Assembly (NCBI RefSeq): GCF_024347315.1
Contig: NZ_AP025460.1
Coordinates: 1,054,001-1,118,000, forward strand
Reading direction: 5' to 3'
Origin: Vibrio atlanticus
Lineage (GTDB): Bacteria > Pseudomonadota > Gammaproteobacteria > Enterobacterales > Vibrionaceae
Length of the DNA stretch: 64,000 nucleotides
The stretch's first letter is position 1. Each line of letters starts with the position of its first letter. The position numbers and the translations under genes were made by a program. Positions 1-64,000 of this stretch are shown here, in pieces. The notes beneath the pieces were generated by a model. The model did no database searches, was not told the origin of the DNA, and saw only the letters and a list, made by a program, of their open reading frames with translations.

Positions 1-370
1 GAATTTGTTCGCCAATTTCATCATTGAGATATTGGTTTAATGTGTCCTGATGTTCTCGAGTGAATTGTTCCATTGAAAGCGCGATGTTTGATGTGGCGTT
101 GCGACGTGCTTTTAAGAAATCGGTTTGGAAGCGATGGATTGCCGAGTGAGTGTGCCATTCGCCAATAAGAACCACATCAGCGTCAATCAGCTGTTTAGGT
201 AATGCATCGAGAGACAGCGTTTCGCCTTGTGGAGAAGCAAACTGGTAATCATAGAATGTGGAAACGGTTTCCGTTTGCGTGTTAGCCACTTTTTGAGAAG
301 TGTTGTTTGAAGGTTGATTAGTACAAGCCGTGAGCAGGGTTGCTAATCCGATAAGAATAATACGTTGCAT
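1..370 (-). CDS. ChaN family lipoprotein, N-terminal part
   Basis: The gene starts at an ATG at 370 behind a strong AAGGAGG ribosome site and runs off the left edge, so only about 123 residues are visible. They show a lipoprotein signal peptide with an LLTAC lipobox, a short linker, then VVLIGEWHTHSAIHRFQ and SMEQF, which are hallmarks of the ChaN family of haem-binding lipoproteins (EreA/ChaN-like fold). Members are membrane-anchored and have been linked to haem or iron uptake. A good match to a Fur box lies just upstream (430-444), which agrees with iron control. The family call is firm; the haem role comes from the family and is not shown here. Confidence 0.8.
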   Translation of the reverse strand, partial: MQRIILIGLATLLTACTNQPSNNTSQKVANTQTETVSTFYDYQFASPQGETLSLDALPKQLIDADVVLIGEWHTHSAIHRFQTDFLKARRNATSNIALSMEQFTREHQDTLNQYLNDEIGEQI

Positions 371-429
371 GAAATGCCTCCTTGAAGAACACGCATACTA
401 AAGGAGGCAAGATGATATTTCAATGCAAA

Positions 430-444
430 CGATAATCAATATCA
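430..444 (-). promoter_or_regulatory. candidate Fur box for the ChaN gene
   Basis: Read on the minus strand this is TGATATTGATTATCG, which matches the 7-1-7 Fur consensus TGATAAT-n-ATTATCA at all but two positions. It sits about 60 bp upstream of the ChaN-type start and 2 bp beyond the stop of rlmA. Confidence 0.5.
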
Positions 445-445
445 A

Positions 446-1261
446 TTAAATCTGTTTGCGGTACACTCGCAGCATAAAGTCCGCTTCACAGTTGAATTGC
501 TCAGCATCAATGAGTTGTTGTTTAAACTCTTCACTCGCTTTCCAAGCAAACGGCGTCATCTGTAGCAGGTCGAATGCGTCTGACCCCGATAGTTCCATCA
601 TATAGTTTAGTTGCTCTTGGTGATCAAGAGTAAAACCTTCAATCATTTCTGGATCTTCGTCGTGCAAGCGAACACCATCATAAATTGCATCACGCAGCTG
701 ATACAGGTGTCGGCTAGCAGGTGTCACGGTGATTACCACGCCATTGTCTTTGATGGTGCGCTGCAGCTCTTCAGCCTTGCAAGGCGCATAAATGCGTAGA
801 ATGCCGTCTAAGCTGTTTTCCGCAAAGGGCAGGCGATGGCTCGAAGCGACTGAGAAGTCGACAGCAGGGTAGCGTTTAGCTGCGTATTTGATAGCAATCT
901 TAGAAATGTCTAGGCCAAAAGTCGCACCATTCTTTTCTTGAAGGTTTACCGCAATTTCATTGGTGTAATAACCTTCACCACAACCGATATCTAATAGGCT
1001 AGGGGCGGTTGCTGGCAGATAGCTCGCGCATAAACCAACAACGGCTTGACGCATTGGATCGTAGTGGTTGCCTTCAAGGAAGCGGCGGCGAGCCTGCATC
1101 ATCTCTTTGTTGTCACCTGGATCTTTTGAGCGTTTGTGGTGTGCTGGCATCAAATTAACATAGCCTTCTTTCGCTAGGTCGAACTGATGGTTCTTTTCAC
1201 ACTTAAACGTACGATCGTTTTGAGATAAAGGTTGGTGACACAAAGGGCATTGGTAAGTCAT
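446..1261 (-). CDS. rlmA: 23S rRNA (guanine(745)-N(1))-methyltransferase RlmA
   Basis: 271 residues, the usual family length. The N-terminus has a zinc-binding site made of CPLC (residues 5-8) and CEKNH (21-25). The SAM-binding motif LLDIGCGEGYYT follows near residue 90, and the methyltransferase fold continues to the end. The enzyme methylates N1 of G745 in helix 35 of 23S rRNA in the cytoplasm. It is transcribed towards the ChaN-type gene, with 75 bp and a Fur box between them, so the two are probably separate units. The assignment is secure from the zinc motif plus the SAM motif. Confidence 0.9.
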   Translation of the reverse strand: MTYQCPLCHQPLSQNDRTFKCEKNHQFDLAKEGYVNLMPAHHKRSKDPGDNKEMMQARRRFLEGNHYDPMRQAVVGLCASYLPATAPSLLDIGCGEGYYTNEIAVNLQEKNGATFGLDISKIAIKYAAKRYPAVDFSVASSHRLPFAENSLDGILRIYAPCKAEELQRTIKDNGVVITVTPASRHLYQLRDAIYDGVRLHDEDPEMIEGFTLDHQEQLNYMMELSGSDAFDLLQMTPFAWKASEEFKQQLIDAEQFNCEADFMLRVYRKQI

Positions 1262-1454
1262 TGCGAACTCGAGGTAGAAATTTCAAGTCCAAAATTTTAA
1301 CAGGAAGCATTGTGGGGCGCTAGAATAAACGCAGCTGTCTTGGTTTACGGCAATTAGTGAAGATACAGAGGCTGTCAGTGAAGAGATAGAGCCAACGTAT
1401 GGTTGGCTCTATTGGTTATGAGCAAGTCACTGATAGAAACAGTGAACTCGGCTT

Positions 1455-3491
1455 TTAGCTAAAGAAGTTAACTTGGTTCTTTAACGACTCAGCTTGTTTT
1501 TGAAGTTCATCAGCACTGTGAGAGGTCTTAGCGCTGGTTTCACGGCTTTGCTGGTTCAAATCGCTGATCGCATGCGCGTTCGCTGCTATTTCTTGAGAAA
1601 CCTGAGCTTGCTCTTCTGATGTCGCAGCAATGGTTTCAGCTTGAGAAGCAATAGATTCAACTTGAGAGGCAATCGACTCTAAGGCTGTGCCTGCTTCTTG
1701 CGCTTTATCAAGTACTTGGTTGGCATTCGATTGGCTTTGTGTCATCAGGTTCACGGCATTGTTAGTTGAAGATTTCAACTTCTCGATGATGCTCACTACG
1801 TCTTGTACTGACGTTTGTGTACGATGAGCCAATGTTCTTACTTCGTCAGCGACCACGGCAAAACCACGACCCTGATCACCCGCTCGCGCTGCTTCTATTG
1901 CAGCGTTCAACGCAAGTAAGTTGGTTTGTTCTGCGATGTCATCAATCATTTTGGTGACGGTTTGAATGCTTTCGCTATCAGAACTCACTTGCTCGATGGC
2001 CGATGCTGATTTGTCTAATTGATCATTTAGCTGGGCAACATCAATACACACACCTTCAACGACTTCTAAACCTTTCTGACTGTCTTCATTGGCAAGGCGA
2101 ACATTTTCAGCAATGCTATTCACTTGCTGCGCTACAGATTCTGCCGAGGTAGCCATCTCTTCAATTGCGGTAACGACTTGCTCAACCTGTGCTTGTTGGC
2201 GGTCAGATTGGCTCAGATTGTGGCTAGCATCCTGTGACACACTGCTAGAGCTGTTTTGTACTTGATCACTGGTCGTACGAATTTCTCCAACGAGTGTATT
2301 CAATTGAGCAGCCATATTCGCAACGCCGGTATTTAGGTTGCTGATTTCATTCTTAGTCTGTTTGCCGTTGTTTGGAATATGTAAGCTGACTTCGCCTTTT
2401 CCTAAGCGCATCATGTATTCGTTTAAAGTCGTTAACGGCGTCAAGGTACGGTTCAATACGAGCGTTAACACGACGATGGTAGCGGCGGCAATCAAGGTCG
2501 CGATTATCGCGATAAGTTTCAGCAGTTCGTCACTGCCTTTAGTGACTTCATTAATAAATGTGCCGCCAAGTAGTTTCCAATTCCACCCCGGGACTTTGGT
2601 ATAGACGAGGTATTTTTCGCCCACTGTTCCTTGATACTCAAAAGGGTAGAGAATCAAGCCGGATGGCTGCTCAAAGAGCTGATAGAAAGGTTTGTTACCG
2701 TCGTAGTCGGCAACATCCACAATAGATTTATCACCTCCAGCATTAGTAGGGTGCAGTAAGTACTGGCCTTGATGCTCTTCTTCATTGTCAACGATGATGG
2801 TATAGCCAGTATCGCCCCATGAGACAGAACGCAATGACTCGAACAGGTTTTGTGTCGCCTCTTCTACGGGTAGACCAATGAAAGAGACACCGTTAACTTT
2901 GCCTTGCGCATTCGTTAAAGGTGCGTAGTAGGTAATGTAGCGTTGGCCGAAGAGCTTCACTTGCGCGTAATAAGCTTCGCCATTTTTGAGTTTGTTATAG
3001 CCAGGATGATCCTTGCCTAACGTTGTGGCAACCACACGTTCCCCTGACGGTTTTTTAAGAGAAGTAGACACGCGAATAAAGTCATCGCCAAATGGGGCAA
3101 ATAGGGTTGCTACAGCGCCGGTGTCGCGAGTAAAGCTATCAACGAGTTTAGTGTCGTTGATTAGGCTCTCACCATATTGAGTCAGGTTAGGAATGGAATG
3201 ACCGTTGAACTCAACGTCGTAATTCTCAACATAAACACCTGCTAGATAACCGTTACGAAAGGTGGATTCTAAAACTTTGGCGGTATGCAGGTAGGCATCG
3301 AATTGGCCAGATATGGTTTTGGCCATCGCTTCTACTTTGGATTGGTGTTCCCTTAACGTGTTGTCTAATAATACTTGTGAGGCATTGCGATACACGAGCG
3401 TTGCGATAGAGCCAAAGGCGATAAGTAAGCACAGCAAAATGACCAACTTAAGTTGGAAGCCAACACTTTGATTTTTGTATTTCTCGAACAT
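1455..3491 (-). CDS. methyl-accepting chemotaxis protein with dCache sensor
   Basis: 678 residues. A transmembrane helix at about 15-35 is followed by a long periplasmic region of about 270 residues with dCache-type features ([13 protein letters not shown], then [13 protein letters not shown]), a second transmembrane helix near 325-350, a HAMP domain, and the cytoplasmic signalling hairpin. The hairpin tip contains [19 protein letters not shown], the conserved CheA/CheW-binding region. No C-terminal CheR/CheB-binding pentapeptide is present (it ends NQVNFFS). The ligand cannot be told from sequence. The gene is monocistronic by position, and a sigma-28-like element lies upstream at 3576-3583. 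Confidence 0.9.
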
Positions 3492-3575
3492 GAATTCACT
3501 ATCCTGTCTTCATTGAGGTGTTGTTAAGTGGTTTTAGATAAGTTTGTTATTGAGCCTCCTATCATAAGAACTTAT

Positions 3576-3583
3576 TTATAGGC
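3576..3583 (-). promoter_or_regulatory. sigma-28 (FliA)-like -10 element
   Basis: On the minus strand the sequence GCCTATAA matches the FliA -10 consensus GCCGATAA at seven of eight bases, about 85 bp upstream of the chemoreceptor start. The matching -35 (TAAA) is weak, so this is only a candidate. Chemoreceptor genes are commonly FliA-dependent. Confidence 0.35.
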
Positions 3584-3751
3584 AGTAATTGATAAGAATT
3601 AATGAATTGATAGTTATATTTATAAATTATGGTGTATGAGATATGAAATGTAATTTGGAATGTATTTGAATCTGAGTAGGTAAACTTTGTCTGCGTTAAA
3701 TTACAAACTGGTCATGGGAATAGAGATGGAGATAGAGAGGGTTAGGGGCAA

Positions 3752-3780
3752 TAAAAATGCAGCTCATGGGCTGCATTTTC
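3752..3780 (-). terminator. intrinsic terminator of yeaD
   Basis: On the minus strand the stem AAAATGCAGC/GCTGCATTTT is followed by a T-rich run. It lies 26 bp after the yeaD stop. Confidence 0.75.
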
Positions 3781-3805
3781 GTATCTAATTGGCGTAGCTT
3801 TAAGC

Positions 3806-4690
3806 TTATTTCGAAGCAATCACCGTAATCAGCTGGTGGCTTTCACCAGGCTGTAACGTTTTGCCTGCTTCTAAGCTTGGTGCGTGCAGTGTTGACTCTA
3901 CACACATCATGGTTAGATAACCATCGTCTTGCATGTCGCCCATACCTGCAGCCCCTTCCGCCCACGGGTTCCAAAGTACTGCGGAGTTATGACCGTGGTT
4001 TTCAACTGTTAGCGTGCGATCCAGCTTTTTGTCAGCAACAAAGATTTGCGCTTCTGGTTGCGTGTAAACGCGGTCAATCGTGTCAGTCAGTACCAGTTCA
4101 GCACCACCTTGGCAGATCTTGCCACCTTGTAGGCTATCAATGTACTCAGCACCCATACCCGTTGTGGTTGTGTTGTGAATATCGCCAACGTTTAGGTAAG
4201 TGTGCAGTGCACCAGAGAAAGTCCATGGCTGAGAATCAGTGTTCTTCACGTCCAGCGTTACTTTTAGCTGCTCGCCGATCTCAACATTCAAACGTGCATC
4301 AAACTGATTAGGCCATACTGCTAGCGTCTCTTCGCTTGGCTTCAGACCTAAGCTAACAATCACGCCAGCTTCGCTTTCACGGTGCTCAACCAATTGCCAT
4401 TCGCTTGAACGTGCAAAACCATGTGCTGGTGCTGCAATGCGACCAAACCAAGGCCAACATACTGGAATACCACCACGCAGAGCCGTTTTGCCATCGAATT
4501 TAGCTTGTTGGCTCATCCAAATTAGGTCTTCTTGACCTTGCGGTTGGAATGACACGACATGACCGCCAAACAACGAAATCGCTGCGTTTGCTTTATCGTG
4601 GATAACACGAACCAGTTTTACACCTTCGTGCTCAACGATAGTGACGTTGTCAGAAAGTACCGACAGTGCAGGTAGAGTAGATAAATCCAT
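3806..4690 (-). CDS. yeaD: D-hexose-6-phosphate mutarotase (YeaD-type)
   Basis: 294 residues, typical for the aldose-1-epimerase-related YeaD family. Visible family motifs are GGHVVSFQPQGQEDLIWMS, RGGIPVCWPWFG near residue 75, and HTYLNVGDI near 160, which carry the conserved arginine and histidine of the active site. The enzyme interconverts the anomers of hexose 6-phosphates such as glucose 6-phosphate. It lies downstream of gapA as in E. coli, but a strong terminator separates them here, so it may have its own promoter in the 240 bp gap or depend on read-through. Confidence 0.88.
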   Translation of the reverse strand: MDLSTLPALSVLSDNVTIVEHEGVKLVRVIHDKANAAISLFGGHVVSFQPQGQEDLIWMSQQAKFDGKTALRGGIPVCWPWFGRIAAPAHGFARSSEWQLVEHRESEAGVIVSLGLKPSEETLAVWPNQFDARLNVEIGEQLKVTLDVKNTDSQPWTFSGALHTYLNVGDIHNTTTTGMGAEYIDSLQGGKICQGGAELVLTDTIDRVYTQPEAQIFVADKKLDRTLTVENHGHNSAVLWNPWAEGAAGMGDMQDDGYLTMMCVESTLHAPSLEAGKTLQPGESHQLITVIASK

Positions 4691-4845
4691 TACATAATCC
4701 TTCTAAGGAAATTGAATTCAAATGCTGACTAGAGTGATGCTTGATTTTTCATGAGTAACAAGCAGAATCAGTATTAGAATTGAATTTTACGTTTGGGCTA
4801 TCTTGATGAGCTTAGACAGGCGCGGTTTAAAAGATAGCAGGTATT

Positions 4846-4873
4846 AAAAAGGCGACACTAAGGTCGCCTTTTT
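4846..4873 (-). terminator. intrinsic terminator of gapA
   Basis: A perfect stem AAAAAGGCGAC/GTCGCCTTTTT with a short loop and T-run lies 60 bp after the gapA stop. It can form on either strand but only gapA reads into it. Confidence 0.8.
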
Positions 4874-4932
4874 CAAAGTCTGCTCAAAGCAGTCTTCGTT
4901 AATGCTTATCTAAAGCTATTTCTAAAAAGAAA

Positions 4933-6054
<1,122 letters not shown>

Positions 6055-6286
6055 TTAACAATTGGGTGTAAGTGGTTGAAAATTGACCATTGCGAGTGGC
6101 TCTGTACCCTTCCAGTTGGGTAAAATACCTCTAAATGATGATTCACTTATGAGTGTATATGTACAATGTTTCCTGGTGAGAAAGTATGTGCTACAAAACG
6201 ACTCATATGCAAGCCTTTATAGAAAAAAGTAAATATAATAACTGATAATGTGGAGAGATATTAACGTGATTCAAAAGGGAGGAGAT

Positions 6287-6685
6287 ATGATAAAGCCTGA
6301 TGAATACTGGCGTGAACGCCTAACGGACGATGAATTTTCTGTGTGTCGTCAACGTGGTACCGAAGCCCCATATAGCGGTAAGTTACTGCACAACCATAAG
6401 ACGGGTGTCTACAGCTGCACATGCTGTGAAAGCCCTTTGTTTCTGTCGGATAACAAATATGATTCAGGGTGCGGTTGGCCAAGCTTTGATGCCCCTGTGA
6501 ATGATGAAGCAGTACGCTATATAGAAGATCTAAGTCACGGAATGAAGCGTGTAGAGATCCGTTGTACTGTTTGTGATAGCCATTTAGGTCACGTTTTTCC
6601 TGATGGTCCGAAGACAACCGGTGAACGGTTCTGTGTTAATTCTGTGTCGTTAATTTTCAACAAAAATGACGAAACTACCAAATAA
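6287..6685 (+). CDS. msrB: peptide-methionine (R)-S-oxide reductase MsrB
   Basis: 132 residues from the ATG at 6287, chosen because GGGAGGAG lies directly upstream and the protein then begins [13 protein letters not shown] as the family does. Two zinc-binding CxxC pairs are visible (CTCCES and [10 protein letters not shown]), followed by the catalytic cysteine in RFCVNSVSL. The enzyme reduces methionine-R-sulfoxide in oxidised proteins, using thioredoxin. It is divergent from gapA, as in E. coli, and ends before a bidirectional terminator shared with the convergent lipoprotein gene. Confidence 0.95.
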
Positions 6686-6783
6686 CTTGTCACAATTGTC
6701 TAATCCTTACAGGCGTATTTGTTGGTTGAGTGGTACTGAACTGCCCAATAGCTCAGTATTTCAGAGTTATTTCTAGCACAAAT

Positions 6784-6817
6784 AAAAACAGCTACCATGA
6801 TGGTAGCTGTTTTTTTT
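6784..6817. terminator. bidirectional terminator after msrB and the DUF2989 gene
   Basis: A perfect stem AAAAACAGCTACCA/TGGTAGCTGTTTTT lies between two convergent genes and ends in a run of eight T on the plus strand and an A/T run on the other. Confidence 0.8.
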
Positions 6818-6865
6818 GAAAGCTCGTGAATAGAACGTTTGGACTAGAAAACGAGAACAGTGCGA

Positions 6866-7681
6866 TCAGTAACGAGGGACGATTGAAGAGCTGTAAACCT
6901 CATCTTCAATAGCTTCTACTATATTGTCCGCGTCTTGATTCAGTTGTTCGTATGTTGACTCATCGAAACGGTACAACACGGTAAGTTCTGCTTCCGAAGC
7001 AATAGGTACATCAAACTCTTTCGCTACCATGGCCCACACGTACGCCTTTTCCATATGCCCAAGGCTGTGGTTGATACTCGCCATCGATTTGAAGATCTCG
7101 GTGTTGACCTTCGAACCATTAGAAAGCGTTAACGCATTGTTGAGTAGCTTAAGCGTTTTTTCATGGTCACGGGTAGTATAAAAAGTGGCTAGCGCATATT
7201 GCATCTCTGCTGTGTTTAATGCTTCTGTCCCTTCTAATTGCAGGAAACTGCGTCTTGCGTTGGTATCCCCAGTTTGTGACCACATAAAATAAAGCGTTTC
7301 CGGGGTATTTGATCGCGAGAGTTCATCAACAATACGCTCAGACTCTTCGATACTATTCATTAAGGAGATGAAGCGACGTTCTTGAAGTTTGGATTGATCA
7401 ATCGTTTCAATTTGTGCTGCAAGTTCTAAACACTTTTTGTAGGCAGAGACTAATTCGAACTCTTTAATCTTATTGGTATCGCTGGGTTTTTCTTTTGCTT
7501 CAAATCGATGCCAGACGAGGTCGGTACGTGCGACACGGCACTGTCCGTCATTCATATTTAACTTTTCACACTGAAGCCACGGGTTGCTTTCGCACAATTG
7601 AGCGGTATTTTTGTTCCCGTCAAAACACCCAACCAGAGTGAAAGGCAATAGGCTTAGTACCAACCATTTCATAATTTTCAT
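6866..7681 (-). CDS. putative DUF2989 lipoprotein
   Basis: 271 residues with a lipoprotein signal (MKWLVLSLLPFTLVGCF), so the mature protein should be anchored by the cysteine after LVG. Four cysteines follow soon after (CESN, LQCEKL, GQCRV, KKCLEL). The C-terminal half is helical and resembles TPR/SEL1-type repeats (TAEMQYALATFYTTRD, HSLGHMEKAYVWAMV). It looks like the DUF2989 family of Vibrio and relatives, whose function is unknown. A second in-frame ATG three codons in (7672) is also possible as start; AAGGAA lies just before the first. Confidence 0.65.
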   Translation of the reverse strand: MKIMKWLVLSLLPFTLVGCFDGNKNTAQLCESNPWLQCEKLNMNDGQCRVARTDLVWHRFEAKEKPSDTNKIKEFELVSAYKKCLELAAQIETIDQSKLQERRFISLMNSIEESERIVDELSRSNTPETLYFMWSQTGDTNARRSFLQLEGTEALNTAEMQYALATFYTTRDHEKTLKLLNNALTLSNGSKVNTEIFKSMASINHSLGHMEKAYVWAMVAKEFDVPIASEAELTVLYRFDESTYEQLNQDADNIVEAIEDEVYSSSIVPRY

Positions 7682-7785
7682 ATTCCTTCACTTGTGATCA
7701 AATACACTTATTTTCAGTCAGGTTCTTGACTCAATTCTGATACGGGTTATTTTCTGGTGAAAATTGTTAAAACTAAGGCCTTACC

Positions 7786-8067
7786 ATGGATGCAGAACAA
7801 CTTCTTAGCGCAATGACCCCCGAGGTCTACGAACGTTTAAACTATGCAGTTGAAACGGGGAAATGGCCAGAAGGAACGGCGCTCTCTAAAGAACAGCGCG
7901 ACTCGTGTATGCAGGCGGTTATGTTGTATCAATCGAAACATAACTCTGAAGCTCAACATATGACAATTGCAGCCGGCGGAGAAATTAGCTTTAAATCAAA
8001 GTCTGAACTAAAGAAGCAGTTTAAGTCCGACCAAGAAGATATTGTTAGAGTTAATCCTAATCATTAG
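7786..8067 (+). CDS. yeaC: DUF1315 family protein YeaC
   Basis: 93 residues. The sequence MTPEVYERLNYAVETGKWP followed by LSKEQRDSCMQAVMLYQ is characteristic of the YeaC/DUF1315 family, small cytoplasmic proteins of unknown function. AAGG lies 7 bp before the ATG. It sits between msrB and ansA as in E. coli, although a lipoprotein gene on the other strand separates it from msrB here. Confidence 0.85.
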   Translation: MDAEQLLSAMTPEVYERLNYAVETGKWPEGTALSKEQRDSCMQAVMLYQSKHNSEAQHMTIAAGGEISFKSKSELKKQFKSDQEDIVRVNPNH

Positions 8068-8081
8068 GCTTAAATTACAAC

Positions 8082-8110
8082 AAAGGGGTGGCACTGTGCC
8101 ACCCCTTTTT
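8082..8110. terminator. bidirectional terminator between yeaC and ansA
   Basis: A stem of AAAGGGGTGGCA and TGCCACCCCTTT with a CTG loop is followed by a T-run. It lies 15 bp after the yeaC stop and about 105 bp beyond the convergent ansA stop. Confidence 0.75.
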
Positions 8111-8216
8111 TACTGTTAAGCTGTTTATTTATAAACAATAATACGATTTAGTTCAGGTTTACGTGAGGGGGCTTGATTAAAGGTAAGCCCTTGGCTAAAC
8201 GAATCGCAGGATAGGC

Positions 8217-9233
8217 TTATAAGCTCATCTCACCGCGTAACACTTGTTGCATTTGAGCCTTCACTTCTTCGTAGCTTAAATCTTGGCTCAATAGATAATG
8301 TAATTTCGCCAGTGCTGCTTCTGGTGTCATATCGTAACCACTGATAACGCCCGATTCTGCTAGTGCACAACCCGTCGCGTAACCACCCATGTTGACTTTA
8401 CCTGCCAAACACTGAGTTAGGTTCACCACAATCACACCTCGTTCTGAGGCATCTTTTAAGTGTTGAAGTAGTTCTTGATTTTGCGGTGCGTTACCAACAC
8501 CAAAAGTAAGCAGAATCATTGCATTTACAGGCTGTAGTAGCGTGTTGCGAATCACCTCATGCGAGATTCCTGGGTACATTGTAATTACACCGATGGGTTG
8601 CGGAGTAATGTTATGAACCTTGAAAGCACCTTCAGGTTGTTCGTTTACCTTAACGTTATTGCTGATCTGGATATTGATACCCGCTTCTAGCAATGGAGTT
8701 AGGTTTGGAGAGGTAAACGCATTGAAGCCATCAGCGTGTGATTTTGTACTGCGGTTACCGCGCATCAACTTGTTGTTGAAGAACAGTGTCACTTCGTTGA
8801 TCGGGTAGTTCGCTGCAATGTGCAGAGCATTTAACAGGTTTGCTTGTCCGTCTGAACGTAATTCTGCTAATGGGATCTGAGAGCCCGTAACAATCACAGG
8901 TTTGCCGAGGTTTTCTAACATGAATGACAGAGCTGAGGCGGTGTAAGCCATAGTGTCTGTACCGTGCAGGATAACGAAACCATCGTACTTATCGTAGTTC
9001 GCGCGAATATCATCAGCGATAGTCTGCCAATCAAGTGGCGTCATATCTGAAGAGTCCATTAATGGAGAGTATTCATGAATGGTGTACTCAGGCATTTCTG
9101 GGCGATGGAATTCAGGCATGCCAGCTAGCTGCTTATCCATAAAACCTGCGACTGGGACATAGCCGTGGTCCAAAGACTTCTGCATGCCAATTGTGCCGCC
9201 GGTATACGCGATATAGATGTGTTTTCTTTCCAT
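8217..9233 (-). CDS. ansA: cytoplasmic L-asparaginase I
   Basis: 338 residues with no signal peptide, as expected for the cytoplasmic type I enzyme. The first catalytic threonine is in AYTGGTIGMQ near residue 12 and the second active-site segment is LHGTDTMAYTASALSF near residue 90, containing the Thr-Asp pair. It hydrolyses L-asparagine to aspartate and ammonia. It lies just downstream of sppA on the same strand, but a strong terminator between them suggests a separate transcript. Confidence 0.93.
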   Translation of the reverse strand: MERKHIYIAYTGGTIGMQKSLDHGYVPVAGFMDKQLAGMPEFHRPEMPEYTIHEYSPLMDSSDMTPLDWQTIADDIRANYDKYDGFVILHGTDTMAYTASALSFMLENLGKPVIVTGSQIPLAELRSDGQANLLNALHIAANYPINEVTLFFNNKLMRGNRSTKSHADGFNAFTSPNLTPLLEAGINIQISNNVKVNEQPEGAFKVHNITPQPIGVITMYPGISHEVIRNTLLQPVNAMILLTFGVGNAPQNQELLQHLKDASERGVIVVNLTQCLAGKVNMGGYATGCALAESGVISGYDMTPEAALAKLHYLLSQDLSYEEVKAQMQQVLRGEMSL

Positions 9234-9299
9234 GGCGATTAATACTTAGTGTGATATAGGGAACAGGGGGGCGATTATAGCGAATTATCATGCAATAAA

Positions 9300-9328
9300 A
9301 AGAGGCGCCTCACACAGAGGCGCCTCTT
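9300..9328 (-). terminator. intrinsic terminator of sppA
   Basis: A 12-bp perfect stem AAGAGGCGCCTC/GAGGCGCCTCTT with a 5-nt loop is followed on the minus strand by TTTATT, 24 bp after the sppA stop. Confidence 0.8.
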
Positions 9329-9351
9329 GATAACAAAGCGTTGAGCTTATC

Positions 9352-11202
9352 TTATTGAACTTGGCAGTTTAAGCAAAAAGCATATCGGCCTTGTGGGTCG
9401 TTAAAGTTACCTAACAGTTGGCTATCTTGAGCTAACTGTTGAGTAACAGGCTGTAAACTGCTTGGAATCATTGACTGAATATCAAGGCCTATCGACATCT
9501 GAACTTTGTTCATAAATTCTTGAATAAATAGTTCAGTGGCTGAAAGAGGCTCTTCTACCCAGTAGATATTGTAGGTTTCAAGCTCTGCAAGTGAAGCCGC
9601 AGCTGTAATCGCATCATCAAAATCACCAATTTCATCGACTAGACCTTTCTCGATTGCATCTTGGCCTGTCCATACTCGGCCTTGAGCAATCTTGTCTACA
9701 GCATCGACTTCCATGCCACGGTTTTCTCCAACTAGGCTGATGAATCGGCGGTAACCGTTTTCAATGCCCATTTGGAAAGCGTCTTTCGCACCTTCGCTTA
9801 GTCCAGTTGTAATACCAAGACCAGAGAAAGGCGACGTACCAACGCCATCGGTGTAAACGCCGATATCGTTCAAGCCTTTCTCAAAGGTCGTGATAACACT
9901 GAAGATACCGATCGAGCCTGTTAGTGTGGTTGGTTGAGCCAAAATCTTGTCTGCGCCCATCGAGATCCAATAACCACCAGAAGCAGCCAGGCTAGACATA
10001 GAAACCACAACAGGTTTACCAGCTTGCTTGATCGCTTCTATTTCATTGCGGATAACTTCTGAAGCAAATGCGCTACCACCTGGGCTGTCTACACGAAGTA
10101 CAACCGCTTTTACTTTGTCGTCGTTGCGCGCTTGGCGAAGTAGGGCGGCCGTGGTATCACCACCAACGGTGCCACGTGGCTGCTTGCCATCCATAATTGC
10201 GCCGCTAGCGACAATTACAGCGACATCGTGCGATTCACTTGTTAGGTCAGGAAGCATGGTTGTACGGTACTCGTAGTACCCCAACGCGTTATAGCTGTCT
10301 TGACCGTCACTGCCGAAGACGTCTGCGAGCTCTAGACGAACTTGTTGGCGAGTTGCCAGTTCGTCAACTAAACCAAGCTTCTCTGCCAGTTTTGCGATAT
10401 CGCCATCAACCGACTCAAGGTCTTTTAAGAAAGAGTCCATGCTTGGGTTCAAGGTTTTAGCATCGATCTGGCGGTTGTTGCTTACGTCATCAACGTATGC
10501 TCCCCACAGTTGACCTAACCAACGAGAAGCTGACTCTTTCGCTGCGTCTGACATATCGTCGCGAATGAAAGGTTCGATTGCAGACTTATAAGTACCGACG
10601 CGGAATACATGTGTATTTACGTCAAGCTTCTCTAATAACGTTTTGTAGAATAGCGAGTAAGCACTGTAGCCTTTAAGAAGAACCCCACCATCTGGTGATA
10701 GGAAGACTTTAGTTGCGTAGCTGGCTAGGTAGTATTGGCTTTGGTTGTAAAAGTCACCCACCGCATAAATTGGTTTGCCAGTTGCTTTGAACTCGTTGAG
10801 CGCTTTAGCAATGTAGCGAAGCTTGGTCAGATTGGTTTCTGGCAGTTCTTTGAGTGCTAAAACGATACCAGTTACCTTGTCATCGTCTTTGGCGTAGCGA
10901 ATCGTTTCAACAATATCAAACAGGACATTTTCTTTTGGAAGGTCTTTGCCAAGCAGTGAACCCGTGACCGAATCCATCGGATTGATATAGCGACTTTGCT
11001 CCACGATAGGGCCAGACAGGTTAAGTACTAAAGCCGATTCCTGTGGAACAGTGGGTTGAGTTGTGTCTGAGTGGAAGTATACAAAGTAGATGATGGCGAT
11101 ACTGAGTAAAAAGAAAAGGTTAACCAGCGCAAGACGCACAAACGTGATGAGCTTCCAAATCCCTTTAAAGATCATGCCTATAAATTTGAATATTTTTTTC
11201 AT
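9352..11202 (-). CDS. sppA: signal peptide peptidase SppA, 67 kDa type
   Basis: 616 residues, the long Gram-negative form with two tandem protease-like halves. One transmembrane helix near residues 20-45 anchors it in the inner membrane with the catalytic part in the periplasm. The likely catalytic lysine is in FRVGTYKSAIEPF in the N-terminal half, and the catalytic serine is in SMSSLAASGGYWIS in the C-terminal half, preceded by VLRVDSPGGSAFAS. It degrades cleaved signal peptides. GGAGA lies 8 bp before the ATG. A ClpP-type crotonase fold is expected. Confidence 0.93.
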   Translation of the reverse strand: MKKIFKFIGMIFKGIWKLITFVRLALVNLFFLLSIAIIYFVYFHSDTTQPTVPQESALVLNLSGPIVEQSRYINPMDSVTGSLLGKDLPKENVLFDIVETIRYAKDDDKVTGIVLALKELPETNLTKLRYIAKALNEFKATGKPIYAVGDFYNQSQYYLASYATKVFLSPDGGVLLKGYSAYSLFYKTLLEKLDVNTHVFRVGTYKSAIEPFIRDDMSDAAKESASRWLGQLWGAYVDDVSNNRQIDAKTLNPSMDSFLKDLESVDGDIAKLAEKLGLVDELATRQQVRLELADVFGSDGQDSYNALGYYEYRTTMLPDLTSESHDVAVIVASGAIMDGKQPRGTVGGDTTAALLRQARNDDKVKAVVLRVDSPGGSAFASEVIRNEIEAIKQAGKPVVVSMSSLAASGGYWISMGADKILAQPTTLTGSIGIFSVITTFEKGLNDIGVYTDGVGTSPFSGLGITTGLSEGAKDAFQMGIENGYRRFISLVGENRGMEVDAVDKIAQGRVWTGQDAIEKGLVDEIGDFDDAITAAASLAELETYNIYWVEEPLSATELFIQEFMNKVQMSIGLDIQSMIPSSLQPVTQQLAQDSQLLGNFNDPQGRYAFCLNCQVQ

Positions 11203-11439
11203 TCTGTCTCCGCAGTGAGATCACGTCGCTTTAACAAGCTGTAGTACCATTAATCTCAATAATATGAACTGCTTGATATCCTACGATAATTCCCTAGCTC
11301 AAACTACACCAAGAATTGCTAATCGATATATATTCTCATTAAGTGTAGTCATATTAGGGGTTTCTGAACGATTAATACGTCCTGCATTATGATCGGTGTT
11401 ACAAAAATGTAAACGGTTGTTTGAACTTTTGGTGATTGA

Positions 11440-13491
<2,052 letters not shown>

Positions 13492-13582
13492 CAACAAACA
13501 GAATGTTCTCGTTTGATAAGTTTGAATCAGAAAGTTCAATAAGCTGAACTAGACGGGTAACTAAGCTTGGACTAGACAGATA

Positions 13583-13620
13583 AATAAGGCTCCTAAGTCA
13601 TAGATTTAGGAGCCTTTATT
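13583..13620 (+). terminator. intrinsic terminator of fadH
   Basis: A stem AGGCTCCTAA/TTAGGAGCCT with a 9-nt loop is followed by TTATTG, about 95 bp after the fadH stop. Confidence 0.75.
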
Positions 13621-13736
13621 GTTTCAAGTGTTGTTTGAACTATTGTGTCAATTGGACAGCCGTTGAGATTTATTATCGTTTGTATTCTGTGCTACAGTTC
13701 AACTATACAAACAATAAAAATTAGTAAGGACTTCAA

Positions 13737-14285
13737 ATGGATGCTTTGGATCTATTGCTCAACAGACGCTCTATCGCAAAACTCTCTGATCCGGCACCTG
13801 AAGGTGTAGCGTTAGAAAACATCATCAAAGCGGGTTTACGAGCTCCAGACCATGGCGCATTGACACCGTGGCGCTTTGTTATCGCACAAGGTTCAGGGTT
13901 ACAGAAACTTTCAGACATCTTGGTGCGTGCCGCTGAAGCGGATGAAAGCGAAGAAGCGGTTATCGAGAAAGTAAAGAAAGCGCCGTTCCGAGCTCCAATG
14001 GTGATCACTATCATCGCAAAGGTAACTGAGCACGAGAAAGTGCCTGCGTTCGAACAACACCTGTCTGCGGGTTGTGCTGCGCAAGCAATGCAAATGGCCG
14101 CAGTTGCACAAGGCTTCCAAGGTTTTTGGCGTTCAGGTAAATGGATGTTCCACCCTGAAGTGCACCAAGCTTTCGGCCTAGAAGGCGACGATGAAATTGT
14201 TGGCTTCCTATACCTAGGTACTCCGGGCTGTACGCCAATGAAAGCGCCAGAGCGTGACTTCTCAAAGTTCGTTGAGTTCTTGTAG
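13737..14285 (+). CDS. ydjA: nitroreductase family protein YdjA
   Basis: 182 residues, the compact size of YdjA-type nitroreductases. It begins MDALDLLLNRRSIAKLSDPAP, with the RRS of the FMN-binding N-terminus, then APDHGALTPWRFV near residue 40, where the proline-tryptophan segment lines the flavin site. It should be a homodimeric FMN enzyme using NAD(P)H; the natural substrate is unknown. AAGGA precedes the ATG by 6 bp. As in E. coli it lies beside topB, with a terminator between. Confidence 0.9.
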   Translation: MDALDLLLNRRSIAKLSDPAPEGVALENIIKAGLRAPDHGALTPWRFVIAQGSGLQKLSDILVRAAEADESEEAVIEKVKKAPFRAPMVITIIAKVTEHEKVPAFEQHLSAGCAAQAMQMAAVAQGFQGFWRSGKWMFHPEVHQAFGLEGDDEIVGFLYLGTPGCTPMKAPERDFSKFVEFL

Positions 14286-14358
14286 ATCTCGTCAGGAAAA
14301 TAGCCACACAACGAATTGTTGAATGCTAACTGTATAAACAACCAGTTTTCCTTGATTT

Positions 14359-14395
14359 ATTAGGGCCACATTAGATAATGTGGCCCTAATTGTTT
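14359..14395 (+). terminator. intrinsic terminator of ydjA
   Basis: A perfect 14-bp stem ATTAGGGCCACATT with an AGAT loop is followed by TGTTTG. It ends 18 bp before the topB start, so topB must be transcribed by read-through or from a promoter embedded here. Confidence 0.75.
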
Positions 14396-14412
14396 GTAGC
14401 ATCTGGAAAAAC

Positions 14413-16389
14413 ATGTCTCGCCTTATTATTGCTGAAAAACCAAGCCTAGGCCGCGCGATCGCCGCCGCACTACCTAATCCACAAAAGAAAGACCAAGGGT
14501 TTATCAAATGTGGCAATGGGGATGTGGTGACTTGGTGTATTGGACACTTATTGGAGCAAGTTGAGCCAGACGCTTATGATGACCGTTATAAGAAATGGAA
14601 CTTAGCCGATCTTCCTATCGTGCCGGAGCAATGGCAGCTAAGACCGCGTAAGACGTCAAGCAAACAGCTCACGGTGATCCGAAAGCTATTGAAGGACGCG
14701 ACCCAAATTGTCCATGCGGGAGACCCGGATAGAGAAGGGCAGTTGCTGGTTGATGAAGTGATTGATTACTGCAAAGTATCCAAGGCTAAGAAAGAGTCGA
14801 TGGACAGGCTACTTATTAGTGACTTGAACTTGCCAGCCGTGAAGCGTGCGCTCTCTCAGATGCGGAGTAACCGCGATTTTATTCCACTTTCTATTTCTGC
14901 ATTGGCGCGCTCTAGAGCCGATTGGCTGTATGGCATGAATATGACTCGCGCGTATACCTTGCTTGGTCAAAAGGCAGGTTACCAAGGGGTATTGTCGGTA
15001 GGGCGAGTGCAAACGCCTGTACTTGGTTTGGTCGTAAGGCGTGATGAAGAGATCGAAAATTTCATTCCGAAAGATTACTTCACTCTGCATGCGCTGATCC
15101 CTTACCAAAACAACGGGCAGAGCTTTGATATTCGAGCGCGTTGGAAACCAAGCGAAGCATGTAAGCCATGGCAAGATGAAGAAGGCCGGGTGCTCAATCG
15201 AAAACTGGTTGAGAACGTGGCTCAGCGAATTGCGAATCAACCCGCGACGGTGACGGAATCAGAGCAAAAGCAAAGTAAACAAGCTGCGCCACTGCCTTAT
15301 TCGCTGTCAGCACTGCAGATTGATGCGTCTAAGCGTTTTGGTATGAGTGCTCAGCAGGTGTTAGACACTTGTCAGTCGTTGTACGAGAAACACAAACTCA
15401 TCACTTACCCGCGTTCTGATAGCCGCTATCTACCTAAAGATCACTACTCACAAAGAGAGTCGGTCGTGGATGCTATCGCTAACAATGCGAAAGAGCTGCA
15501 AAGTGGTGCTCAAGGTGCGGATCTTTCTCTTAAATCAAAAGCATGGAACGACAGCAAGGTCGACGCTCACCACGCGATAATCCCAACACCGAAGAAATCA
15601 TCGGTGAATGGCCTGTCTGCCAACGAGATGAAAATCTATCAGCAAATTGCTCGTCAGTATCTGATGCAGTTTTATCCGCCGGCCATTTTTGCTGATGCCA
15701 AGCTTGTGTTTGATATCGCTGGTGGCGTGTTCATCGCAAAAGGGCGTCAGCTTATCAACCCGGGCTGGAAAGTGTTGATGGGGAAAACGGACACTGAAGA
15801 AAAAGGTGATGGCACGGATACGGTACCTCCATTGGATAAAGGTACGGTGTTGACGTGTCGTGAAGGCATTATTGGCGATAAGAAAACCGAACCACCAAAG
15901 CACTTCACGGAAGCGACCTTGCTACAAGCGATGACTGGTATCGCGCGCTTTGTGGCAAATAAAGACCTCAAAGCCATTTTGAAAGAGACCGACGGCCTTG
16001 GAACAGAGGCGACTCGTGCTGGCATTCTAGATACTCTATTTAAAAGGCAGTTGCTAACGCGTCAAGGTAAGAGTATTCATAGTAGCCCTGCGGGCAGAGG
16101 CTTGATTCATGCTTTACCTGAGGACTCGACCTTCCCCGACATGACGGCACACTGGGAGCACCAGTTGCAAGGTATGGCAGAACGAAATCAAGCGTATCAA
16201 CCTTTCATGCAAGCGCTAGAAAGTAAGATTGATGGTTTGATGGGCAAGGTAAAAACGGGAGAAGTTCCTGAATCACTCCGCCACCTTCCTAAAGTCGAAA
16301 GACCAGCGTTTAAACGTCGTAAGGGCGGTGGCGCGAAGAAGTCTTATGCCAAGAAAGGTACCTATGCTAAGAAGGGCGCGAAAAGCTAA
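14413..16389 (+). CDS. topB: DNA topoisomerase III
   Basis: 658 residues from the ATG at 14413, which gives the family N-terminus [17 protein letters not shown] of the Toprim domain; its DxD-type acidic motif is in [16 protein letters not shown]. The catalytic tyrosine is in [13 protein letters not shown] near residue 330. The C-terminal tail is lysine-rich with [25 protein letters not shown] repeats, typical for nucleic-acid contacts. It is a type IA enzyme that decatenates DNA through single-strand passage. An in-frame extension upstream to 14380 lies inside the ydjA terminator and is unlikely. Confidence 0.95.
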
Positions 16390-16407
16390 GACTTATTGAC
16401 ATTAGGA

Positions 16408-17409
16408 TCAACGTCCGACCTTGTGGCCACAACGCTTAAACAACTGTTGCCAATAGTCGACATGGCGACGAGTTGATGATCGAAAAGCTTGATGTGCATC
16501 TTGGATGGGAAAGTAATAATTGTGCAGTTCAGGTTGCGCGTCAAACATCCCTAGTTGAGGGGCTAACTGCTGATAGTAGCCATCTAGCTGCGCCATGTAG
16601 GGCTGCACCTTACCAATGTATTGTTGTTCGAACACATTGTTGAGATAACGAAACTTAGTTGTGTCTCGCTGCTTACCACAGATGATGTTGTCATCAAAAT
16701 TTGTCAGCTGCTTGGTGATGGTATCCAGTTCTGCCGAAGCACGAGCCAGCGAGTAGTATAAATCCCCGAGCGTAGAGCTCTTCTCTAATACTTCTTGTAC
16801 CTCAGTGGTTTTGCCGGAAACGAGCGGCGCGTTTAACGCTTGGTTGAGATGTTCTAAGGCGCCACTGGTTTGTCGTACCTGATCGCCGATATCAGCGTGT
16901 AACCACCGACTACCACGCATCTGAGACTGCATCGCATCGCTGGCATAGATTAGATTCCACTGGTGCCGCGGAAACTGTGCGAGCTTCTGCTGCTCGATTT
17001 CTTTCAGTAGCTCTACGACCTCAGGGTCTAATTCGCTACCGGATAAGCATCTCCCGACACCTGCAAGTAGGGCGACTTGATAATCGTAATTACGAAACTC
17101 ATCCGCGACTTTCCCAAGAACCGAATTTCTTTCTGCAATCAGATTGAACAATCCACACTGACGAAGCTGGTAACTGTCGATGAGACCGATAGAAAGCGAG
17201 GGCACGTCAAGCAGCAGTTCTCGTTTTCTCGGTAGGCTTTCAAATTCCCATTCCTCTTTTATCTCGTCAGCATCTTGTACTCTGGCTATCTTGGTTTGAT
17301 AGTCGTCGAACAAGTCGCCGGGGCCATCACTGAAACAGCCAGCTAGCATCACCGTCAGACAAAACAGCGTTGAGTGCTTAACTAGGTTTGAGAGAGGGCC
17401 TAAATTCAT
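16408..17409 (-). CDS. DUF3080 lipoprotein
   Basis: 333 residues with a signal peptide ending in the lipobox VMLAGC (cysteine near residue 25), so a lipoprotein. The body matches the DUF3080 family of gamma-proteobacteria by its FDDYQTKIARVQD start and LLLDVPSLSIGLIDSYQLRQCGL segment. The function is unknown. The start lies 8 bp after the stop of the SDR gene on the same strand, so the two are probably co-transcribed. It is convergent with topB with only 18 bp between the stops. Confidence 0.75.
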   Translation of the reverse strand: MNLGPLSNLVKHSTLFCLTVMLAGCFSDGPGDLFDDYQTKIARVQDADEIKEEWEFESLPRKRELLLDVPSLSIGLIDSYQLRQCGLFNLIAERNSVLGKVADEFRNYDYQVALLAGVGRCLSGSELDPEVVELLKEIEQQKLAQFPRHQWNLIYASDAMQSQMRGSRWLHADIGDQVRQTSGALEHLNQALNAPLVSGKTTEVQEVLEKSSTLGDLYYSLARASAELDTITKQLTNFDDNIICGKQRDTTKFRYLNNVFEQQYIGKVQPYMAQLDGYYQQLAPQLGMFDAQPELHNYYFPIQDAHQAFRSSTRRHVDYWQQLFKRCGHKVGR

Positions 17410-17416
17410 CTGTGGA

Positions 17417-18103
17417 TTACCAGTCTATTTCGCTGCCATCGAAATTGAAGAAGTGACCACTTACTTCGGTATTCGCTGACTCGATGACTTTAATAAGGCC
17501 GGAAGCTGAAGTGTCGGTGTCGATCAGAGCATTGGGCCCGCCCATTTCAGTCTGTACCCAACCTGGATGCAGTGCTAACACCGTAAAGCCATTCTCGGTT
17601 AAGTCGTTGCTTAGGCTCTTCACCACGGAGTTTAGAGCCGCTTTAGATGAACGATAGATGTAGCCTCCGCCTGATGTGTTTTCAGACATGCTACCCACTC
17701 TAGATGAAAGACAGGCGATCTTTTTGACGTCACTACTTTCTATAAGAGGTAATAGAGTCTCGACAAGCTTCAATGGAGCAATTGTGTTGATTTCAAATAC
17801 ACGACGCCACTCTTCTACATCGGTATTACCCAGACCGTAACCTTTAGGGCCATAGTAGCCAGCGTTGTTGATCAAGATATCAATCGACTCTATTTGCGAG
17901 GGGAGTTGTTCTACTGCTTGATAATCGGTTATTTCTAATTGAATGCAGGTCAGATTGGTGTTGTGTTCTGCGAGTGAGAGCAGTTCTTTTGCTGAATGTG
18001 TATCACGATAAGTCGCGTACACCTTGTGGTTATCTTCCAAGTATTGTCGAGTCAGGCTTAAGCCAATGCCGCGGTTCGCTCCAGTAATAAAAATAACGCT
18101 CAT
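17417..18103 (-). CDS. short-chain dehydrogenase/reductase (SDR)
   Basis: 228 residues from the ATG at 18103 (AAGGAA 7 bp upstream). The NAD(P) motif TGANRGIG is at residues 6-13, NNAG near 85, and the catalytic set is intact: serine in CLSSRVGS, then YRSSK. The NADP-type arginine (ANRGIG, followed by YRDTHSA) suggests NADP(H). It resembles the CsgA/sniffer-like SDRs; the substrate is unknown. It probably forms an operon with the DUF3080 lipoprotein downstream and a small membrane peptide upstream. Confidence 0.85.
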   Translation of the reverse strand: MSVIFITGANRGIGLSLTRQYLEDNHKVYATYRDTHSAKELLSLAEHNTNLTCIQLEITDYQAVEQLPSQIESIDILINNAGYYGPKGYGLGNTDVEEWRRVFEINTIAPLKLVETLLPLIESSDVKKIACLSSRVGSMSENTSGGGYIYRSSKAALNSVVKSLSNDLTENGFTVLALHPGWVQTEMGGPNALIDTDTSASGLIKVIESANTEVSGHFFNFDGSEIDW

Positions 18104-18128
18104 GGTGATTCCTTTTCCGTTCAATTAG

Positions 18129-18254
18129 TTAAGTTTGATGGCTTAACACGAGAAAATCAACGCTCCACCAACTGGCCATTAGCATTCCTATAAAAATCAT
18201 TACTGCTGCTGTCGAGCCGCAGATCACCCCACAGATGAGTATTACGTTTTTCAT
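18129..18254 (-). CDS. small one-helix membrane protein
   Basis: 41 residues: MKNVILICGVICGSTAAVM and a second hydrophobic stretch ending MLMASWWSVDFLVLSHQT. It is almost wholly hydrophobic, so one or two membrane segments are likely. The start at 18254 has an AGAGA-type ribosome site; a longer in-frame reading to 18317 would cross the candidate Fur box at 18283-18297. The family is not recognised. It ends 25 bp before the SDR start, so it may lead that operon. Confidence 0.5.
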   Translation of the reverse strand: MKNVILICGVICGSTAAVMIFIGMLMASWWSVDFLVLSHQT

Positions 18255-18282
18255 TGCTGTCTCTTGTAAAAAGTAAGTGTAG

Positions 18283-18297
18283 TGATAATTATTACCA
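18283..18297 (-). promoter_or_regulatory. candidate Fur box upstream of the small membrane peptide
   Basis: TGATAATTATTACCA matches TGATAAT-n-ATTATCA at all but one position of the two arms. It lies 29 bp before the start of the small membrane gene and about 70 bp before the histone-deacetylase-like gene on the other strand, so it could affect either. Confidence 0.45.
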
Positions 18298-18365
18298 TTA
18301 ATTAAGGTTGTCGCCAAGTCTGAGACTGTTATGATTTTGAGATTGATACGTAATACGCCCGATCT

Positions 18366-19286
18366 ATGACTCCTTTAATTTACCATCCAATTTATTCTCA
18401 GTTGCCTTTACCAGAAGGGCATCGTTATCCAATCAATAAATATCAACTGTTGCACAGTGCTGTGACGCACCACATGGATAGCGATCCAAAATGGGGTAAT
18501 GCATTCGAAATGTTCCAGCCAATGCCTGTTTCGGTAGAACAAGTAAAGCAGGTACACGATGGTGAATATGTCGATTTGCTAGTTTCTGGAAATTTGCCAG
18601 CAGCAAAAATGAGACGTATCGGCTTTCCGTGGAGTGAACAGCTTATAGAAAGGACACTCTATTCAAGTGGTGGAACCTGCTTGGCCGCTGAAATGGCCAT
18701 CGAGAGTGGTTTAGCGATTCATCTCAGCGGTGGCTATCATCATGCGCACCGAGATTTTGGCAGTGGCTTCTGTTTGTTGAATGATCTGGTCTTGGCGGCC
18801 AAGCACGCATTAACCTTTGAGCATATAGATAAAGTGCTGATCGTCGACAGTGATGTTCACCATGGCGATGGTACAGCGACACTTTGCCAAGAGAGCGATG
18901 AGATTGTTACTTTGTCATTCCACTGCGATAAGAACTTCCCTGCGCGTAAACCGTTATCTGATTTAGATGTGCCATTAAGTCGTGAAACAGAAGATGAAGA
19001 GTTCTTACGTTGTTTTGAACAAGTCACCAAGTTGGCGATTGCGCATCACCAACCTGATCTCATTATTTATGACGCGGGGATCGACATCCATCAAGACGAT
19101 GAACTGGGTTATTTGAATGTTTCGACAAAAGGGATATTTGAACGCGACTGTTTCATGATTGAATTAGCGAAATCAGAGTCTATTCCAATGGCGTGTGTAG
19201 TCGGTGGCGGATATCGAACTGAACATCAAGATCTGGTGCCGATTCACATGCAGTTATTGAAGGCCGCATTTACTGTCAGCAGTTGA
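18366..19286 (+). CDS. histone deacetylase-family (AcuC-like) zinc hydrolase
   Basis: 306 residues, the size of bacterial class II-like deacetylases. The catalytic histidine pair is in GGYHHAHRDFGSGFC near residue 125. Zinc ligands are visible in VDSDVHHGDGTA (Asp and His) and in DAGIDIHQDDELG (Asp). The substrate may be an acetyl-lysine protein, acetoin-metabolism enzyme or acetylpolyamine; this cannot be read from sequence. No clear ribosome site precedes the ATG. The gene is divergent from the SDR operon and ends at the terminator that once belonged to the adjacent tRNA-Ser locus. Confidence 0.88.
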   Translation: MTPLIYHPIYSQLPLPEGHRYPINKYQLLHSAVTHHMDSDPKWGNAFEMFQPMPVSVEQVKQVHDGEYVDLLVSGNLPAAKMRRIGFPWSEQLIERTLYSSGGTCLAAEMAIESGLAIHLSGGYHHAHRDFGSGFCLLNDLVLAAKHALTFEHIDKVLIVDSDVHHGDGTATLCQESDEIVTLSFHCDKNFPARKPLSDLDVPLSRETEDEEFLRCFEQVTKLAIAHHQPDLIIYDAGIDIHQDDELGYLNVSTKGIFERDCFMIELAKSESIPMACVVGGGYRTEHQDLVPIHMQLLKAAFTVSS

Positions 19287-19317
19287 GTGGTGAGCTTGTG
19301 TGATCTCCAGATACAAA

Positions 19318-19345
19318 AAAGCCGCTGATTTCTCAGCGGCTTTCT
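19318..19345. terminator. terminator flanking left island end (copy 1)
   Basis: A stem AAAGCCGCTGA/TCAGCGGCTTT with a TTTC loop. It ends just before the partial tRNA-Ser copy and is a near-identical duplicate of 23500-23527, so it was probably the original 3' terminator of the left tRNA-Ser as well as of the deacetylase gene. Confidence 0.7.
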
Positions 19346-19350
19346 TAAAT

Positions 19351-19377
19351 GTGGTGGAGGGATAGGGATTTGAACCC
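19351..19377 (-). repeat. att site: partial tRNA-Ser 3' end (outer end of island A)
   Basis: 27 bp identical to the 3' end of the tRNA-Ser gene at 23025-23051 (discriminator, CCA, acceptor and part of the T arm). Identity stops abruptly after the T-loop sequence. This is the expected product of integration of an element into the 3' end of a tRNA gene. Confidence 0.85.
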
Positions 19378-19669
19378 AACCACCAAAAAATTAAATGCTT
19401 ATTTTACAATTATTTAATTGATCTATCGAAAATCATTTTAATCGTTTGTCTTGTACAGATTAAACCTTACTTCACCGTTTAGCGTCAAGATATATCAGAT
19501 TGATATGTTAGTAAGTTAGGGCGGAACGTTATTAACGTTGCCCTTACTTGGAGAAAAACACTCAGGCATACATCCTTCTAGAGCAAAACACAAAATTTAC
19601 TTATAGAGAGGCTCGGCCTGTCAACTCTCGGGACTTAACGCTGACTACGCAGCGCTTAATCCTAATTTG

Positions 19670-20095
19670 TTATGCATTTCTTCCAAGCTCAGAATCTGGC
19701 CCCAACTTACTACTAAAAACGAACATACAACTAACTAAAATACCTAACTCAAAAAGCTGACATAGAAAAGATGCCGCCTTAAACACCAGACCAGTTTCCA
19801 TCCAAGGCGTCGCTATTTCGATTAGCACAGCGGCTAAAACCAAAGTATACCCAATCCGTTGATGCCATTTACCTAACACTGGCGAAAAATGGTGGAAAGC
19901 TAACAAGTAGAGCACCGAAAAAAAAGGCATTATAAACCAGGTGAAATACTCAAAAATTTCAACCAATGAGCTACCACCTTCACCCAAAGTCGCCATTAGT
20001 ATCGGGATAATAAAATTGAGTAGCATATAAAGAAACGGATATATAAGAATACCCAAGGCAAGGTACTGAACTGATTTTTTAACTCTACTTTCCAC
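19670..20095 (-). CDS. small multi-pass membrane protein, cassette-like
   Basis: 141 residues with about four hydrophobic segments (near residues 10-35, 45-65, 80-100 and 110-130). The family is not recognised. The gene is enclosed by an 11-bp perfect inverted repeat, ATTTGTTATGC at 19665-19675 and GCATAACAAAT at 20124-20134. The stop codon TAA falls inside the left copy (GCATAACAA), as is usual for genes in integron cassettes of Vibrio. A bulged hairpin (TTAAGCGCTG with CAGCGTTAA) follows the stop. The transferred-cassette reading is inference; the protein may function at the inner membrane. Confidence 0.55.
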   Translation of the reverse strand: MESRVKKSVQYLALGILIYPFLYMLLNFIIPILMATLGEGGSSLVEIFEYFTWFIMPFFSVLYLLAFHHFSPVLGKWHQRIGYTLVLAAVLIEIATPWMETGLVFKAASFLCQLFELGILVSCMFVFSSKLGPDSELGRNA

Positions 20096-20530
20096 TTGTA
20101 CTACCTTCTCAAGTTGGAGTAACGCATAACAAATGATATGGACTACCTCTACCTGATACTCAGCGCGCCATACTTACTCAGTACACGCTGAAGAACTGGA
20201 GGTTACTATGTCTACCATTCAAACTATTGGCGTGACCTCACCAAGAATATGTTCAGTATTCACTGTGTCGATGCATATGGCAAGTGTGTCCTGCGCAAAA
20301 ATATCTAAAGAAACAAAATCTTAAATACATTAGCTAAGTTTCCGCCTTGCCTCATCGGTATGGAGGCGTACTCTGGTGCCCATCATTGTGCGTGAGATCT
20401 CAGCAAATGAAATCTTTGGACAAATGTATTTCAGGTGTGTTGCTCCAAACCGTTTCGATCAGATAAGAAAAAGTACCTTGGAACATTAAATTGTGTATGG
20501 CTGTTTATTTCTACAGATGTACTTTTTAGC
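20096..20530. other. gene-poor stretch with IS110 remnant
   Basis: 435 bp between the membrane gene and the hydrolase. It holds the right copy of an 11-bp inverted repeat, an imperfect hairpin (CTCAGCG and CGCTGAA near 20160-20192) and a decayed transposase reading. No intact gene is seen. Confidence 0.5.
20208..20405 (+). pseudogene. IS110-family transposase N-terminus, decayed
   Basis: Starting at the ATG at 20208 (GGAGG upstream) the reading is MSTIQTIGV; dropping to the next frame continues DLTKNMFSIHCVDAYGKC, which is the DEDD-type start of IS110-family transposases. An in-frame TAA follows, then RNKILNTLAKFPPCLIGMEA and SGAHHCA, another IS110 signature, before a second frameshift. At least two frameshifts and one stop are needed, and everything downstream of the first 65 residues is missing. 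It is a dead fragment. Confidence 0.6.
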
Positions 20531-21298
20531 TTACAAATTTTTATTCAACCATTTCACCGTGTGATCTCGCATATCGTTGGAAAAGTAATGAGATTCCTCA
20601 ACTAAATTGAACTCAATTTCAGTATTGTTTCTATCGTATTTACTCTTCACTTTTTCATAAAAGTCCTTCGCGAAATTGGCAGGAACCCAATCATCTTTCT
20701 CACCATTTATGATCAGCATAGGGCGACTTTCATTTTCTATAAGGTACAAACATGGATCAATCTCTGCCATATACCTAATAGCTAACTTCTCATCATCACT
20801 AAGAGTCTTATTAACTGAATCGGCTTCTAAGGCGAACTTCTCCAAGCCGACAAAATCAGGAGAGCCGATAATTGATACCGCAACTTTAATCCGTTTATTT
20901 TTGGTCAAAGAATAAAATGTGGACATTGCGCCCATAGAGATACCCACAACCGCAATCCTCGATGGATCAATCCTAACGTCTTTCTGATAATGCTCAATGA
21001 GTGTATTTATGTCATCTGAATTCTGCTTGATCACCCCCGACATTCTTTTGATAAATCTCGAATGACTACTAACGTTTCGAGCATTACCATCATCTCTTTC
21101 GCCGTGTTTATCTGCATCAAAGCAGATAACCGAATAACTCTGAAGAGCCAAATTTAAAGCTAGATTAGAGCCTTCATATTTATCATTGCTCCAACCGTGA
21201 CAGACGATGACTAAAGGATTATTTACCGACTCTTTTTTACAATAGAGCAAATATGTAATCTCACCGATCTTACTTTTTTCTACTACAACACCTTCCAT
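20531..21298 (-). CDS. alpha/beta hydrolase (dienelactone hydrolase/peptidase-like)
   Basis: 255 residues from the ATG at 21298, which has AAGGGG 6 bp upstream. The oxyanion segment VIVCHGWSNDKYEGSN is near residue 33, the nucleophile elbow is GISMGAMS near 120, the acid is in INGEKDDWVP near 200, and the histidine is in EESHYFSND near 235, so a full Ser-Asp-His triad is present. There is no signal peptide, so it is cytoplasmic. Family members include esterases and small peptidases; the substrate is unknown. It is the only metabolic-type cargo of island A. Confidence 0.8.
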   Translation of the reverse strand: MEGVVVEKSKIGEITYLLYCKKESVNNPLVIVCHGWSNDKYEGSNLALNLALQSYSVICFDADKHGERDDGNARNVSSHSRFIKRMSGVIKQNSDDINTLIEHYQKDVRIDPSRIAVVGISMGAMSTFYSLTKNKRIKVAVSIIGSPDFVGLEKFALEADSVNKTLSDDEKLAIRYMAEIDPCLYLIENESRPMLIINGEKDDWVPANFAKDFYEKVKSKYDRNNTEIEFNLVEESHYFSNDMRDHTVKWLNKNL

Positions 21299-21304
21299 GA
21301 ACAC

Positions 21305-21683
21305 CCCTTATATTTCAATATATTCGTTTATGAGCACGATAAACCGTTAAACTTCAGAAAACAGCTAAAGCTGATTAGACGGCAAAGTATTATTCATTAT
21401 CTTTCTTGGCGCAACGAGATTCATATCAGCTTAATTTACAGCATGCGAACAAGTAAAGGATTTACCGAACAATGGGGCATTTCTGAGTCAGGGTTGTCTG
21501 TTGGGTTGGTTAATTTCATGTTGGTGTTCATGGCTAGCCATGGTAGGGAGTTAAGAGGCTCGCCTCTTACCCGCAGCTCACGTTCATCTTTTGCGAAGCA
21601 AAAGTGTGACGGGAGCGCAACGGGTTGCTATACCGTCTCACTTTTTTAGAGACGGTTTTTGGCGGTTTACCGCCAAGCTTATT
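21305..21683. other. non-coding stretch of island A
   Basis: 379 bp between hydrolase and integrase. The right half (21552-21676) is a dense series of hairpins described separately. Short open readings across it are not credible genes, because the similar cluster in island B conserves the hairpins and not one reading frame with a start site. Confidence 0.6.
21552..21676. repeat. hairpin cluster of island A (candidate oriT or origin)
   Basis: Four hairpins in a row: TAAGAGG/CCTCTTA (21552-21569); a branched unit with outer CCCG/CGGG and GCTC/GAGC pairs around CTTTTGC-gaa-GCAAAAG (21570-21624); ACCGTCTC/GAGACGGT followed by a T-run (21632-21656); TTGGCGG/CCGCCAA (21659-21676). The same series stands at 27701-27827 in island B, about 90 percent identical over the core 80 bp and with paired base changes in the stems. 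The third hairpin could also act as a terminator. Such structure is usual for transfer or replication origins; the role is inferred. Confidence 0.6.
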
Positions 21684-22940
21684 TTACTGAGATGTGCTCA
21701 ACTGAAAGCTATTCACAGCATCAACCAACTCTTCTGGGGATAGCGGTTTCGCATAATGTCCGTAGGTCATCGTATTGTGTTTATGACCAATTATCTGAGC
21801 GACCACATGCTCTTCGATGCCCGCCTTTTGCAGTTCATCAACAACGGTATGACGGAATGAATAGGCGGTTGGGCGTTGTCCCGCTTTGAAATGACAGGCA
21901 TCAAGAACATCACCAAAAACGTCACGGTAATCTTTTGACCAATCCAAGTCGTCTCCACGGGGAACTAGGTCAAAAAGCTGAATAGCACCTTGTTGTTTTC
22001 GTTGCTCTACATAATCAAGAAAGCGTGATTGAAGCAACTTCTGGTGTATTGGCACAACTCTGTTGGAAGCCGCATTTTTTAGGTGTTGGTTTTCCGCATC
22101 ATCGGAAAAGTGGATACAAGGGGTATGACCTAACGTGATGTCCTTGATGCGAAGTTGACAAGCCTCTGAAGGGCGGCAGCCTTGATGCATCTGTAACTTG
22201 GTTATCCAGTCAAATTGCTCACCTTGCTCACTATAGGCATGACTAGAGAATAGTTTCTTCAGCTCTATCACTTTCCAACGCCTGCGCTGAGTTGAGCTAT
22301 TTGTATTCTTTGGTAGCTTCACCACCATAAATGGATTAGTTGCTATCAATTCTTTTGCCACACACCAATTAAAGAACTGCCTATTTGCGGCCAGATAGTC
22401 TTTTAAGCTCTTATGGCTAAGCTTACGCTGGATCAGTTCATCTCTGTAAGCCATGGCAAGGCTGTTACTTGGCTTTTCTTTTCCTTGGCTTGATAGATAG
22501 TTTAGAAAATCACTACAACGCTGCTGTAGCTGTTTAATCGTCAATTGAGTCACGCTCTCAAGCTGCTTAGATTCAATGAACTGAGCCAGCGCCTCTTTTC
22601 CCACACTCACTCTCGGCGATGTTGCCTTTGCTTCTACAGCAGGTCGCAGTATTGGTGCATTCGTCGTTGTTTCTGGTTGAGAATGATAATTTTGACGTAA
22701 CTGATTAATACTATGAGCAAGCTCTGCTTTGAATTCAGTAAAACTTAATGCCGTGATTTTGGCTCTGTCGAAAAGAGCATGGAGTAATTGAACCTGTTCG
22801 ATATTTCTCAGGTAAGCGACTTTACGTTCACGAGTTAGAAGAGAGAATTTAAACTCTTTGGGATAACCACTGCTACGTAGTGAAAGTGGGGTGGCGATGC
22901 GTGTGTAGTATACGCTATTTGGAAGTCTCAATAAGTACAT
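21684..22940 (-). CDS. tyrosine recombinase, island A integrase
   Basis: 418 residues from the ATG at 22940, which has AAAGG upstream; an upstream TTG would add seven residues. The C-terminal catalytic domain has arginine in MHQGCRPSEACQLR, YSFRHTVVDEL for HxxR, GHKHNTM, and tyrosine in YGHYAKPLS. The N-terminal part (YYTRIATPLSLRSSGYP, SLLTRERKVAYLRN) resembles the island B integrase at 36708-37994. Its 5' end faces the tRNA, 85 bp away, as expected for a tRNA-targeting integrase; it should recombine the 27-bp tRNA-Ser 3' repeat. Confidence 0.88.
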   Translation of the reverse strand: MYLLRLPNSVYYTRIATPLSLRSSGYPKEFKFSLLTRERKVAYLRNIEQVQLLHALFDRAKITALSFTEFKAELAHSINQLRQNYHSQPETTTNAPILRPAVEAKATSPRVSVGKEALAQFIESKQLESVTQLTIKQLQQRCSDFLNYLSSQGKEKPSNSLAMAYRDELIQRKLSHKSLKDYLAANRQFFNWCVAKELIATNPFMVVKLPKNTNSSTQRRRWKVIELKKLFSSHAYSEQGEQFDWITKLQMHQGCRPSEACQLRIKDITLGHTPCIHFSDDAENQHLKNAASNRVVPIHQKLLQSRFLDYVEQRKQQGAIQLFDLVPRGDDLDWSKDYRDVFGDVLDACHFKAGQRPTAYSFRHTVVDELQKAGIEEHVVAQIIGHKHNTMTYGHYAKPLSPEELVDAVNSFQLSTSQ

Positions 22941-22989
22941 CTGTGCTACCTTTCTGTGCAAGATGATTTTCGAGGCTTTAGATACGAAA

Positions 22990-23013
22990 AAACCGCTGTA
23001 AAAACAGCGGTTT
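22990..23013 (-). terminator. terminator of tRNA-Ser copy 1
   Basis: On the minus strand the stem AAACCGCTGT/ACAGCGGTTT has a TTTT loop and a T-run. It lies 13 bp after the CCA end and was brought in by the island, since the original terminator is at 19318-19345. Confidence 0.7.
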
Positions 23014-23025
23014 AATCTTTAAGAG

Positions 23026-23116
23026 TGGTGGAGGGATAGGGATTTGAACCCTAGAACCGCTATTAACGGTTGCCGGTTTTCAAGACCGGTGCTTTCGACC
23101 ACTCAGCCATCCCTCC
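23026..23116 (-). tRNA. tRNA-Ser (anticodon TGA), copy 1
   Basis: 91 nt including an encoded CCA. The acceptor stem is GGAGGGA/TCCCTCC, the anticodon loop is CTTGAAA giving TGA, there is a long variable arm (GCAACCGTTAATAGCGGTTC) as required for a class II tRNA, and the T arm is TAGGG-TTCAAAT-CCCTA. It reads UCA-type serine codons. The discriminator base appears to be A. It is the target of island A. Confidence 0.95.
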
Positions 23117-23126
23117 AGTGCCGCGA

Positions 23127-23155
23127 ATAATATAGTGGTGTGATTCGCTTGTAAA
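23127..23155 (-). promoter_or_regulatory. promoter of tRNA-Ser copy 1
   Basis: On the minus strand the -35 TTTACA (23150-23155) and -10 TATTAT (23127-23132) are 17 bp apart, with a GC-rich discriminator CGCGGC next, typical of stringently controlled tRNA promoters. The same boxes and spacing are kept at copy 2. Confidence 0.65.
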
Positions 23156-23499
23156 TACCCTTATTAACTGACTGCTTTTTTTATGAACAAGTTTGTGTGT
23201 TTTTGTTCTGGGTGGTTGTTTTTCGCTCGGTTTATTAAGAAGCAGACCAAACCTTATATTCAATAAGCCAAGAATTCTTAACTTTCGTTATACGCGAAGT
23301 GTTTCCGTGCCATTAAAAAGAAAGTATGTATTTGGCTTGCAGGTAAAGTTATGAGGGAAGTGGCTTAGGCGCATGAACTTTTAGTTTAGAACTCTGAGAC
23401 CGGAATTTAAGAGTAGGTATCAAGTGAATGGGTTTGAAAATGAGAGTGGATAGAGTCTTGTTAGATGAGCTTTATATTTTAAAAAGCTTCAGATGCAAA

Positions 23500-23527
23500 A
23501 AAGCCGCTGATTTCTCAGCGGCTTTCT
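23500..23527. terminator. terminator flanking island B outer end (copy 2)
   Basis: Same stem as at 19318-19345 (GCCGCTGA/TCAGCGGC with a TTTC loop), again just outside a partial tRNA-Ser end. It is probably the original terminator of the right-hand tRNA-Ser. Confidence 0.7.
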
Positions 23528-23532
23528 TTAAT

Positions 23533-23558
23533 GTGGTGGAGGGATAGGGATTTGAACC
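23533..23558 (-). repeat. att site: partial tRNA-Ser 3' end (outer end of island B)
   Basis: 26 bp identical to 38082-38107 at the 3' end of tRNA-Ser copy 2, after which the sequence diverges (AAACGCC instead of CTAGAAC). It marks the distal junction of island B. Confidence 0.85.
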
Positions 23559-23720
23559 AAACGCCCGCAACAAAAAAATGAAAATTTACCGTTTATTATC
23601 AATAACTTGCGAAGGGGTGACTAAGCGTTGGTTATCAATTTAGTGCATCAATTGACATTACGCTTTTTCTTGGAATAGTTCAAGGAAAAGCTGTGACATG
23701 CCTTGTTCACTAGGTCGCCA

Positions 23721-23747
23721 TCGTTCACCTTTCTCAAAGGTGAACGA
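23721..23747. terminator. perfect 12-bp hairpin downstream of the HExxH lipoprotein
   Basis: TCGTTCACCTTT and AAAGGTGAACGA around a CTC loop, 25 bp beyond the lipoprotein stop. It lacks a proper T-run, so it may be a terminator or an mRNA 3'-end stabiliser. Confidence 0.4.
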
Positions 23748-23771
23748 ATCAAACAGTGTGACGGTTCTAAA

Positions 23772-24962
23772 TTACATGTTTGACATCACAGTGGCTTGGA
23801 ACTCTGAGATAGAATCGATGCTTTCATAAGATATGCCGTAAGAATTCATTACATAGTTAAATGCAGCAACGAATTTGGATACACCTGGCTGACTAGATGA
23901 AACCCCTGGCGTTTGCAATGTGTCAGAAATAATCTGACCATTCCATGTTGTTGCGCCAGAAGCGTAAACATCAGAGTATCCAGTACATGATGTGTACAAA
24001 TCATTGATTGCAACAACTGTTTCTCCGTTATCAATTGCTGTCTGATGATCTGCTCGACAACTTTGCTCAATTACATTAATGGTTTTAAAAACTTCCCATA
24101 AATCGACTACGCTAACGCCTTGGTCTAGTAGATAGCTAACTGACGCATTGTAAGCTGGATACTCGTAATAAGCAGGGGTCAGCAAGATTTGGACAGCATC
24201 TTGAACTGAATCAGCGGTAATCTGAGTTGGAGCCCAAGAAATCTGTGAGTTAAACGTATTTAGCATTGACGCATTGTATGAATCATTTGTAGTCAATCGC
24301 ACCGCAACGCCCTCATTATACCATACATGAGAGTGACCTAATCCCATTTCGCCAACGAAGCGGGACTGATAAGTGTGCTTGATTTCGTGCTTAATTAGCT
24401 CATCCAGAGCGGTGCCAGAAGAATCAGGGCCGATAGTGAAGCCATAGTAATCACCTGCACCATTACTGCCTTCACTGGATAGGACACAAACTTCTAAAGG
24501 AGAAGATGAATCAACATCAAATTCAGAAACCATGTTCCAGTTAAATCGTGAAGCATCAGTATTAAATGCATTTTGAGAGATGCGAGCGATTTCTTTTAGT
24601 TTTGCATCACTAATTGAATTCGGTGAACCCACAATAAAGTCAGTTGTACGAAATGATGAACTCGTTCCTGAGCAGTTAGTATTGCTATTCATTGAAATGC
24701 TTGCAGAGCTTACAGAGATATTCGGGTAAAGATCCGCAGCATTTGCTGAGCCGCTATCGCCACCACCGCTACCACAGCCCAAAAGTGAGATAATGAACAT
24801 AGAGATAGCCAAATGCTGATTTGTTTTTTTATTTATCAATTTATTGTCCAACCAATTTACATGCGCGTTTTTAGGGTAAGAACAATAACTAACGATATGT
24901 GTAATAGGTTGTTTTAGGTCAAGTATTAATTTAGATGCTCTAAACATGTGCAATATCGACAT
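23772..24962 (-). CDS. putative HExxH metallopeptidase-like lipoprotein
   Basis: 396 residues as read from the ATG at 24962, but the N-terminus is odd for a secreted protein. A TTG at 24839 would give MINKKTNQHLAISMFIISLLGCGSGG, a clean lipoprotein signal with lipobox LLGC, and is the likelier start. The mature part has LIKHEIKHTYQS near residue 210, a zinc-binding HExxH, followed about 24 residues later by VWYNEGVAVRL, whose glutamate fits a gluzincin third ligand. Cysteines are spread through the protein. It is probably an outer-membrane or surface peptidase-like protein; its activity is untested and the family was not named. Confidence 0.55.
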   Translation of the reverse strand: MSILHMFRASKLILDLKQPITHIVSYCSYPKNAHVNWLDNKLINKKTNQHLAISMFIISLLGCGSGGGDSGSANAADLYPNISVSSASISMNSNTNCSGTSSSFRTTDFIVGSPNSISDAKLKEIARISQNAFNTDASRFNWNMVSEFDVDSSSPLEVCVLSSEGSNGAGDYYGFTIGPDSSGTALDELIKHEIKHTYQSRFVGEMGLGHSHVWYNEGVAVRLTTNDSYNASMLNTFNSQISWAPTQITADSVQDAVQILLTPAYYEYPAYNASVSYLLDQGVSVVDLWEVFKTINVIEQSCRADHQTAIDNGETVVAINDLYTSCTGYSDVYASGATTWNGQIISDTLQTPGVSSSQPGVSKFVAAFNYVMNSYGISYESIDSISEFQATVMSNM

Positions 24963-24990
24963 TTAAATTCACAGAGTGAATGCTTTTTTT

Positions 24991-25054
24991 GAATTCTTAG
25001 CAATTCTTAACCGATTTAAGAATTCTTAAAAAACGGACGAAATTTTAAGAATTC
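24991..25054. repeat. cluster of TTAAGAATTC sites
   Basis: GAATTCTTA at 24991, AATTCTTAA at 25002, a perfect 16-bp palindrome TTTAAGAATTCTTAAA at 25015-25030, and TTAAGAATTC at 25045-25054. They lie between the KfrA-like stop and the lipoprotein start, so they are candidate operators for a DNA-binding protein, perhaps the KfrA-like one. Confidence 0.5.
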
Positions 25055-25085
25055 CACCATTCTGGTGAAATAACCGAGAAATTGA

Positions 25086-26081
25086 CTACTCTGTATGCAG
25101 CGGGGCTGCTCTGTCCACTGGTGCTGCTAACTGCGCTTCCAGCCGCTGATTTTCCTGAGTGAGCAAAGCAACCTTACCTTCAGAATCGCTAAGATTCTTC
25201 TCTAGAAGACGGTGGTTAACTGAAAGTTCACTTTTCTCATTTCTGAGCGTATCCAATTGATTATCATATTTATTCAACAAGTCTTGGGTGGATTGTAGTT
25301 GAGTCGATGTTTCAATAAGTCGTTCTTTCGCTTCTTCATGCTGTTCTGACAATGCAGAATGGTGTATTCGAAGTGCCTCTAGCTCATTCGTAGCACAATC
25401 AAACCTTGTCATTATTGATGCATGCGTTGTTTCCATTGTCGACAATTTAGCTGTCAGTCCCGTGATGGTGTTTTGTTGAGCCTCTATGTTTTCCGCTGCC
25501 TTGCTGAGAGAGAGCGTCAATTGACCATTATTTTGAACCAGTTCGGATATTTCCTGCTTTGACTGCGCAAGCTCCACTTCCAGTATTTCGATTTGTTCTT
25601 CAAGCAACTCATTGTGTTCGACTTGTTTTTGTAGACGCGCTTCTAAATCAAGGCCGTCTTCCTCTGCTATCTCTTTGGCTTTTATTGCGGCATCGGATTT
25701 AATATCTAACTCTCTAACGCGAGCATCCATCAGCGCTTCATAATGAAGTTGTGCCTTATTATTCAATCCGATAGTCATGTTTCGAAGCGATTTGCAAACT
25801 TCCTGCTCTCTGATGGACAGCATTTCCTGAATCTCAATCGGCAGTTCAAAAGAAGCCCGTAAAGGCTGCCCACCTAAATCATCTTTATCGTTATTTGGCT
25901 CTGGTATTTCGGGAACTTTTCCGCTTTTAGTTAATCGGTCAAGGTCAGCTTGAATTGAAGCGATTTTTCCTCGACCGAGGATTTCTTTAATGTACCATCC
26001 CGTAGGCTTTCTGCCTTTGGAGCACAGTTGAGTAGCAATATCTATAATGTCTTCATCTGTATAGGATTTTGGTCTAGCCAT
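25086..26081 (-). CDS. KfrA-like DNA-binding coiled-coil protein
   Basis: 331 residues from the ATG at 26081, giving MARPKSYTDEDIIDIATQL, the start of the KfrA N-terminal DNA-binding domain, with GRKPTGWYIKEILGRGK as recognition region. From about residue 100 to 320 the protein is a long coiled coil rich in Glu, Gln, Leu and Ser. KfrA proteins are plasmid-encoded repressors that aid segregation and bind their own promoter. It lies 70 bp after the MobV-like gene on the same strand. A 28-bp palindrome in that gap is a likely operator. Confidence 0.7.
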   Translation of the reverse strand: MARPKSYTDEDIIDIATQLCSKGRKPTGWYIKEILGRGKIASIQADLDRLTKSGKVPEIPEPNNDKDDLGGQPLRASFELPIEIQEMLSIREQEVCKSLRNMTIGLNNKAQLHYEALMDARVRELDIKSDAAIKAKEIAEEDGLDLEARLQKQVEHNELLEEQIEILEVELAQSKQEISELVQNNGQLTLSLSKAAENIEAQQNTITGLTAKLSTMETTHASIMTRFDCATNELEALRIHHSALSEQHEEAKERLIETSTQLQSTQDLLNKYDNQLDTLRNEKSELSVNHRLLEKNLSDSEGKVALLTQENQRLEAQLAAPVDRAAPLHTE

Positions 26082-26126
26082 GTTGTTTACCTTTATTGTA
26101 ATTATTATCAAGGTTAGTTAGTAAAG

Positions 26127-26154
26127 TAAGTAAGCCAGTTAACTAACTTACTTA
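26127..26154 (-). promoter_or_regulatory. 28-bp palindrome, candidate KfrA-like operator
   Basis: TAAGTAAG-cc-AGTTAACT-aa-CTTACTTA is symmetric about 26140/26141 in all but the two spacers. It overlaps the stop of the MobV-like gene and lies 46 bp before the KfrA-like start, a position suited to autoregulation. Confidence 0.5.
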
Positions 26155-27666
26155 TTTTGGGGGGTTATCAATGCTCTGGTTCGCTAACTGGTTATCGGAC
26201 TCTTGCAGCAAAGTAATCTCACCTGTAATTTTGTCTGCCAACTCAGGTGGCAGATCTAACGTGGAATTCAGAGCGGAGGCCAGATATTCACTCTGTTTCT
26301 TCATCACACCTTTATCTTTGGCATTAATAGAAAGCAGCACTTTCCTAAATATATCAACCAGTTTTGGCACTATCGCCTGCGTTAAGTTCTGTGTGAGCGT
26401 GGTCAGTCGCGATGATTCCACTTTCAGGTCTGACACCTCTACCTGCATGATATCTCGCTCAACCTGTAACTGACTTAGCTGTACCTGTGCCTGAGCAGTA
26501 TCCTCTGTTAGCTGAACAAGTTGTTGCTCGACTTTTGCTTGTTCACCTAACAAACTCTCGTGTTTCTTTACTGTCAGCTCAATCTTGTCTTGAATCAGCT
26601 CTAACTGATGCGTGTGATAGTTATGACTACGCTCAGTTTTAGGAATACGAGCCTCTCTGTTCATCTTCTTGCGTCGCTTAGATCTCCGTTCGGTTTCAGG
26701 CGCAAACACTACATTGAGACCTTTGGCATGAAACAGGTGCTCATTGGCAAAGTCCTTTACCATCTTTTGGAAAAATCGCCCAAAGTCTTGTGATTCTTCA
26801 CGAGTAAGCTTTCCGTTTTTCGGGAAGAAGTTTTTCACTGAGTACACTCGATGGATGTACTCATTCACCACTTGTATTTGCCGTTTGTGCAAGTCGAACT
26901 CACCTGTTTCACTATTGCGTCCAGATAGAAAGTAGTGCGGGTGACAACCTGTATCTTGCTCCACGCTACGCTCATCATCGTGACCGATAATCGCTTCAAT
27001 GGGGTACTGAGGGAAATGGTAAGTCAGGAACTTGCGCGTTAATTCAATGTACTCTTTCAGACTGACGGTATCTGAGCCCACTTGCCATTGATGGGGCACT
27101 TTGAAGATACCTTCCTGTAAATAAACAGAATTTGTTGGTGCACGGCGATGAACCTGATTGTGCGCGTTAAGATAGGTCTCCAGCATTTTTATGCGCTGCC
27201 TTTTACGCTGCATGTTAAGTTTTCCAAATTTCGCTATCTTGGAGTACGAAACATGCCCTTCGGTATCAAGTACAGCCTGAAGAAATTCCGCTGCCTCTCT
27301 ATTTCCTTTTTTGGTTTCACTGGCAATCGCCGTTTTCATTTTATTCTTGTATTGCCGATGTTGAGTCTGGAGTTTTTTCTGGTTGTGGATGCGTGGAACT
27401 GGCGCGATTCGATATAGCAGCTCCATACGCGTCTCTTCTGACCACGTATCTAATTGTGATAATCTACCGTTACACCAGATAAGATTGTTAGCTGACAACG
27501 CGTCATTCCATTCCAGCTTTTTAGTCGATTTAGTCCTCGCCTTTGAATCTGCGAGAGTGGAGGTTATCCTGAGCGAATGCTTCAGCGATGCCTCACATTT
27601 AAGCCGACTCACCGACTGAGATGTGAAGTTAAACTTGCGATAAAAATAACGAATGTCCTTGTTCAT
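26152..27666 (-). CDS. putative MobV-like relaxase with C-terminal coiled coil
   Basis: 504 residues. The N-terminus (SRLKCEASLKHSLRI) and the segment YPIEAIIGHDDE (residues 221-232) followed by GCHPHYFLSG (240-249) recall the MobV/Pre motif HxDE...PHxH, where the histidines bind the metal of the nicking site. The final histidine of the usual motif is replaced by Phe (HPHYF), so activity is uncertain. The C-terminal third (about 350-430) is a Gln/Glu/Val-rich coiled coil. Its neighbours are an integrase, a hairpin cluster just upstream (a usual place for oriT) and a KfrA-like gene. Its ribosome site GGAGAGG is buried in a hairpin. Confidence 0.5.
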   Translation of the reverse strand: MNKDIRYFYRKFNFTSQSVSRLKCEASLKHSLRITSTLADSKARTKSTKKLEWNDALSANNLIWCNGRLSQLDTWSEETRMELLYRIAPVPRIHNQKKLQTQHRQYKNKMKTAIASETKKGNREAAEFLQAVLDTEGHVSYSKIAKFGKLNMQRKRQRIKMLETYLNAHNQVHRRAPTNSVYLQEGIFKVPHQWQVGSDTVSLKEYIELTRKFLTYHFPQYPIEAIIGHDDERSVEQDTGCHPHYFLSGRNSETGEFDLHKRQIQVVNEYIHRVYSVKNFFPKNGKLTREESQDFGRFFQKMVKDFANEHLFHAKGLNVVFAPETERRSKRRKKMNREARIPKTERSHNYHTHQLELIQDKIELTVKKHESLLGEQAKVEQQLVQLTEDTAQAQVQLSQLQVERDIMQVEVSDLKVESSRLTTLTQNLTQAIVPKLVDIFRKVLLSINAKDKGVMKKQSEYLASALNSTLDLPPELADKITGEITLLQESDNQLANQSIDNPPK

Positions 27667-27667
27667 T

Positions 27668-27687
27668 CTGGCCTCTCCAGAGGCCAG
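27668..27687 (-). promoter_or_regulatory. hairpin hiding the ribosome site of the MobV-like gene
   Basis: CTGGCCTCT and AGAGGCCAG form a perfect 9-bp stem with a 2-base loop (tight, so the inner pair may open) and it ends one base before the ATG region at 27666. The only ribosome site, GGAGAGG, is inside it. Translation is therefore likely to be held low unless something opens the hairpin. Confidence 0.6.
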
Positions 27688-27700
27688 GTATTTAGAGAGT

Positions 27701-27875
27701 CAAGAGAGATATCTCTTGCCCGCAGCTCACGTGCATCTTTTGCGAAGCAAAAGTGTGACGGGAGCGCAGCGGGTTGCTGTCGCGTCCCACTTTTCAAGTG
27801 AGCGACTTTGGCACGGTTAGTGCCAAATTTGGCAACGGTATTGCCATGTGTGGCACTGACAATGCCACACATGGC
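27701..27875. repeat. hairpin cluster of island B (candidate oriT or origin)
   Basis: CAAGAG/CTCTTG (27701-27718); a branched unit with CCCG/CGGG and GCTC/GAGC around CTTTTGC-gaa-GCAAAAG (27719-27773); GTCGC/GCGAC with inner CACTT/AAGTG (27779-27806); TTTGGCAC/GTGCCAAA (27807-27827); GGCAA/TTGCC (27831-27845); and a 13-bp stem GCCATGTGTGGCA/TGCCACACATGGC (27843-27875). The first four match the cluster at 21552-21676. It lies between the integrase stop and the MobV-like start. Confidence 0.6.
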
Positions 27876-27889
27876 GGGGCGGAGAATAC

Positions 27890-29068
27890 TCATAAAGCAC
27901 CTCCGATAACACCTTGGATTAGCGCTTTAAGCTCAGGCCTCTCTTGCAGAGCACTCACCAACGCTAATACATCTGATGGTACTTCAGAAGATACTTCAAC
28001 GGGTATAGCCTCAGAATGTCCGAGTGCATCTGCAAGATGATTAGCTGCGACATTGGCAAAGTCAGGAGCATCTGAACGCATCCAGCGACCATAATGTTTA
28101 TCTATCATATTTGTGCCAGTGTGCCCCATCTGACGTGAAATCCAGTCTTTACTAATTCCAGCAGTAAGATTTTGACTCGCATAAGTATGGCGTAACTGAC
28201 CGACACCACGGTGCTGAACTTCAGCTTTTTTCAGAAAAGGAGTGAAGAAGGTTTTGTTGAATTGCTTGGCATTCAGGAACGGTAGATTCGTTTTACTGTT
28301 ATAAAAGACAAAACGCACTGTATCTTTAATCCATGTTTTACTGTCCGCTTGTAAAACAGAGATAGTGCGCATCCGTTTTGAGCCAGTAAGCTCAAACTGT
28401 TCTTTCAGAAGCGTTATCGCCAATTCATTGAGTTCTACCGTTCTAACTGATCCAGTGGTTTTTGGCGTTTTATAATCGTTTAATACTCTTGCACGACGAA
28501 CATATAATTCTTTACGCTGCCAATTGATGTCTTCCCAAGCGAGCGCCAGTAACTCACTGATACGAAGTCCTGTTAGTACGTTCAGAAGTACAACATTTTT
28601 TCCGTTAAGGCATTCAGCAGTAGTGTCATTCAGTTTTTTGATTTCGGCTTTGCTGAGAGGTTTTGGTTCTTTGTTCGTAACAGCTAGGTTTTCAATACCA
28701 TCTACGGGGTTGCGCTCAATCGCACCGTCTCGTTGGGCTCGTTTGAATACCGCCCTGAGTATAGTGAGGAACTCATTGATCGACTTGTTGCTGTAGCGGT
28801 AATGAAACGAAATGATAAGATCATGGATGTCACTATGATTAACATCTTTTATCAAACGTTTCTTGAAGTGATTTTTGAGTTTTCCCGACTTACTTCTGTC
28901 CGATCTGAGTGTAGACGGCGCGACAGTATGTACACGGCTTTCAATGAATTTATCTATGACGACATTAACTAATGTCGGATTGCTGTTTTCCACGTTTATT
29001 GCACTTAGACAGCTAGCTGCTGCTCTTCTATTTGAGAGCAGCTTATAAGCAGAAAAAATGAATTTCAA
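27890..29068 (-). CDS. tyrosine recombinase (second integrase of island B)
   Basis: 392 residues if started at a TTG at 29068; a GTG at 28993 (VENSNPTLVNVVIDKF) is an alternative, and no ATG fits. An N-terminal SAM-like core-binding domain spans about residues 30-115. The catalytic domain has arginine in LTGLRISELLAL, QLRHTYASQN for HxxR, MGHTGTN, and tyrosine in DKHYGRWM. The C-terminal 60 residues (SEVPSDVLALVSALQERPE) are extra. It is not closely similar to the two tRNA-adjacent integrases. It heads the integrase-hairpin-MobV-KfrA module, and its natural target is not evident. Confidence 0.85.
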   Translation of the reverse strand: MKFIFSAYKLLSNRRAAASCLSAINVENSNPTLVNVVIDKFIESRVHTVAPSTLRSDRSKSGKLKNHFKKRLIKDVNHSDIHDLIISFHYRYSNKSINEFLTILRAVFKRAQRDGAIERNPVDGIENLAVTNKEPKPLSKAEIKKLNDTTAECLNGKNVVLLNVLTGLRISELLALAWEDINWQRKELYVRRARVLNDYKTPKTTGSVRTVELNELAITLLKEQFELTGSKRMRTISVLQADSKTWIKDTVRFVFYNSKTNLPFLNAKQFNKTFFTPFLKKAEVQHRGVGQLRHTYASQNLTAGISKDWISRQMGHTGTNMIDKHYGRWMRSDAPDFANVAANHLADALGHSEAIPVEVSSEVPSDVLALVSALQERPELKALIQGVIGGAL

Positions 29069-29585
29069 TATGAAAATGCTAATATTTTTAGCAGGTTATG
29101 GAAAAAACTTCACCTTGTCTTTTTTTATCAATGAGTTGTTGTTTTTTAATTTTTCAAAGTGGTTGGCAGATAAAGCTACAGATAGGATTTGCACCCAGCA
29201 TCACTGATAAGAGCTATCTAGGAGATGGCAGATCCGAAAAATGTTTGAGGATTTTTTGATTTATCGAATAATTTCTAACATTTGAAGTTAGTTATCAGAC
29301 ATGAGGCTTTCCTCGTTTCCTCAATGATGGGTTAATCTGATATTTTTCCCAAATGGGCGAGTTACTCTGACGTTTTTCCCAAACGGGTGAGTTACTCTGA
29401 CGTTTTTCGCATCTGTGAGTATGAGATTTGACTGGTATAGTGTGTAATGGAACGATTTTTAGCAAAAGATTTTCTGTGCAGTTCTAAGCTAGCTCAAACC
29501 TGGACAAAAGCTTCTTAGGGAACTTGGTGAAATCGAAACCAATCGAATTAGTTCAGTATCCTAAACGCCTTCAACTTAAGGATAG
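29069..29585. other. non-coding stretch with 30-bp repeats
   Basis: 517 bp upstream of the second integrase. It contains three 30-bp direct repeats (29331-29420) and otherwise no recognised gene. It should include the promoter of the integrase. Confidence 0.5.
29331..29420. repeat. three 30-bp direct repeats (iteron-like)
   Basis: Units at 29331-29360, 29361-29390 and 29391-29420 share GTTACTCTGACGTTTTTC (first unit GTTAATCTGATATTTTTC), and the first two also share a CCCAAAyGGG palindrome. The period is exactly 30 bp. They could be iterons of a replication or partition protein, operators of the integrase gene, or a solo end of an IS21-type element, whose ends carry repeated transposase sites. 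No transposase is nearby. Confidence 0.7.
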
Positions 29586-29975
29586 TCACTTGTCATCATT
29601 AACCAGCTCTGGTGGTTTATTAGTAGGTAATAATGCAGCGCCAGAATGATCTTGGTGCTTAATGTACAAGGGATATAGCTCTTCCTTATAAAACGTGTAA
29701 TAAGGAGAGCTATCAAATCGATTGTCGTTTTTACCCCATTTTCGTACGAGGTCTTCAGGGGACGGTATTAATATACGTTCTGTTCCGTATAGATACCGTA
29801 CATCAGAGTAAATTGATGCCCCTATCAAGTACTTCCTTACCTCACTCTCAATGATTAGTGGTAGATCTTGGTCTGCTTCTAGGTGGAGAACATTTTGGTA
29901 CTTTATGTATAACTCACAGTATTCAACAAACTTTTTAGCATGGCGCAATGCTAATTCTTCGGGTGAATCGTGCAT
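29586..29975 (-). CDS. hypothetical protein, paired with membrane protein
   Basis: 129 residues, soluble, rich in charged and aromatic residues (FVEYCELYIKYQNVLHLE; YYTFYKEELYPLYIKH). The family is not recognised. The start overlaps the 3' end of the upstream membrane-protein gene by 41 bp, so translation is likely coupled and the two products may act together. It is specific to island B within this window. Confidence 0.55.
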   Translation of the reverse strand: MHDSPEELALRHAKKFVEYCELYIKYQNVLHLEADQDLPLIIESEVRKYLIGASIYSDVRYLYGTERILIPSPEDLVRKWGKNDNRFDSSPYYTFYKEELYPLYIKHQDHSGAALLPTNKPPELVNDDK

Positions 29976-30261
29976 GATTGATACTAAATTGATTCATGTG
30001 TGCTTTGAAGGAGTCTTTTGCCAGAACCTCTAGCTCGCTAATTAGTTGTTCTGCTTTCTGATTTTCCTGTTGCATCTTCACAGCATAACCTTTGAAAGAT
30101 AATTCAGTGATCTTTCCTTGGAACCACACCACAAAGCCCACAACAACACTTACAGTAAAGAACAGTACAAAATCAGTGCCAGTTAGTTTGTCTAATAAGA
30201 GGAGAAGTACATTAAGAACAAGTAAAATTGTGACAATAACAACACTTAGAAATAATCGCAT
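29935..30261 (-). CDS. hypothetical two-helix membrane protein
   Basis: 108 residues from the ATG at 30261 (an ATG and GTG a few codons upstream are possible). Two transmembrane helices at about 2-22 and 30-50 are followed by a helical cytoplasmic tail (AVKMQQENQKAEQLISELE) likely to form a coiled coil. The family is not recognised. The gene overlaps the next one by 41 bp in a different frame. A two-gene membrane-plus-soluble pair in a mobile island could be a defence or exclusion unit, but nothing in the sequence proves it. Confidence 0.55.
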   Translation of the reverse strand: MRLFLSVVIVTILLVLNVLLLLLDKLTGTDFVLFFTVSVVVGFVVWFQGKITELSFKGYAVKMQQENQKAEQLISELEVLAKDSFKAHMNQFSINHARFTRRISIAPC

Positions 30262-30363
30262 AATTACCACGTCTAAAGCATCTAACTAATTTACAGACAA
30301 ACCTAGCTACTTATACTATGAAGTCGTAGCATAATTGCGTTCTGGCATTAAATAAGCTGGGGT

Positions 30364-30870
30364 TCAGTTGGAACGTACATCTCTCATAAATCTAGACAAT
30401 GCATGGTATGATTTACTATCTTTCCCATTATCTATGACCGCATCTTCTAAGTAGCCTGTAGGTGTATGCACCCTAACCCAAGTTCTTTGAGACGATAGAA
30501 TACTATCTATTAACTGAAGATCAGCTACAAAAGCTTTTGTGGATGTTTTGATAGCCGAGTTATTGTTCAAGTCTGTAATTGTTCTTGTTGGTTGTAACTG
30601 AATTTTTTTACCGTCAATGTTCAGTTGAACGTCAGTAATACCAGAGTATTCGTTAAAAATGGACATTATGAGTATTACTTGCTCTGGCTTTGATGAACTC
30701 CATTGAGCACCAATCCCTGTACAAACCATAGAATCACATGCATTGCCGTGTGGCTCTATTGATATAATGGTTGCATTATCAAAGCCGCTATGTGACACGC
30801 TTGGCTCTAAACCAGACGTGGTTGAGCAACCTGCGATAAGAAAGGCTATAAAAACTCCTAATTTTTTCAT
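30364..30870 (-). CDS. hypothetical lipoprotein
   Basis: 168 residues from the ATG at 30870, which has AAGGA 7 bp upstream and gives a lipoprotein signal MKKLGVFIAFLIAGCSTTSG. The mature part has one cysteine pair (CDSMVC) that could form a disulfide and a mostly beta-type composition (DVQLNIDGKKIQLQPT). The family is not recognised. It is on the same strand as the pair downstream but about 100 bp away. Located in island B. Confidence 0.6.
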   Translation of the reverse strand: MKKLGVFIAFLIAGCSTTSGLEPSVSHSGFDNATIISIEPHGNACDSMVCTGIGAQWSSSKPEQVILIMSIFNEYSGITDVQLNIDGKKIQLQPTRTITDLNNNSAIKTSTKAFVADLQLIDSILSSQRTWVRVHTPTGYLEDAVIDNGKDSKSYHALSRFMRDVRSN

Positions 30871-31059
30871 GCCAAATCCTTTTCTAATGTTGAGAGTTAG
30901 TCCGTGTGATAACCACATCACACTTCTAACAGCTTACATTCATTGGGAAAATCTGGTCAATTGGTGGATTAGTTAAGTGTGACCTCAAAGTAGGTTAACG
31001 CGTTTAGGGGTATATCCAAGATAACCTCGGTCACAATATCATACCAATGGGTATAAGCA

Positions 31060-31887
31060 TCATGATGGCGAATATGTTCCTGTATCTGCAAATAACTCAA
31101 ACCCCTTGCTATCAGCGAACATTTCTTTAAATAAAATACCTCTACCTTCCAACTTTGAGAACAAGCAACTCTTATGCTCAGAGGAAGCTTTTAGCCCGAA
31201 AAACACCATATCAACAGCTTCAGGATTAAACGATTGAATTGAATGCTTCTCAGGTAACTTTGTCCGACAATTTTCGAGTATCAAACGATACTCCTTCTCG
31301 TAATTCCAGTGTTTTGATTTTTGGATTAAAAGTCTATCCACTTGTTCTTTGATATCATGACTACTAACAATATCAAGAAAGTTCATTGGGACATCTGTGT
31401 AATTCACTTCTTTGTGAAACCGTAACGGCAAAGAGGCTACCAGTTTTTCCATGTTATACCTTAAACAGAAACCACGATGGTTATCCCCATAATGTGCCCA
31501 GAGAAGCGGATTTCTTGAGCTTGTAGAGAGGCATGATATGTATGAATTACACATCCTTTCTTGTATCGGATCTCGATATGTTTCTAGGAATATTTTCTGT
31601 CCATTGGGTTTAGCCAGCTTTTGCATGAGTTCCTGCTTAATCTGTTCAGGATGTCTACTCTCAGTTTGCGATCTGATATTAACAATATGTTGAAAGTTCT
31701 CATCAATGTATCGTGCCAACGTAACGTCTGTAGCAAAGATTGAGGGGAAGAGAAGTGTCGCATCAAATGGGTCATTAAAGGTTTCACCTATGGAAAATGA
31801 CAGCTCGTTATTTACCAGATTGTTCACATGCCTATTTTCGTTAGATGTGAACGTGCGATATTGATACAGATACCCCCTCTGGCAGGA
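31060..31887 (-). pseudogene. DUF2971 gene, 5' end cut by the IS3-family element
   Basis: The reading from 31827 (GTG) gives 255 residues with DUF2971 signatures: SFSIGETFNDPFDATL, LLWAHYGDNHRGFCLRY, and SKHWNYEKEYRLIL. The same frame continues upstream through LYQYRTFTSNENRHV, which is the conserved start of the family, right up to the IS end at 31888, with no ATG available. The native N-terminus is therefore missing. DUF2971 proteins are often found in mobile islands; their function is not established. Expression from the GTG is conceivable but would lack the first strand of the domain. Confidence 0.65.
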
Positions 31888-31935
31888 TAGTTGTCACTGT
31901 TAAAATTTAACCAGTTTGGGCGATAAAGAGTAATT

Positions 31936-32436
31936 GTGTCTCGTATCTCAGTAGAAAGAAAAGAAGCTATATTGAAGAAGCTGTTGCCTCCCTATTCGAT
32001 GTCAGTTAAAGAAGTGTCGGAAGAGGAAGGAATTAGCACTGCGACCCTGTATCATTGGCGCCAGCAACTCAGACGTTCAGGAGCCGCCGTGCCAAATAGC
32101 AACACTTCATCAGAGCAGTGGTCTGCTCAAACTAAACTCGCCATTGTTGCCGAGTCTTACTCGATGACCGAAAGTGAACTCAGCCAATATTGTCGTGAAA
32201 AAGGTCTTTTCCCTGAACAAATCCAAAGTTGGCGCAGCGAATGTATGCAAGGGTTTAAGTCGAGTAAAGAGCAGGAAGCTGAAGCAAAGAAGCAGGCTAA
32301 AGCTGACAAACTTGAAATCAAAGAGTTGAAGAAAGATTTACGACTCAAAGAAAAAGCACTCGCTGAAACGGCCGCCCTCTTGGTACTAAGAAAAAAGCTG
32401 AGAGCCTTTTACGGGGAAGAGCCAGAGGACGATTAA
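31936..32436 (+). CDS. IS3-family OrfA (helix-turn-helix)
   Basis: 166 residues from a GTG at 31936 (AAGAG upstream). Two helix-turn-helix-like units are visible (VKEVSEEEGISTATLYHWRQ near 24-43 and TESELSQYCREKGLFPEQIQ near 75-95), then a leucine-zipper-like segment (KELKKDLRLKEKALAETAAL). OrfA binds the IS ends. Near its 3' end A-AAA-AAG at 32391-32397 lies in the zero frame, the classic -1 slippery heptamer that fuses OrfA to OrfB. Confidence 0.85.
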   Translation: MSRISVERKEAILKKLLPPYSMSVKEVSEEEGISTATLYHWRQQLRRSGAAVPNSNTSSEQWSAQTKLAIVAESYSMTESELSQYCREKGLFPEQIQSWRSECMQGFKSSKEQEAEAKKQAKADKLEIKELKKDLRLKEKALAETAALLVLRKKLRAFYGEEPEDD

Positions 32437-32462
32437 CCTCAACCGATGAAAGGCAGACCATA

Positions 32463-33470
32463 GTGACTCTTATCCTTGAAGCGAAGCAATGCGGATGCCG
32501 TTTAGAGCCAGCTTGCCATGAAGTTCAAATCGACTTGAGAACGTATCGTCGCTGGTATCAGCAAGGTGAAGTTCAAGCTGACAAAAGGCCGATATGCATC
32601 AGGCCAGAGCCTGCTAACAAGCTCTCTCAGCAAGAGCGTGATGCGATTATCGAGGTGTGTAACCGCTCTGAGTTCGCAAGCTTACCTCCGACTCAAATCG
32701 TCCCGACACTGCTTGACCGAGGTGAGTATATCGCCTCTGAATCGAGTTACTATCGGGTGCTGAGTGCACAGGGACAACTCCACAGACGAGGTCGTCAAAG
32801 AAGTAGGCAGAAGCAAGCGAAGCCATCAAGTTACACAGCGACAGATTCGAACCAAGTCTATACATGGGATATCACTTACTTACCTTCAAAAGTTCGAGGC
32901 CAACACTATTACCTGTATGTCATCGAGGACATCTACAGTCGAAAAATCGTTGGTTATGAAGTGTATGAGCGTGAATGCGGTGAGCTGGCGTCACAACTTC
33001 TGCAACGAACGTTGATGCGAGAGCAATGCTTCAATCAAGCGCTGGTTCTTCACTCAGATAATGGTGCACCGATGAAGTCGCTGACGTTTAAAGCAAAAAT
33101 GGAAGAGTTAGGTATTACCTCATCGTATAGCCGCCCAAGAGTCAGCGATGATAACCCGTATGTCGAATCATTGTTCCGCACGGTAAAGTACATGCCAAGC
33201 TGGCCAACAAAGGGCTTTGAAAGTATCAACAGTAGTCGAAGTTGGGTTGAAGCCTTCGTACGCTGGTACAACACCGAGCATAAGCACAGTAAGCTAAATT
33301 ACGTCACGCCTTCAGAGCGTCACAATGGAAAAGATAAAGAGATCTTGAAGCGCCGAGCAAAGGTATTACTCGCAGCAAAAGAGCTAAACCCTGAACGCTG
33401 GCCAGGTGATATCAGAAACTGTGAACCTGTTGGTGACATTCACCTAAATCCAGAAAGAGAAGCTGCTTAG
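32463..33470 (+). CDS. IS3-family OrfB transposase (DDE)
   Basis: 335 residues from the GTG at 32463; the frame is open back to the slippery site at 32397, so the active product is probably the OrfAB fusion. The DDE triad is intact: aspartate in VYTWDITYLPS, aspartate in LVLHSDNGAPMKS, and glutamate in DDNPYVESLFRTVKY. It should catalyse cut and circle-type IS3 transposition. No inactivating change was seen. Confidence 0.88.
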   Translation: MTLILEAKQCGCRLEPACHEVQIDLRTYRRWYQQGEVQADKRPICIRPEPANKLSQQERDAIIEVCNRSEFASLPPTQIVPTLLDRGEYIASESSYYRVLSAQGQLHRRGRQRSRQKQAKPSSYTATDSNQVYTWDITYLPSKVRGQHYYLYVIEDIYSRKIVGYEVYERECGELASQLLQRTLMREQCFNQALVLHSDNGAPMKSLTFKAKMEELGITSSYSRPRVSDDNPYVESLFRTVKYMPSWPTKGFESINSSRSWVEAFVRWYNTEHKHSKLNYVTPSERHNGKDKEILKRRAKVLLAAKELNPERWPGDIRNCEPVGDIHLNPEREAA

Positions 33471-33647
33471 TAAACAAGCGAATGATGACAACTACCTTGA
33501 AAAACGCCGGATACTTAGTAGTCAAAGCTTTTCTTCCCTACGCTAAAGCTGATGGATGCATTCAGTATCATACAGGCATTACAAAATTTAGCTCAAATGA
33601 CTGTCTAATATTGTGAAACATTAACTAATCGTAACAAAGAAAGGGGC

Positions 33648-35803
33648 GTGCGACGTGAGGTCGTATGAAGCGCTGTTCACCGCTTAACGTGTGAACCATC
33701 TGTATCACCAGATGAACCTAGGGCTCTGAATAAAGTAGCGAGCCTGACAATGTAATGAAGAATGGTTATGACCATTCGGGATTTGAATCGTGAGAGGACG
33801 ATCCTCCTGATAACCACAAATCGGGTGAGTGCTAGGTAGTCAGTATGACGAACATAAGTGAATCCGCGGAAGGTGCGTTATGTTTGCAAACAGCGGAAGT
33901 GGTTAATACGCTGTAGCCAAAAGGCAAGAGAGTCGGAAAGAGATTGCCCCATGCTCTTTCGTGGTCATTGAACTCTCCGCACCATAGCGGGCATCTAAAC
34001 TGACATTGCGTGACATACGGAACACGGTAAGCCTGTATCACTCCCTCTGGGAAAGCCTATGTGGCCGATAGTGATGCAGGTATAGGAGGTTGGAAAAAGC
34101 GAAGGCTGCATTGTAACGATGCAGATACAGACTTGTGTCTGGTCACGAAAGTGAGCCCACTTCCAACTGGTCTCCCGTTGCGAGAGAATTTGAAGAACTT
34201 TATTCAAGGAGAAATGCAAATGATGATTTCAAAAGAGATTAGTGCCTCTCCTGACAGCGCTCAATGGCAGTCGATCGACTGGAAATCCGTTGAGTCGCAT
34301 GTATTCAAGCTTCAGATGCGTATCGCAAAGGCAACTCGAGAAGGTAAACACGGCAAAGTGAAAGCGTTGCAGTGGTTACTGACTCATTCTCGTTCAGCAA
34401 AACTTCTTGCTGTTAAGCGAGTATCACAAAACAAAGGCAGTAAAACGCCTGGAATAGATGGTGTTATCTGGAATACAGATACACGCCGCATGAAAGCAGT
34501 CAATCAATTGAGTAGAAAGGCATATCAAGCCAAACCACTCAAGCGTATCTATATTCCCAAAAAGAATGGCAAACTTCGACCACTGGGCATCCCGTGCATG
34601 ATAGACAGAGCGCAGCAAGCACTCTACCTTACGGCACTAGAGCCTATATCGGAGACGCTTGCCGATCCTAATAGCTATGGATTTAGACCAAACCGCAGCA
34701 CGGCTGACGCAGTCGCTCAGTGCTTCAAATGTTTGGCTCTAAAGAAGTCAGCTAAATGGGTTCTTGAAGGCGATATAAAGGCCTGTTTCGACAAGATCGG
34801 GCATCAAGGGCTGATGGACAATGTTGCCGTTGATAAGCGTATGTTGGAACAATGGCTAAAGTCTGGCTTTGTAGACAAAGGGCTGTTCTATCGCACTGAT
34901 GAAGGCACACCACAAGGTGGGATTATATCTCCGACCTTGATGCTAATGACTCTCGCAGGCCTTGAACAGCAGATAAAGTCCACCGCACTCAAAAAGGGCG
35001 CTAGAGCCAACTTTATTGGTTACGCCGACGATTTCGTCGTCACTTGCGCTTCAAAAGAAGTGCTAGAGAACGATATCAAACCGTTGATTGCTGACTTCTT
35101 AGCAGAAAGAGGCTTGACATTATCCGAAGAGAAAACGCATATCACCCACATTAACGATGGCTTTGACTTCCTTGGGTTCAACCATAGGAAGTACAAAGGG
35201 AAACTGCTCATTAAGCCGAGCAAATCCAATACGTTGATGTTCTTAGGTAATCTGCGTGAACTCATCAAAAAGCACGTAACCCTTCCAGTGAATGATCTTA
35301 TCAAACTGATAAATCCGAAACTCAGGGGATGGTCGAACTATTATCGGCACTGCGTAGCTAAGCAGGTATTCGGATATGTTGGTCACAAGCTATTCCATAC
35401 GTTATGGCACTGGGCTAAAAGGCGTCATCCAACAAAGTCTAAAACTTGGATCGCCCTAAAATACTTCATCAACCGAAAAGGCCAATGGCAGTTTCACGGT
35501 TGGCAGAAGATCATGGATATGGATTGCCAGTTCAATCTCTTCCAAATAGCTAAAGTGCCTATAGAAAGACATGTGAAAATCTGAAGTGCAGCGACACCCT
35601 TTGACCCTCTTTACCAAGAATACTTGGTGAAGAGAAAATCCAAAAGGCTAGCTCGTAACTCTTGGAACGAACCTGCTCCGACTGCTTTATAAGTTGCTGG
35701 GTATCATTTGATGCCTTTGTGGAGGCTTGAGCCGTATGCAGTGAAAGTTGCACGTACGGTTCTTAGGGAGACGGCACTTGGTAACAAGTGTCGTCCACCC
35801 GAC
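33648..35803 (+). mobile_element. group II intron
   Basis: The 5' end has GTGCGAC, the GUGYG consensus. The structured leader of about 560 nt precedes a reverse transcriptase gene. Domain V is at 35729-35762 (GAGCCGTATGC, GAAA loop, GCACGTACGGTTC), followed by a domain VI stem and an AY-type 3' end at about 35803 (CCACCCGAC). Rejoined exons would read ...AAAGGGGC and AGAAGCACCCC..., a terminator-like hairpin with a T-rich tail, so the target may be such a stem. It lies 150 bp after the IS3-family element. The RNA core looks intact. Confidence 0.85.
34220..35584 (+). CDS. ltrA: group II intron reverse transcriptase/maturase, C-terminally truncated
   Basis: 454 residues from the ATG at 34220, 8 bp after AAGGAG (an ATG at 34214 is also possible). 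RT motifs are clear: RPLGIPCMIDRAQQALYLTAL, EGDIKACFDKI, TPQGGIISPTL, and the catalytic FIGYADDFVVTC. The maturase domain has LRGWSNYYRH and WAKRRHPTKSKTW. The frame stops at TGA (35582-35584) after IERHVKI, but the same frame then runs on for 35 residues (SAATPFDPLYQEYLVKRKSK...) to a TAA at 35690, matching the usual family C-terminus. A CGA-to-TGA change would explain it, so the protein has lost its tail. Confidence 0.88.
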   Translation: MMISKEISASPDSAQWQSIDWKSVESHVFKLQMRIAKATREGKHGKVKALQWLLTHSRSAKLLAVKRVSQNKGSKTPGIDGVIWNTDTRRMKAVNQLSRKAYQAKPLKRIYIPKKNGKLRPLGIPCMIDRAQQALYLTALEPISETLADPNSYGFRPNRSTADAVAQCFKCLALKKSAKWVLEGDIKACFDKIGHQGLMDNVAVDKRMLEQWLKSGFVDKGLFYRTDEGTPQGGIISPTLMLMTLAGLEQQIKSTALKKGARANFIGYADDFVVTCASKEVLENDIKPLIADFLAERGLTLSEEKTHITHINDGFDFLGFNHRKYKGKLLIKPSKSNTLMFLGNLRELIKKHVTLPVNDLIKLINPKLRGWSNYYRHCVAKQVFGYVGHKLFHTLWHWAKRRHPTKSKTWIALKYFINRKGQWQFHGWQKIMDMDCQFNLFQIAKVPIERHVKI

Positions 35804-35907
35804 AGAAGCACCCCAGATTATTTTGGCTGAGATTTGTTTTGGCTAAGATTATTGTTGGGCATACTGAATCAGTAACTTTGCTAATACCGAGTGACTTATT
35901 GCAATAG

Positions 35908-35986
35908 AAGTGCAAAACGAAGATAGAGTGGCGAATCAAACGCACTTTTGCATTCTATATTTTTATGTGCAAAATGGATTGTGCAT
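35908..35986. promoter_or_regulatory. repeated GTGCAAAA sites upstream of the 36009 gene
   Basis: AAGTGCAAAA (35908-35917), its inverse CACTTTTGCA (35943-35952), ATGTGCAAAA (35965-35974) and GTGCAT (35981-35986) crowd the 100 bp before a two-gene unit. Repeated, inverted half-sites suggest an operator for an element regulator. Confidence 0.45.
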
Positions 35987-36008
35987 TCAATAAAATACGA
36001 GGTTTTTA

Positions 36009-36404
36009 ATGCACAGCACAACTCAACACTTGGTTAATCTTACTGACATATATCATACGCTAGATCGTTTAACTCAATCTGATGAAGCGCTCAACCGCTA
36101 CAGTCCCGCGTTATTTGGGACTTTTCAACAAGTTCTTTATTCCCAAACTGCATTGCAACTAGAAGTTCTGCAAGCCAGTATCACTTCTAAACAGAACACA
36201 TGCCTTGATAGACTCCCCAAAAACACAGCCTATACAGCACAAGACGTTGAAGATGTGTGGTTATCTAAATATATTAAAGATCTGCCATCGACCACCCTTA
36301 AAACAGTACAAGAAGAAACCATTGTTCGAGTTTATCTCAACCGTATTCTTGACGAGTTCTCCATGCATACTAAGGAGTCATGGAAGCAAAAGTCGAAAAA
36401 ATAG
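36009..36404 (+). CDS. hypothetical island protein (131 aa)
   Basis: 131 residues, soluble and helical (ALFGTFQQVLYSQTALQLEV; TVQEETIVRVYLNRILDEF). CGAGG lies 6 bp before the ATG. The family is not recognised. It overlaps a second small gene by 25 bp and is convergent with the island integrase, with repeated operator-like sites upstream, so a regulatory or excision role for the pair is possible but not shown. Confidence 0.6.
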   Translation: MHSTTQHLVNLTDIYHTLDRLTQSDEALNRYSPALFGTFQQVLYSQTALQLEVLQASITSKQNTCLDRLPKNTAYTAQDVEDVWLSKYIKDLPSTTLKTVQEETIVRVYLNRILDEFSMHTKESWKQKSKK

Positions 36405-36535
36405 ATTTACAAAAATTGCATGAAAGTATCGAAGACCTGTGTGATAGGTACGGCTTCCCACTAGACGTACAACCTATGAGAAAGGACTCTATACCTTTTC
36501 TTTTGAGTACTCTTGATCCGTTAGACAAGGGTTAG
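36380..36535 (+). CDS. hypothetical 51-residue protein overlapping the 36009 gene
   Basis: 51 residues beginning MEAKVEKIDLQKLHESIEDL and ending LDPLDKG. AAGGAG stands immediately before the ATG, though with only two bases between. The overlap of 25 bp with the preceding gene in another frame suggests translational coupling. The family is not recognised. Too short to be sure, but the charged, helical composition is protein-like. Confidence 0.4.
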   Translation: MEAKVEKIDLQKLHESIEDLCDRYGFPLDVQPMRKDSIPFLLSTLDPLDKG

Positions 36536-36648
36536 TCTATTGAGTACGTTTAATTGTGGTTGCAAGCATTAGGAAAACTTAGCCATTTTACAAATCAGGA
36601 AGCAAGTTCTTAAGTGCTTGTAACTCATTTCGGGGCAAAAGCAATTCA

Positions 36649-36679
36649 GGCAACTGGTAAGGATTTGTTACTAGTTGCC
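36649..36679. repeat. 12-bp imperfect hairpin after the island B integrase
   Basis: GGCAACTGGTAA and TTACTAGTTGCC pair with one G-T around a 7-nt loop, about 30 bp beyond the integrase stop. It has no T-run, so it may be a weak terminator or a recombination-associated site. Confidence 0.4.
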
Positions 36680-36707
36680 AGCGACTTGCGGGATTAATGT
36701 TTTAACT

Positions 36708-37994
36708 TTAGTCTCCTATTGGCTCATAGCTGATCCCATTAACAACTTCTGCTAACTGGCTCAGTGGCAACCGCTTTCCATACCGCCCGTAAGTCATACT
36801 ATTATTTCCATGCCCAACGAGCTGAGCGGTGATGTGCTCAGGAACACCTTGTTGCTTCAATTCGTCTATGAAAGTGTGTCGGAACCCGTAAGCGGTAGGT
36901 CTCTGGCGGGGTTTCATACCTATCAACGTTTGGTATTTACCGATCTTTATGCAATATGATTTAGACCAATCATCAAACTGATTTCCTGGGCTATAGCTAA
37001 ATAACTGTCTTCTACCCGCAGCCTTCACCTTAGCAACATAGTCTAGAATGCCCATATTGATCAGGTGATTGTGAATGGGAACCTCACGGATACTGTTAGC
37101 GTTTTTTACATATTTACCGTCCTCACTTTCTGTAATTGAGAAGTAGTAAATACCGTTTTCTTGCTTGATATCAGCAACTCGCAATTGGCAAGCTTCCGAT
37201 GGACGCATACCAGATAGAGGTAGGATTTTCGAAATCCACTGAAACTCTTCATCTTTTTCTTTAAATAGGCGTGTGCCGAAAAACTTCTTCATATCCTTCA
37301 ATAGCCAGCGTTCCCGTTGTTCATCTTGGCGCTTAATTGCCTTCTTCTGGATTTTAACGTCCTCAAAAGCATTGAACCCTGTGTGGTTCATCAGTTTGCA
37401 GTATTTAAAGAACTGAAAACAAGCTGCAAGGTATTCTTTATCCGTTTTAGCGCTTCGACCTTTTTTCAACAAATGGTCTCGGTACAGTAAGGCATGAGCC
37501 GTTGTTATATTGGCAACTCTATCTACTGGCGCAAATTGAATGAAATCGTTAATACGTGATTCTAGCTGATGGATTGTAAGCGGTCGGATTGATTGGAGCT
37601 TTTTAGAGTCGATAAATTTTACCAGTGTACATTTCAAGGAAGCAAGTGATGTAGCTTGTCGTGTTAAGGGCACTGGTTGTATCTGTATCGAAGTATTGCG
37701 TACTGGTATTGGTTTAGTAACGAAAGTACTGTCATTATCGTCAAAGTCGCTTCTAAGCTCATTGATAAGCTTATTTGCAGCAATATTGAAGTCTGCGGGG
37801 TGAGTCTGAATTGTAATGCTGTCAATAAGCTGTTTGAGCTCGATGGCAACGTTTAAGTTACGTAGTGAGGCAATTCGACGATTTTTGGTTAACAGTGATA
37901 CTTTTAGGTCAAAAGGGAACCCACGATCACGACAACTTTTAGGTAGGCAAATACGAGTGTAGTAGTTATGGCTAGCAGTTTTTAAAAGGTACAT
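36708..37994 (-). CDS. tyrosine recombinase, island B integrase
   Basis: 428 residues from the ATG at 37994 (an upstream TTG would add four). It begins MYLLKTASHNYYTRICLP, similar to the island A integrase. Catalytic residues: arginine in LSGMRPSEACQLR, YGFRHTFIDEL for HxxR, GHGNNSMTY, tyrosine in YGRYGKRLP. Its 5' end lies 88 bp from the tRNA-Ser copy 2, as for a tRNA-specific integrase. It should act on the 26-bp tRNA 3' repeat that bounds island B. Confidence 0.88.
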   Translation of the reverse strand: MYLLKTASHNYYTRICLPKSCRDRGFPFDLKVSLLTKNRRIASLRNLNVAIELKQLIDSITIQTHPADFNIAANKLINELRSDFDDNDSTFVTKPIPVRNTSIQIQPVPLTRQATSLASLKCTLVKFIDSKKLQSIRPLTIHQLESRINDFIQFAPVDRVANITTAHALLYRDHLLKKGRSAKTDKEYLAACFQFFKYCKLMNHTGFNAFEDVKIQKKAIKRQDEQRERWLLKDMKKFFGTRLFKEKDEEFQWISKILPLSGMRPSEACQLRVADIKQENGIYYFSITESEDGKYVKNANSIREVPIHNHLINMGILDYVAKVKAAGRRQLFSYSPGNQFDDWSKSYCIKIGKYQTLIGMKPRQRPTAYGFRHTFIDELKQQGVPEHITAQLVGHGNNSMTYGRYGKRLPLSQLAEVVNGISYEPIGD

Positions 37995-38040
37995 TGTCTC
38001 AGTCAATCCTTGCGGTTGAACTTAGTACCCTTCAGATATG

Positions 38041-38072
38041 AAAAAAGCCGTTGATAATCAACGGCTTTTTTC
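38041..38072 (-). terminator. terminator of tRNA-Ser copy 2
   Basis: AAAAAAGCCGTTGA and TCAACGGCTTTTTT form a stem with a 3-nt loop and flanking A and T runs, 11 bp after the CCA end. Confidence 0.75.
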
Positions 38073-38082
38073 ATTTTTAAAG

Positions 38083-38173
38083 TGGTGGAGGGATAGGGAT
38101 TTGAACCCTAGAACCGCTATTAACGGTTGCCGGTTTTCAAGACCGGTGCTTTCGACCACTCAGCCATCCCTCC
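38083..38173 (-). tRNA. tRNA-Ser (anticodon TGA), copy 2
   Basis: 91 nt, identical in sequence to copy 1 from the CCA end to the 5' GGAGGGA, with anticodon loop CTTGAAA. It is the integration target of island B. An IS5-family element begins 80 bp upstream of its 5' end, outside the core promoter. Confidence 0.95.
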
Positions 38174-38183
38174 AGTGGCGTGA

Positions 38184-38212
38184 ATAATATAAGGGGCAGA
38201 GGATCTTGTAAA
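38184..38212 (-). promoter_or_regulatory. promoter of tRNA-Ser copy 2
   Basis: On the minus strand the -35 TTTACA (38207-38212) and -10 TATTAT (38184-38189) are 17 bp apart, matching copy 1, while the surrounding bases have diverged. Both tRNAs should be transcribed. Confidence 0.65.
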
Positions 38213-38252
38213 CCCTTAATTTTCATAATTTTGTTTTGTTGCTTGTTTTCTA

Positions 38253-39135
38253 GGGCGTGTTGATCTTTCGTGAGTGTTTTTTGAACAGCATGGTAAAGAG
38301 TTATAATTTGCTTCGCCAAAAGTAAAACCATAACCAATACCATGCCAAGAACAATGCTAACTGATATTCGCTGGGAACTGCTACTCCAAGTTATGAAAAG
38401 TACAGGTCGTATTTACGATAAAACTGAACATCGAATGACATTTGAAGGAATACTTTATCGAATGAGAACAGGTATTCCTTGGCGAGATCTACCCTCTGAG
38501 TTCGGAGAGTGGAGTACCGTTTACAGACGATTTAATCTTTGGTCAAAGAAAGGGATTTTAGATAAACTTTTCAAAAGCTTATCTAGCATGGCTGATTTTG
38601 AATGGGTCTTTCTTGATGGCTCTATAGTTCGAGCGCATCAGCATAGTACAGGTGCAGCTACTGAAAGCTCAGAGCAAATAGGAAAAAGTCGCGGGGGCAA
38701 CTCAACCAAAATTCACTTAGCCGTAGATAGTGGTGGTCTGCCGATTTGCTTTGATTTATCAGAAGGACAACGCCACGATATAGTGCATGCCGAAAGCTTA
38801 GTTGAACAACTCGATGAAGTTAATACTATCGTTTGTGATAAAGGATATGACAGCGAACCTTTCCGTACTTTTGTTAAGGAACGTGGCGGAGAAACGGTAA
38901 TTGCTAAACGCAATTACGGACAAGATATAGACAAAGACAGTATGGATTGGTGTCTATACAAGTATCGTCACTTGGTCGAAAATGCCTTTGGGAGAATTAA
39001 GCATTATCGAGCTATTTCAAGTAGATATGACAAGCTAGAAAGGAATTATGCCAGCATGTTATCGCTGGCATTCATGTTAATGTGGCTACCGATGTATTGT
39101 TGAACACAAAATGTACAGCAAAGATCAACACGCCC
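38253..39135 (+). mobile_element. IS5-family insertion sequence (883 bp)
   Basis: Perfect 16-bp terminal inverted repeats, GGGCGTGTTGATCTTT at 38253-38268 and its inverse at 39120-39135, flanked by a TA on both sides, which fits the 2-bp target duplication of the IS427 subgroup. One intact transposase gene. It lies between tRNA-Ser copy 2 and the yejM terminator. Confidence 0.85.
38342..39103 (+). CDS. IS5-family transposase
   Basis: 253 residues in one frame. An N-terminal DUF4096-type segment (FEGILYRMRTGIPWRDLP) precedes the DDE domain: aspartate in VFLDGSIVRAHQH, aspartate in IVCDKGYDSEPF, glutamate in YRHLVENAFGRIKHYR with the Y-(2)-R-(3)-E-(6)-K pattern. No frameshift is needed although many relatives are split in two frames. 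It appears intact. Confidence 0.9.
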   Translation: MPRTMLTDIRWELLLQVMKSTGRIYDKTEHRMTFEGILYRMRTGIPWRDLPSEFGEWSTVYRRFNLWSKKGILDKLFKSLSSMADFEWVFLDGSIVRAHQHSTGAATESSEQIGKSRGGNSTKIHLAVDSGGLPICFDLSEGQRHDIVHAESLVEQLDEVNTIVCDKGYDSEPFRTFVKERGGETVIAKRNYGQDIDKDSMDWCLYKYRHLVENAFGRIKHYRAISSRYDKLERNYASMLSLAFMLMWLPMYC

Positions 39136-39152
39136 TAATCATTCACGGCAAT

Positions 39153-39184
39153 AAAAAAGGGAAGCCATTGGCTTCCCTTTTCTT
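39153..39184 (-). terminator. intrinsic terminator of yejM
   Basis: On the minus strand AAAGGGAAGCC and GGCTTCCCTTTTTT form a stem with a short loop and T-run, 13 bp after the yejM stop. Confidence 0.75.
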
Positions 39185-39196
39185 TTTGATGATCAT

Positions 39197-40993
39197 TTAG
39201 TCATTTTTGGTATAGAACCGCTGTAACTCAGTAAGGCCTTGCATCAACACTGGCAAGCGAGGGCTTACGTCTTTCAGACGTTTGTAATTCTGATCGTACA
39301 ATTTGTAGTTACCAAACTTATCTAACACCGTTGTTTGTTGGTCAGTAACAAGAGCAAGTTCACGTGAGTCTCCTGCGAGAATCCATTTTCTTCTACGCTC
39401 ATCAAACAGGCTACGACCGCTACTGAAGTCTGTCGGGTTCGAAGATACACCTAATAGCTCTTGCATTAGCGTGACAGATACATCTAGGTGACTAGAACGG
39501 TGAGTATATTCAGATGCCGACTTACCTGGCCATTTGATGAACAGAGGCACTTGTAGTTGGTAACGACTGTAATTGGAGTTTGCACCCCAACTGTTGGTTT
39601 TCGTCTCGTTAAATTCAGTACCATGGTTAGAGGTAATGATAACCACTGTGTTGTCTTGAAGATCTAGGCGCTCCAACTCTGCGTAGATTTTCGCTAACTG
39701 AACATCAGCCGCTTGAGTCGATTTTTGGTAGTCTGCAGTAAAACGTTCAGCGGTAGTCAACGTTACATCTGTTTCGTAACTAGAGAAGTTATCGAGCGTT
39801 GTTAGCTCAATAAAGTTAAACCAAGGGCTTTTTGCTTGTGGTGATTGAACCCATTCAGACCAAGCTTGTATTGCGCTTTGGTCATCATCTGTTGCTTGCT
39901 CTGGGAGCGCATCACGGCCTCGGAAGATGACTTCCGGGTAAAGGGCGTCGTCAAAGTCATCACCGCTAAAAGCGGCAAGTGTATAATTGTGATGATCTAG
40001 CACATCGAGCAGTACTGCGCTCGAGCCTTGCGCTTTGATGCTGCTTGCGTAGCTGCTAGGAAGGCCATAGAACAATCCGAAAATACCAAACATGTCGTTA
40101 CTTGAACTGTAGTGATTGGTGAAGTTGATCGATTGTTGTGCATAGGCATAGCTGCTTGGCATCGCAGTGCTATTGAGTGCATCAGCGCGAAGATTATTCA
40201 CACTCACTAGCAGAATATTAAGATCAGCACTGCGGCGGTTGTATTGAATTTTTTCTAACGGGTAGCTAACTAAATTTACGTTCTCTTGGTTCGCTTCTAA
40301 ACGCTGTAAATACTCTTCACGGTCTAATAGACCATGCTTTTCCATAAAGCTTTTTGCTGTCATAGGATAAGACAGTGGGAAATTCGCTTTCTGGCTTGTA
40401 ATTGGGTTGTAGAAATACGCATCAGCCCACATGTAGGTCAAGTGGCTGCTGATGAAACACAAGAAGAAGACGGCAGTAATAGGACGGCCAATGTGTTTAT
40501 GAGACAGTTTACGTTGCTTACGCCAAACCCACTCAGACAGACCTAACTGCAATAAGAAAATTAGTGGCATTACAATGAAGAGGTGCTGCAAATCAGAAGT
40601 GAGTGCAGACTCCTCTCCACTGAATAAAACCTCCCACACGACAGGTGTCAGGTGGAGGTTTATATTTTGATACGTTTGGGTATCAATCAGTAGGACAGTT
40701 AAACCTATGGTTGCGAAGATAACGGCAACCAAACGTAATAACTTCCTCGACGGAAGAATAAAAGTGAGTGGGAACAGCACTAATAGATAGAGCGCGAACA
40801 CCAAAAATCCAAAATGACCAACCCATGATGCAGCCAAATAGAATTGACCCAATAGGGTTTCCGGCCAAGCAGATTGAGTAATATAACGAGTACCAATCAA
40901 CATCGCAGCAATGATGTTGAAAAATGCAAACCAGTGGCCCCAACCTACCAGTCGAGATACACGATCGCTATATGAGTTTGCGCTGTCTACCAT
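39197..40993 (-). CDS. yejM: inner-membrane sulfatase-like protein YejM/PbgA/LapC
   Basis: 598 residues. Five hydrophobic segments in the first 200 residues (DUF3413 domain, beginning RVSRLVGWGHWFAFFN) anchor it in the inner membrane, and a periplasmic alkaline-phosphatase-fold domain follows (NILLVSVNNLRADAL; VVIITSNHGTEFNETKTNSW). The nucleophile position of true sulfatases is not conserved, as known for this family. It controls lipid A synthesis by restraining LapB/FtsH proteolysis of LpxC in E. coli. It follows yejL by 27 bp in an operon. Confidence 0.93.
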   Translation of the reverse strand: MVDSANSYSDRVSRLVGWGHWFAFFNIIAAMLIGTRYITQSAWPETLLGQFYLAASWVGHFGFLVFALYLLVLFPLTFILPSRKLLRLVAVIFATIGLTVLLIDTQTYQNINLHLTPVVWEVLFSGEESALTSDLQHLFIVMPLIFLLQLGLSEWVWRKQRKLSHKHIGRPITAVFFLCFISSHLTYMWADAYFYNPITSQKANFPLSYPMTAKSFMEKHGLLDREEYLQRLEANQENVNLVSYPLEKIQYNRRSADLNILLVSVNNLRADALNSTAMPSSYAYAQQSINFTNHYSSSNDMFGIFGLFYGLPSSYASSIKAQGSSAVLLDVLDHHNYTLAAFSGDDFDDALYPEVIFRGRDALPEQATDDDQSAIQAWSEWVQSPQAKSPWFNFIELTTLDNFSSYETDVTLTTAERFTADYQKSTQAADVQLAKIYAELERLDLQDNTVVIITSNHGTEFNETKTNSWGANSNYSRYQLQVPLFIKWPGKSASEYTHRSSHLDVSVTLMQELLGVSSNPTDFSSGRSLFDERRRKWILAGDSRELALVTDQQTTVLDKFGNYKLYDQNYKRLKDVSPRLPVLMQGLTELQRFYTKND

Positions 40994-41020
40994 TTATAAT
41001 TCTTTTTCCGTCAATCAAAC

Positions 41021-41248
41021 TTAGTGAGACTTTTTATCTTCAAGAGAAGAAATTAAAGCTTCGGCAAATTTTTCAGCAATTCCTTTGCGTTGTGAAGCAG
41101 CAACGTTCTGATTTAAGACATTGGTTGCGATATTTCCAGCGATCATCAATGAAAGCTCAGGTGAAGCTTTGTGCTTAGTCAGTACAGCACCTACTTCAGC
41201 TAGGATTTTTTCAACTTGATCATCTGTGTATTTAGATATAATCGGCAT
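41021..41248 (-). CDS. yejL: DUF1414 family protein YejL
   Basis: 75 residues, [19 protein letters not shown] followed by [21 protein letters not shown], which is the YejL/DUF1414 family. A small cytoplasmic helical protein of unknown function. It is the first gene of the yejL-yejM operon and divergent from yejK, the same arrangement as in E. coli. Confidence 0.9.
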
Positions 41249-41332
41249 AAGGACTCTAATAATGATAGTAAAAGCGGCTTATGATAACCTACTATGCACA
41301 ACAACTGAAACCTGAACGGTAATATTTTCACT

Positions 41333-42337
41333 ATGAACCTTCACCTTTCCAACGTAATTTTACACCAGCTAAGCAAGAACGATCAGGAAGAGCTGATTGT
41401 TAACTATCGTGCTGAATCTCTAGAAAACGATACTGCATCTGAAAACCTAGTCGCTGAACTTCACCGAGTTTTTAATTCAAAAGCAGGTAAAGGATTTGGT
41501 TCTTTCAAATCCGACAGCGAATTCCAGCAGTCGTTGCATGAATTTCGAGCTGGAGAACAAAGTTTTTATGATTTCTCTCAAAAAAGTGCGCTACGTCTAA
41601 AAGATGAGCTTTCAAAGTACCCTTTTGCTGATGAAGGCACTTTGGTACTGGCTGAATATCAATCACTGGCGACAGACTACCTTTTCATCGGACTACTGCC
41701 TTCTAACCAAAGTTTGAAAGTGACCGAAGGGCTAGATATTAGTGCGACGGATTACCTGGATATCTCGAAGATGGATATTGTTGCGCGCCTTGATCTTTCA
41801 ACATACGACACAGACAAAGAGTCAAACCGTTACCTTACTTATATTAAAGGGCGCGTTGGTCGTAAAGTCGCTGACTTCTTCTTAGACTTCCTTCAAGCAG
41901 AAGTAGGCTTGGATGCTAAGCAGCAAAACCAAGTATTGATGCAAGCGGTAGAAGACTTTGTTTCTGATTCTAAGTTAGAGAAAGAAGAAGCGATCAGCTA
42001 TAAAAAACAAGTTGCGGATTACTGTAACGAACAGCTTAAAGCGGGTGATGAAGTTCAAGTTCGTGAACTTTCTGGAGAGTTGCCAGCAAGCACTGATGGT
42101 ACAAGCTTCTTTGACTATACTAGTGAACAAGGCTATGAGTTAGAAGACAGCTTCCCAGCAGACCGCGCAACTATGCGTAAACTAACAAAATTTGTTGGTG
42201 CTGGTGGCGGTTTGAATGTTAGTTTTGATAGTCTGCTTTTAGGTGAGCGTATCTTCTACGATCCAGAGACAGACACGCTAACCATTAAAGGGACGCCACC
42301 GAACTTACGTGATCAACTGACTCGCAATAAGTCATAG
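41333..42337 (+). CDS. yejK: nucleoid-associated protein YejK (NdpA)
   Basis: 334 residues. The start MNLHLSNVILHQLSKNDQEEL and the segment YLTYIKGRVGRKVADFFLDFL near residue 165 are characteristic of NdpA. It is a cytoplasmic nucleoid-associated protein that also binds topoisomerases in E. coli. The promoter region is shared with the divergent yejL, 84 bp between the starts. Confidence 0.92.
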   Translation: MNLHLSNVILHQLSKNDQEELIVNYRAESLENDTASENLVAELHRVFNSKAGKGFGSFKSDSEFQQSLHEFRAGEQSFYDFSQKSALRLKDELSKYPFADEGTLVLAEYQSLATDYLFIGLLPSNQSLKVTEGLDISATDYLDISKMDIVARLDLSTYDTDKESNRYLTYIKGRVGRKVADFFLDFLQAEVGLDAKQQNQVLMQAVEDFVSDSKLEKEEAISYKKQVADYCNEQLKAGDEVQVRELSGELPASTDGTSFFDYTSEQGYELEDSFPADRATMRKLTKFVGAGGGLNVSFDSLLLGERIFYDPETDTLTIKGTPPNLRDQLTRNKS

Positions 42338-42433
42338 TCCGAAGTTATTAGGTAGTAAGCGACAGCAGGTTGTTGTCGCTTGTTTATGTTTAGCAACATA
42401 GTGGTTTAGAGTTCGCATGAACAAGGAATATCG

Positions 42434-43942
42434 ATGGAACAATCAGTAATAAAGCCCAATCGCTTTAAAAGACCAGCCACTTTTTTGGTTGCACTCTTGG
42501 CTCTGTGGCTACTTCCTTCACTGGCTCTCCTTAATCTAAGCCGTTCTTACTCTCACTCGCTCGCTCAAATTGAAGAACTCGGTATTCGCGTTAATGAATT
42601 GAGGCAGTCGCTTTATTTCTCTGAGCCGCTGCGAGTCTCTCGTATTAATGATCTAGCACTCGATGCTCAGTTGGTTTATTCGATCCGACTGCAGATTGAA
42701 TCTGATTTCCAACACGCCTTGTTTCGCCCTGATGTGAACCAACTGCTTTACGTTGCCGATCAATTTTTAGAAAAATTTGATGAATTCATTTCGATAGAGA
42801 GCCAGGTGCAAGATATCGTCGATAACATCAAAGTGTTGCGCATAGATACTGAACGTTCCTCTAAGTTAAAGTCGCTACTCAACGAATTTGGTGTCGTCGT
42901 TTTAGAAGCGATGTATTCCGATAACCAAAGTTCATCAGCGACTTATCGCGCTTTTGATTCCATTCTTGAAAAGTCTTATTCATTAAAGACCGAAGAGCAA
43001 GATGCACTCCAACAATTACTGGCTGATGCTTCAGCATTACTGAGTGATTACGCTCAGCTCAATTATTTAGTCGATAAAATCAAGAAGAATTCAGTAAACG
43101 ACCAGATCATTAAACTTGAAGATGAGTTCCATGGGCGTCAGTACACCCTATTATTGGTCATGCTAGGTTTAAGCTTAATGGCAATGATTGCGTTAGTGTT
43201 GTGGAGCGTTAGACCCTCCAAATTCATTAAAGAAGCAAGGATAGAACTTAGACCAGAACCAGTCATCGATTCAAGTCAGGAAGATGCTCTCTCTACTTCC
43301 AGCAAAGATACGGCTTCTTGTAACGATACTGTTTCTCACAGCGATACTGCTTCTTCCGCGGTGACGCCACCAAGTAATCCCCCATCAGTATTAGATATTA
43401 CGCCAGCGAGTCAACATTCTGATGCTCAATCTCAGCAGAGTGTTTGTGCGACAAGCCCGCAAGCTATTTCACAAGAACCGATTTTGCAAGAACCTATTCC
43501 ACAAGTTCCGGTTCAGCAAAACTCTACTCAGCAACCCCCAACTCAGCGAACACCAGAACAAGTGCAAGAGCCAGAGAAGCACATTGCCAGTGTGACGGAT
43601 TCAAAGCCAGCGATTGATATTGAAGAGATGCTAGAGACTCTTGATGGCGATACCGAGTCTGTTGAATTGTTGCTAGGGGTCTTTGTCGAAGATCACGCAG
43701 ATGACTATACCAGATTCAAATCTCTGCTCACCAAGGATGAAACCTCTGCTGCTCGCATTGTGCACAGCTTAAAAGGTGTGGCTGGCAGCATCAAAGCGTC
43801 TCGACTAGCGATCATTGCAGCGACTATTGAAATGACAATGAAGCAGTCCAGAGCCATCAGCGAGCACGATTTAGCCGAACTAGAGATGGCGATAAAAGCC
43901 TCTGTAGATTCTGCTCATGACTATTTAAATACCCAACGTTAA
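42434..43942 (+). CDS. membrane protein with C-terminal Hpt domain
   Basis: 502 residues. A transmembrane helix at about 15-35 and a second at about 235-258 flank a mostly helical periplasmic sensor-like region. A low-complexity linker of Pro, Gln and Ser (about 280-390, with repeated QEPIxQEP) leads to an Hpt domain whose phosphorylatable histidine is in RIVHSLKGVAGSI near residue 440. There is no kinase or receiver domain, so it should accept phosphate from another phosphorelay protein; its partner is not nearby. AAGGAA precedes the ATG. It is probably co-directional with the lipoprotein gene downstream. Confidence 0.8.
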   Translation: MEQSVIKPNRFKRPATFLVALLALWLLPSLALLNLSRSYSHSLAQIEELGIRVNELRQSLYFSEPLRVSRINDLALDAQLVYSIRLQIESDFQHALFRPDVNQLLYVADQFLEKFDEFISIESQVQDIVDNIKVLRIDTERSSKLKSLLNEFGVVVLEAMYSDNQSSSATYRAFDSILEKSYSLKTEEQDALQQLLADASALLSDYAQLNYLVDKIKKNSVNDQIIKLEDEFHGRQYTLLLVMLGLSLMAMIALVLWSVRPSKFIKEARIELRPEPVIDSSQEDALSTSSKDTASCNDTVSHSDTASSAVTPPSNPPSVLDITPASQHSDAQSQQSVCATSPQAISQEPILQEPIPQVPVQQNSTQQPPTQRTPEQVQEPEKHIASVTDSKPAIDIEEMLETLDGDTESVELLLGVFVEDHADDYTRFKSLLTKDETSAARIVHSLKGVAGSIKASRLAIIAATIEMTMKQSRAISEHDLAELEMAIKASVDSAHDYLNTQR

Positions 43943-44018
43943 CTTTTACAGGTTTTTTGACAATACTCTGACGAAGCGCTCATACAATCCGCGCCCTTAG
44001 TCTTTGTCAGAGGTTTAT

Positions 44019-45197
44019 ATGTCACGAGTTTCGAGTCGAAATTGGATAGTGTTGGTGCTTAGCATTGTGCTAAGTGGTTGTTCTCTCCTGGAAGTTAAGC
44101 TAGATAGTCAAACGACGCCTCTTACTCAGCAAGAGTTACAGGCTCGGATCATGACGCGTGAATACGCCAAGATGTTTTTTACACGAGTAGAAGACTCGGC
44201 CGATCTCATTGCGCAATCTTACCCTGCTGATGACACCTTACATCAATCTTATGTGTTGCTTTGGAAGATCCATGCTGAGCAGGGCTTACAACAAGCGGCG
44301 TACCAAACTTCCCCAATGTCAGCATTAATTGACTCATGGGTTTTCACAGCCCAAATGAATCAGTTTTATAGCCAAGGCGATGGCGCGGATCTGTTCGTGA
44401 CGGATAATGCGGTAGAGACTGCTCGTTCTCTTGACCAAGAAGCAGAGAAACTGGCAAAGGGTGTATTGAGCTCGAGTGATTTCAAGAGCAGCAAAGCGTT
44501 CGTCGCAGAGTTCGCCGCGAGCAATCCTTTTAAAGATCTTACCTTCAGAAGCACACCCGCTTACCGTGAATGGCTAAGTTACCTTGGTAAAGACGAATCT
44601 CAAATCGTTCAAAGCCTAGGTACCATGCCGGAGGCGATGGGCGATGCATCAGACCGCTTAAGCCTAATGGCTGACCAAACGCCGAAATTGATGACGTGGA
44701 AAGCTGAGTTGGTGGCGATGAATAGCTCGCTAACGGGTGAGGACCTATCGATGACGCTGGAAAGCCTTCGTCAAACATCAGCAAGCATGCAGGACTTCAT
44801 TGAGAATAACCCTGAGTACATGCAAACATTGGCTTCTATTATGTCGACAGAAATGCAGCCTTTACTCAACGACCTAAGTGATAAGACAGATCAAAAGTTG
44901 GCGATGCTCACTGAAGAGCGTGTGGCGTTGGAAAAAATGGTGACACGAGAGAGAGAAGCACTGGTAGATATGATTGCGAAAGAGCGCATTGAGATTGCCG
45001 GCATTGTGACTTCAGAAAGAGAATTGTTTACGCAAGACCTTGATCGAGTCTCTCAAGAGGTGGTGGTACTCGCGATTGATAAACTGATGGAGTTAATCAA
45101 AGGTGTGATTATTTACTTCATCCTGTTTATCTTAGTGGTGTTCTTTGCACCGTTAGGCATCGGTTACTGGTTGGGTAAACGAACCGCCAAAAAATAA
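44019..45197 (+). CDS. lipoprotein with C-terminal membrane helix
   Basis: 392 residues from the ATG at 44019 (AGG upstream), giving a lipoprotein signal ending IVLSGCS. A TTG at 44004 would add five residues without benefit. The central part is helical (MSTEMQPLLNDLSDKTDQK, then repeated EERVALEKMVTRERE coiled coil) and the C-terminus has one strong transmembrane helix (GVIIYFILFILVVFFAPLG). It therefore seems held by both a lipid and a helix, an uncommon combination. Its family is not named with confidence; its role is unknown. Confidence 0.7.
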   Translation: MSRVSSRNWIVLVLSIVLSGCSLLEVKLDSQTTPLTQQELQARIMTREYAKMFFTRVEDSADLIAQSYPADDTLHQSYVLLWKIHAEQGLQQAAYQTSPMSALIDSWVFTAQMNQFYSQGDGADLFVTDNAVETARSLDQEAEKLAKGVLSSSDFKSSKAFVAEFAASNPFKDLTFRSTPAYREWLSYLGKDESQIVQSLGTMPEAMGDASDRLSLMADQTPKLMTWKAELVAMNSSLTGEDLSMTLESLRQTSASMQDFIENNPEYMQTLASIMSTEMQPLLNDLSDKTDQKLAMLTEERVALEKMVTREREALVDMIAKERIEIAGIVTSERELFTQDLDRVSQEVVVLAIDKLMELIKGVIIYFILFILVVFFAPLGIGYWLGKRTAKK

Positions 45198-45218
45198 ATT
45201 CAGTAATTAAGTAGATCA

Positions 45219-45245
45219 AAAAAGAGCGCTCTAGAGCGCTCTTTT
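45219..45245. terminator. bidirectional terminator between lipoprotein gene and nhaC
   Basis: AAAAGAGCGCT and AGCGCTCTTTT pair around CTAG between two convergent genes. Confidence 0.75.
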
Positions 45246-45309
45246 GGCATTTATATCATCAACATTTTTGTGCTGACGCACTAAAGCATTAAAGTATCAA
45301 AACATTAGC

Positions 45310-46746
45310 TTAAGCTTGTTGCTTGCTCAGTTCAACGGCTTCTTCAGTTTCAAGCGCTGGTGCTGTTGGTTCACATTTATCAACGAACCAACCCATGTAA
45401 GACGTTACGATAGTCACGAGGATACAGATGAAGCTCAACCACATGAACGGAGCGTAAGAGAGCGTTGCGACACCAAGAATACTTGCCATGTAGATGCCGT
45501 TGTCACTCCAAGGAACCATGCCTGAAGTTAACGTGCCACCGAACTCAGCGTTACGAGATAGATTTTTACGTTGGTAACCTAAACGGTCGTAGTTTTTCGC
45601 ACAGATTTTTGGCGTTAGGATTAACGATACGTACATTGCAGAACCGAATACGTTACCCATGAAGGCCGTACCGATCGTGCTTGTTGCTAGAGAGCCTGCG
45701 CTATTTACTCGGCGCTCGAACACCTTAGCAATCGTCTCTAATACGCCCACTTTATCCAGTAAGCCACCAAAACCTAAACCAAACACAATTACCGCTACCG
45801 AACCAAGCATTGAAGACATGCCGCCACGGTTAAGAATCGAGTCAATAAACTCTACGCCAGAGGAGATAGAGAACGGTGCCCAAGCAGTATTGAATGCCGT
45901 TAGGAAATCGATATCTTGGATCATGACTGCCCAGATAATACCTAGCAGAGAACCGAAGCTGATTACCGGGAATGAAGGCATGCGGAAAGCCAACAGACCA
46001 AGCACGATCAGTACTGGGACAAATGAGTAAGGCGTGATGTAGAACTGAACTTCCATTGCTTTGATTACAGAATCTACTTGGCTCATGTCAACGTTGCCCG
46101 CGTAGTGGAAACCAAACGCAGTAAACATGATGCCAGTAATCACGTAACTGATTAACGCAACTGGCAGCATGCCCTTGATGTGCTCAACCACTTCAACACC
46201 AGACATTGAAGAAGCCAGAATCACTGAATCCGAAAGTGGAGACATCTTGTCACCGAAGTAACAGCCTGACAGTACTGCACCTGCAGTAATCGGTGCTGGA
46301 ACACCTAGACCTTGGCCTATGCCCATCATCGCGATACCTGCTGTACCCGCGGCGCCCCAAGAAGTACCAGTTGCCAATGCGGTTAGAGAACAGATAATCA
46401 TGGTCGCTAAAAGGAAGATAGAAGGGTGGATTGCTTTCAGACCATAGTAAATGATAGTAGGTACGATCCCGCCTGAGATCCAAGTACCAACAAGAGCGCC
46501 AACGGCTAAAAGTATTAAAACCGCGCCTAAGCCATTGGATATTCCTTTGAGTGCCGCTTTTTCTAAGTCTTTGTATTCGTGGCCAAGGCGAATACCGAGA
46601 ACCATGATAATGAACCAGCCAATATACAAGGCAAGTTGAATTGGAAGGTCAAGCTTTGCAGTAAAGGAAAAAGCAAGGGATAGAAATAATCCTAACGCGA
46701 TGAATACCTGCAATAGGTTCGGTAGGCGAGTTTTACTCTGCTTCAT
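45310..46746 (-). CDS. nhaC: Na+/H+ antiporter NhaC family
   Basis: 478 residues with about eleven to twelve transmembrane segments. Family signatures are ATGTSWGAAGTAGIAMMGIG near residue 130 and YFGDKMSPLSDSVILASSMSG near 170, which carry the conserved Asp-Lys and Ser/Asp residues of NhaC transporters, and SGMVPWSDNGIYMASILGV near 410. It exchanges cytoplasmic Na+ for protons across the inner membrane. It is monocistronic and convergent with the lipoprotein gene. Confidence 0.88.
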   Translation of the reverse strand: MKQSKTRLPNLLQVFIALGLFLSLAFSFTAKLDLPIQLALYIGWFIIMVLGIRLGHEYKDLEKAALKGISNGLGAVLILLAVGALVGTWISGGIVPTIIYYGLKAIHPSIFLLATMIICSLTALATGTSWGAAGTAGIAMMGIGQGLGVPAPITAGAVLSGCYFGDKMSPLSDSVILASSMSGVEVVEHIKGMLPVALISYVITGIMFTAFGFHYAGNVDMSQVDSVIKAMEVQFYITPYSFVPVLIVLGLLAFRMPSFPVISFGSLLGIIWAVMIQDIDFLTAFNTAWAPFSISSGVEFIDSILNRGGMSSMLGSVAVIVFGLGFGGLLDKVGVLETIAKVFERRVNSAGSLATSTIGTAFMGNVFGSAMYVSLILTPKICAKNYDRLGYQRKNLSRNAEFGGTLTSGMVPWSDNGIYMASILGVATLSYAPFMWLSFICILVTIVTSYMGWFVDKCEPTAPALETEEAVELSKQQA

Positions 46747-47246
46747 AAAAGCCTCTTGTGATTTCGAGCATTTATAGTGCTTCGTTATGGTGTGTGGTGC
46801 AAAACGGACACTACAGTAATTAGTTTATTATATCGAAAAAATACGTCCAAGTTGTGATATTTGACTGCTAACGCAGTTAATCATGGTTTCATTATCTGAA
46901 ATGTTGTTAAATTCATGGTTGTTACATGTTGAAACTTGTCGCACGTTGTTTTCGTTTTGTGAAGTATTATTCTGGATAGTATTGATTAAAAAGAGGGATT
47001 TACTGTTTGTGACGCGAGTGGGATTAAGCTGCTTTGGCGATGCAAATGTTTGAATTTGAGGGTAATGGGCGTTTTATCAATGAGGTGGATATTAAATGTC
47101 GATACAGGGATAACTGCACGATTCATTGCGTTCACTTAAAAGAAACGAAAAAGTTACACTTTTTGACAAAAAGCACTTGAGTTCTGTTTCTGAAAAACTT
47201 ATAGATGGGGGAGAGTAATTTTTAATTTATACATGGAGAGTGAGCG
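46747..47246. other. 500-bp gap between nhaC and asd
   Basis: It contains the divergent promoters of nhaC and asd. No riboswitch fold was recognised. A 46-codon open reading from an ATG at 47040 to a TGA before 47181 has no ribosome site and is not called. The last 30 bp hold GGGGGAGAG-type sequence and GGAGAG as the asd ribosome site. Confidence 0.5.
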
Positions 47247-48365
47247 ATGAGAGTAGGTCTAGTTGGTTGGCGCGGTATGGTTGGTTCTGTATTGATGCAA
47301 CGTATGGTTGAAGAGAAAGATTTCGACTTGATTGAACCGGTTTATTACAGTACGTCTCTGATTGGTATTCCTGCCCCTGTTTTGGGTGGTAAAGATGCGG
47401 GTCTACTTCAAGACGCTTTTGATATTGATAGCCTAAAACAGCTTGATGCGGTGATTACCTGTCAAGGCGGAGACTACACCTCAAAAGTATACCCAGCACT
47501 GCGTCAAGCAGGTTGGAAAGGCTACTGGATTGATGCGGCTTCTACCTTACGTATGGACGCGGATTCAATCATCACTCTTGATCCTGTTAATTTGGCTCAA
47601 ATCCAACAAGGCATCCACGGCGGGACTAACACTTTCGTAGGCGGTAACTGTACTGTGAGCTTAATGCTTATGGCTTTGGGTGGTCTATACGAGAAAGGCA
47701 TGGTTGAGTGGATGAGTGCCATGACTTACCAAGCCGCTTCAGGTGCGGGCGCTAAGAACATGCGTGAACTGATCTCACAAATGGGTGTGATCAACGACAG
47801 CGTAAGTTCTGAGTTAGCGAACCCTTCAAGTTCAATTCTTGATATCGATAAGAAAGTCGCTGATACCATTCGTTCATCTTCATTTCCAACCGATCAGTTC
47901 GGTGCTCCGCTTGCGGGCTCACTGATTCCTTGGATCGATGTGAAGCGTGAAAACGGTCAAAGCAAAGAAGAGTGGAAAGCCGGCGTTGAAGCGAACAAGA
48001 TTCTTGGCCTAGATGGTCAGCCAATCCCAATTGATGGCACTTGTGTACGAATCGGTGCAATGCGTTGTCATGCTCAAGCACTAACGATTAAGCTTAAGCA
48101 AGACGTGCCTATGGACGAGATCGAAGAGATCATCGCGACGCACAATGATTGGGTTAAAGTGGTTCCTAATGACCGAGACATCACTGCGCAGGAGCTAACA
48201 CCAGCGAAAGTAACAGGCACTATGTCTGTACCAGTCGGTCGTCTGCGTAAGATGTCTATGGGTAACGACTTCCTGAACGCGTTCACTGTCGGTGACCAAT
48301 TACTTTGGGGTGCTGCAGAACCACTACGTCGTACTTTGCGCATTATCCTTGCTGAGAAAGCGTAA
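47247..48365 (+). CDS. asd: aspartate-semialdehyde dehydrogenase
   Basis: 372 residues. The NADP site is [13 protein letters not shown] at residues 4-16, the catalytic cysteine is in [13 protein letters not shown] near residue 135, and further conserved segments are [15 protein letters not shown] and [17 protein letters not shown] with the catalytic histidine. It forms aspartate semialdehyde in lysine, threonine, methionine and diaminopimelate synthesis. The full E. coli-type form is present. GGAGAG lies 8 bp before the ATG. Confidence 0.95.
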
Positions 48366-48403
48366 TCGGCAAGATTGCTTAAATTCTATTAGCTGATAAA
48401 CCG

Positions 48404-48434
48404 AAAGGGTTGACGATAAACGTCAACCCTTTTT
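48404..48434. terminator. bidirectional terminator between asd and the potassium channel
   Basis: AAAGGGTTGACG and CGTCAACCCTTTTT form a stem with an ATAAA loop, 38 bp after the asd stop. Confidence 0.75.
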
Positions 48435-48503
48435 AGTTTATTGATATCTCGTTATTCGGCCCTCGAAACGGCCCTTAAATCTCTTCGCATCTCGTGTCTG
48501 CTT

Positions 48504-49346
48504 TTATTTCTCTTCAGTAACGACACGCTTGTCGGGGTCTGCCAATTCACTCGCACAGTGTTTGCAATACATAGCATCCGAATCATGGCCGGCGCGGTTA
48601 CAGTTCGGACACTTTACCAACTCTTTGTGCGAGTTCATCTCATTGCTCAGCTCTGCAGTAATAATCCCTGTAGGTACCGCTAAAATAGAGTAACCCAATA
48701 GCATGGTCAGAGAAGCGATCGCTTTACCTAATGCGGTTTGAGGGATCATGTCACCGTAGCCAACCGTCGTAATGGTTACGATTGCCCAATAAATACTGTG
48801 GGGAATACTTGTAAAGCCATTTTCTGGCCCTTCAATAACAAAGATAAGCGCGCCGAAGATAACAACTAAGATGCCAACTGTGCTGAAAAAGATCAGTATC
48901 TTTCGTCTTGCCATTAACAGTGAACGTAACAGAATGTTTGAATCTTGCAGGTAGCGAACCAGTTTTAGGATTCGGAAGATACGCATCACTCGCAGCAGTC
49001 TCACCACACCCATAAATGAAGCGCCTGGGAAGATGATCGCTAGGTAGGTCGGAAGAATCGCCAATAGGTCCACGACACCATAAAAGCTGGTGGCATAAGA
49101 TTTTGGTTTCGGAGAACAATAGAGCCTTAACAAATACTCAAGAGTGAAGAGAGCAGTAAAAGTGTATTCAATATAACGCAGCTGCTGTGACCATTCGGTC
49201 ATGACATTAGGGATGGACTCTAAGATCAGAACCAATAGCGAAGCCAAGATTGCAACGATCAGAGAAATATCAAATGCACGTCCGGCTGGCGTGTGAGTAC
49301 CAAAGATAATGACGTACAAATGATGCTTGAGTGGCTTGCGTGACAT
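48504..49346 (-). CDS. voltage-gated potassium channel-like protein (Kch type) with zinc ribbon
   Basis: 280 residues from the ATG at 49346; an ATG at 49376 is possible but a TATAAT box at 49385-49390 leaves it almost no leader. Six transmembrane segments include an S4-like helix with spaced arginines (VVRLLRVMRIFRILKLVRYL near residue 110) and the selectivity filter TTVGYGD near 200. The C-terminus carries CPNC and YCKHC, a zinc-ribbon pair, which is an unusual cytoplasmic tail for such a channel. It should conduct K+ across the inner membrane. Confidence 0.85.
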   Translation of the reverse strand: MSRKPLKHHLYVIIFGTHTPAGRAFDISLIVAILASLLVLILESIPNVMTEWSQQLRYIEYTFTALFTLEYLLRLYCSPKPKSYATSFYGVVDLLAILPTYLAIIFPGASFMGVVRLLRVMRIFRILKLVRYLQDSNILLRSLLMARRKILIFFSTVGILVVIFGALIFVIEGPENGFTSIPHSIYWAIVTITTVGYGDMIPQTALGKAIASLTMLLGYSILAVPTGIITAELSNEMNSHKELVKCPNCNRAGHDSDAMYCKHCASELADPDKRVVTEEK

Positions 49347-49494
49347 AAGGAGAGATTCATCTTTTGTTAAATGCATTAACAGTCATTATACAAGCTTCAT
49401 AATAACGAGGCGAGTGAAAGCCCAATTGCTTTACTCGCCTCATCTATATTGCAATATTGTTGCCCTTTATAGAGCAACGGATTACCGTTAAACG

Positions 49495-50133
49495 TTATGC
49501 CAAACCTGGGAACAAATTACGTAGGCCATTGGCGATGAACTCGATGCCCAATGCGCCAAGAATCAAGCCCATGATACGCGTGATCACGTTGATACCCGTT
49601 TGACCTAAAAAGCGAACGATAACTGGTGCTGAACGGAACAAAAGCCAAGAGCAGGTTGCAAACGCAATGATACTAATACCGATGCCGACCGTATCAATAG
49701 CAGCAGGGTAACGAGATCCGTAAACAATGGTCGAGCTGATTGCCCCAGGGCCCGCCATTAATGGCATCGCAAGAGGAACAACACCGATTTGCTCTTTGCT
49801 GATGTATTCAGATTTCTCTTGTTTATTCTGCTTATCTTCACCGAGCTTACCGCTCATCATCGAAAATGCGATGCTCAATAATAGCAAACCACCTGCAACA
49901 CGAAATGAATCCAGCGAGATGCTAAACATATCAAGCAGCATTTGCCCCGCGACAAGCGACACAATCAGGATAACGGCAACAGCAATGTTGGCTTGTAATG
50001 CGGTCCTGTTCCTCTCTTCTGGCGGCATATGTGCAGTAAGGGAAACAAAAACAGGCATGATGCCGATTGGGTTTACGGCAGCAACAAGCCCAAGGAAGAA
50101 TTGCATAAAAATTGCGAGTTCTAAGCCTTGCAT
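49495..50133 (-). CDS. ychE: MarC family membrane protein (YchE-like)
   Basis: 212 residues with six transmembrane segments; FFLGLVAAVNPIGIMPVFVSL at the start and PLAMPLMAGPGAISSTIVYG near residue 120 are the two inverted repeats of the MarC/UPF0056 family. The transported substrate is unknown. It is divergent from adhE, the same neighbourhood as ychE in E. coli. Confidence 0.88.
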   Translation of the reverse strand: MQGLELAIFMQFFLGLVAAVNPIGIMPVFVSLTAHMPPEERNRTALQANIAVAVILIVSLVAGQMLLDMFSISLDSFRVAGGLLLLSIAFSMMSGKLGEDKQNKQEKSEYISKEQIGVVPLAMPLMAGPGAISSTIVYGSRYPAAIDTVGIGISIIAFATCSWLLFRSAPVIVRFLGQTGINVITRIMGLILGALGIEFIANGLRNLFPGLA

Positions 50134-50773
50134 GAGAGCGATCTCCAGTTAGCGAATTTTAAGGTTGAAGGTTTGATTCGGTGAATAGTCTGAGCGCGTA
50201 ATGTAAGGGACAAATCGGATTTGCACGAATGAAAAAAACTAACCTGAAATAGGGGATTATTTTTAGAAAAACTAATTGAATATCACTTTTGTATTGGCGG
50301 TGTTGCGAGTTGGTTGTTAGTGTTTCATTTTGTAATTTATTATCGAGTAACTGTTAACTGCCGCACGAATTTAATAAAAATTATGTCAAAATCTAGCCCG
50401 TGCAACGGTATGGATATACTCTCAGTAGCACGAATATGGCTGTATACATGTAATTTAACTGACTAAAAATGAAACTTTTTTACAGTTTATGACTCTATGT
50501 AGAAAAAGTTTGTCTGTTTGCTTGTTTTTTGAACTAACGAAAAGTGTGATTTTAATCTATATAAATCATCATCTTAAGTGTGTTTTTGCGATTGCCTTAC
50601 TACTTTTTGGTTAATTCTTTTTGGGTAACTGATCTGGGTCAATTTTTTTCACACTGTGAAATAATATACTCAGTCCTGAAAGCAATTTACTAAGAACGTT
50701 GTTGTTTGAGGTTAAAAGCAAGCAGCGAAATTAATAAAAAGTTTTTAATATTTATTATTTTAGGAGATCCACC
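50134..50773. other. long regulatory region upstream of adhE
   Basis: 640 bp without a gene, AT-rich, between ychE and adhE. It holds a perfect odd palindrome TTTCACACTGTGAAA at 50647-50661, about 110 bp before the adhE start, and several A/T tracts. Long leaders with redox control are known for adhE; the exact regulators cannot be read here. Confidence 0.55.
50647..50661. promoter_or_regulatory. 15-bp palindrome upstream of adhE
   Basis: TTTCACA and TGTGAAA around a central C. The half-sites resemble those of redox or CRP-class regulators but in the reverse order for CRP and without the Rex spacing, so the binding protein is left open. Confidence 0.35.
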
Positions 50774-53482
50774 ATGCCTGTAACTAACTTAGCGGAACTT
50801 GATGCTCTAGTAGCACGCGTTAAAGCAGCACAAGAAGAGTTTGCAACATTCTCTCAAGAGAAAGTAGACGCAATCTTCCGCGCAGCTTCTCTTGCTGCTA
50901 ACCACGCTCGTATCCCACTTGCACAACAAGCAGTTGCTGAATCTGGAATGGGTATTGTTGAAGATAAGGTTATCAAAAACCACTTTGCATCTGAATTTAT
51001 CTACAACAAATACAAAGACGAAAAAACATGTGGCATTCTTGATGAAGATGAAAGCCTAGGCACAATGACTATCGCTGAGCCTGTAGGTATCATCTGTGGT
51101 ATCGTTCCAACAACGAACCCAACTTCTACAGCAATCTTCAAATCTCTAATCTCTCTTAAAACACGTAACGGCATCATCTTCTCGCCACACCCACGTGCAA
51201 AGAACTCAACTAACGACGCAGCGAAGCTTGTTCTAGACGCAGCTGTAGCAGCGGGTGCACCAAAAGACATCATCGGTTGGATCGACCAACCATCTGTAGA
51301 GCTTTCTAACGCGCTGATGAAGCACGACGGTATCGCACTTATCCTTGCTACTGGTGGTCCAGGCATGGTTAAAGCAGCATACTCTTCTGGTAAGCCTGCT
51401 ATCGGTGTTGGTGCTGGTAACGTTCCTGTAGTTATCGATGAAACAGCTGACATCAAACGTGCAGTAGCATCTATCCTTATGTCTAAAACATTCGATAACG
51501 GTGTTGTATGTGCTTCTGAGCAAGCTGCAATCGTAGTTAGCGAAGTATATGACGAAGTTAAAGAGCGTTTTGCTTCTCACAAAGCTCACGTTTTATCTAA
51601 AGCTGACGCAGATAAAGTACGTAAAGTTCTTCTTATCGACGGCAACCTAAACGCTAAAATCGTAGGTCAACCTGCTCCAGCAATCGCTGAAATGGCAGGT
51701 GTTAAAGTTCCTGCTGATACAAAAGTACTTGTAGGTGAAGGCCTTGGTAAAGTTTCTTACGATGACGAATTTGCTCACGAGAAACTGTCTCCAACTTTAG
51801 GTCTATTCCGCGCAGACGATTTCGAAGACGCTGTTGCTCAAGCAGTAACTATGGTTGAAATCGGTGGTATCGGTCACACATCTGGCCTTTACACTAACCA
51901 AGACGTAAACGCAGACCGCATCCGTTACTTCGGTGACAAGATGAAGACGGCTCGTATCCTAATCAACATCCCGACTACTCACGGTGGTATCGGTGACCTT
52001 TACAACTTCAACGTTGCACCTTCTCTAACTCTAGGTTGTGGTTCATGGGGTGGTAACTCTATCTCTGAGAACGTAGGTCCTAAGCACCTTATCAACAAGA
52101 AAACTGTAGCGAAGCGAGCTGAAAACATGTTGTGGCACAAACTACCTAAGTCTATCTACTTCCGTCGTGGCAGCCTTCCAATCGCTATGAGCGACCTAGA
52201 AGGTAAGAAACGCGCATTCCTAGTAACGGACCGTTTCCTATTCAACAACGGTTACGCAGACGATGTAGTACAAATTCTGAAAGCGCAAGGTATTGAAGTT
52301 CAAGTATTCTTCGATGTAGAAGCGGATCCAACACTGTCTGTTGTTGAGAAAGGCGCTGAAGCAATGAAGAGCTTCCAACCTGACGTAATCCTTGCTCTAG
52401 GTGGCGGTTCTCCAATGGATGCAGCTAAGATCATGTGGGTTATGTACGAGCATCCAGAAACTCACTTCGAAGAACTAGCAATGCGCTTTATGGATATCCG
52501 TAAACGTATCTACAAGTTCCCTAAAATGGGTAAAAAAGCTGAGCTAGTATGTATCACTACTACTTCAGGTACGGGTTCAGAAGTTACGCCATTCGCGGTT
52601 GTTACTGACGACAAAACAGGTGCTAAGTACCCACTAGCAGATTACGAAATCACGCCAAACATGGCTGTTGTTGATGCTAACCTAGTAATGAACATGCCTA
52701 AGTCTCTAACAGCGTTCGGTGGTTACGATGCAGTAACTCACGCTCTTGAAGCTTACGTATCAGTTCTTGCGAACGAATACTCAGATGGTCAAGCTCTACA
52801 AGCTCTTAAGATGCTTAAAGAATACCTACCATCAAGCTACAAAAACGGTTCAGCAGACCCAATCGCTCGTGAGAAAGTACACAACGCTGCAACGATTGCT
52901 GGTATTGCCTTTGCGAACGCATTCCTAGGTGTATGTCACTCAATGGCTCACAAAATTGGTGCTGAGTTCCACCTACCACACGGTCTTGCAAACGCACTAC
53001 TTATCTCAAACGTTGTACGTTACAACGCGAACGATAACCCAACTAAGCAGACTGCATTCTCTCAGTACGACCGCCCACAAGCACGTCGTCGTTACGCTGA
53101 AGTTGCTGACCACCTAGGCCTAAGCCAAGCTGGTGACCGTACTGCTCAGAAGATTGAACGTCTACTGACTTGGTTAGAAGAGCTTAAAGTTGACCTAGAC
53201 ATCCCACTGTCTATCCAAGCTGCGGGTGTTAACGAGTCTGACTTCATCGCTAAACTAGACGAGCTAGCTGTTGAAGCGTTCGATGACCAGTGTACAGGTG
53301 CTAACCCACGTTACCCTCTAATTACTGAGCTTAAAGAAGTTCTAACAACGTCTTACTTCGGTAAAGCATACGTTGAAGGTGAAACTTTTGAAGGTACGAC
53401 TGTAATTTTGAAGAAAGCTGACCAAAAGCCAGCTGAAGAAAAAGCAGCACCAAAAGCTAAAAAAGAAAAAGCTAACGCATAA
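50774..53482 (+). CDS. adhE: bifunctional acetaldehyde-CoA/alcohol dehydrogenase
   Basis: 902 residues, fused as usual: an N-terminal CoA-acylating aldehyde dehydrogenase (catalytic cysteine in NGVVCASEQAAIVV near residue 245) and a C-terminal iron-dependent alcohol dehydrogenase starting near 450 (DVILALGGGSPMDAAKIMW; TTSGTGSEVTPFAVV; metal histidines in AFLGVCHSMAHKIGAEFHLPHG). It converts acetyl-CoA to ethanol in fermentation and forms spirosomes in E. coli. The C-terminus is lysine/alanine-rich. AGGAGAT is 6 bp before the ATG. Strongly biased codons imply high expression. Confidence 0.97.
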   Translation: MPVTNLAELDALVARVKAAQEEFATFSQEKVDAIFRAASLAANHARIPLAQQAVAESGMGIVEDKVIKNHFASEFIYNKYKDEKTCGILDEDESLGTMTIAEPVGIICGIVPTTNPTSTAIFKSLISLKTRNGIIFSPHPRAKNSTNDAAKLVLDAAVAAGAPKDIIGWIDQPSVELSNALMKHDGIALILATGGPGMVKAAYSSGKPAIGVGAGNVPVVIDETADIKRAVASILMSKTFDNGVVCASEQAAIVVSEVYDEVKERFASHKAHVLSKADADKVRKVLLIDGNLNAKIVGQPAPAIAEMAGVKVPADTKVLVGEGLGKVSYDDEFAHEKLSPTLGLFRADDFEDAVAQAVTMVEIGGIGHTSGLYTNQDVNADRIRYFGDKMKTARILINIPTTHGGIGDLYNFNVAPSLTLGCGSWGGNSISENVGPKHLINKKTVAKRAENMLWHKLPKSIYFRRGSLPIAMSDLEGKKRAFLVTDRFLFNNGYADDVVQILKAQGIEVQVFFDVEADPTLSVVEKGAEAMKSFQPDVILALGGGSPMDAAKIMWVMYEHPETHFEELAMRFMDIRKRIYKFPKMGKKAELVCITTTSGTGSEVTPFAVVTDDKTGAKYPLADYEITPNMAVVDANLVMNMPKSLTAFGGYDAVTHALEAYVSVLANEYSDGQALQALKMLKEYLPSSYKNGSADPIAREKVHNAATIAGIAFANAFLGVCHSMAHKIGAEFHLPHGLANALLISNVVRYNANDNPTKQTAFSQYDRPQARRRYAEVADHLGLSQAGDRTAQKIERLLTWLEELKVDLDIPLSIQAAGVNESDFIAKLDELAVEAFDDQCTGANPRYPLITELKEVLTTSYFGKAYVEGETFEGTTVILKKADQKPAEEKAAPKAKKEKANA

Positions 53483-53543
53483 TAAGTAAGCATTAGTTTG
53501 AGATAGGTTTTCGCTAGCACGATACTTATCTATCGGGAAATTC

Positions 53544-53576
53544 AAAGCCCCAACCGAAAGGTTGGGGCTTTTTTTA
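53544..53576 (+). terminator. intrinsic terminator of adhE
   Basis: AAAGCCCCAACC and GGTTGGGGCTTT with a GAAA tetraloop and a T-run, about 60 bp after the adhE stop. Confidence 0.85.
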
Positions 53577-53629
53577 TGTGAATTGAAATAGGCTTATTTT
53601 TTATTATCCATTTACACCTCCGCAGACGC

Positions 53630-54313
53630 TTACACCTCTGCAGCTACAACCCGTCCACTAAAGTAATCATTAGAGACAATGTATTCCGTTGTTCTGGTCA
53701 GTTCGTCTTGCAGTTGTGCCCAGTGACACCCATTGAGCTTGCCTTCGGAGTTATGAACGGCAGGGACAACACCGCCGACTCGAATACCAAATGGCGTCAG
53801 TTCTTTCGCCCAGCTATGGGTAAAGCCGGTAATCATGGAGTTTGCGCTCTCTAAGCCTGACACATCATGAAAGTCATCGTGAGATATCACATTCACAATC
53901 ACGCCTTCTTTGTCTTGCTCTCGTAACCTCTCTGCACTGATTTGCCCAAATGCGAAAAGGGTCGATGCCATAGCAGACAGATCATTGATAAAGCTACTGA
54001 CAGGCTGATCGCCAATTAGACTAGGCATTGGGGAACTTATCCAATTATTGACCAGAACATCGGGTGTAGTGTTAAAGGTGGCTTGAATAAAATCAAATAC
54101 GCTGAGAATAGCTTGGCTGTCATTCCCCTCGAGCGTGTAATGGTAAACAGAGTCGGAGAAGCGGGCGCATTGTAAATAAGTCGCCTGAAGTGCTTTTGCG
54201 TCTTTATCACAAAGGATGACAGTGGCTCCAAGGTTAACAAAGTGATTCGCAATCGTTCCTCCCAATCGCGAGCCGGCAGATGTTACCAATATAATTGAGC
54301 TTTTTATTTCCAT
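53630..54313 (-). CDS. SDR-fold protein lacking the catalytic YxxxK
   Basis: 227 residues. The fold is clear: a degenerate nucleotide motif TSAGSRLGGTIANHF at 11-25, the NNAG position replaced by VNNWISS near 90, and VISHDDFHD at the serine position. The usual YxASK is replaced by LESANSMITGFTHSW, so both the catalytic tyrosine and lysine are gone. The helix after it (GFTHSWAKELTPFGIRV) is normal for SDRs. It is probably a non-catalytic relative, perhaps regulatory or nucleotide-binding. It is convergent with adhE. Confidence 0.75.
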   Translation of the reverse strand: MEIKSSIILVTSAGSRLGGTIANHFVNLGATVILCDKDAKALQATYLQCARFSDSVYHYTLEGNDSQAILSVFDFIQATFNTTPDVLVNNWISSPMPSLIGDQPVSSFINDLSAMASTLFAFGQISAERLREQDKEGVIVNVISHDDFHDVSGLESANSMITGFTHSWAKELTPFGIRVGGVVPAVHNSEGKLNGCHWAQLQDELTRTTEYIVSNDYFSGRVVAAEV

Positions 54314-54591
54314 CCCAGTACCTAAGCAAATCGTCCATGTTGGATAAGGATGGGTTAAATTTCATACAGCGGGTGTGAATTGGCTCAAACTAAGGTGTAC
54401 CCATTGATAACTTTTTATGAACTTTGTGGCAGGTCACATTTTGCAGTAACTTCAAGTGTTAACCGACATCTCCGGTTTTGATGATGACCAAAGGTGATGG
54501 TTCATATTGCCTGCATCAATAATTAAAAAAGCGAGATCGAACAAAGAGTAGTCGCGAATATTGAGCGAGAAAGAGGAAGGCTAGGCGGCGG

Positions 54592-55095
54592 CTATACTTG
54601 CGCCTGAATCTGATACTGACGTTGAGCTGTCGACAGCTCGTTGTAGAGCGTCGCATTTGGTAAATCAGGTAACTGTTTACTTGCCAGTTTACGCCGGTCA
54701 TGACCAGAAAGGTTTTGGTAAACCTCTTCAGGGAAGTCGGCGGTATCTTCTGGCATGAAAGCAAGTGCTTCAGGCTTCAAGTAGTGGCTTAGCTTGGCGC
54801 TGGCAAGGCTAGCTTGATGAAAGTGATTCGATTGTTGCGCTGAAATTTCATACGACGATTGGTTTGAACGCAGTTGTTGCGGTTCTGCTACGCCAAATTG
54901 CTTACGTAGGCGATCTTCAGTCGTTTTAGTGACGTCAATGGTGTCGATGGGAGTACAGTCGCGAACATCATTAGAAAACATAGATAACAGCAACGCAAAA
55001 TCTGCACGGCGACCTTGCTCAACCGCTTGGCTGATCCCGATGCCGAACTTCAGTTCGTTGATGATTCCTGCTTTGTCTAAAGTATGTATTTGCAT
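54592..55095 (-). CDS. VC2046/SO_2500 family protein
   Basis: 167 residues from the ATG at 55095 with GAGAGG upstream, giving MQIHTLDKAGIINELKFG, which matches the V. cholerae VC2046 family start; a longer reading to 55251 has no such support. The segment GISQAVEQGRRADFALLLSMFSNDV is typical of the family. Function unknown; probably cytoplasmic. It lies next to sodB in the same order as V. cholerae VC2045-VC2046. Confidence 0.8.
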   Translation of the reverse strand: MQIHTLDKAGIINELKFGIGISQAVEQGRRADFALLLSMFSNDVRDCTPIDTIDVTKTTEDRLRKQFGVAEPQQLRSNQSSYEISAQQSNHFHQASLASAKLSHYLKPEALAFMPEDTADFPEEVYQNLSGHDRRKLASKQLPDLPNATLYNELSTAQRQYQIQAQV

Positions 55096-55273
55096 GCTGC
55101 CTCTCATTGGATACACCTTTAACGGCATGGAGTTGGCAAACTTTAGAGTTAAATTACAGGCAAATAACGAATTTATGTAGGGCGATTGAGAAAGGTAAGA
55201 ATAGGTTGAAAAGTAGGCTTGATCTGCTAGTTCGTTTCGCAATGTTCGCATTGATTAGAATACGACAGATACA

Positions 55274-55302
55274 AAAAAGCTCACGCCGAGGCATGAGCTT
55301 TC
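55274..55302 (-). terminator. intrinsic terminator of sodB
   Basis: On the minus strand AAAGCTCATGCC and GGCGTGAGCTTTTTT pair with one G-T, 40 bp after the sodB stop. Confidence 0.75.
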
Positions 55303-55342
55303 AATAGATAACTCGCTATAAATAGCGCAGCGTAAGTAATAA

Positions 55343-55927
55343 TTACTTAGCTAGGTTCTCTTCTACGAAAGACCAGTTTACTAGGTTCCAGAATGCAGCC
55401 ATGTAGTCAGGGCGAACATTGCGGAAATCGATGTAGTAAGCGTGTTCCCATAGGTCAACAGTTAGAAGTGGAGTAACACCTTCTTCTGTTAGAGGAGTCG
55501 CAGCGTTAGAAGTGTTAACGATGTCTAGAGAACCGTCAGCTTTCTTAACTAACCAAGTCCAAGAAGAACCGAAGTTGTTGATTGCTGAATCAGTGAATTT
55601 CGCTTTGAATTCTTCGAAAGAACCGAATGCAGCGTTGATCGCTTCTGCAACCGCGCCTGTTGGTTCGCCGCCTGCTTTAGGAGCAAGACAGTGCCAGTAG
55701 AACGTGTGGTTCCAGATTTGAGCTGCGTTATTGAAAACACCACCAGTAGAAGTCTTAACGATTTCTTCTAGTGTTTTGCCTTCAAACTCAGTACCTGGGA
55801 TAAGACCGTTTAGCTTAACAACGTAAGTGTTGTGGTGCTTACCGTGGTGGAAATCTAGTGTTTCTGCTGAGATGTGTGGTTCTAGCGCGTCTTTCGCGTA
55901 AGGAAGAGCCGGTAGTTCAAATGCCAT
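55343..55927 (-). CDS. sodB: superoxide dismutase, iron type
   Basis: 194 residues. Metal ligands are visible: histidine in [13 protein letters not shown] near residue 27, histidine in [13 protein letters not shown] near 74, and aspartate/histidine in [15 protein letters not shown] near 157-161. The residue pattern ([11 protein letters not shown] and QTNFGSSW-type: [11 protein letters not shown]) favours the iron form. It dismutes superoxide in the cytoplasm. No Fur box was recognised in its leader. Confidence 0.95.
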
Positions 55928-56196
55928 TGCTCAATTCTCCATTGATATGAAAGAGTTAACTCTTTCGATTGCTTCCAGTGATATTATTATTCATGGCTCG
56001 CTATATTGCCAACCACGGTCAATTTGCTGACTTGCGATATAGTTTAGCAAGTTTTTACTTTATTAAAAGCTTAATTCATCACTTTTGTGTGAATTGTTAG
56101 CTTAACTGGTTAACCTCTTTTTTTATATGGTTTTTATTCTTTTGGTTTGGGGTAGAATAAAGGCAATGAAAGCCGTAATCCATTAACGAGGAAGCA

Positions 56197-56535
56197 ATGG
56201 AAACTATCGATAAAATCAAACAGCAAATTGAAGAAAACACTATTCTACTGTACATGAAAGGTTCTCCTAAGCTACCTAGCTGTGGTTTCTCTTCTCAAGC
56301 GTCTCAAGCGCTAATGGCATGTGGTGAAAAATTTGCTTACGTAGATATCCTACAAAACCCTGATATCCGTGCAGAGCTTCCAGCTTACGCACAATGGCCA
56401 ACCTTCCCACAACTTTGGGTTGAAGGTGAGCTAATCGGTGGTTGTGATATCATTCTTGAGATGTTCCAAAAGGGTGAGCTTCAGCCAATCGTTAAAGAAG
56501 CCGCTGCTAAAGTAGCTGGCGACGACGCTGAGTAA
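56197..56535 (+). CDS. grxD: monothiol glutaredoxin Grx4
   Basis: 112 residues with the CGFS active site in SPKLPSCGFSSQASQAL near residue 30 and the glutathione-binding WPTFPQLWVEGELIGGCDI. It carries 2Fe-2S clusters with glutathione and BolA-type partners. GAGGAAG lies before the ATG. It is adjacent to sodB as in E. coli, here divergent. Confidence 0.95.
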   Translation: METIDKIKQQIEENTILLYMKGSPKLPSCGFSSQASQALMACGEKFAYVDILQNPDIRAELPAYAQWPTFPQLWVEGELIGGCDIILEMFQKGELQPIVKEAAAKVAGDDAE

Positions 56536-56566
56536 GCTTTAGGCCTTGGTGCTTAAATATTGAATG

Positions 56567-56594
56567 GAAGGGGCCTTAATTAGGCTCCTTTTTT
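56567..56594 (+). terminator. intrinsic terminator of grxD
   Basis: GGGGCCT and AGGCTCC pair with one G-T and are followed by eight T, about 35 bp after the stop. Confidence 0.65.
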
Positions 56595-56634
56595 CGTTTG
56601 AATGGTTCAACAAAGACTCGATAAGGAATGAACA

Positions 56635-57264
56635 ATGAACGTAAAACTTCATTATGTGCATGATCCAATGTGCAGCTGGTGTTGGGGCTACAAGCCAACG
56701 CTTGAGTTATTAAAACAACAATTGCCAGCGAGCATTGAGTTTAGCTACGTAGTCGGTGGTTTGGCTCCGGATTCTGAAGAGCCGATGTCAGAAGAGATGA
56801 AAGGCAAGCTTCAAGCGATTTGGAAGCAGATTGAAGCTAAGCTGGGTACGGAATTTAATCATGAGTTTTGGACGGAATGCCAACCAGTTCGCAGCACTTA
56901 CCCTGCGTGTCGTGCAGTGATCGCTGCTGGTTTTCAAGATCACTACGAAGCAATGCTTGAAGCGATCCAACACGCTTACTACCTTCGTGCGATGCTGCCT
57001 CATAGCCAAGAAACGCATTTGCAGTTAGCCCAAGAGCTAGGGATGAATGTACAACAGTTTGAAAATGACCTTTCTAGTAAGCTATTGGAAAGCGAGTTAG
57101 ATGACCAGTTAGGTTTTAAAGAAGCGATGGGTGTGCATTCTTACCCAACCTTAATGCTTGAGGTAAACGGTATCTTTAGTGAAGTTGAATTGGATTACCA
57201 TTCAACTGAAGCGACACTTAAGTCTATTCGCGAAATTCTAGTGAATAACGCTCCCGCTGCATAA
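56635..57264 (+). CDS. DsbA-family (FrnE-like) thioredoxin-fold protein
   Basis: 209 residues without a signal peptide. The active site CSWC is at about residues 13-16 (VHDPMCSWCWGYKPT), followed by a helical insertion and a cis-proline loop in VHSYPTLMLEVNG near 170. Cytoplasmic members act as disulfide isomerase-like or GST-kappa-like proteins; the substrate is unknown. It follows grxD by 99 bp beyond a terminator. Confidence 0.85.
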   Translation: MNVKLHYVHDPMCSWCWGYKPTLELLKQQLPASIEFSYVVGGLAPDSEEPMSEEMKGKLQAIWKQIEAKLGTEFNHEFWTECQPVRSTYPACRAVIAAGFQDHYEAMLEAIQHAYYLRAMLPHSQETHLQLAQELGMNVQQFENDLSSKLLESELDDQLGFKEAMGVHSYPTLMLEVNGIFSEVELDYHSTEATLKSIREILVNNAPAA

Positions 57265-57301
57265 TCCAGCGAGAGCTGTCTGTATTGACGCAATAACCTC
57301 T

Positions 57302-57333
57302 AAGGCTTACTCATAAGAGTAAGCCTTTTTTGT
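57302..57333 (+). terminator. intrinsic terminator of the DsbA-family gene
   Basis: AAGGCTTACT and AGTAAGCCTT pair around CATAAG and are followed by six T. Confidence 0.8.
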
Positions 57334-57398
57334 TTGGCGTCGCCGGTTCATTGGGAGTGAGAGGAAGAGGAAGGAAGAGTGGAATGAATCCCAGGAAC

Positions 57399-57425
57399 AA
57401 AAAAGACCGCACGAGGCGGTCTTTA
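57399..57425 (-). terminator. intrinsic terminator of the YuiF-type gene
   Basis: AAAGACCGCC and GCGGTCTTT pair on the minus strand with a T-run, 40 bp after the stop. Confidence 0.7.
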
Positions 57426-57463
57426 TAAAAGTTAGCGTAGGACTCTTTAACTACAGAACCTAA

Positions 57464-58789
57464 TTACAGAACCATGGCTGCAATCCAACCGAATACGATC
57501 AGTGGGATGTTGTAGTGTAGGAACGTCGGTACTACGGTTTCCCATACGTGCTCGTGTTGACCATCAGCATTAAGACCCGATGTTGGACCTAAGGTTGAGT
57601 CAGAAGCTGGAGAGCCAGCATCACCAAGCGCTGCAGCTGTACCTACTAGAGCGATCGTTGCCATAGGAGAGAAGCCAAATGCTGCTGCTAGTGGAACGTA
57701 GATAGTTGCAAGGATTGGAATCGTAGAGAATGAAGAACCAATACCCATAGTTACCAATAGACCAACAATTAGCATAAGCAGTGCCGCTAGAGGCTTGTTG
57801 TCACCGATGCTGGTTGAAAGCGCTTCAACCAAAGATTCAACGCCACCAGTTTGCTTCATTACCGCTGCAAAACCTGCCGCTGCAATCATGATGAAACCGA
57901 TCATTGCCATCATGTGAACGCCCTTAGTGAAGACATCGTGTGTCTCTTTCCAGGCGATTACACCACCGAAGGTGAATACCATGAAACCAGCCAAAGCACC
58001 GATGATCATAGAACCTGTCGATAGTTGAACCGTTAGTGCAGCAACAATACCCGCAGCAGCCACTAGGATGTGCTTCTTGTTGATCTCTTTCACTTCGGTT
58101 GAAACAACAGTATGAGACGTTTCTTTGTATTGGCGAGGCTTACGGTAAGTAAAGAATACAGCCGTAAGAAGGCCGAAGATCATGCCTGCAGCCGGTAACA
58201 ACATCGCCATTGGTACTTGGCTTGCTACTACGTTTTCAAGACCGTTGTCGTGAAGGTTTTTAAGCAGGATGTTGTTTAGGAAGATGCCACCAAAACCGAT
58301 AGGTAGAACCATATACGGAGTAATCAGGCCAAAAGTAAGTACACACGCAACCAGACGACGATCTAGGTTCATTTTTGCGAATACGCCTAATAGAGGTGGG
58401 ATTAAAATTGGGATGAAGGCGATATGCACAGGAATCACGTTTTGCGAAGACATGGTCACTAAGATCAAAGACGCAAGGATGCCGTATTTTAGACCATTAG
58501 ATGCCGCACTGTTCTCTTTGCCGTGAATGCGCTTAATCACGCTTTGAGCAAGTAGATCTGTGATACCAGAACGAGAGATAGCAACAGCAAAGGTACCAAG
58601 CATTGCGTAGCTAAGTGCGATAGTTGCACCGCCACCTAATCCACTTTCGAACGCTGCTACAGCATCGTTCACACTCATACCAGAGGTTACGCCACCGATA
58701 ATTGCGCTGAACGTGAGAGCCACGACAACGTTTACGCGCATCAAAGCTAAAACAAGCATGATGCAAACTGAAATTACAACAGGATTCAT
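57464..58789 (-). CDS. Na+/H+ antiporter family transporter (YuiF-like)
   Basis: 441 residues and about eleven transmembrane helices. The sequence belongs to the Na+/H+ antiporter superfamily related to B. subtilis Yui[22 protein letters not shown] near residue 50, [19 protein letters not shown] near 125, and [23 protein letters not shown] near 400. YuiF relatives have been linked to amino-acid uptake, so the substrate is not certain to be Na+. It is monocistronic. Confidence 0.8.
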
Positions 58790-58854
58790 ATTATTCTCGG
58801 GATGTTGTGTTTTTTATGAAGGCAATACGAGTGAACGTTTACCGACTCTATTTG

Positions 58855-59499
58855 TTATTCTTCGTCAACAAGAGGCCAACCACCAAGGGCTTTCCATTTG
58901 TTTACTATGCCGCAAAATAACTCTGTGGTTTTTTGCGTATCATACAAAGCAGAGTGTGCTTCTTTGTTGTCAAATTCCATCCCCGCAGTGCGGCAAGCTT
59001 TAGCCAAAACGGTTTGACCGTAGGCAAGACCACTAAGGGCTGCAGTGTCAAAAGTTGCAAATGGATGGAAAGGGACGCGTTTAAGCTTACAACGCTCACT
59101 TGCTGCATTAACGAAGTTTAAATCGAACGTAGCATTGTGAGCGACCATGATTGCGCGACTGCAATCTGAAGCTTTTTGTTCTTTTCTCACCAGCTTGTAG
59201 ATTTCTTTAAGGGCTTCTTGTTCCGACACAGCACCACGTAATGGGCTAAATGGGTCTTTAATTCCGTTAAAGTCTAATGCTGCCTGCTCTATATTTGCGC
59301 CTTCAAAAGGCTCAATGTGAAAATGAAGCGTTGATGCAGGGTGCAGATCTCCGTTCTCATCCATTCTTAGTGTAATGGCACAGATTTCTAATAATGCATC
59401 GGTTTCAGCGTTAAACCCTGCGGTTTCCACGTCGATGACCACTGGGAAATAGCCACGAAAGCGTTTTTTAAGGGTCAGAGCTTCGTTTTCTACAGTCAT
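58855..59499 (-). CDS. rnt: ribonuclease T
   Basis: 214 residues from the ATG at 59499 ([19 protein letters not shown]); an in-frame extension to 59580 has no ribosome site. It is a DEDDh exonuclease: [16 protein letters not shown] holds the first Asp and Glu, [13 protein letters not shown] the third, and [12 protein letters not shown] the final His and Asp. It trims the 3' ends of tRNA and other stable RNAs. It sits in the conserved sodB-grxD-rnt-gloA neighbourhood. Confidence 0.93.
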
Positions 59500-59687
59500 G
59501 TTAGCCCAAATATGTGTGATTAAGGCAGCATTATTGCAGATAATAGCAGTGATAAAAACTAGGGAAGGGCAATAAATCATAAATTAGCCGACCTATTTCG
59601 GCTTGATAATTGCATATTCAAACGTGATGGAAAAATGCGGCAATTGGCTGCATTGTTAAACGAATTGCTTAAGAGATACTCCACTTT

Positions 59688-60569
59688 ATGAAGAAACAAC
59701 TCATAACAGGTTCAATGCTATTTTCGCTACTTATGTCGTCATCGGTATTGGCACAAGCAAAGCGTTACGGAGCATCTCCTCTACAGTCGACGTGGGAGAT
59801 GGTGGCTAACACGCCACTAGAATGTCGCTTGGTTCACCCTATCCCCAACTTCGGTGATGCTGAGTTTTCATCTCGCGCGAGTAAAAAAATCATTTTGGAT
59901 TTTGAGCTTAAAATGCGTCGCCCAATGGGTGCGACACGCAATGTAAGCTTGATCTCTATGCCGCCAGCTTGGCGTCCGGGCGAAAGTGCTGACCGCATGA
60001 CGACCATTAAGTTCTTCCAACAATTTGATGGCTATGTTGGTGGTCAAACCGCTTGGGGTATTTTGAGTGAGTTGGAGAAAGGGCGTTACCCGACATTCAG
60101 CTATCAAGAGTGGCAGAGCCGAGATCAGCGAATCGAAGTTGCACTATCATCGGTATTATTCCAAGAAAAGTATAATGTGTTCAGTGACTGTATCGCCAAC
60201 TTATTGCCTTACAGCTTCGAAGATATCTCTTTTACTATCTTGCACTACGATCGTAACAGCGATCAGTTGAATAAGTCTTCACGTAAGAGACTCAGCCAGA
60301 TTGCCGACTATGTTCGCTATAACCAAGACATCGACCTTGTGCTGGTGGCTACATACACCGATTCCGTCGATAGCAAAGGTATTAGCCAGAATCTTTCAGA
60401 GCGCAGAGCGGAATCATTAAGAGAGTACTTTAAATCTCTAGGCTTGCCAGAAGACCGTATTCAAGTACAAGGTTATGGTAAGCGTCGTCCAATTGCTGAC
60501 AACAACTCGCCAATTGGTAAAGACAAAAACCGACGTGTTGTTATCTCTTTAGGTCGCACACAGGTGTAA
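59688..60569 (+). CDS. motY: flagellar Na+-motor protein MotY
   Basis: 293 residues with a signal peptide ending VLAQAKR near residue 24. The N-terminal half ([24 protein letters not shown]) is specific for MotY, and the C-terminal half is an OmpA-like peptidoglycan-binding domain ([47 protein letters not shown]). It forms the T ring with MotX that anchors the Na+-driven stator around the polar flagellar basal body. Monocistronic, ended by a shared terminator. Confidence 0.95.
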
Positions 60570-60597
60570 GCTGAATAATAGCTCGTTTTGAAATGAC

Positions 60598-60628
60598 AAA
60601 GCCCGTTTTCACTGATGACGGGCTTTTT
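60598..60628. terminator. bidirectional terminator between motY and the DUF2753 gene
   Basis: AAAGCCCGT and ACGGGCTTT pair around an 11-nt loop and are followed by T on the plus strand. Confidence 0.7.
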
Positions 60629-60667
60629 TATATTTTAAATTTGAGTCGTTGTTTAAACGTAATTTGT

Positions 60668-61102
60668 TTAGTTCAAGCGGAAGCGTGCGATCATTTCACA
60701 GTTGGTCGCGGTATCGATCTTTTCCACCATAGAAGCAATTTTAGGGTTGGGATGGCGTTTCATGAAATCGATAAGGGCTTTCTTACAGCAACCAATTGAG
60801 TCAATGAAGCTTGAACATTGCGTATTGGGACATTGCGGGATCAGTGTCAGTACTTTTTCTGAAGCCAATTGGAGATACTTGAGTTCATATTCAGTATCGC
60901 CGGCCCATCGCCAAAACTGAGCGAGGTTGTGACAAGAAATCACAGAGATAAGTAAGCGCTCGTCCGCTTGGATATCGGTACGTTCAGTAATTTTTTCGCT
61001 TAAACTCAATGCTTGCTGATAGTGAAGAATACTTTGTACAGGATCGTCGAGCTGCAATGCCGTATCGGCAAGTAACGTGTGTTTTTCCCATTCGCTAATC
61101 AT
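60668..61102 (-). CDS. DUF2753 family protein
   Basis: 144 residues starting MISEWEKHTLLADTALQLDD. The N-terminal part is TPR-like (HYQQALSLSEKI; CHNLAQFWRWAGDTEYELKYL), and four clustered cysteines follow (CPNTQC, GCCKK), which could bind metal. It looks like DUF2753 of Vibrio; the function is unknown. A perfect Fur-type palindrome stands 38 bp upstream of the start, so iron control is probable. Confidence 0.7.
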   Translation of the reverse strand: MISEWEKHTLLADTALQLDDPVQSILHYQQALSLSEKITERTDIQADERLLISVISCHNLAQFWRWAGDTEYELKYLQLASEKVLTLIPQCPNTQCSSFIDSIGCCKKALIDFMKRHPNPKIASMVEKIDTATNCEMIARFRLN

Positions 61103-61139
61103 TGTGTTACCTCACTAATCAATAGGGGACTTAATTTAA

Positions 61140-61156
61140 ATGATAATTATTATCAT
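61140..61156 (-). promoter_or_regulatory. perfect Fur-type box upstream of the DUF2753 gene
   Basis: ATGATAATTATTATCAT is an exact 8-1-8 palindrome that contains the full TGATAAT-n-ATTATCA consensus. The only gene reading away from it is the DUF2753 gene; gloA on the right is transcribed towards it and ends 136 bp away. Confidence 0.8.
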
Positions 61157-61222
61157 GTAAAGTTTCATCAGTGAGAATGTTGTAATAATTAGTAAAGAAT
61201 ATCGATTATTAATAGAGCTACA

Positions 61223-61248
61223 AAAAAAGCGAGCTTTATGCTCGCTTA
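61223..61248 (-). terminator. intrinsic terminator of gloA
   Basis: AAGCGAGC and GCTCGCTT pair around TTTAT, with a T-run on the minus strand, 44 bp after the gloA stop. Confidence 0.7.
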
Positions 61249-61291
61249 TAGTGTTTATTCCATAGCCAAATATTGCAGAGGCTACGAAGGG

Positions 61292-61708
61292 TTAACCTTC
61301 TAGACCAGCACTTGCTTGTTTGTTCTGAATAAGCTCAATCATGTAGCCGTCAGGATCTTTAACGAATGCGATGTGAGTAGAGCCGCCTTTTACAGGGCCC
61401 GCTTCACGTGTCACATTACCGCCTGCTGCTTTAATCGCGTCGCATGTTGTGTAGATGTCATCAACACCGATAGCAACGTGACCAAAAGCTGAGCCAAGGT
61501 CATATTCAGTCGTGCCCCAGTTGTAAGTCAGCTCAATCACAGCGCCTTGAGATTCGTCACCAAAGCCAACGAAAGCCAGTGTGTATTCGTACTCTTTGTT
61601 TTCGTTCTTACGTAATAGCTGCATGCCCATTACATTGGTGTAGAACTCGATAGACTTGTCTAGATCACCAACGCGTAGCATAGTGTGTAAAATACGACCG
61701 TTTGACAT
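61292..61708 (-). CDS. gloA: lactoylglutathione lyase (glyoxalase I)
   Basis: 138 residues with the duplicated glyoxalase fold. Metal ligands are visible in [19 protein letters not shown] (His), [10 protein letters not shown] (Glu), [12 protein letters not shown] (His) and [11 protein letters not shown] (Glu), which fits the nickel-type bacterial enzyme. It converts the methylglyoxal-glutathione adduct to S-lactoylglutathione. The neighbourhood rnt-gloA is kept from E. coli. Confidence 0.95.
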
Positions 61709-61783
61709 GATTTGCTCCTAGCTTTAATTATGTATACGTTTTTGTAATTCTGTTTTATGCCGCTAGAAAAATGCGGCACTGTT

Positions 61784-61815
61784 TAGCTTCTTAGCTTCTT
61801 AGCTTCTTAGCTTCA
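61784..61815. repeat. four tandem 8-bp repeats (TAGCTTCT)
   Basis: TAGCTTCT three times and TAGCTTCA once, just after the nth stop. Such a short-period tract is prone to slipped-strand length change. It lies outside the nth reading frame. Confidence 0.8.
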
Positions 61816-61831
61816 TTCGCTTAGAGCTAGC

Positions 61832-62467
61832 CTAGACGTCGGTTTTTTCCTTGAACTCACACAAGTCTTCAATGATACAGCTGCCACAGCGTGGTTTACG
61901 CGCCACACAGGTGTAACGTCCATGAAGAATGAGCCAGTGGTGGACATCCAGTTTGAATTCTTTTGGAATGACTTTAAGCAGCTTAGCTTCAACATCATCG
62001 ACCGTTTTACCCATTGCTAACTTAGTGCGGTTTGATACACGATAGATGTGAGTATCAACGGCAATGGTTGGCCAACCGAATGCAGTATTTAACACTACGT
62101 TTGCTGTTTTGCGGCCTACACCTGGAAGGGCTTCTAACGCAGCACGATCTTCCGGTACTTCACCATTATGTAGGTCAAGCAGCATACGACACGTTTTGAT
62201 GGTGTTTTCTGCTTTCGAATTAAATAGGCCGATGGTCTTGATGTACTCTTTTAGGCCGTCGACACCTAGGTCGAAAATAGCCTGTGGAGTATTAGCCACA
62301 GGGTACAGCTTATCAGTGGCTTTGTTGACGCTGACATCGGTTGCCTGCGCAGATAAGAGCACTGCGATCAGCAACTCGAAAGGGCTGTTCCAATTAAGCT
62401 CGGTTTCTGGCTTTGGATTGTTTTCTCTTAAACGCTCAAGTATTTCTACTCGTTTTACATTGTTCAT
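61832..62467 (-). CDS. nth: endonuclease III
   Basis: 211 residues. The helix-hairpin-helix with catalytic lysine is in ALPGVGRKTANVVLN near residue 120, the catalytic aspartate is in IAVDTHIYRVSNR near 138, and the C-terminal 4Fe-4S cluster is bound by CVARKPRCGSCIIEDLC. It removes oxidised pyrimidines and cleaves the abasic site. It follows rsxE with a hairpin between. Confidence 0.95.
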   Translation of the reverse strand: MNNVKRVEILERLRENNPKPETELNWNSPFELLIAVLLSAQATDVSVNKATDKLYPVANTPQAIFDLGVDGLKEYIKTIGLFNSKAENTIKTCRMLLDLHNGEVPEDRAALEALPGVGRKTANVVLNTAFGWPTIAVDTHIYRVSNRTKLAMGKTVDDVEAKLLKVIPKEFKLDVHHWLILHGRYTCVARKPRCGSCIIEDLCEFKEKTDV

Positions 62468-62624
62468 AGCGACATTACTTTCAAATAGTTAGGGCTTGAG
62501 TTCCGGCGAAGTTCTTTCAAACTTACTCGTTTTAAAATAACAAGTTTCGCAATGGTTCAGGCTTTATCATCGGTTACGCGCTCTTATGAGCGTCATTATT
62601 ATGTGTACTTGGTCAATCTATTTA

Positions 62625-62653
62625 CCTGCTGAGCGGTTGAGCTACTCAGCAGG
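62625..62653. repeat. 9-bp hairpin between rsxE and nth
   Basis: CCTGCTGAG and CTCAGCAGG around an 11-nt loop, 21 bp after the rsxE stop. There is no T-run, so it may attenuate or stabilise the rsx transcript and not stop it fully. Confidence 0.4.
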
Positions 62654-62673
62654 ATTTAAGCTACTGTAACTTA

Positions 62674-63366
62674 TCAGGCATTGGTAACGCGAGCGCGTTC
62701 AATAGCTGGTTTTTCTTGTTTTGGCTGTCTAGATTTAGCTTGGTTGTCGATGATGTTTTTCAAAGCAATCAAGAAACCAACACCAATAAAGGCGCCGGGT
62801 GGTAGCAGGGCTAACAAGAAGCTGTTATCAAATTGGAATATCTGGATTCGTAACACCGAAGCCCAATCACCAAGGAGTAGGTCTGCGCCATCAAATAGGG
62901 TCCCGTTACCAATAACCTCACGCATTGCACCCAATACAACCAGTACTGATGTCATGCCAAGACCCATCCAAAACCCATCTTGAGCAGCAGGTAAAACTTC
63001 GTTTTTAGACGCGAAGGCTTCCGCTCGGCCAATGATGATACAGTTGGTTACGATCAGCGGGATAAAGATACCCAAAGAGAGGTAAAGGCCATACGCGTAG
63101 GCGTTCATCAGAAGTTGAACACAGGTTACCAGTGAAGCAATGATCATCACGAATACTGGAATACGCACTTCTTTTGGCACATGGTTTCGAACCAGAGAAA
63201 CAGACACGTTCGACCCGACTAATACAAGCAAGGTAGCGATACCTAATCCAAGAGCATTAGTCACAGTTGAAGAGACAGCCAACAGCGGACATAAGCCAAG
63301 GAGTTGCACTAGGGCAGGGTTGTTGGACCACATGCCATTTTTAATTAGTGTTTTATGATCACTCAT
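62674..63366 (-). CDS. rsxE: electron transport complex subunit RsxE
   Basis: 230 residues with six transmembrane segments. Family segments are [20 protein letters not shown] at the start, [18 protein letters not shown] near 105, and [17 protein letters not shown] near 195. RsxE (RnfE) is an inner-membrane subunit of the Na+/H+-linked ferredoxin:NAD oxidoreductase-type complex that also keeps SoxR reduced. Its ATG overlaps the rsxG stop (TAATG), showing coupling. Confidence 0.94.
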
Positions 63367-63995
63367 TATTCACCACCACAATTTAGAGGTTGAGCAAGCA
63401 ATGCTTGGTTGTTTTGGTTAACGTACTGCACCGCTTGCTTCACTGACTTAACGACAGCTCTTGGCGTAATGGTTGCGCCAGTGAACTGGTCAAAGTCACC
63501 ACCATCTTTACGAACCTTCCAACGGTCAAGATTAGAATTCGTCACTTGCTTACCAGCAAATGAGAGAATCCAATCACTCACACGCAAATCAATCTTATCA
63601 CCCAAACCTGGAGTTTCTTGGTGAGAAAGCACGCGAGTACCTAAAATCGTACCGTCAATTTTCATTCCAACAATGACCTTAATTGCGCCGTTGTAGCCAT
63701 CGGGTGCAATCGCTTCGATCGCAATCGCACTTGGCTCACCATTGAGTTTAGCAATGTAAGCTGGCATCGCTTGTTCAGTCCCCAGCTCTTCTGCTTGAAC
63801 CAGAGTACAGGCTGAAAACAGTTCATTTTCGTGCAGATCGTGCGGGATCACTTGGTTAAGCACGGACAGTAATTGAGCCTGTTCTTGCTGCTTAATCTGA
63901 TCTTTGGTCAGGTAGTGAGTTACCGCGACCAAACCTGTTGAAACACACGCAAAGATCGCAAGTACAAGGCCGTTTTTCTTAATTGCATTTAGCAT
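63366..63995 (-). CDS. rsxG: electron transport complex subunit RsxG
   Basis: 209 residues: one transmembrane helix near 8-28, then a periplasmic FMN-binding domain with the covalent flavin threonine in [15 protein letters not shown] near residue 175 (the SGAT-like motif TGATIT). It passes electrons through the complex with RsxD and RsxE. The start is 5 bp from the window edge, and the preceding rsx genes lie beyond it. Confidence 0.94.
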
Positions 63996-64000
63996 GGCAT

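Follow-up and report, generated by a model that had tools for sequence, protein, structure and literature searches.

A covarying hairpin cluster in tRNA-Ser islands of Vibrio atlanticus is the probable transfer origin of a divergent MOBV-like mobilisation system

Our results indicate that a hairpin cluster carried by two tRNA-Ser islands of Vibrio atlanticus is very probably the transfer origin (oriT) of a divergent MOBV-like mobilisation system. The window, that is, the whole stretch of DNA analysed, comprises 64,000 nucleotides, and all positions refer to it. The computed support consists of a covarying structure, its linkage to a relaxase gene, the relaxase fold of the encoded protein, and oriT-only islands whose cargo has been exchanged. 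A sequence-only reading of this DNA had put forward as its leading idea an oriT common to both islands, and with the relaxase linkage, the MobM fold, a plasmid copy and the oriT-only islands this is the best-supported reading.

The att core GTGGTGGAGGGATAGGGATTTGAACC, the 26-bp 3' end of tRNA-Ser, is present with no mismatch at 19351, 23025, 23533 and 38082, and the tRNA-Ser genes lie at 23026-23116 and 38083-38173. Taking these perfect copies as bounds, island A measures 3.7 kb and island B 14.6 kb (Table 1). The islands are separated by ~410 bp (23117-23526) and a full second tRNA-Ser; they are therefore arranged in tandem, and both tRNA-Ser genes are complete. Island A lacks a relaxase gene, as had been claimed; apart from its two cargo genes it possesses an integrase, att repeats and the proposed oriT, the composition of an iOriT. 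Island B contains intC, intB, the cluster, the MobV-like gene, a coiled-coil gene and other cargo, so that integrase, att repeats, relaxase gene and proposed oriT, the parts of an integrative mobilizable element, are all present. In both A and B the cluster adjoins the stop codon of an integrase gene, in agreement with the earlier description, and intB adjoins the cluster in many relaxase-bearing islands. The gamma-mobile-trio recombinase GmtY was considered as an identity for these integrases and rejected: intA and intC scored far below the cut-off and intB gave no match. Island B also harbours a group II intron (RF02012, RF00029) at 33696-35803, whose ORF at 34061-35584 reads like its reverse transcriptase and sits after a transposase-like ORF pair (31936-33470). 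A DUF2971 protein (31060-31827) matches the PADLOC candidate PDC-S31 (E 4.5e-42) and is possible defence cargo of this island.

Table 1 Positions of the islands, their genes and the parts of the proposed oriT in the window
Feature	Position	Strand	Basis
Island A, oriT-only satellite, 3.7 kb	19351..23050	-	att cores 23025-23050 (inside tRNA-Ser) and 19351-19376 (distal)
Island A cargo, 141-aa ORF	19670..20095	-	matches neither Pfam nor PADLOC
Island A cargo, alpha/beta hydrolase	20531..21304	-	PF00326, E 7.8e-12
Island A stem-loop TAAGAG/CTCTTA	21552..21569	+	sequence
Island A core hairpin of proposed oriT	21570..21624	+	sequence; covariance-model match E 9.3e-29 in family search
Candidate nick G^T, island A	21624..21625	+	predicted; GTT invariant in 55/55
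Island A 3' hairpins ACCGTCTC/GAGACGGT and TTGGCGG/CCGCCAA	21625..21676	+	sequence; DNA-parameter fold
intA, island A tyrosine integrase, 425 aa	21684..22961	-	PF00589, E 2.2e-12
Island B, putative integrative mobilizable element, 14.6 kb	23533..38107	-	att cores at tRNA-Ser 38083-38173 and at 23533
Coiled-coil protein adjoining relaxase gene	25086..26111	-	naming it kfrA is guesswork, KfrA_N matching only at E 0.35
MOBV-like relaxase, 504 aa	26152..27666	-	invariant H30, R33, H229, D231, E232, H242, H244
Island B hairpin CTGGCCTC-tcca-GAGGCCAG, over Shine-Dalgarno region of relaxase gene	27668..27687	unassigned	
Island B stem-loop CAAGAG/CTCTTG	27701..27718	+	5/5 pairs with double changes in 55 copies
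Island B core long hairpin of proposed oriT	27719..27773	+	folds and covariation
Candidate nick G^T, island B	27773..27774	+	predicted; invariant GTT at hairpin 3' base; MobM cuts GTGTG/TTA
Island B 3' hairpin GTCGC/GCGAC	27779..27806	+	sequence; covariation in 14 sequences
Island B 3' hairpin TTTGGCAC/GTGCCAAA	27807..27827	+	sequence; DNA-parameter fold
Island B further hairpins, TGGCA-type repeats	27828..27875	+	sequence; DNA-parameter fold
intB, second tyrosine recombinase of island B, ends beside cluster	27890..29068	-	PF00589, E 2.2e-16
intC, island B tRNA-Ser integrase	36708..38006	-	PF00589, E 6.8e-12

The same cluster is found at 21552-21676 in island A and at 27701-27827 in island B, and the compensatory stem changes reported between them are borne out by the two sequences and by covariation far beyond chance; ACCGTCTC/GAGACGGT in A corresponds to GTCGC/GCGAC in B, and TTGGCGG/CCGCCAA to TTTGGCAC/GTGCCAAA. 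Island B has further hairpins, as had been described, at 27828-27875. The branched fold drawn for the core was wrong in detail: RNAalifold and a DNA-parameter fold both give a single long hairpin, imperfect in that it contains mismatches and bulges. To the cluster as first described we add the hairpin that overlaps the Shine-Dalgarno region of the MobV-like gene in island B. Its stem has at least 7 bp in 28 of 55 copies, compared with 1.9% of shuffles, and fewer than 7 bp in 27 of 55; in each of two G007 copies without a relaxase gene it has 10 bp. RNAalifold assigned no pairs to this 5' hairpin, probably through misalignment, and its stems were then sought sequence by sequence.

A BLAST search with the island B cluster gave matches in 25 of 227 same-genus genomes, its own included. 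From 27 homologues (alignment A2, from which the chance hits L003 and L004 and the truncated L027 were excluded), RNAalifold derived one stem-loop of the CAAGAG/CTCTTG type followed by the long hairpin, with 24 pairs, 12 of them showing double changes. In this alignment 98.0% of pair cells are standard, and 41 cells show double changes against 7.8 in shuffles, none of 500 shuffles being as high; the MAFFT alignment was not fitted to the structure, but it is the source from which the structure was derived. In 55 copies aligned to the model (alignment A3, 52 of the 66 copies of the family search plus L139, L173 and L175), an alignment fitted to the structure and so biased towards it, 98.2% of pair cells are standard, double changes occur at 17 of 24 pairs, and 148 cells carry them against 30.3 in shuffles (0/500 as high). 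Sliding the structure by 1-3 columns, as a control, leaves pairing at only 32-59%. Below the terminal hairpin, the stem varies in sequence and is re-paired in 97.9% of cells, as in TCACGT/ACGGGA (one mismatch), TTTCGT/ACGAAA, CACTGT/ACAGTG and TATCGT/ACGATA; the terminal CTTTT...AAAAG is nearly constant, and the GTT at the 3' base of the core hairpin is invariant in all 55 aligned copies. The 3' flanking hairpins are weaker: at the GTCGC/GCGAC position three of five consensus pairs show double changes in 14 sequences, and two pairs are broken or gapped in 3/14 and 4/14 of them. On the + strand, G.T pairs exceed A.C pairs by 27 to 7 (binomial 0.0008; 14 to 5 in the MAFFT alignment, 0.06), which suggests that the + strand is the one that folds, although this bias could in part reflect alignment under RNA pairing rules.

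A covariance-model search, a check that the sequence-only reading had proposed, located 66 copies in 54 of 329 family genomes, belonging to 4 of 13 genera, under strict filters through which weak matches are lost. In 48 of the 66 the cluster adjoins the 5' end of a divergently oriented MobV-like gene, and 27 of these share one offset; a cis site with a covarying inverted repeat is thus linked to a relaxase gene, as expected of an oriT. Of the remaining 18 copies, 15 have an intA-type integrase, either intact or broken, as neighbour. A contig end truncates the G258 copy, the cargo of which looks similar by eye to that of G255; the G239 copy shares a 4.9-kb contig with a different HUH protein, and no partner was found near the G237 copy. 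The integrases next to the cluster fall into different groups, intB in island B, intA in island A and the intC type in L068, and the cluster is the same; at two mobV loci (L076, L080), tblastn detected none of the three integrases within the 20 kb compared. The cluster follows the relaxase gene and not any one integrase.

Against the oriT reading, 19 of 67 mobV matches do not adjoin a model-detected cluster: seven are further pieces of broken genes, three are fragments or weak extra copies, and nine others come from nine genomes. When ten of the upstream regions of non-adjoining copies were folded, some contained other hairpins and others none that was obvious; some of these copies may have another oriT. 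In L130 (7300-7540) and L131 (7370-7600), a different hairpin-rich region without a model match lies upstream of a MobV-like gene (43%) with intB, perhaps an oriT of another type. Genomes with orphan clusters have a mobV match in only 6 of 16 cases, one of them a fragment, which also counts against the oriT reading. The proportion is higher than in the other genomes (44 of 313, Fisher 0.022), a difference to which we give little weight because the species are related.

In structure comparison the MobV-like protein shows a MobM-type HUH fold, with 186 aligned residues spread over 5-348 of its ~500 aa, and its eight best VIA rows are conjugative relaxases. In MOBV relaxases the motif III consensus is HxDExxPHxH and that of motif I is HNxR. 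In the family alignment (A1, the window protein plus 49 of the 73 found), the motif III region reads HxDE, nine residues, HxH, with His, Asp and Glu invariant in the 50 sequences and no invariant Pro; the spacing from Glu to the His pair is six residues longer than in HLDETTPHMH of one classical MobV protein. In the motif I region, H30-x-x-R33 is invariant in the 50 sequences and Asn is absent, the classical protein having HNQR. The nucleophile of MobM is a His, according to passages of PMC5863519. At the sequence level the relationship is distant: the window's protein gives no match to Pfam Mob_Pre (PF01076), 12 of 50 family members match it at E up to 1 (best 3.6e-4), hhalign of the family against one classical MobV protein was not significant, and sequence searches of the PDB gave no relaxase match. 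The profile of the MobV-like family matches in 50 of 329 family genomes and in 13 of 394 genomes sampled across the order; two of these 13 belong to another family.

The cluster is also carried by a plasmid. pSTUT-A16-2, which is typed 'non-mobilizable', has its own replicase together with the same cluster and relaxase gene, and no annotated integrase. A second relaxase-fold family, previously unrecognised, is encoded at L125 2931-3971 (the same as L152); most homologues are on contigs of ~1-11 kb, as in small plasmids or short metagenome contigs, and their alignment (A6) comprises the query and 41 of 61 found. The best Foldseek E values are weak for the two proposed relaxase proteins (0.029 and 0.013), and for the second family unrelated folds appear from rank 3 on. 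Searching genome contigs for the core pattern yielded 36 hits, 23 of which were confirmed by the model at E <1e-6 and 13 treated as chance.

Six islands without a relaxase gene have tRNA-Ser, integrase and cluster in common, at 93.8-95.7% over ~1.6 kb; four are from Aliivibrio, L126 is from the same genus, and one is from Enterovibrio norvegicus FF-33. Their similarity stops at the cluster or within ~170 bp of it, and beyond this point the cargo is unrelated at the nucleotide level except for one 94-bp stretch of L122 and L123. A right-end block of ~80-500 bp is common to five of the six, none being seen in the 8 kb compared for L120. The integrases of the E. norvegicus and L126 satellites are 98.6% identical. 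In scans of selected ORFs the cargo included PARIS (AriA 6.4e-35, AriB 8.7e-16), a KAP NTPase protein and a PDC-M26A-like protein. PARIS (L119 1838-4067) is carried as cargo by an oriT-only island of 4.4 kb at tRNA-Ser in Aliivibrio sifiae, on a contig that starts exactly at tRNA-Ser. Island A has the same design as the six; its integrase is 61-62% identical to theirs and 86.8% to that of G007, and its cluster is closest, at up to 84.6%, to clusters linked to Vibrio MobV-like genes. Compared along the entire cluster, Aliivibrio-type satellites resemble the plasmid copy L125 (65-70%) less than they do Aliivibrio mobV copies (81-90%), with the exception of L123 (64-69% in the latter comparison), although their core stems match the plasmid copy.

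In the mechanism that we propose, the integrase would excise the island as a circle, and the relaxase would bind the long hairpin on the + strand and make a single-strand cut at or close to the invariant G^TT at the 3' base of the hairpin. An incoming conjugative element would supply the type IV secretion system that takes over the covalent complex of protein and DNA, and in the recipient the strand would be re-closed and the integrase would insert the island at tRNA-Ser. Island B, with relaxase and oriT, would be an integrative mobilizable element, and island A, with integrase and oriT only, would borrow the relaxase of B or of a relative in trans; for the use of B's relaxase by A, the shared structure is the basis. 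Nicking, the exact nick site, transfer and use in trans are predictions. Published MOBV nicks fall at G^TT (in pMV158, right at the 3' end of an inverted repeat), so cleavage is predicted at G27773^T27774 and G21624^T21625; the G of the invariant GTT can pair with the first C of the hairpin in island B in the DNA-parameter fold. The pMV158-like nick motif AGTGTG (described in passages of PMC5863519) was considered and set aside in favour of the invariant GTT, because it lies inside the hairpin and is present in only 40 of 55 copies. A nick on the + strand would bring in the relaxase gene last, and it would be on the strand opposite to the relaxase coding strand, whereas in pMV158 the coding strand is nicked, which counts against the predicted strand. 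No coupling protein of families PF02534 or PF10412 was found in the whole genome; no resident helper is therefore evident, and the helper would have to come in.

Four other explanations were weighed against an oriT. The alternative already raised beside it, a replication origin, would cast the MobV-like protein as the initiator of rolling-circle replication at the cluster, its double-strand origin, and excised islands would replicate transiently. HUH relaxases and Rep proteins do share a fold and some integrative mobilizable elements replicate, but this explanation is disfavoured, and we judge it very unlikely: pSTUT-A16-2 retains cluster and protein despite its own replicase, the best VIA rows are conjugative relaxases, and no replicase is among the Pfam matches of the satellite cargo scanned. 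A site for the adjoining tyrosine recombinase, either an integron-like folded site or an integrase-binding site, would fit the position of the integrase stop codon and the retention of integrase and cluster as the backbone of the oriT-only islands. It is nevertheless highly improbable, since the adjoining integrases differ while the cluster stays the same, L076 and L080 lack matches to them, the plasmid has no annotated integrase, and the att repeats are the tRNA-Ser ends, which lie elsewhere.

A phage-satellite packaging site, pac or cos, could be suspected because PARIS is linked to P4-like satellites, and small integrase islands, one of them with PARIS, resemble these. PMC9122126 describes P4-like satellites as small integrase islands with exchangeable defence cargo. 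The relaxase linkage argues against packaging, as do the lack of a cluster match among 50,697 phage records and of an exact match to the core pattern in IMG/VR contigs, and we consider it the least probable of the explanations. A structured RNA, whether a small RNA that acts in mobilisation or a leader that controls the relaxase gene, would account for covariation with a G.T bias on one strand, and a self-encoded sRNA has been reported for SGI1 mobilisation (PMC9299015). Rfam, however, gave nothing at gathering score for the cluster. The favoured strand is antisense to the relaxase mRNA, and islands that lack the relaxase gene retain the structure, so the cluster is not just the leader of that gene. 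This explanation is likewise very unlikely, slightly more so than a replication origin; the oriT may be a DNA site that also encodes an RNA.

Given the proposed oriT and the two relaxase families that had gone unrecognised, a set of islands and plasmids in the Vibrionaceae would become testably mobilizable, and a natural system would be available for learning how a minimal satellite, consisting of integrase and oriT, swaps defence cargo between genera. A wider joint reading, for and against which we see the balance as even, holds three things together: a marine three-tier dependency, in which defence-shuttling oriT-only tRNA-Ser islands depend on the relaxase of another island and this in turn on a conjugative helper; one covarying oriT architecture serving two sequence-different relaxase families, integrated and plasmid-borne; and a variable stem that sets specificity. 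If the three-tier reading is true, current typing would overlook a large part of the network, since both relaxase families fall short of the Pfam cut-offs. Relaxase-less islands often appear immobile because their oriT is unknown.

No record of this oriT or relaxase family was found in open-licence PMC literature, and the relaxase and oriT family, its reach and the minimal cargo-swapping satellite seem to be new. Like pMV158 and IMESag-rpsI (MobM/MobSag), the system described here combines a MobM-fold relaxase, a proposed inverted-repeat oriT directly upstream of the relaxase gene and a G^TT at or near the hairpin base. It differs from them in its ~500-aa protein, which is below the Pfam cut-off and has six extra residues in motif III, in its longer, GC-rich hairpin and in the proposed nick on the other strand. 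P4-like satellites are likewise small integrase islands with exchangeable defence cargo (PMC9122126), but they use phage packaging, whereas the cluster has no match in phage collections. Vibrio MGIs (MGIVflInd1), SGI1 and dusA islands are integrase islands (PMC5704250) that have an oriT and no canonical relaxase, as here; they target yicC, trmE or dusA, in contrast to the tRNA-Ser islands described here, and the MGI oriT resembles that of the conjugative helper SXT, whereas the oriT proposed here has its match in another island that is itself integrated and non-conjugative. In the classes named in passages of PMC11389934, which foresee an iOriT using the relaxase of an iMOB, island B fits iMOB, island A and the Aliivibrio islands fit iOriT, and pSTUT-A16-2 fits pMOB.
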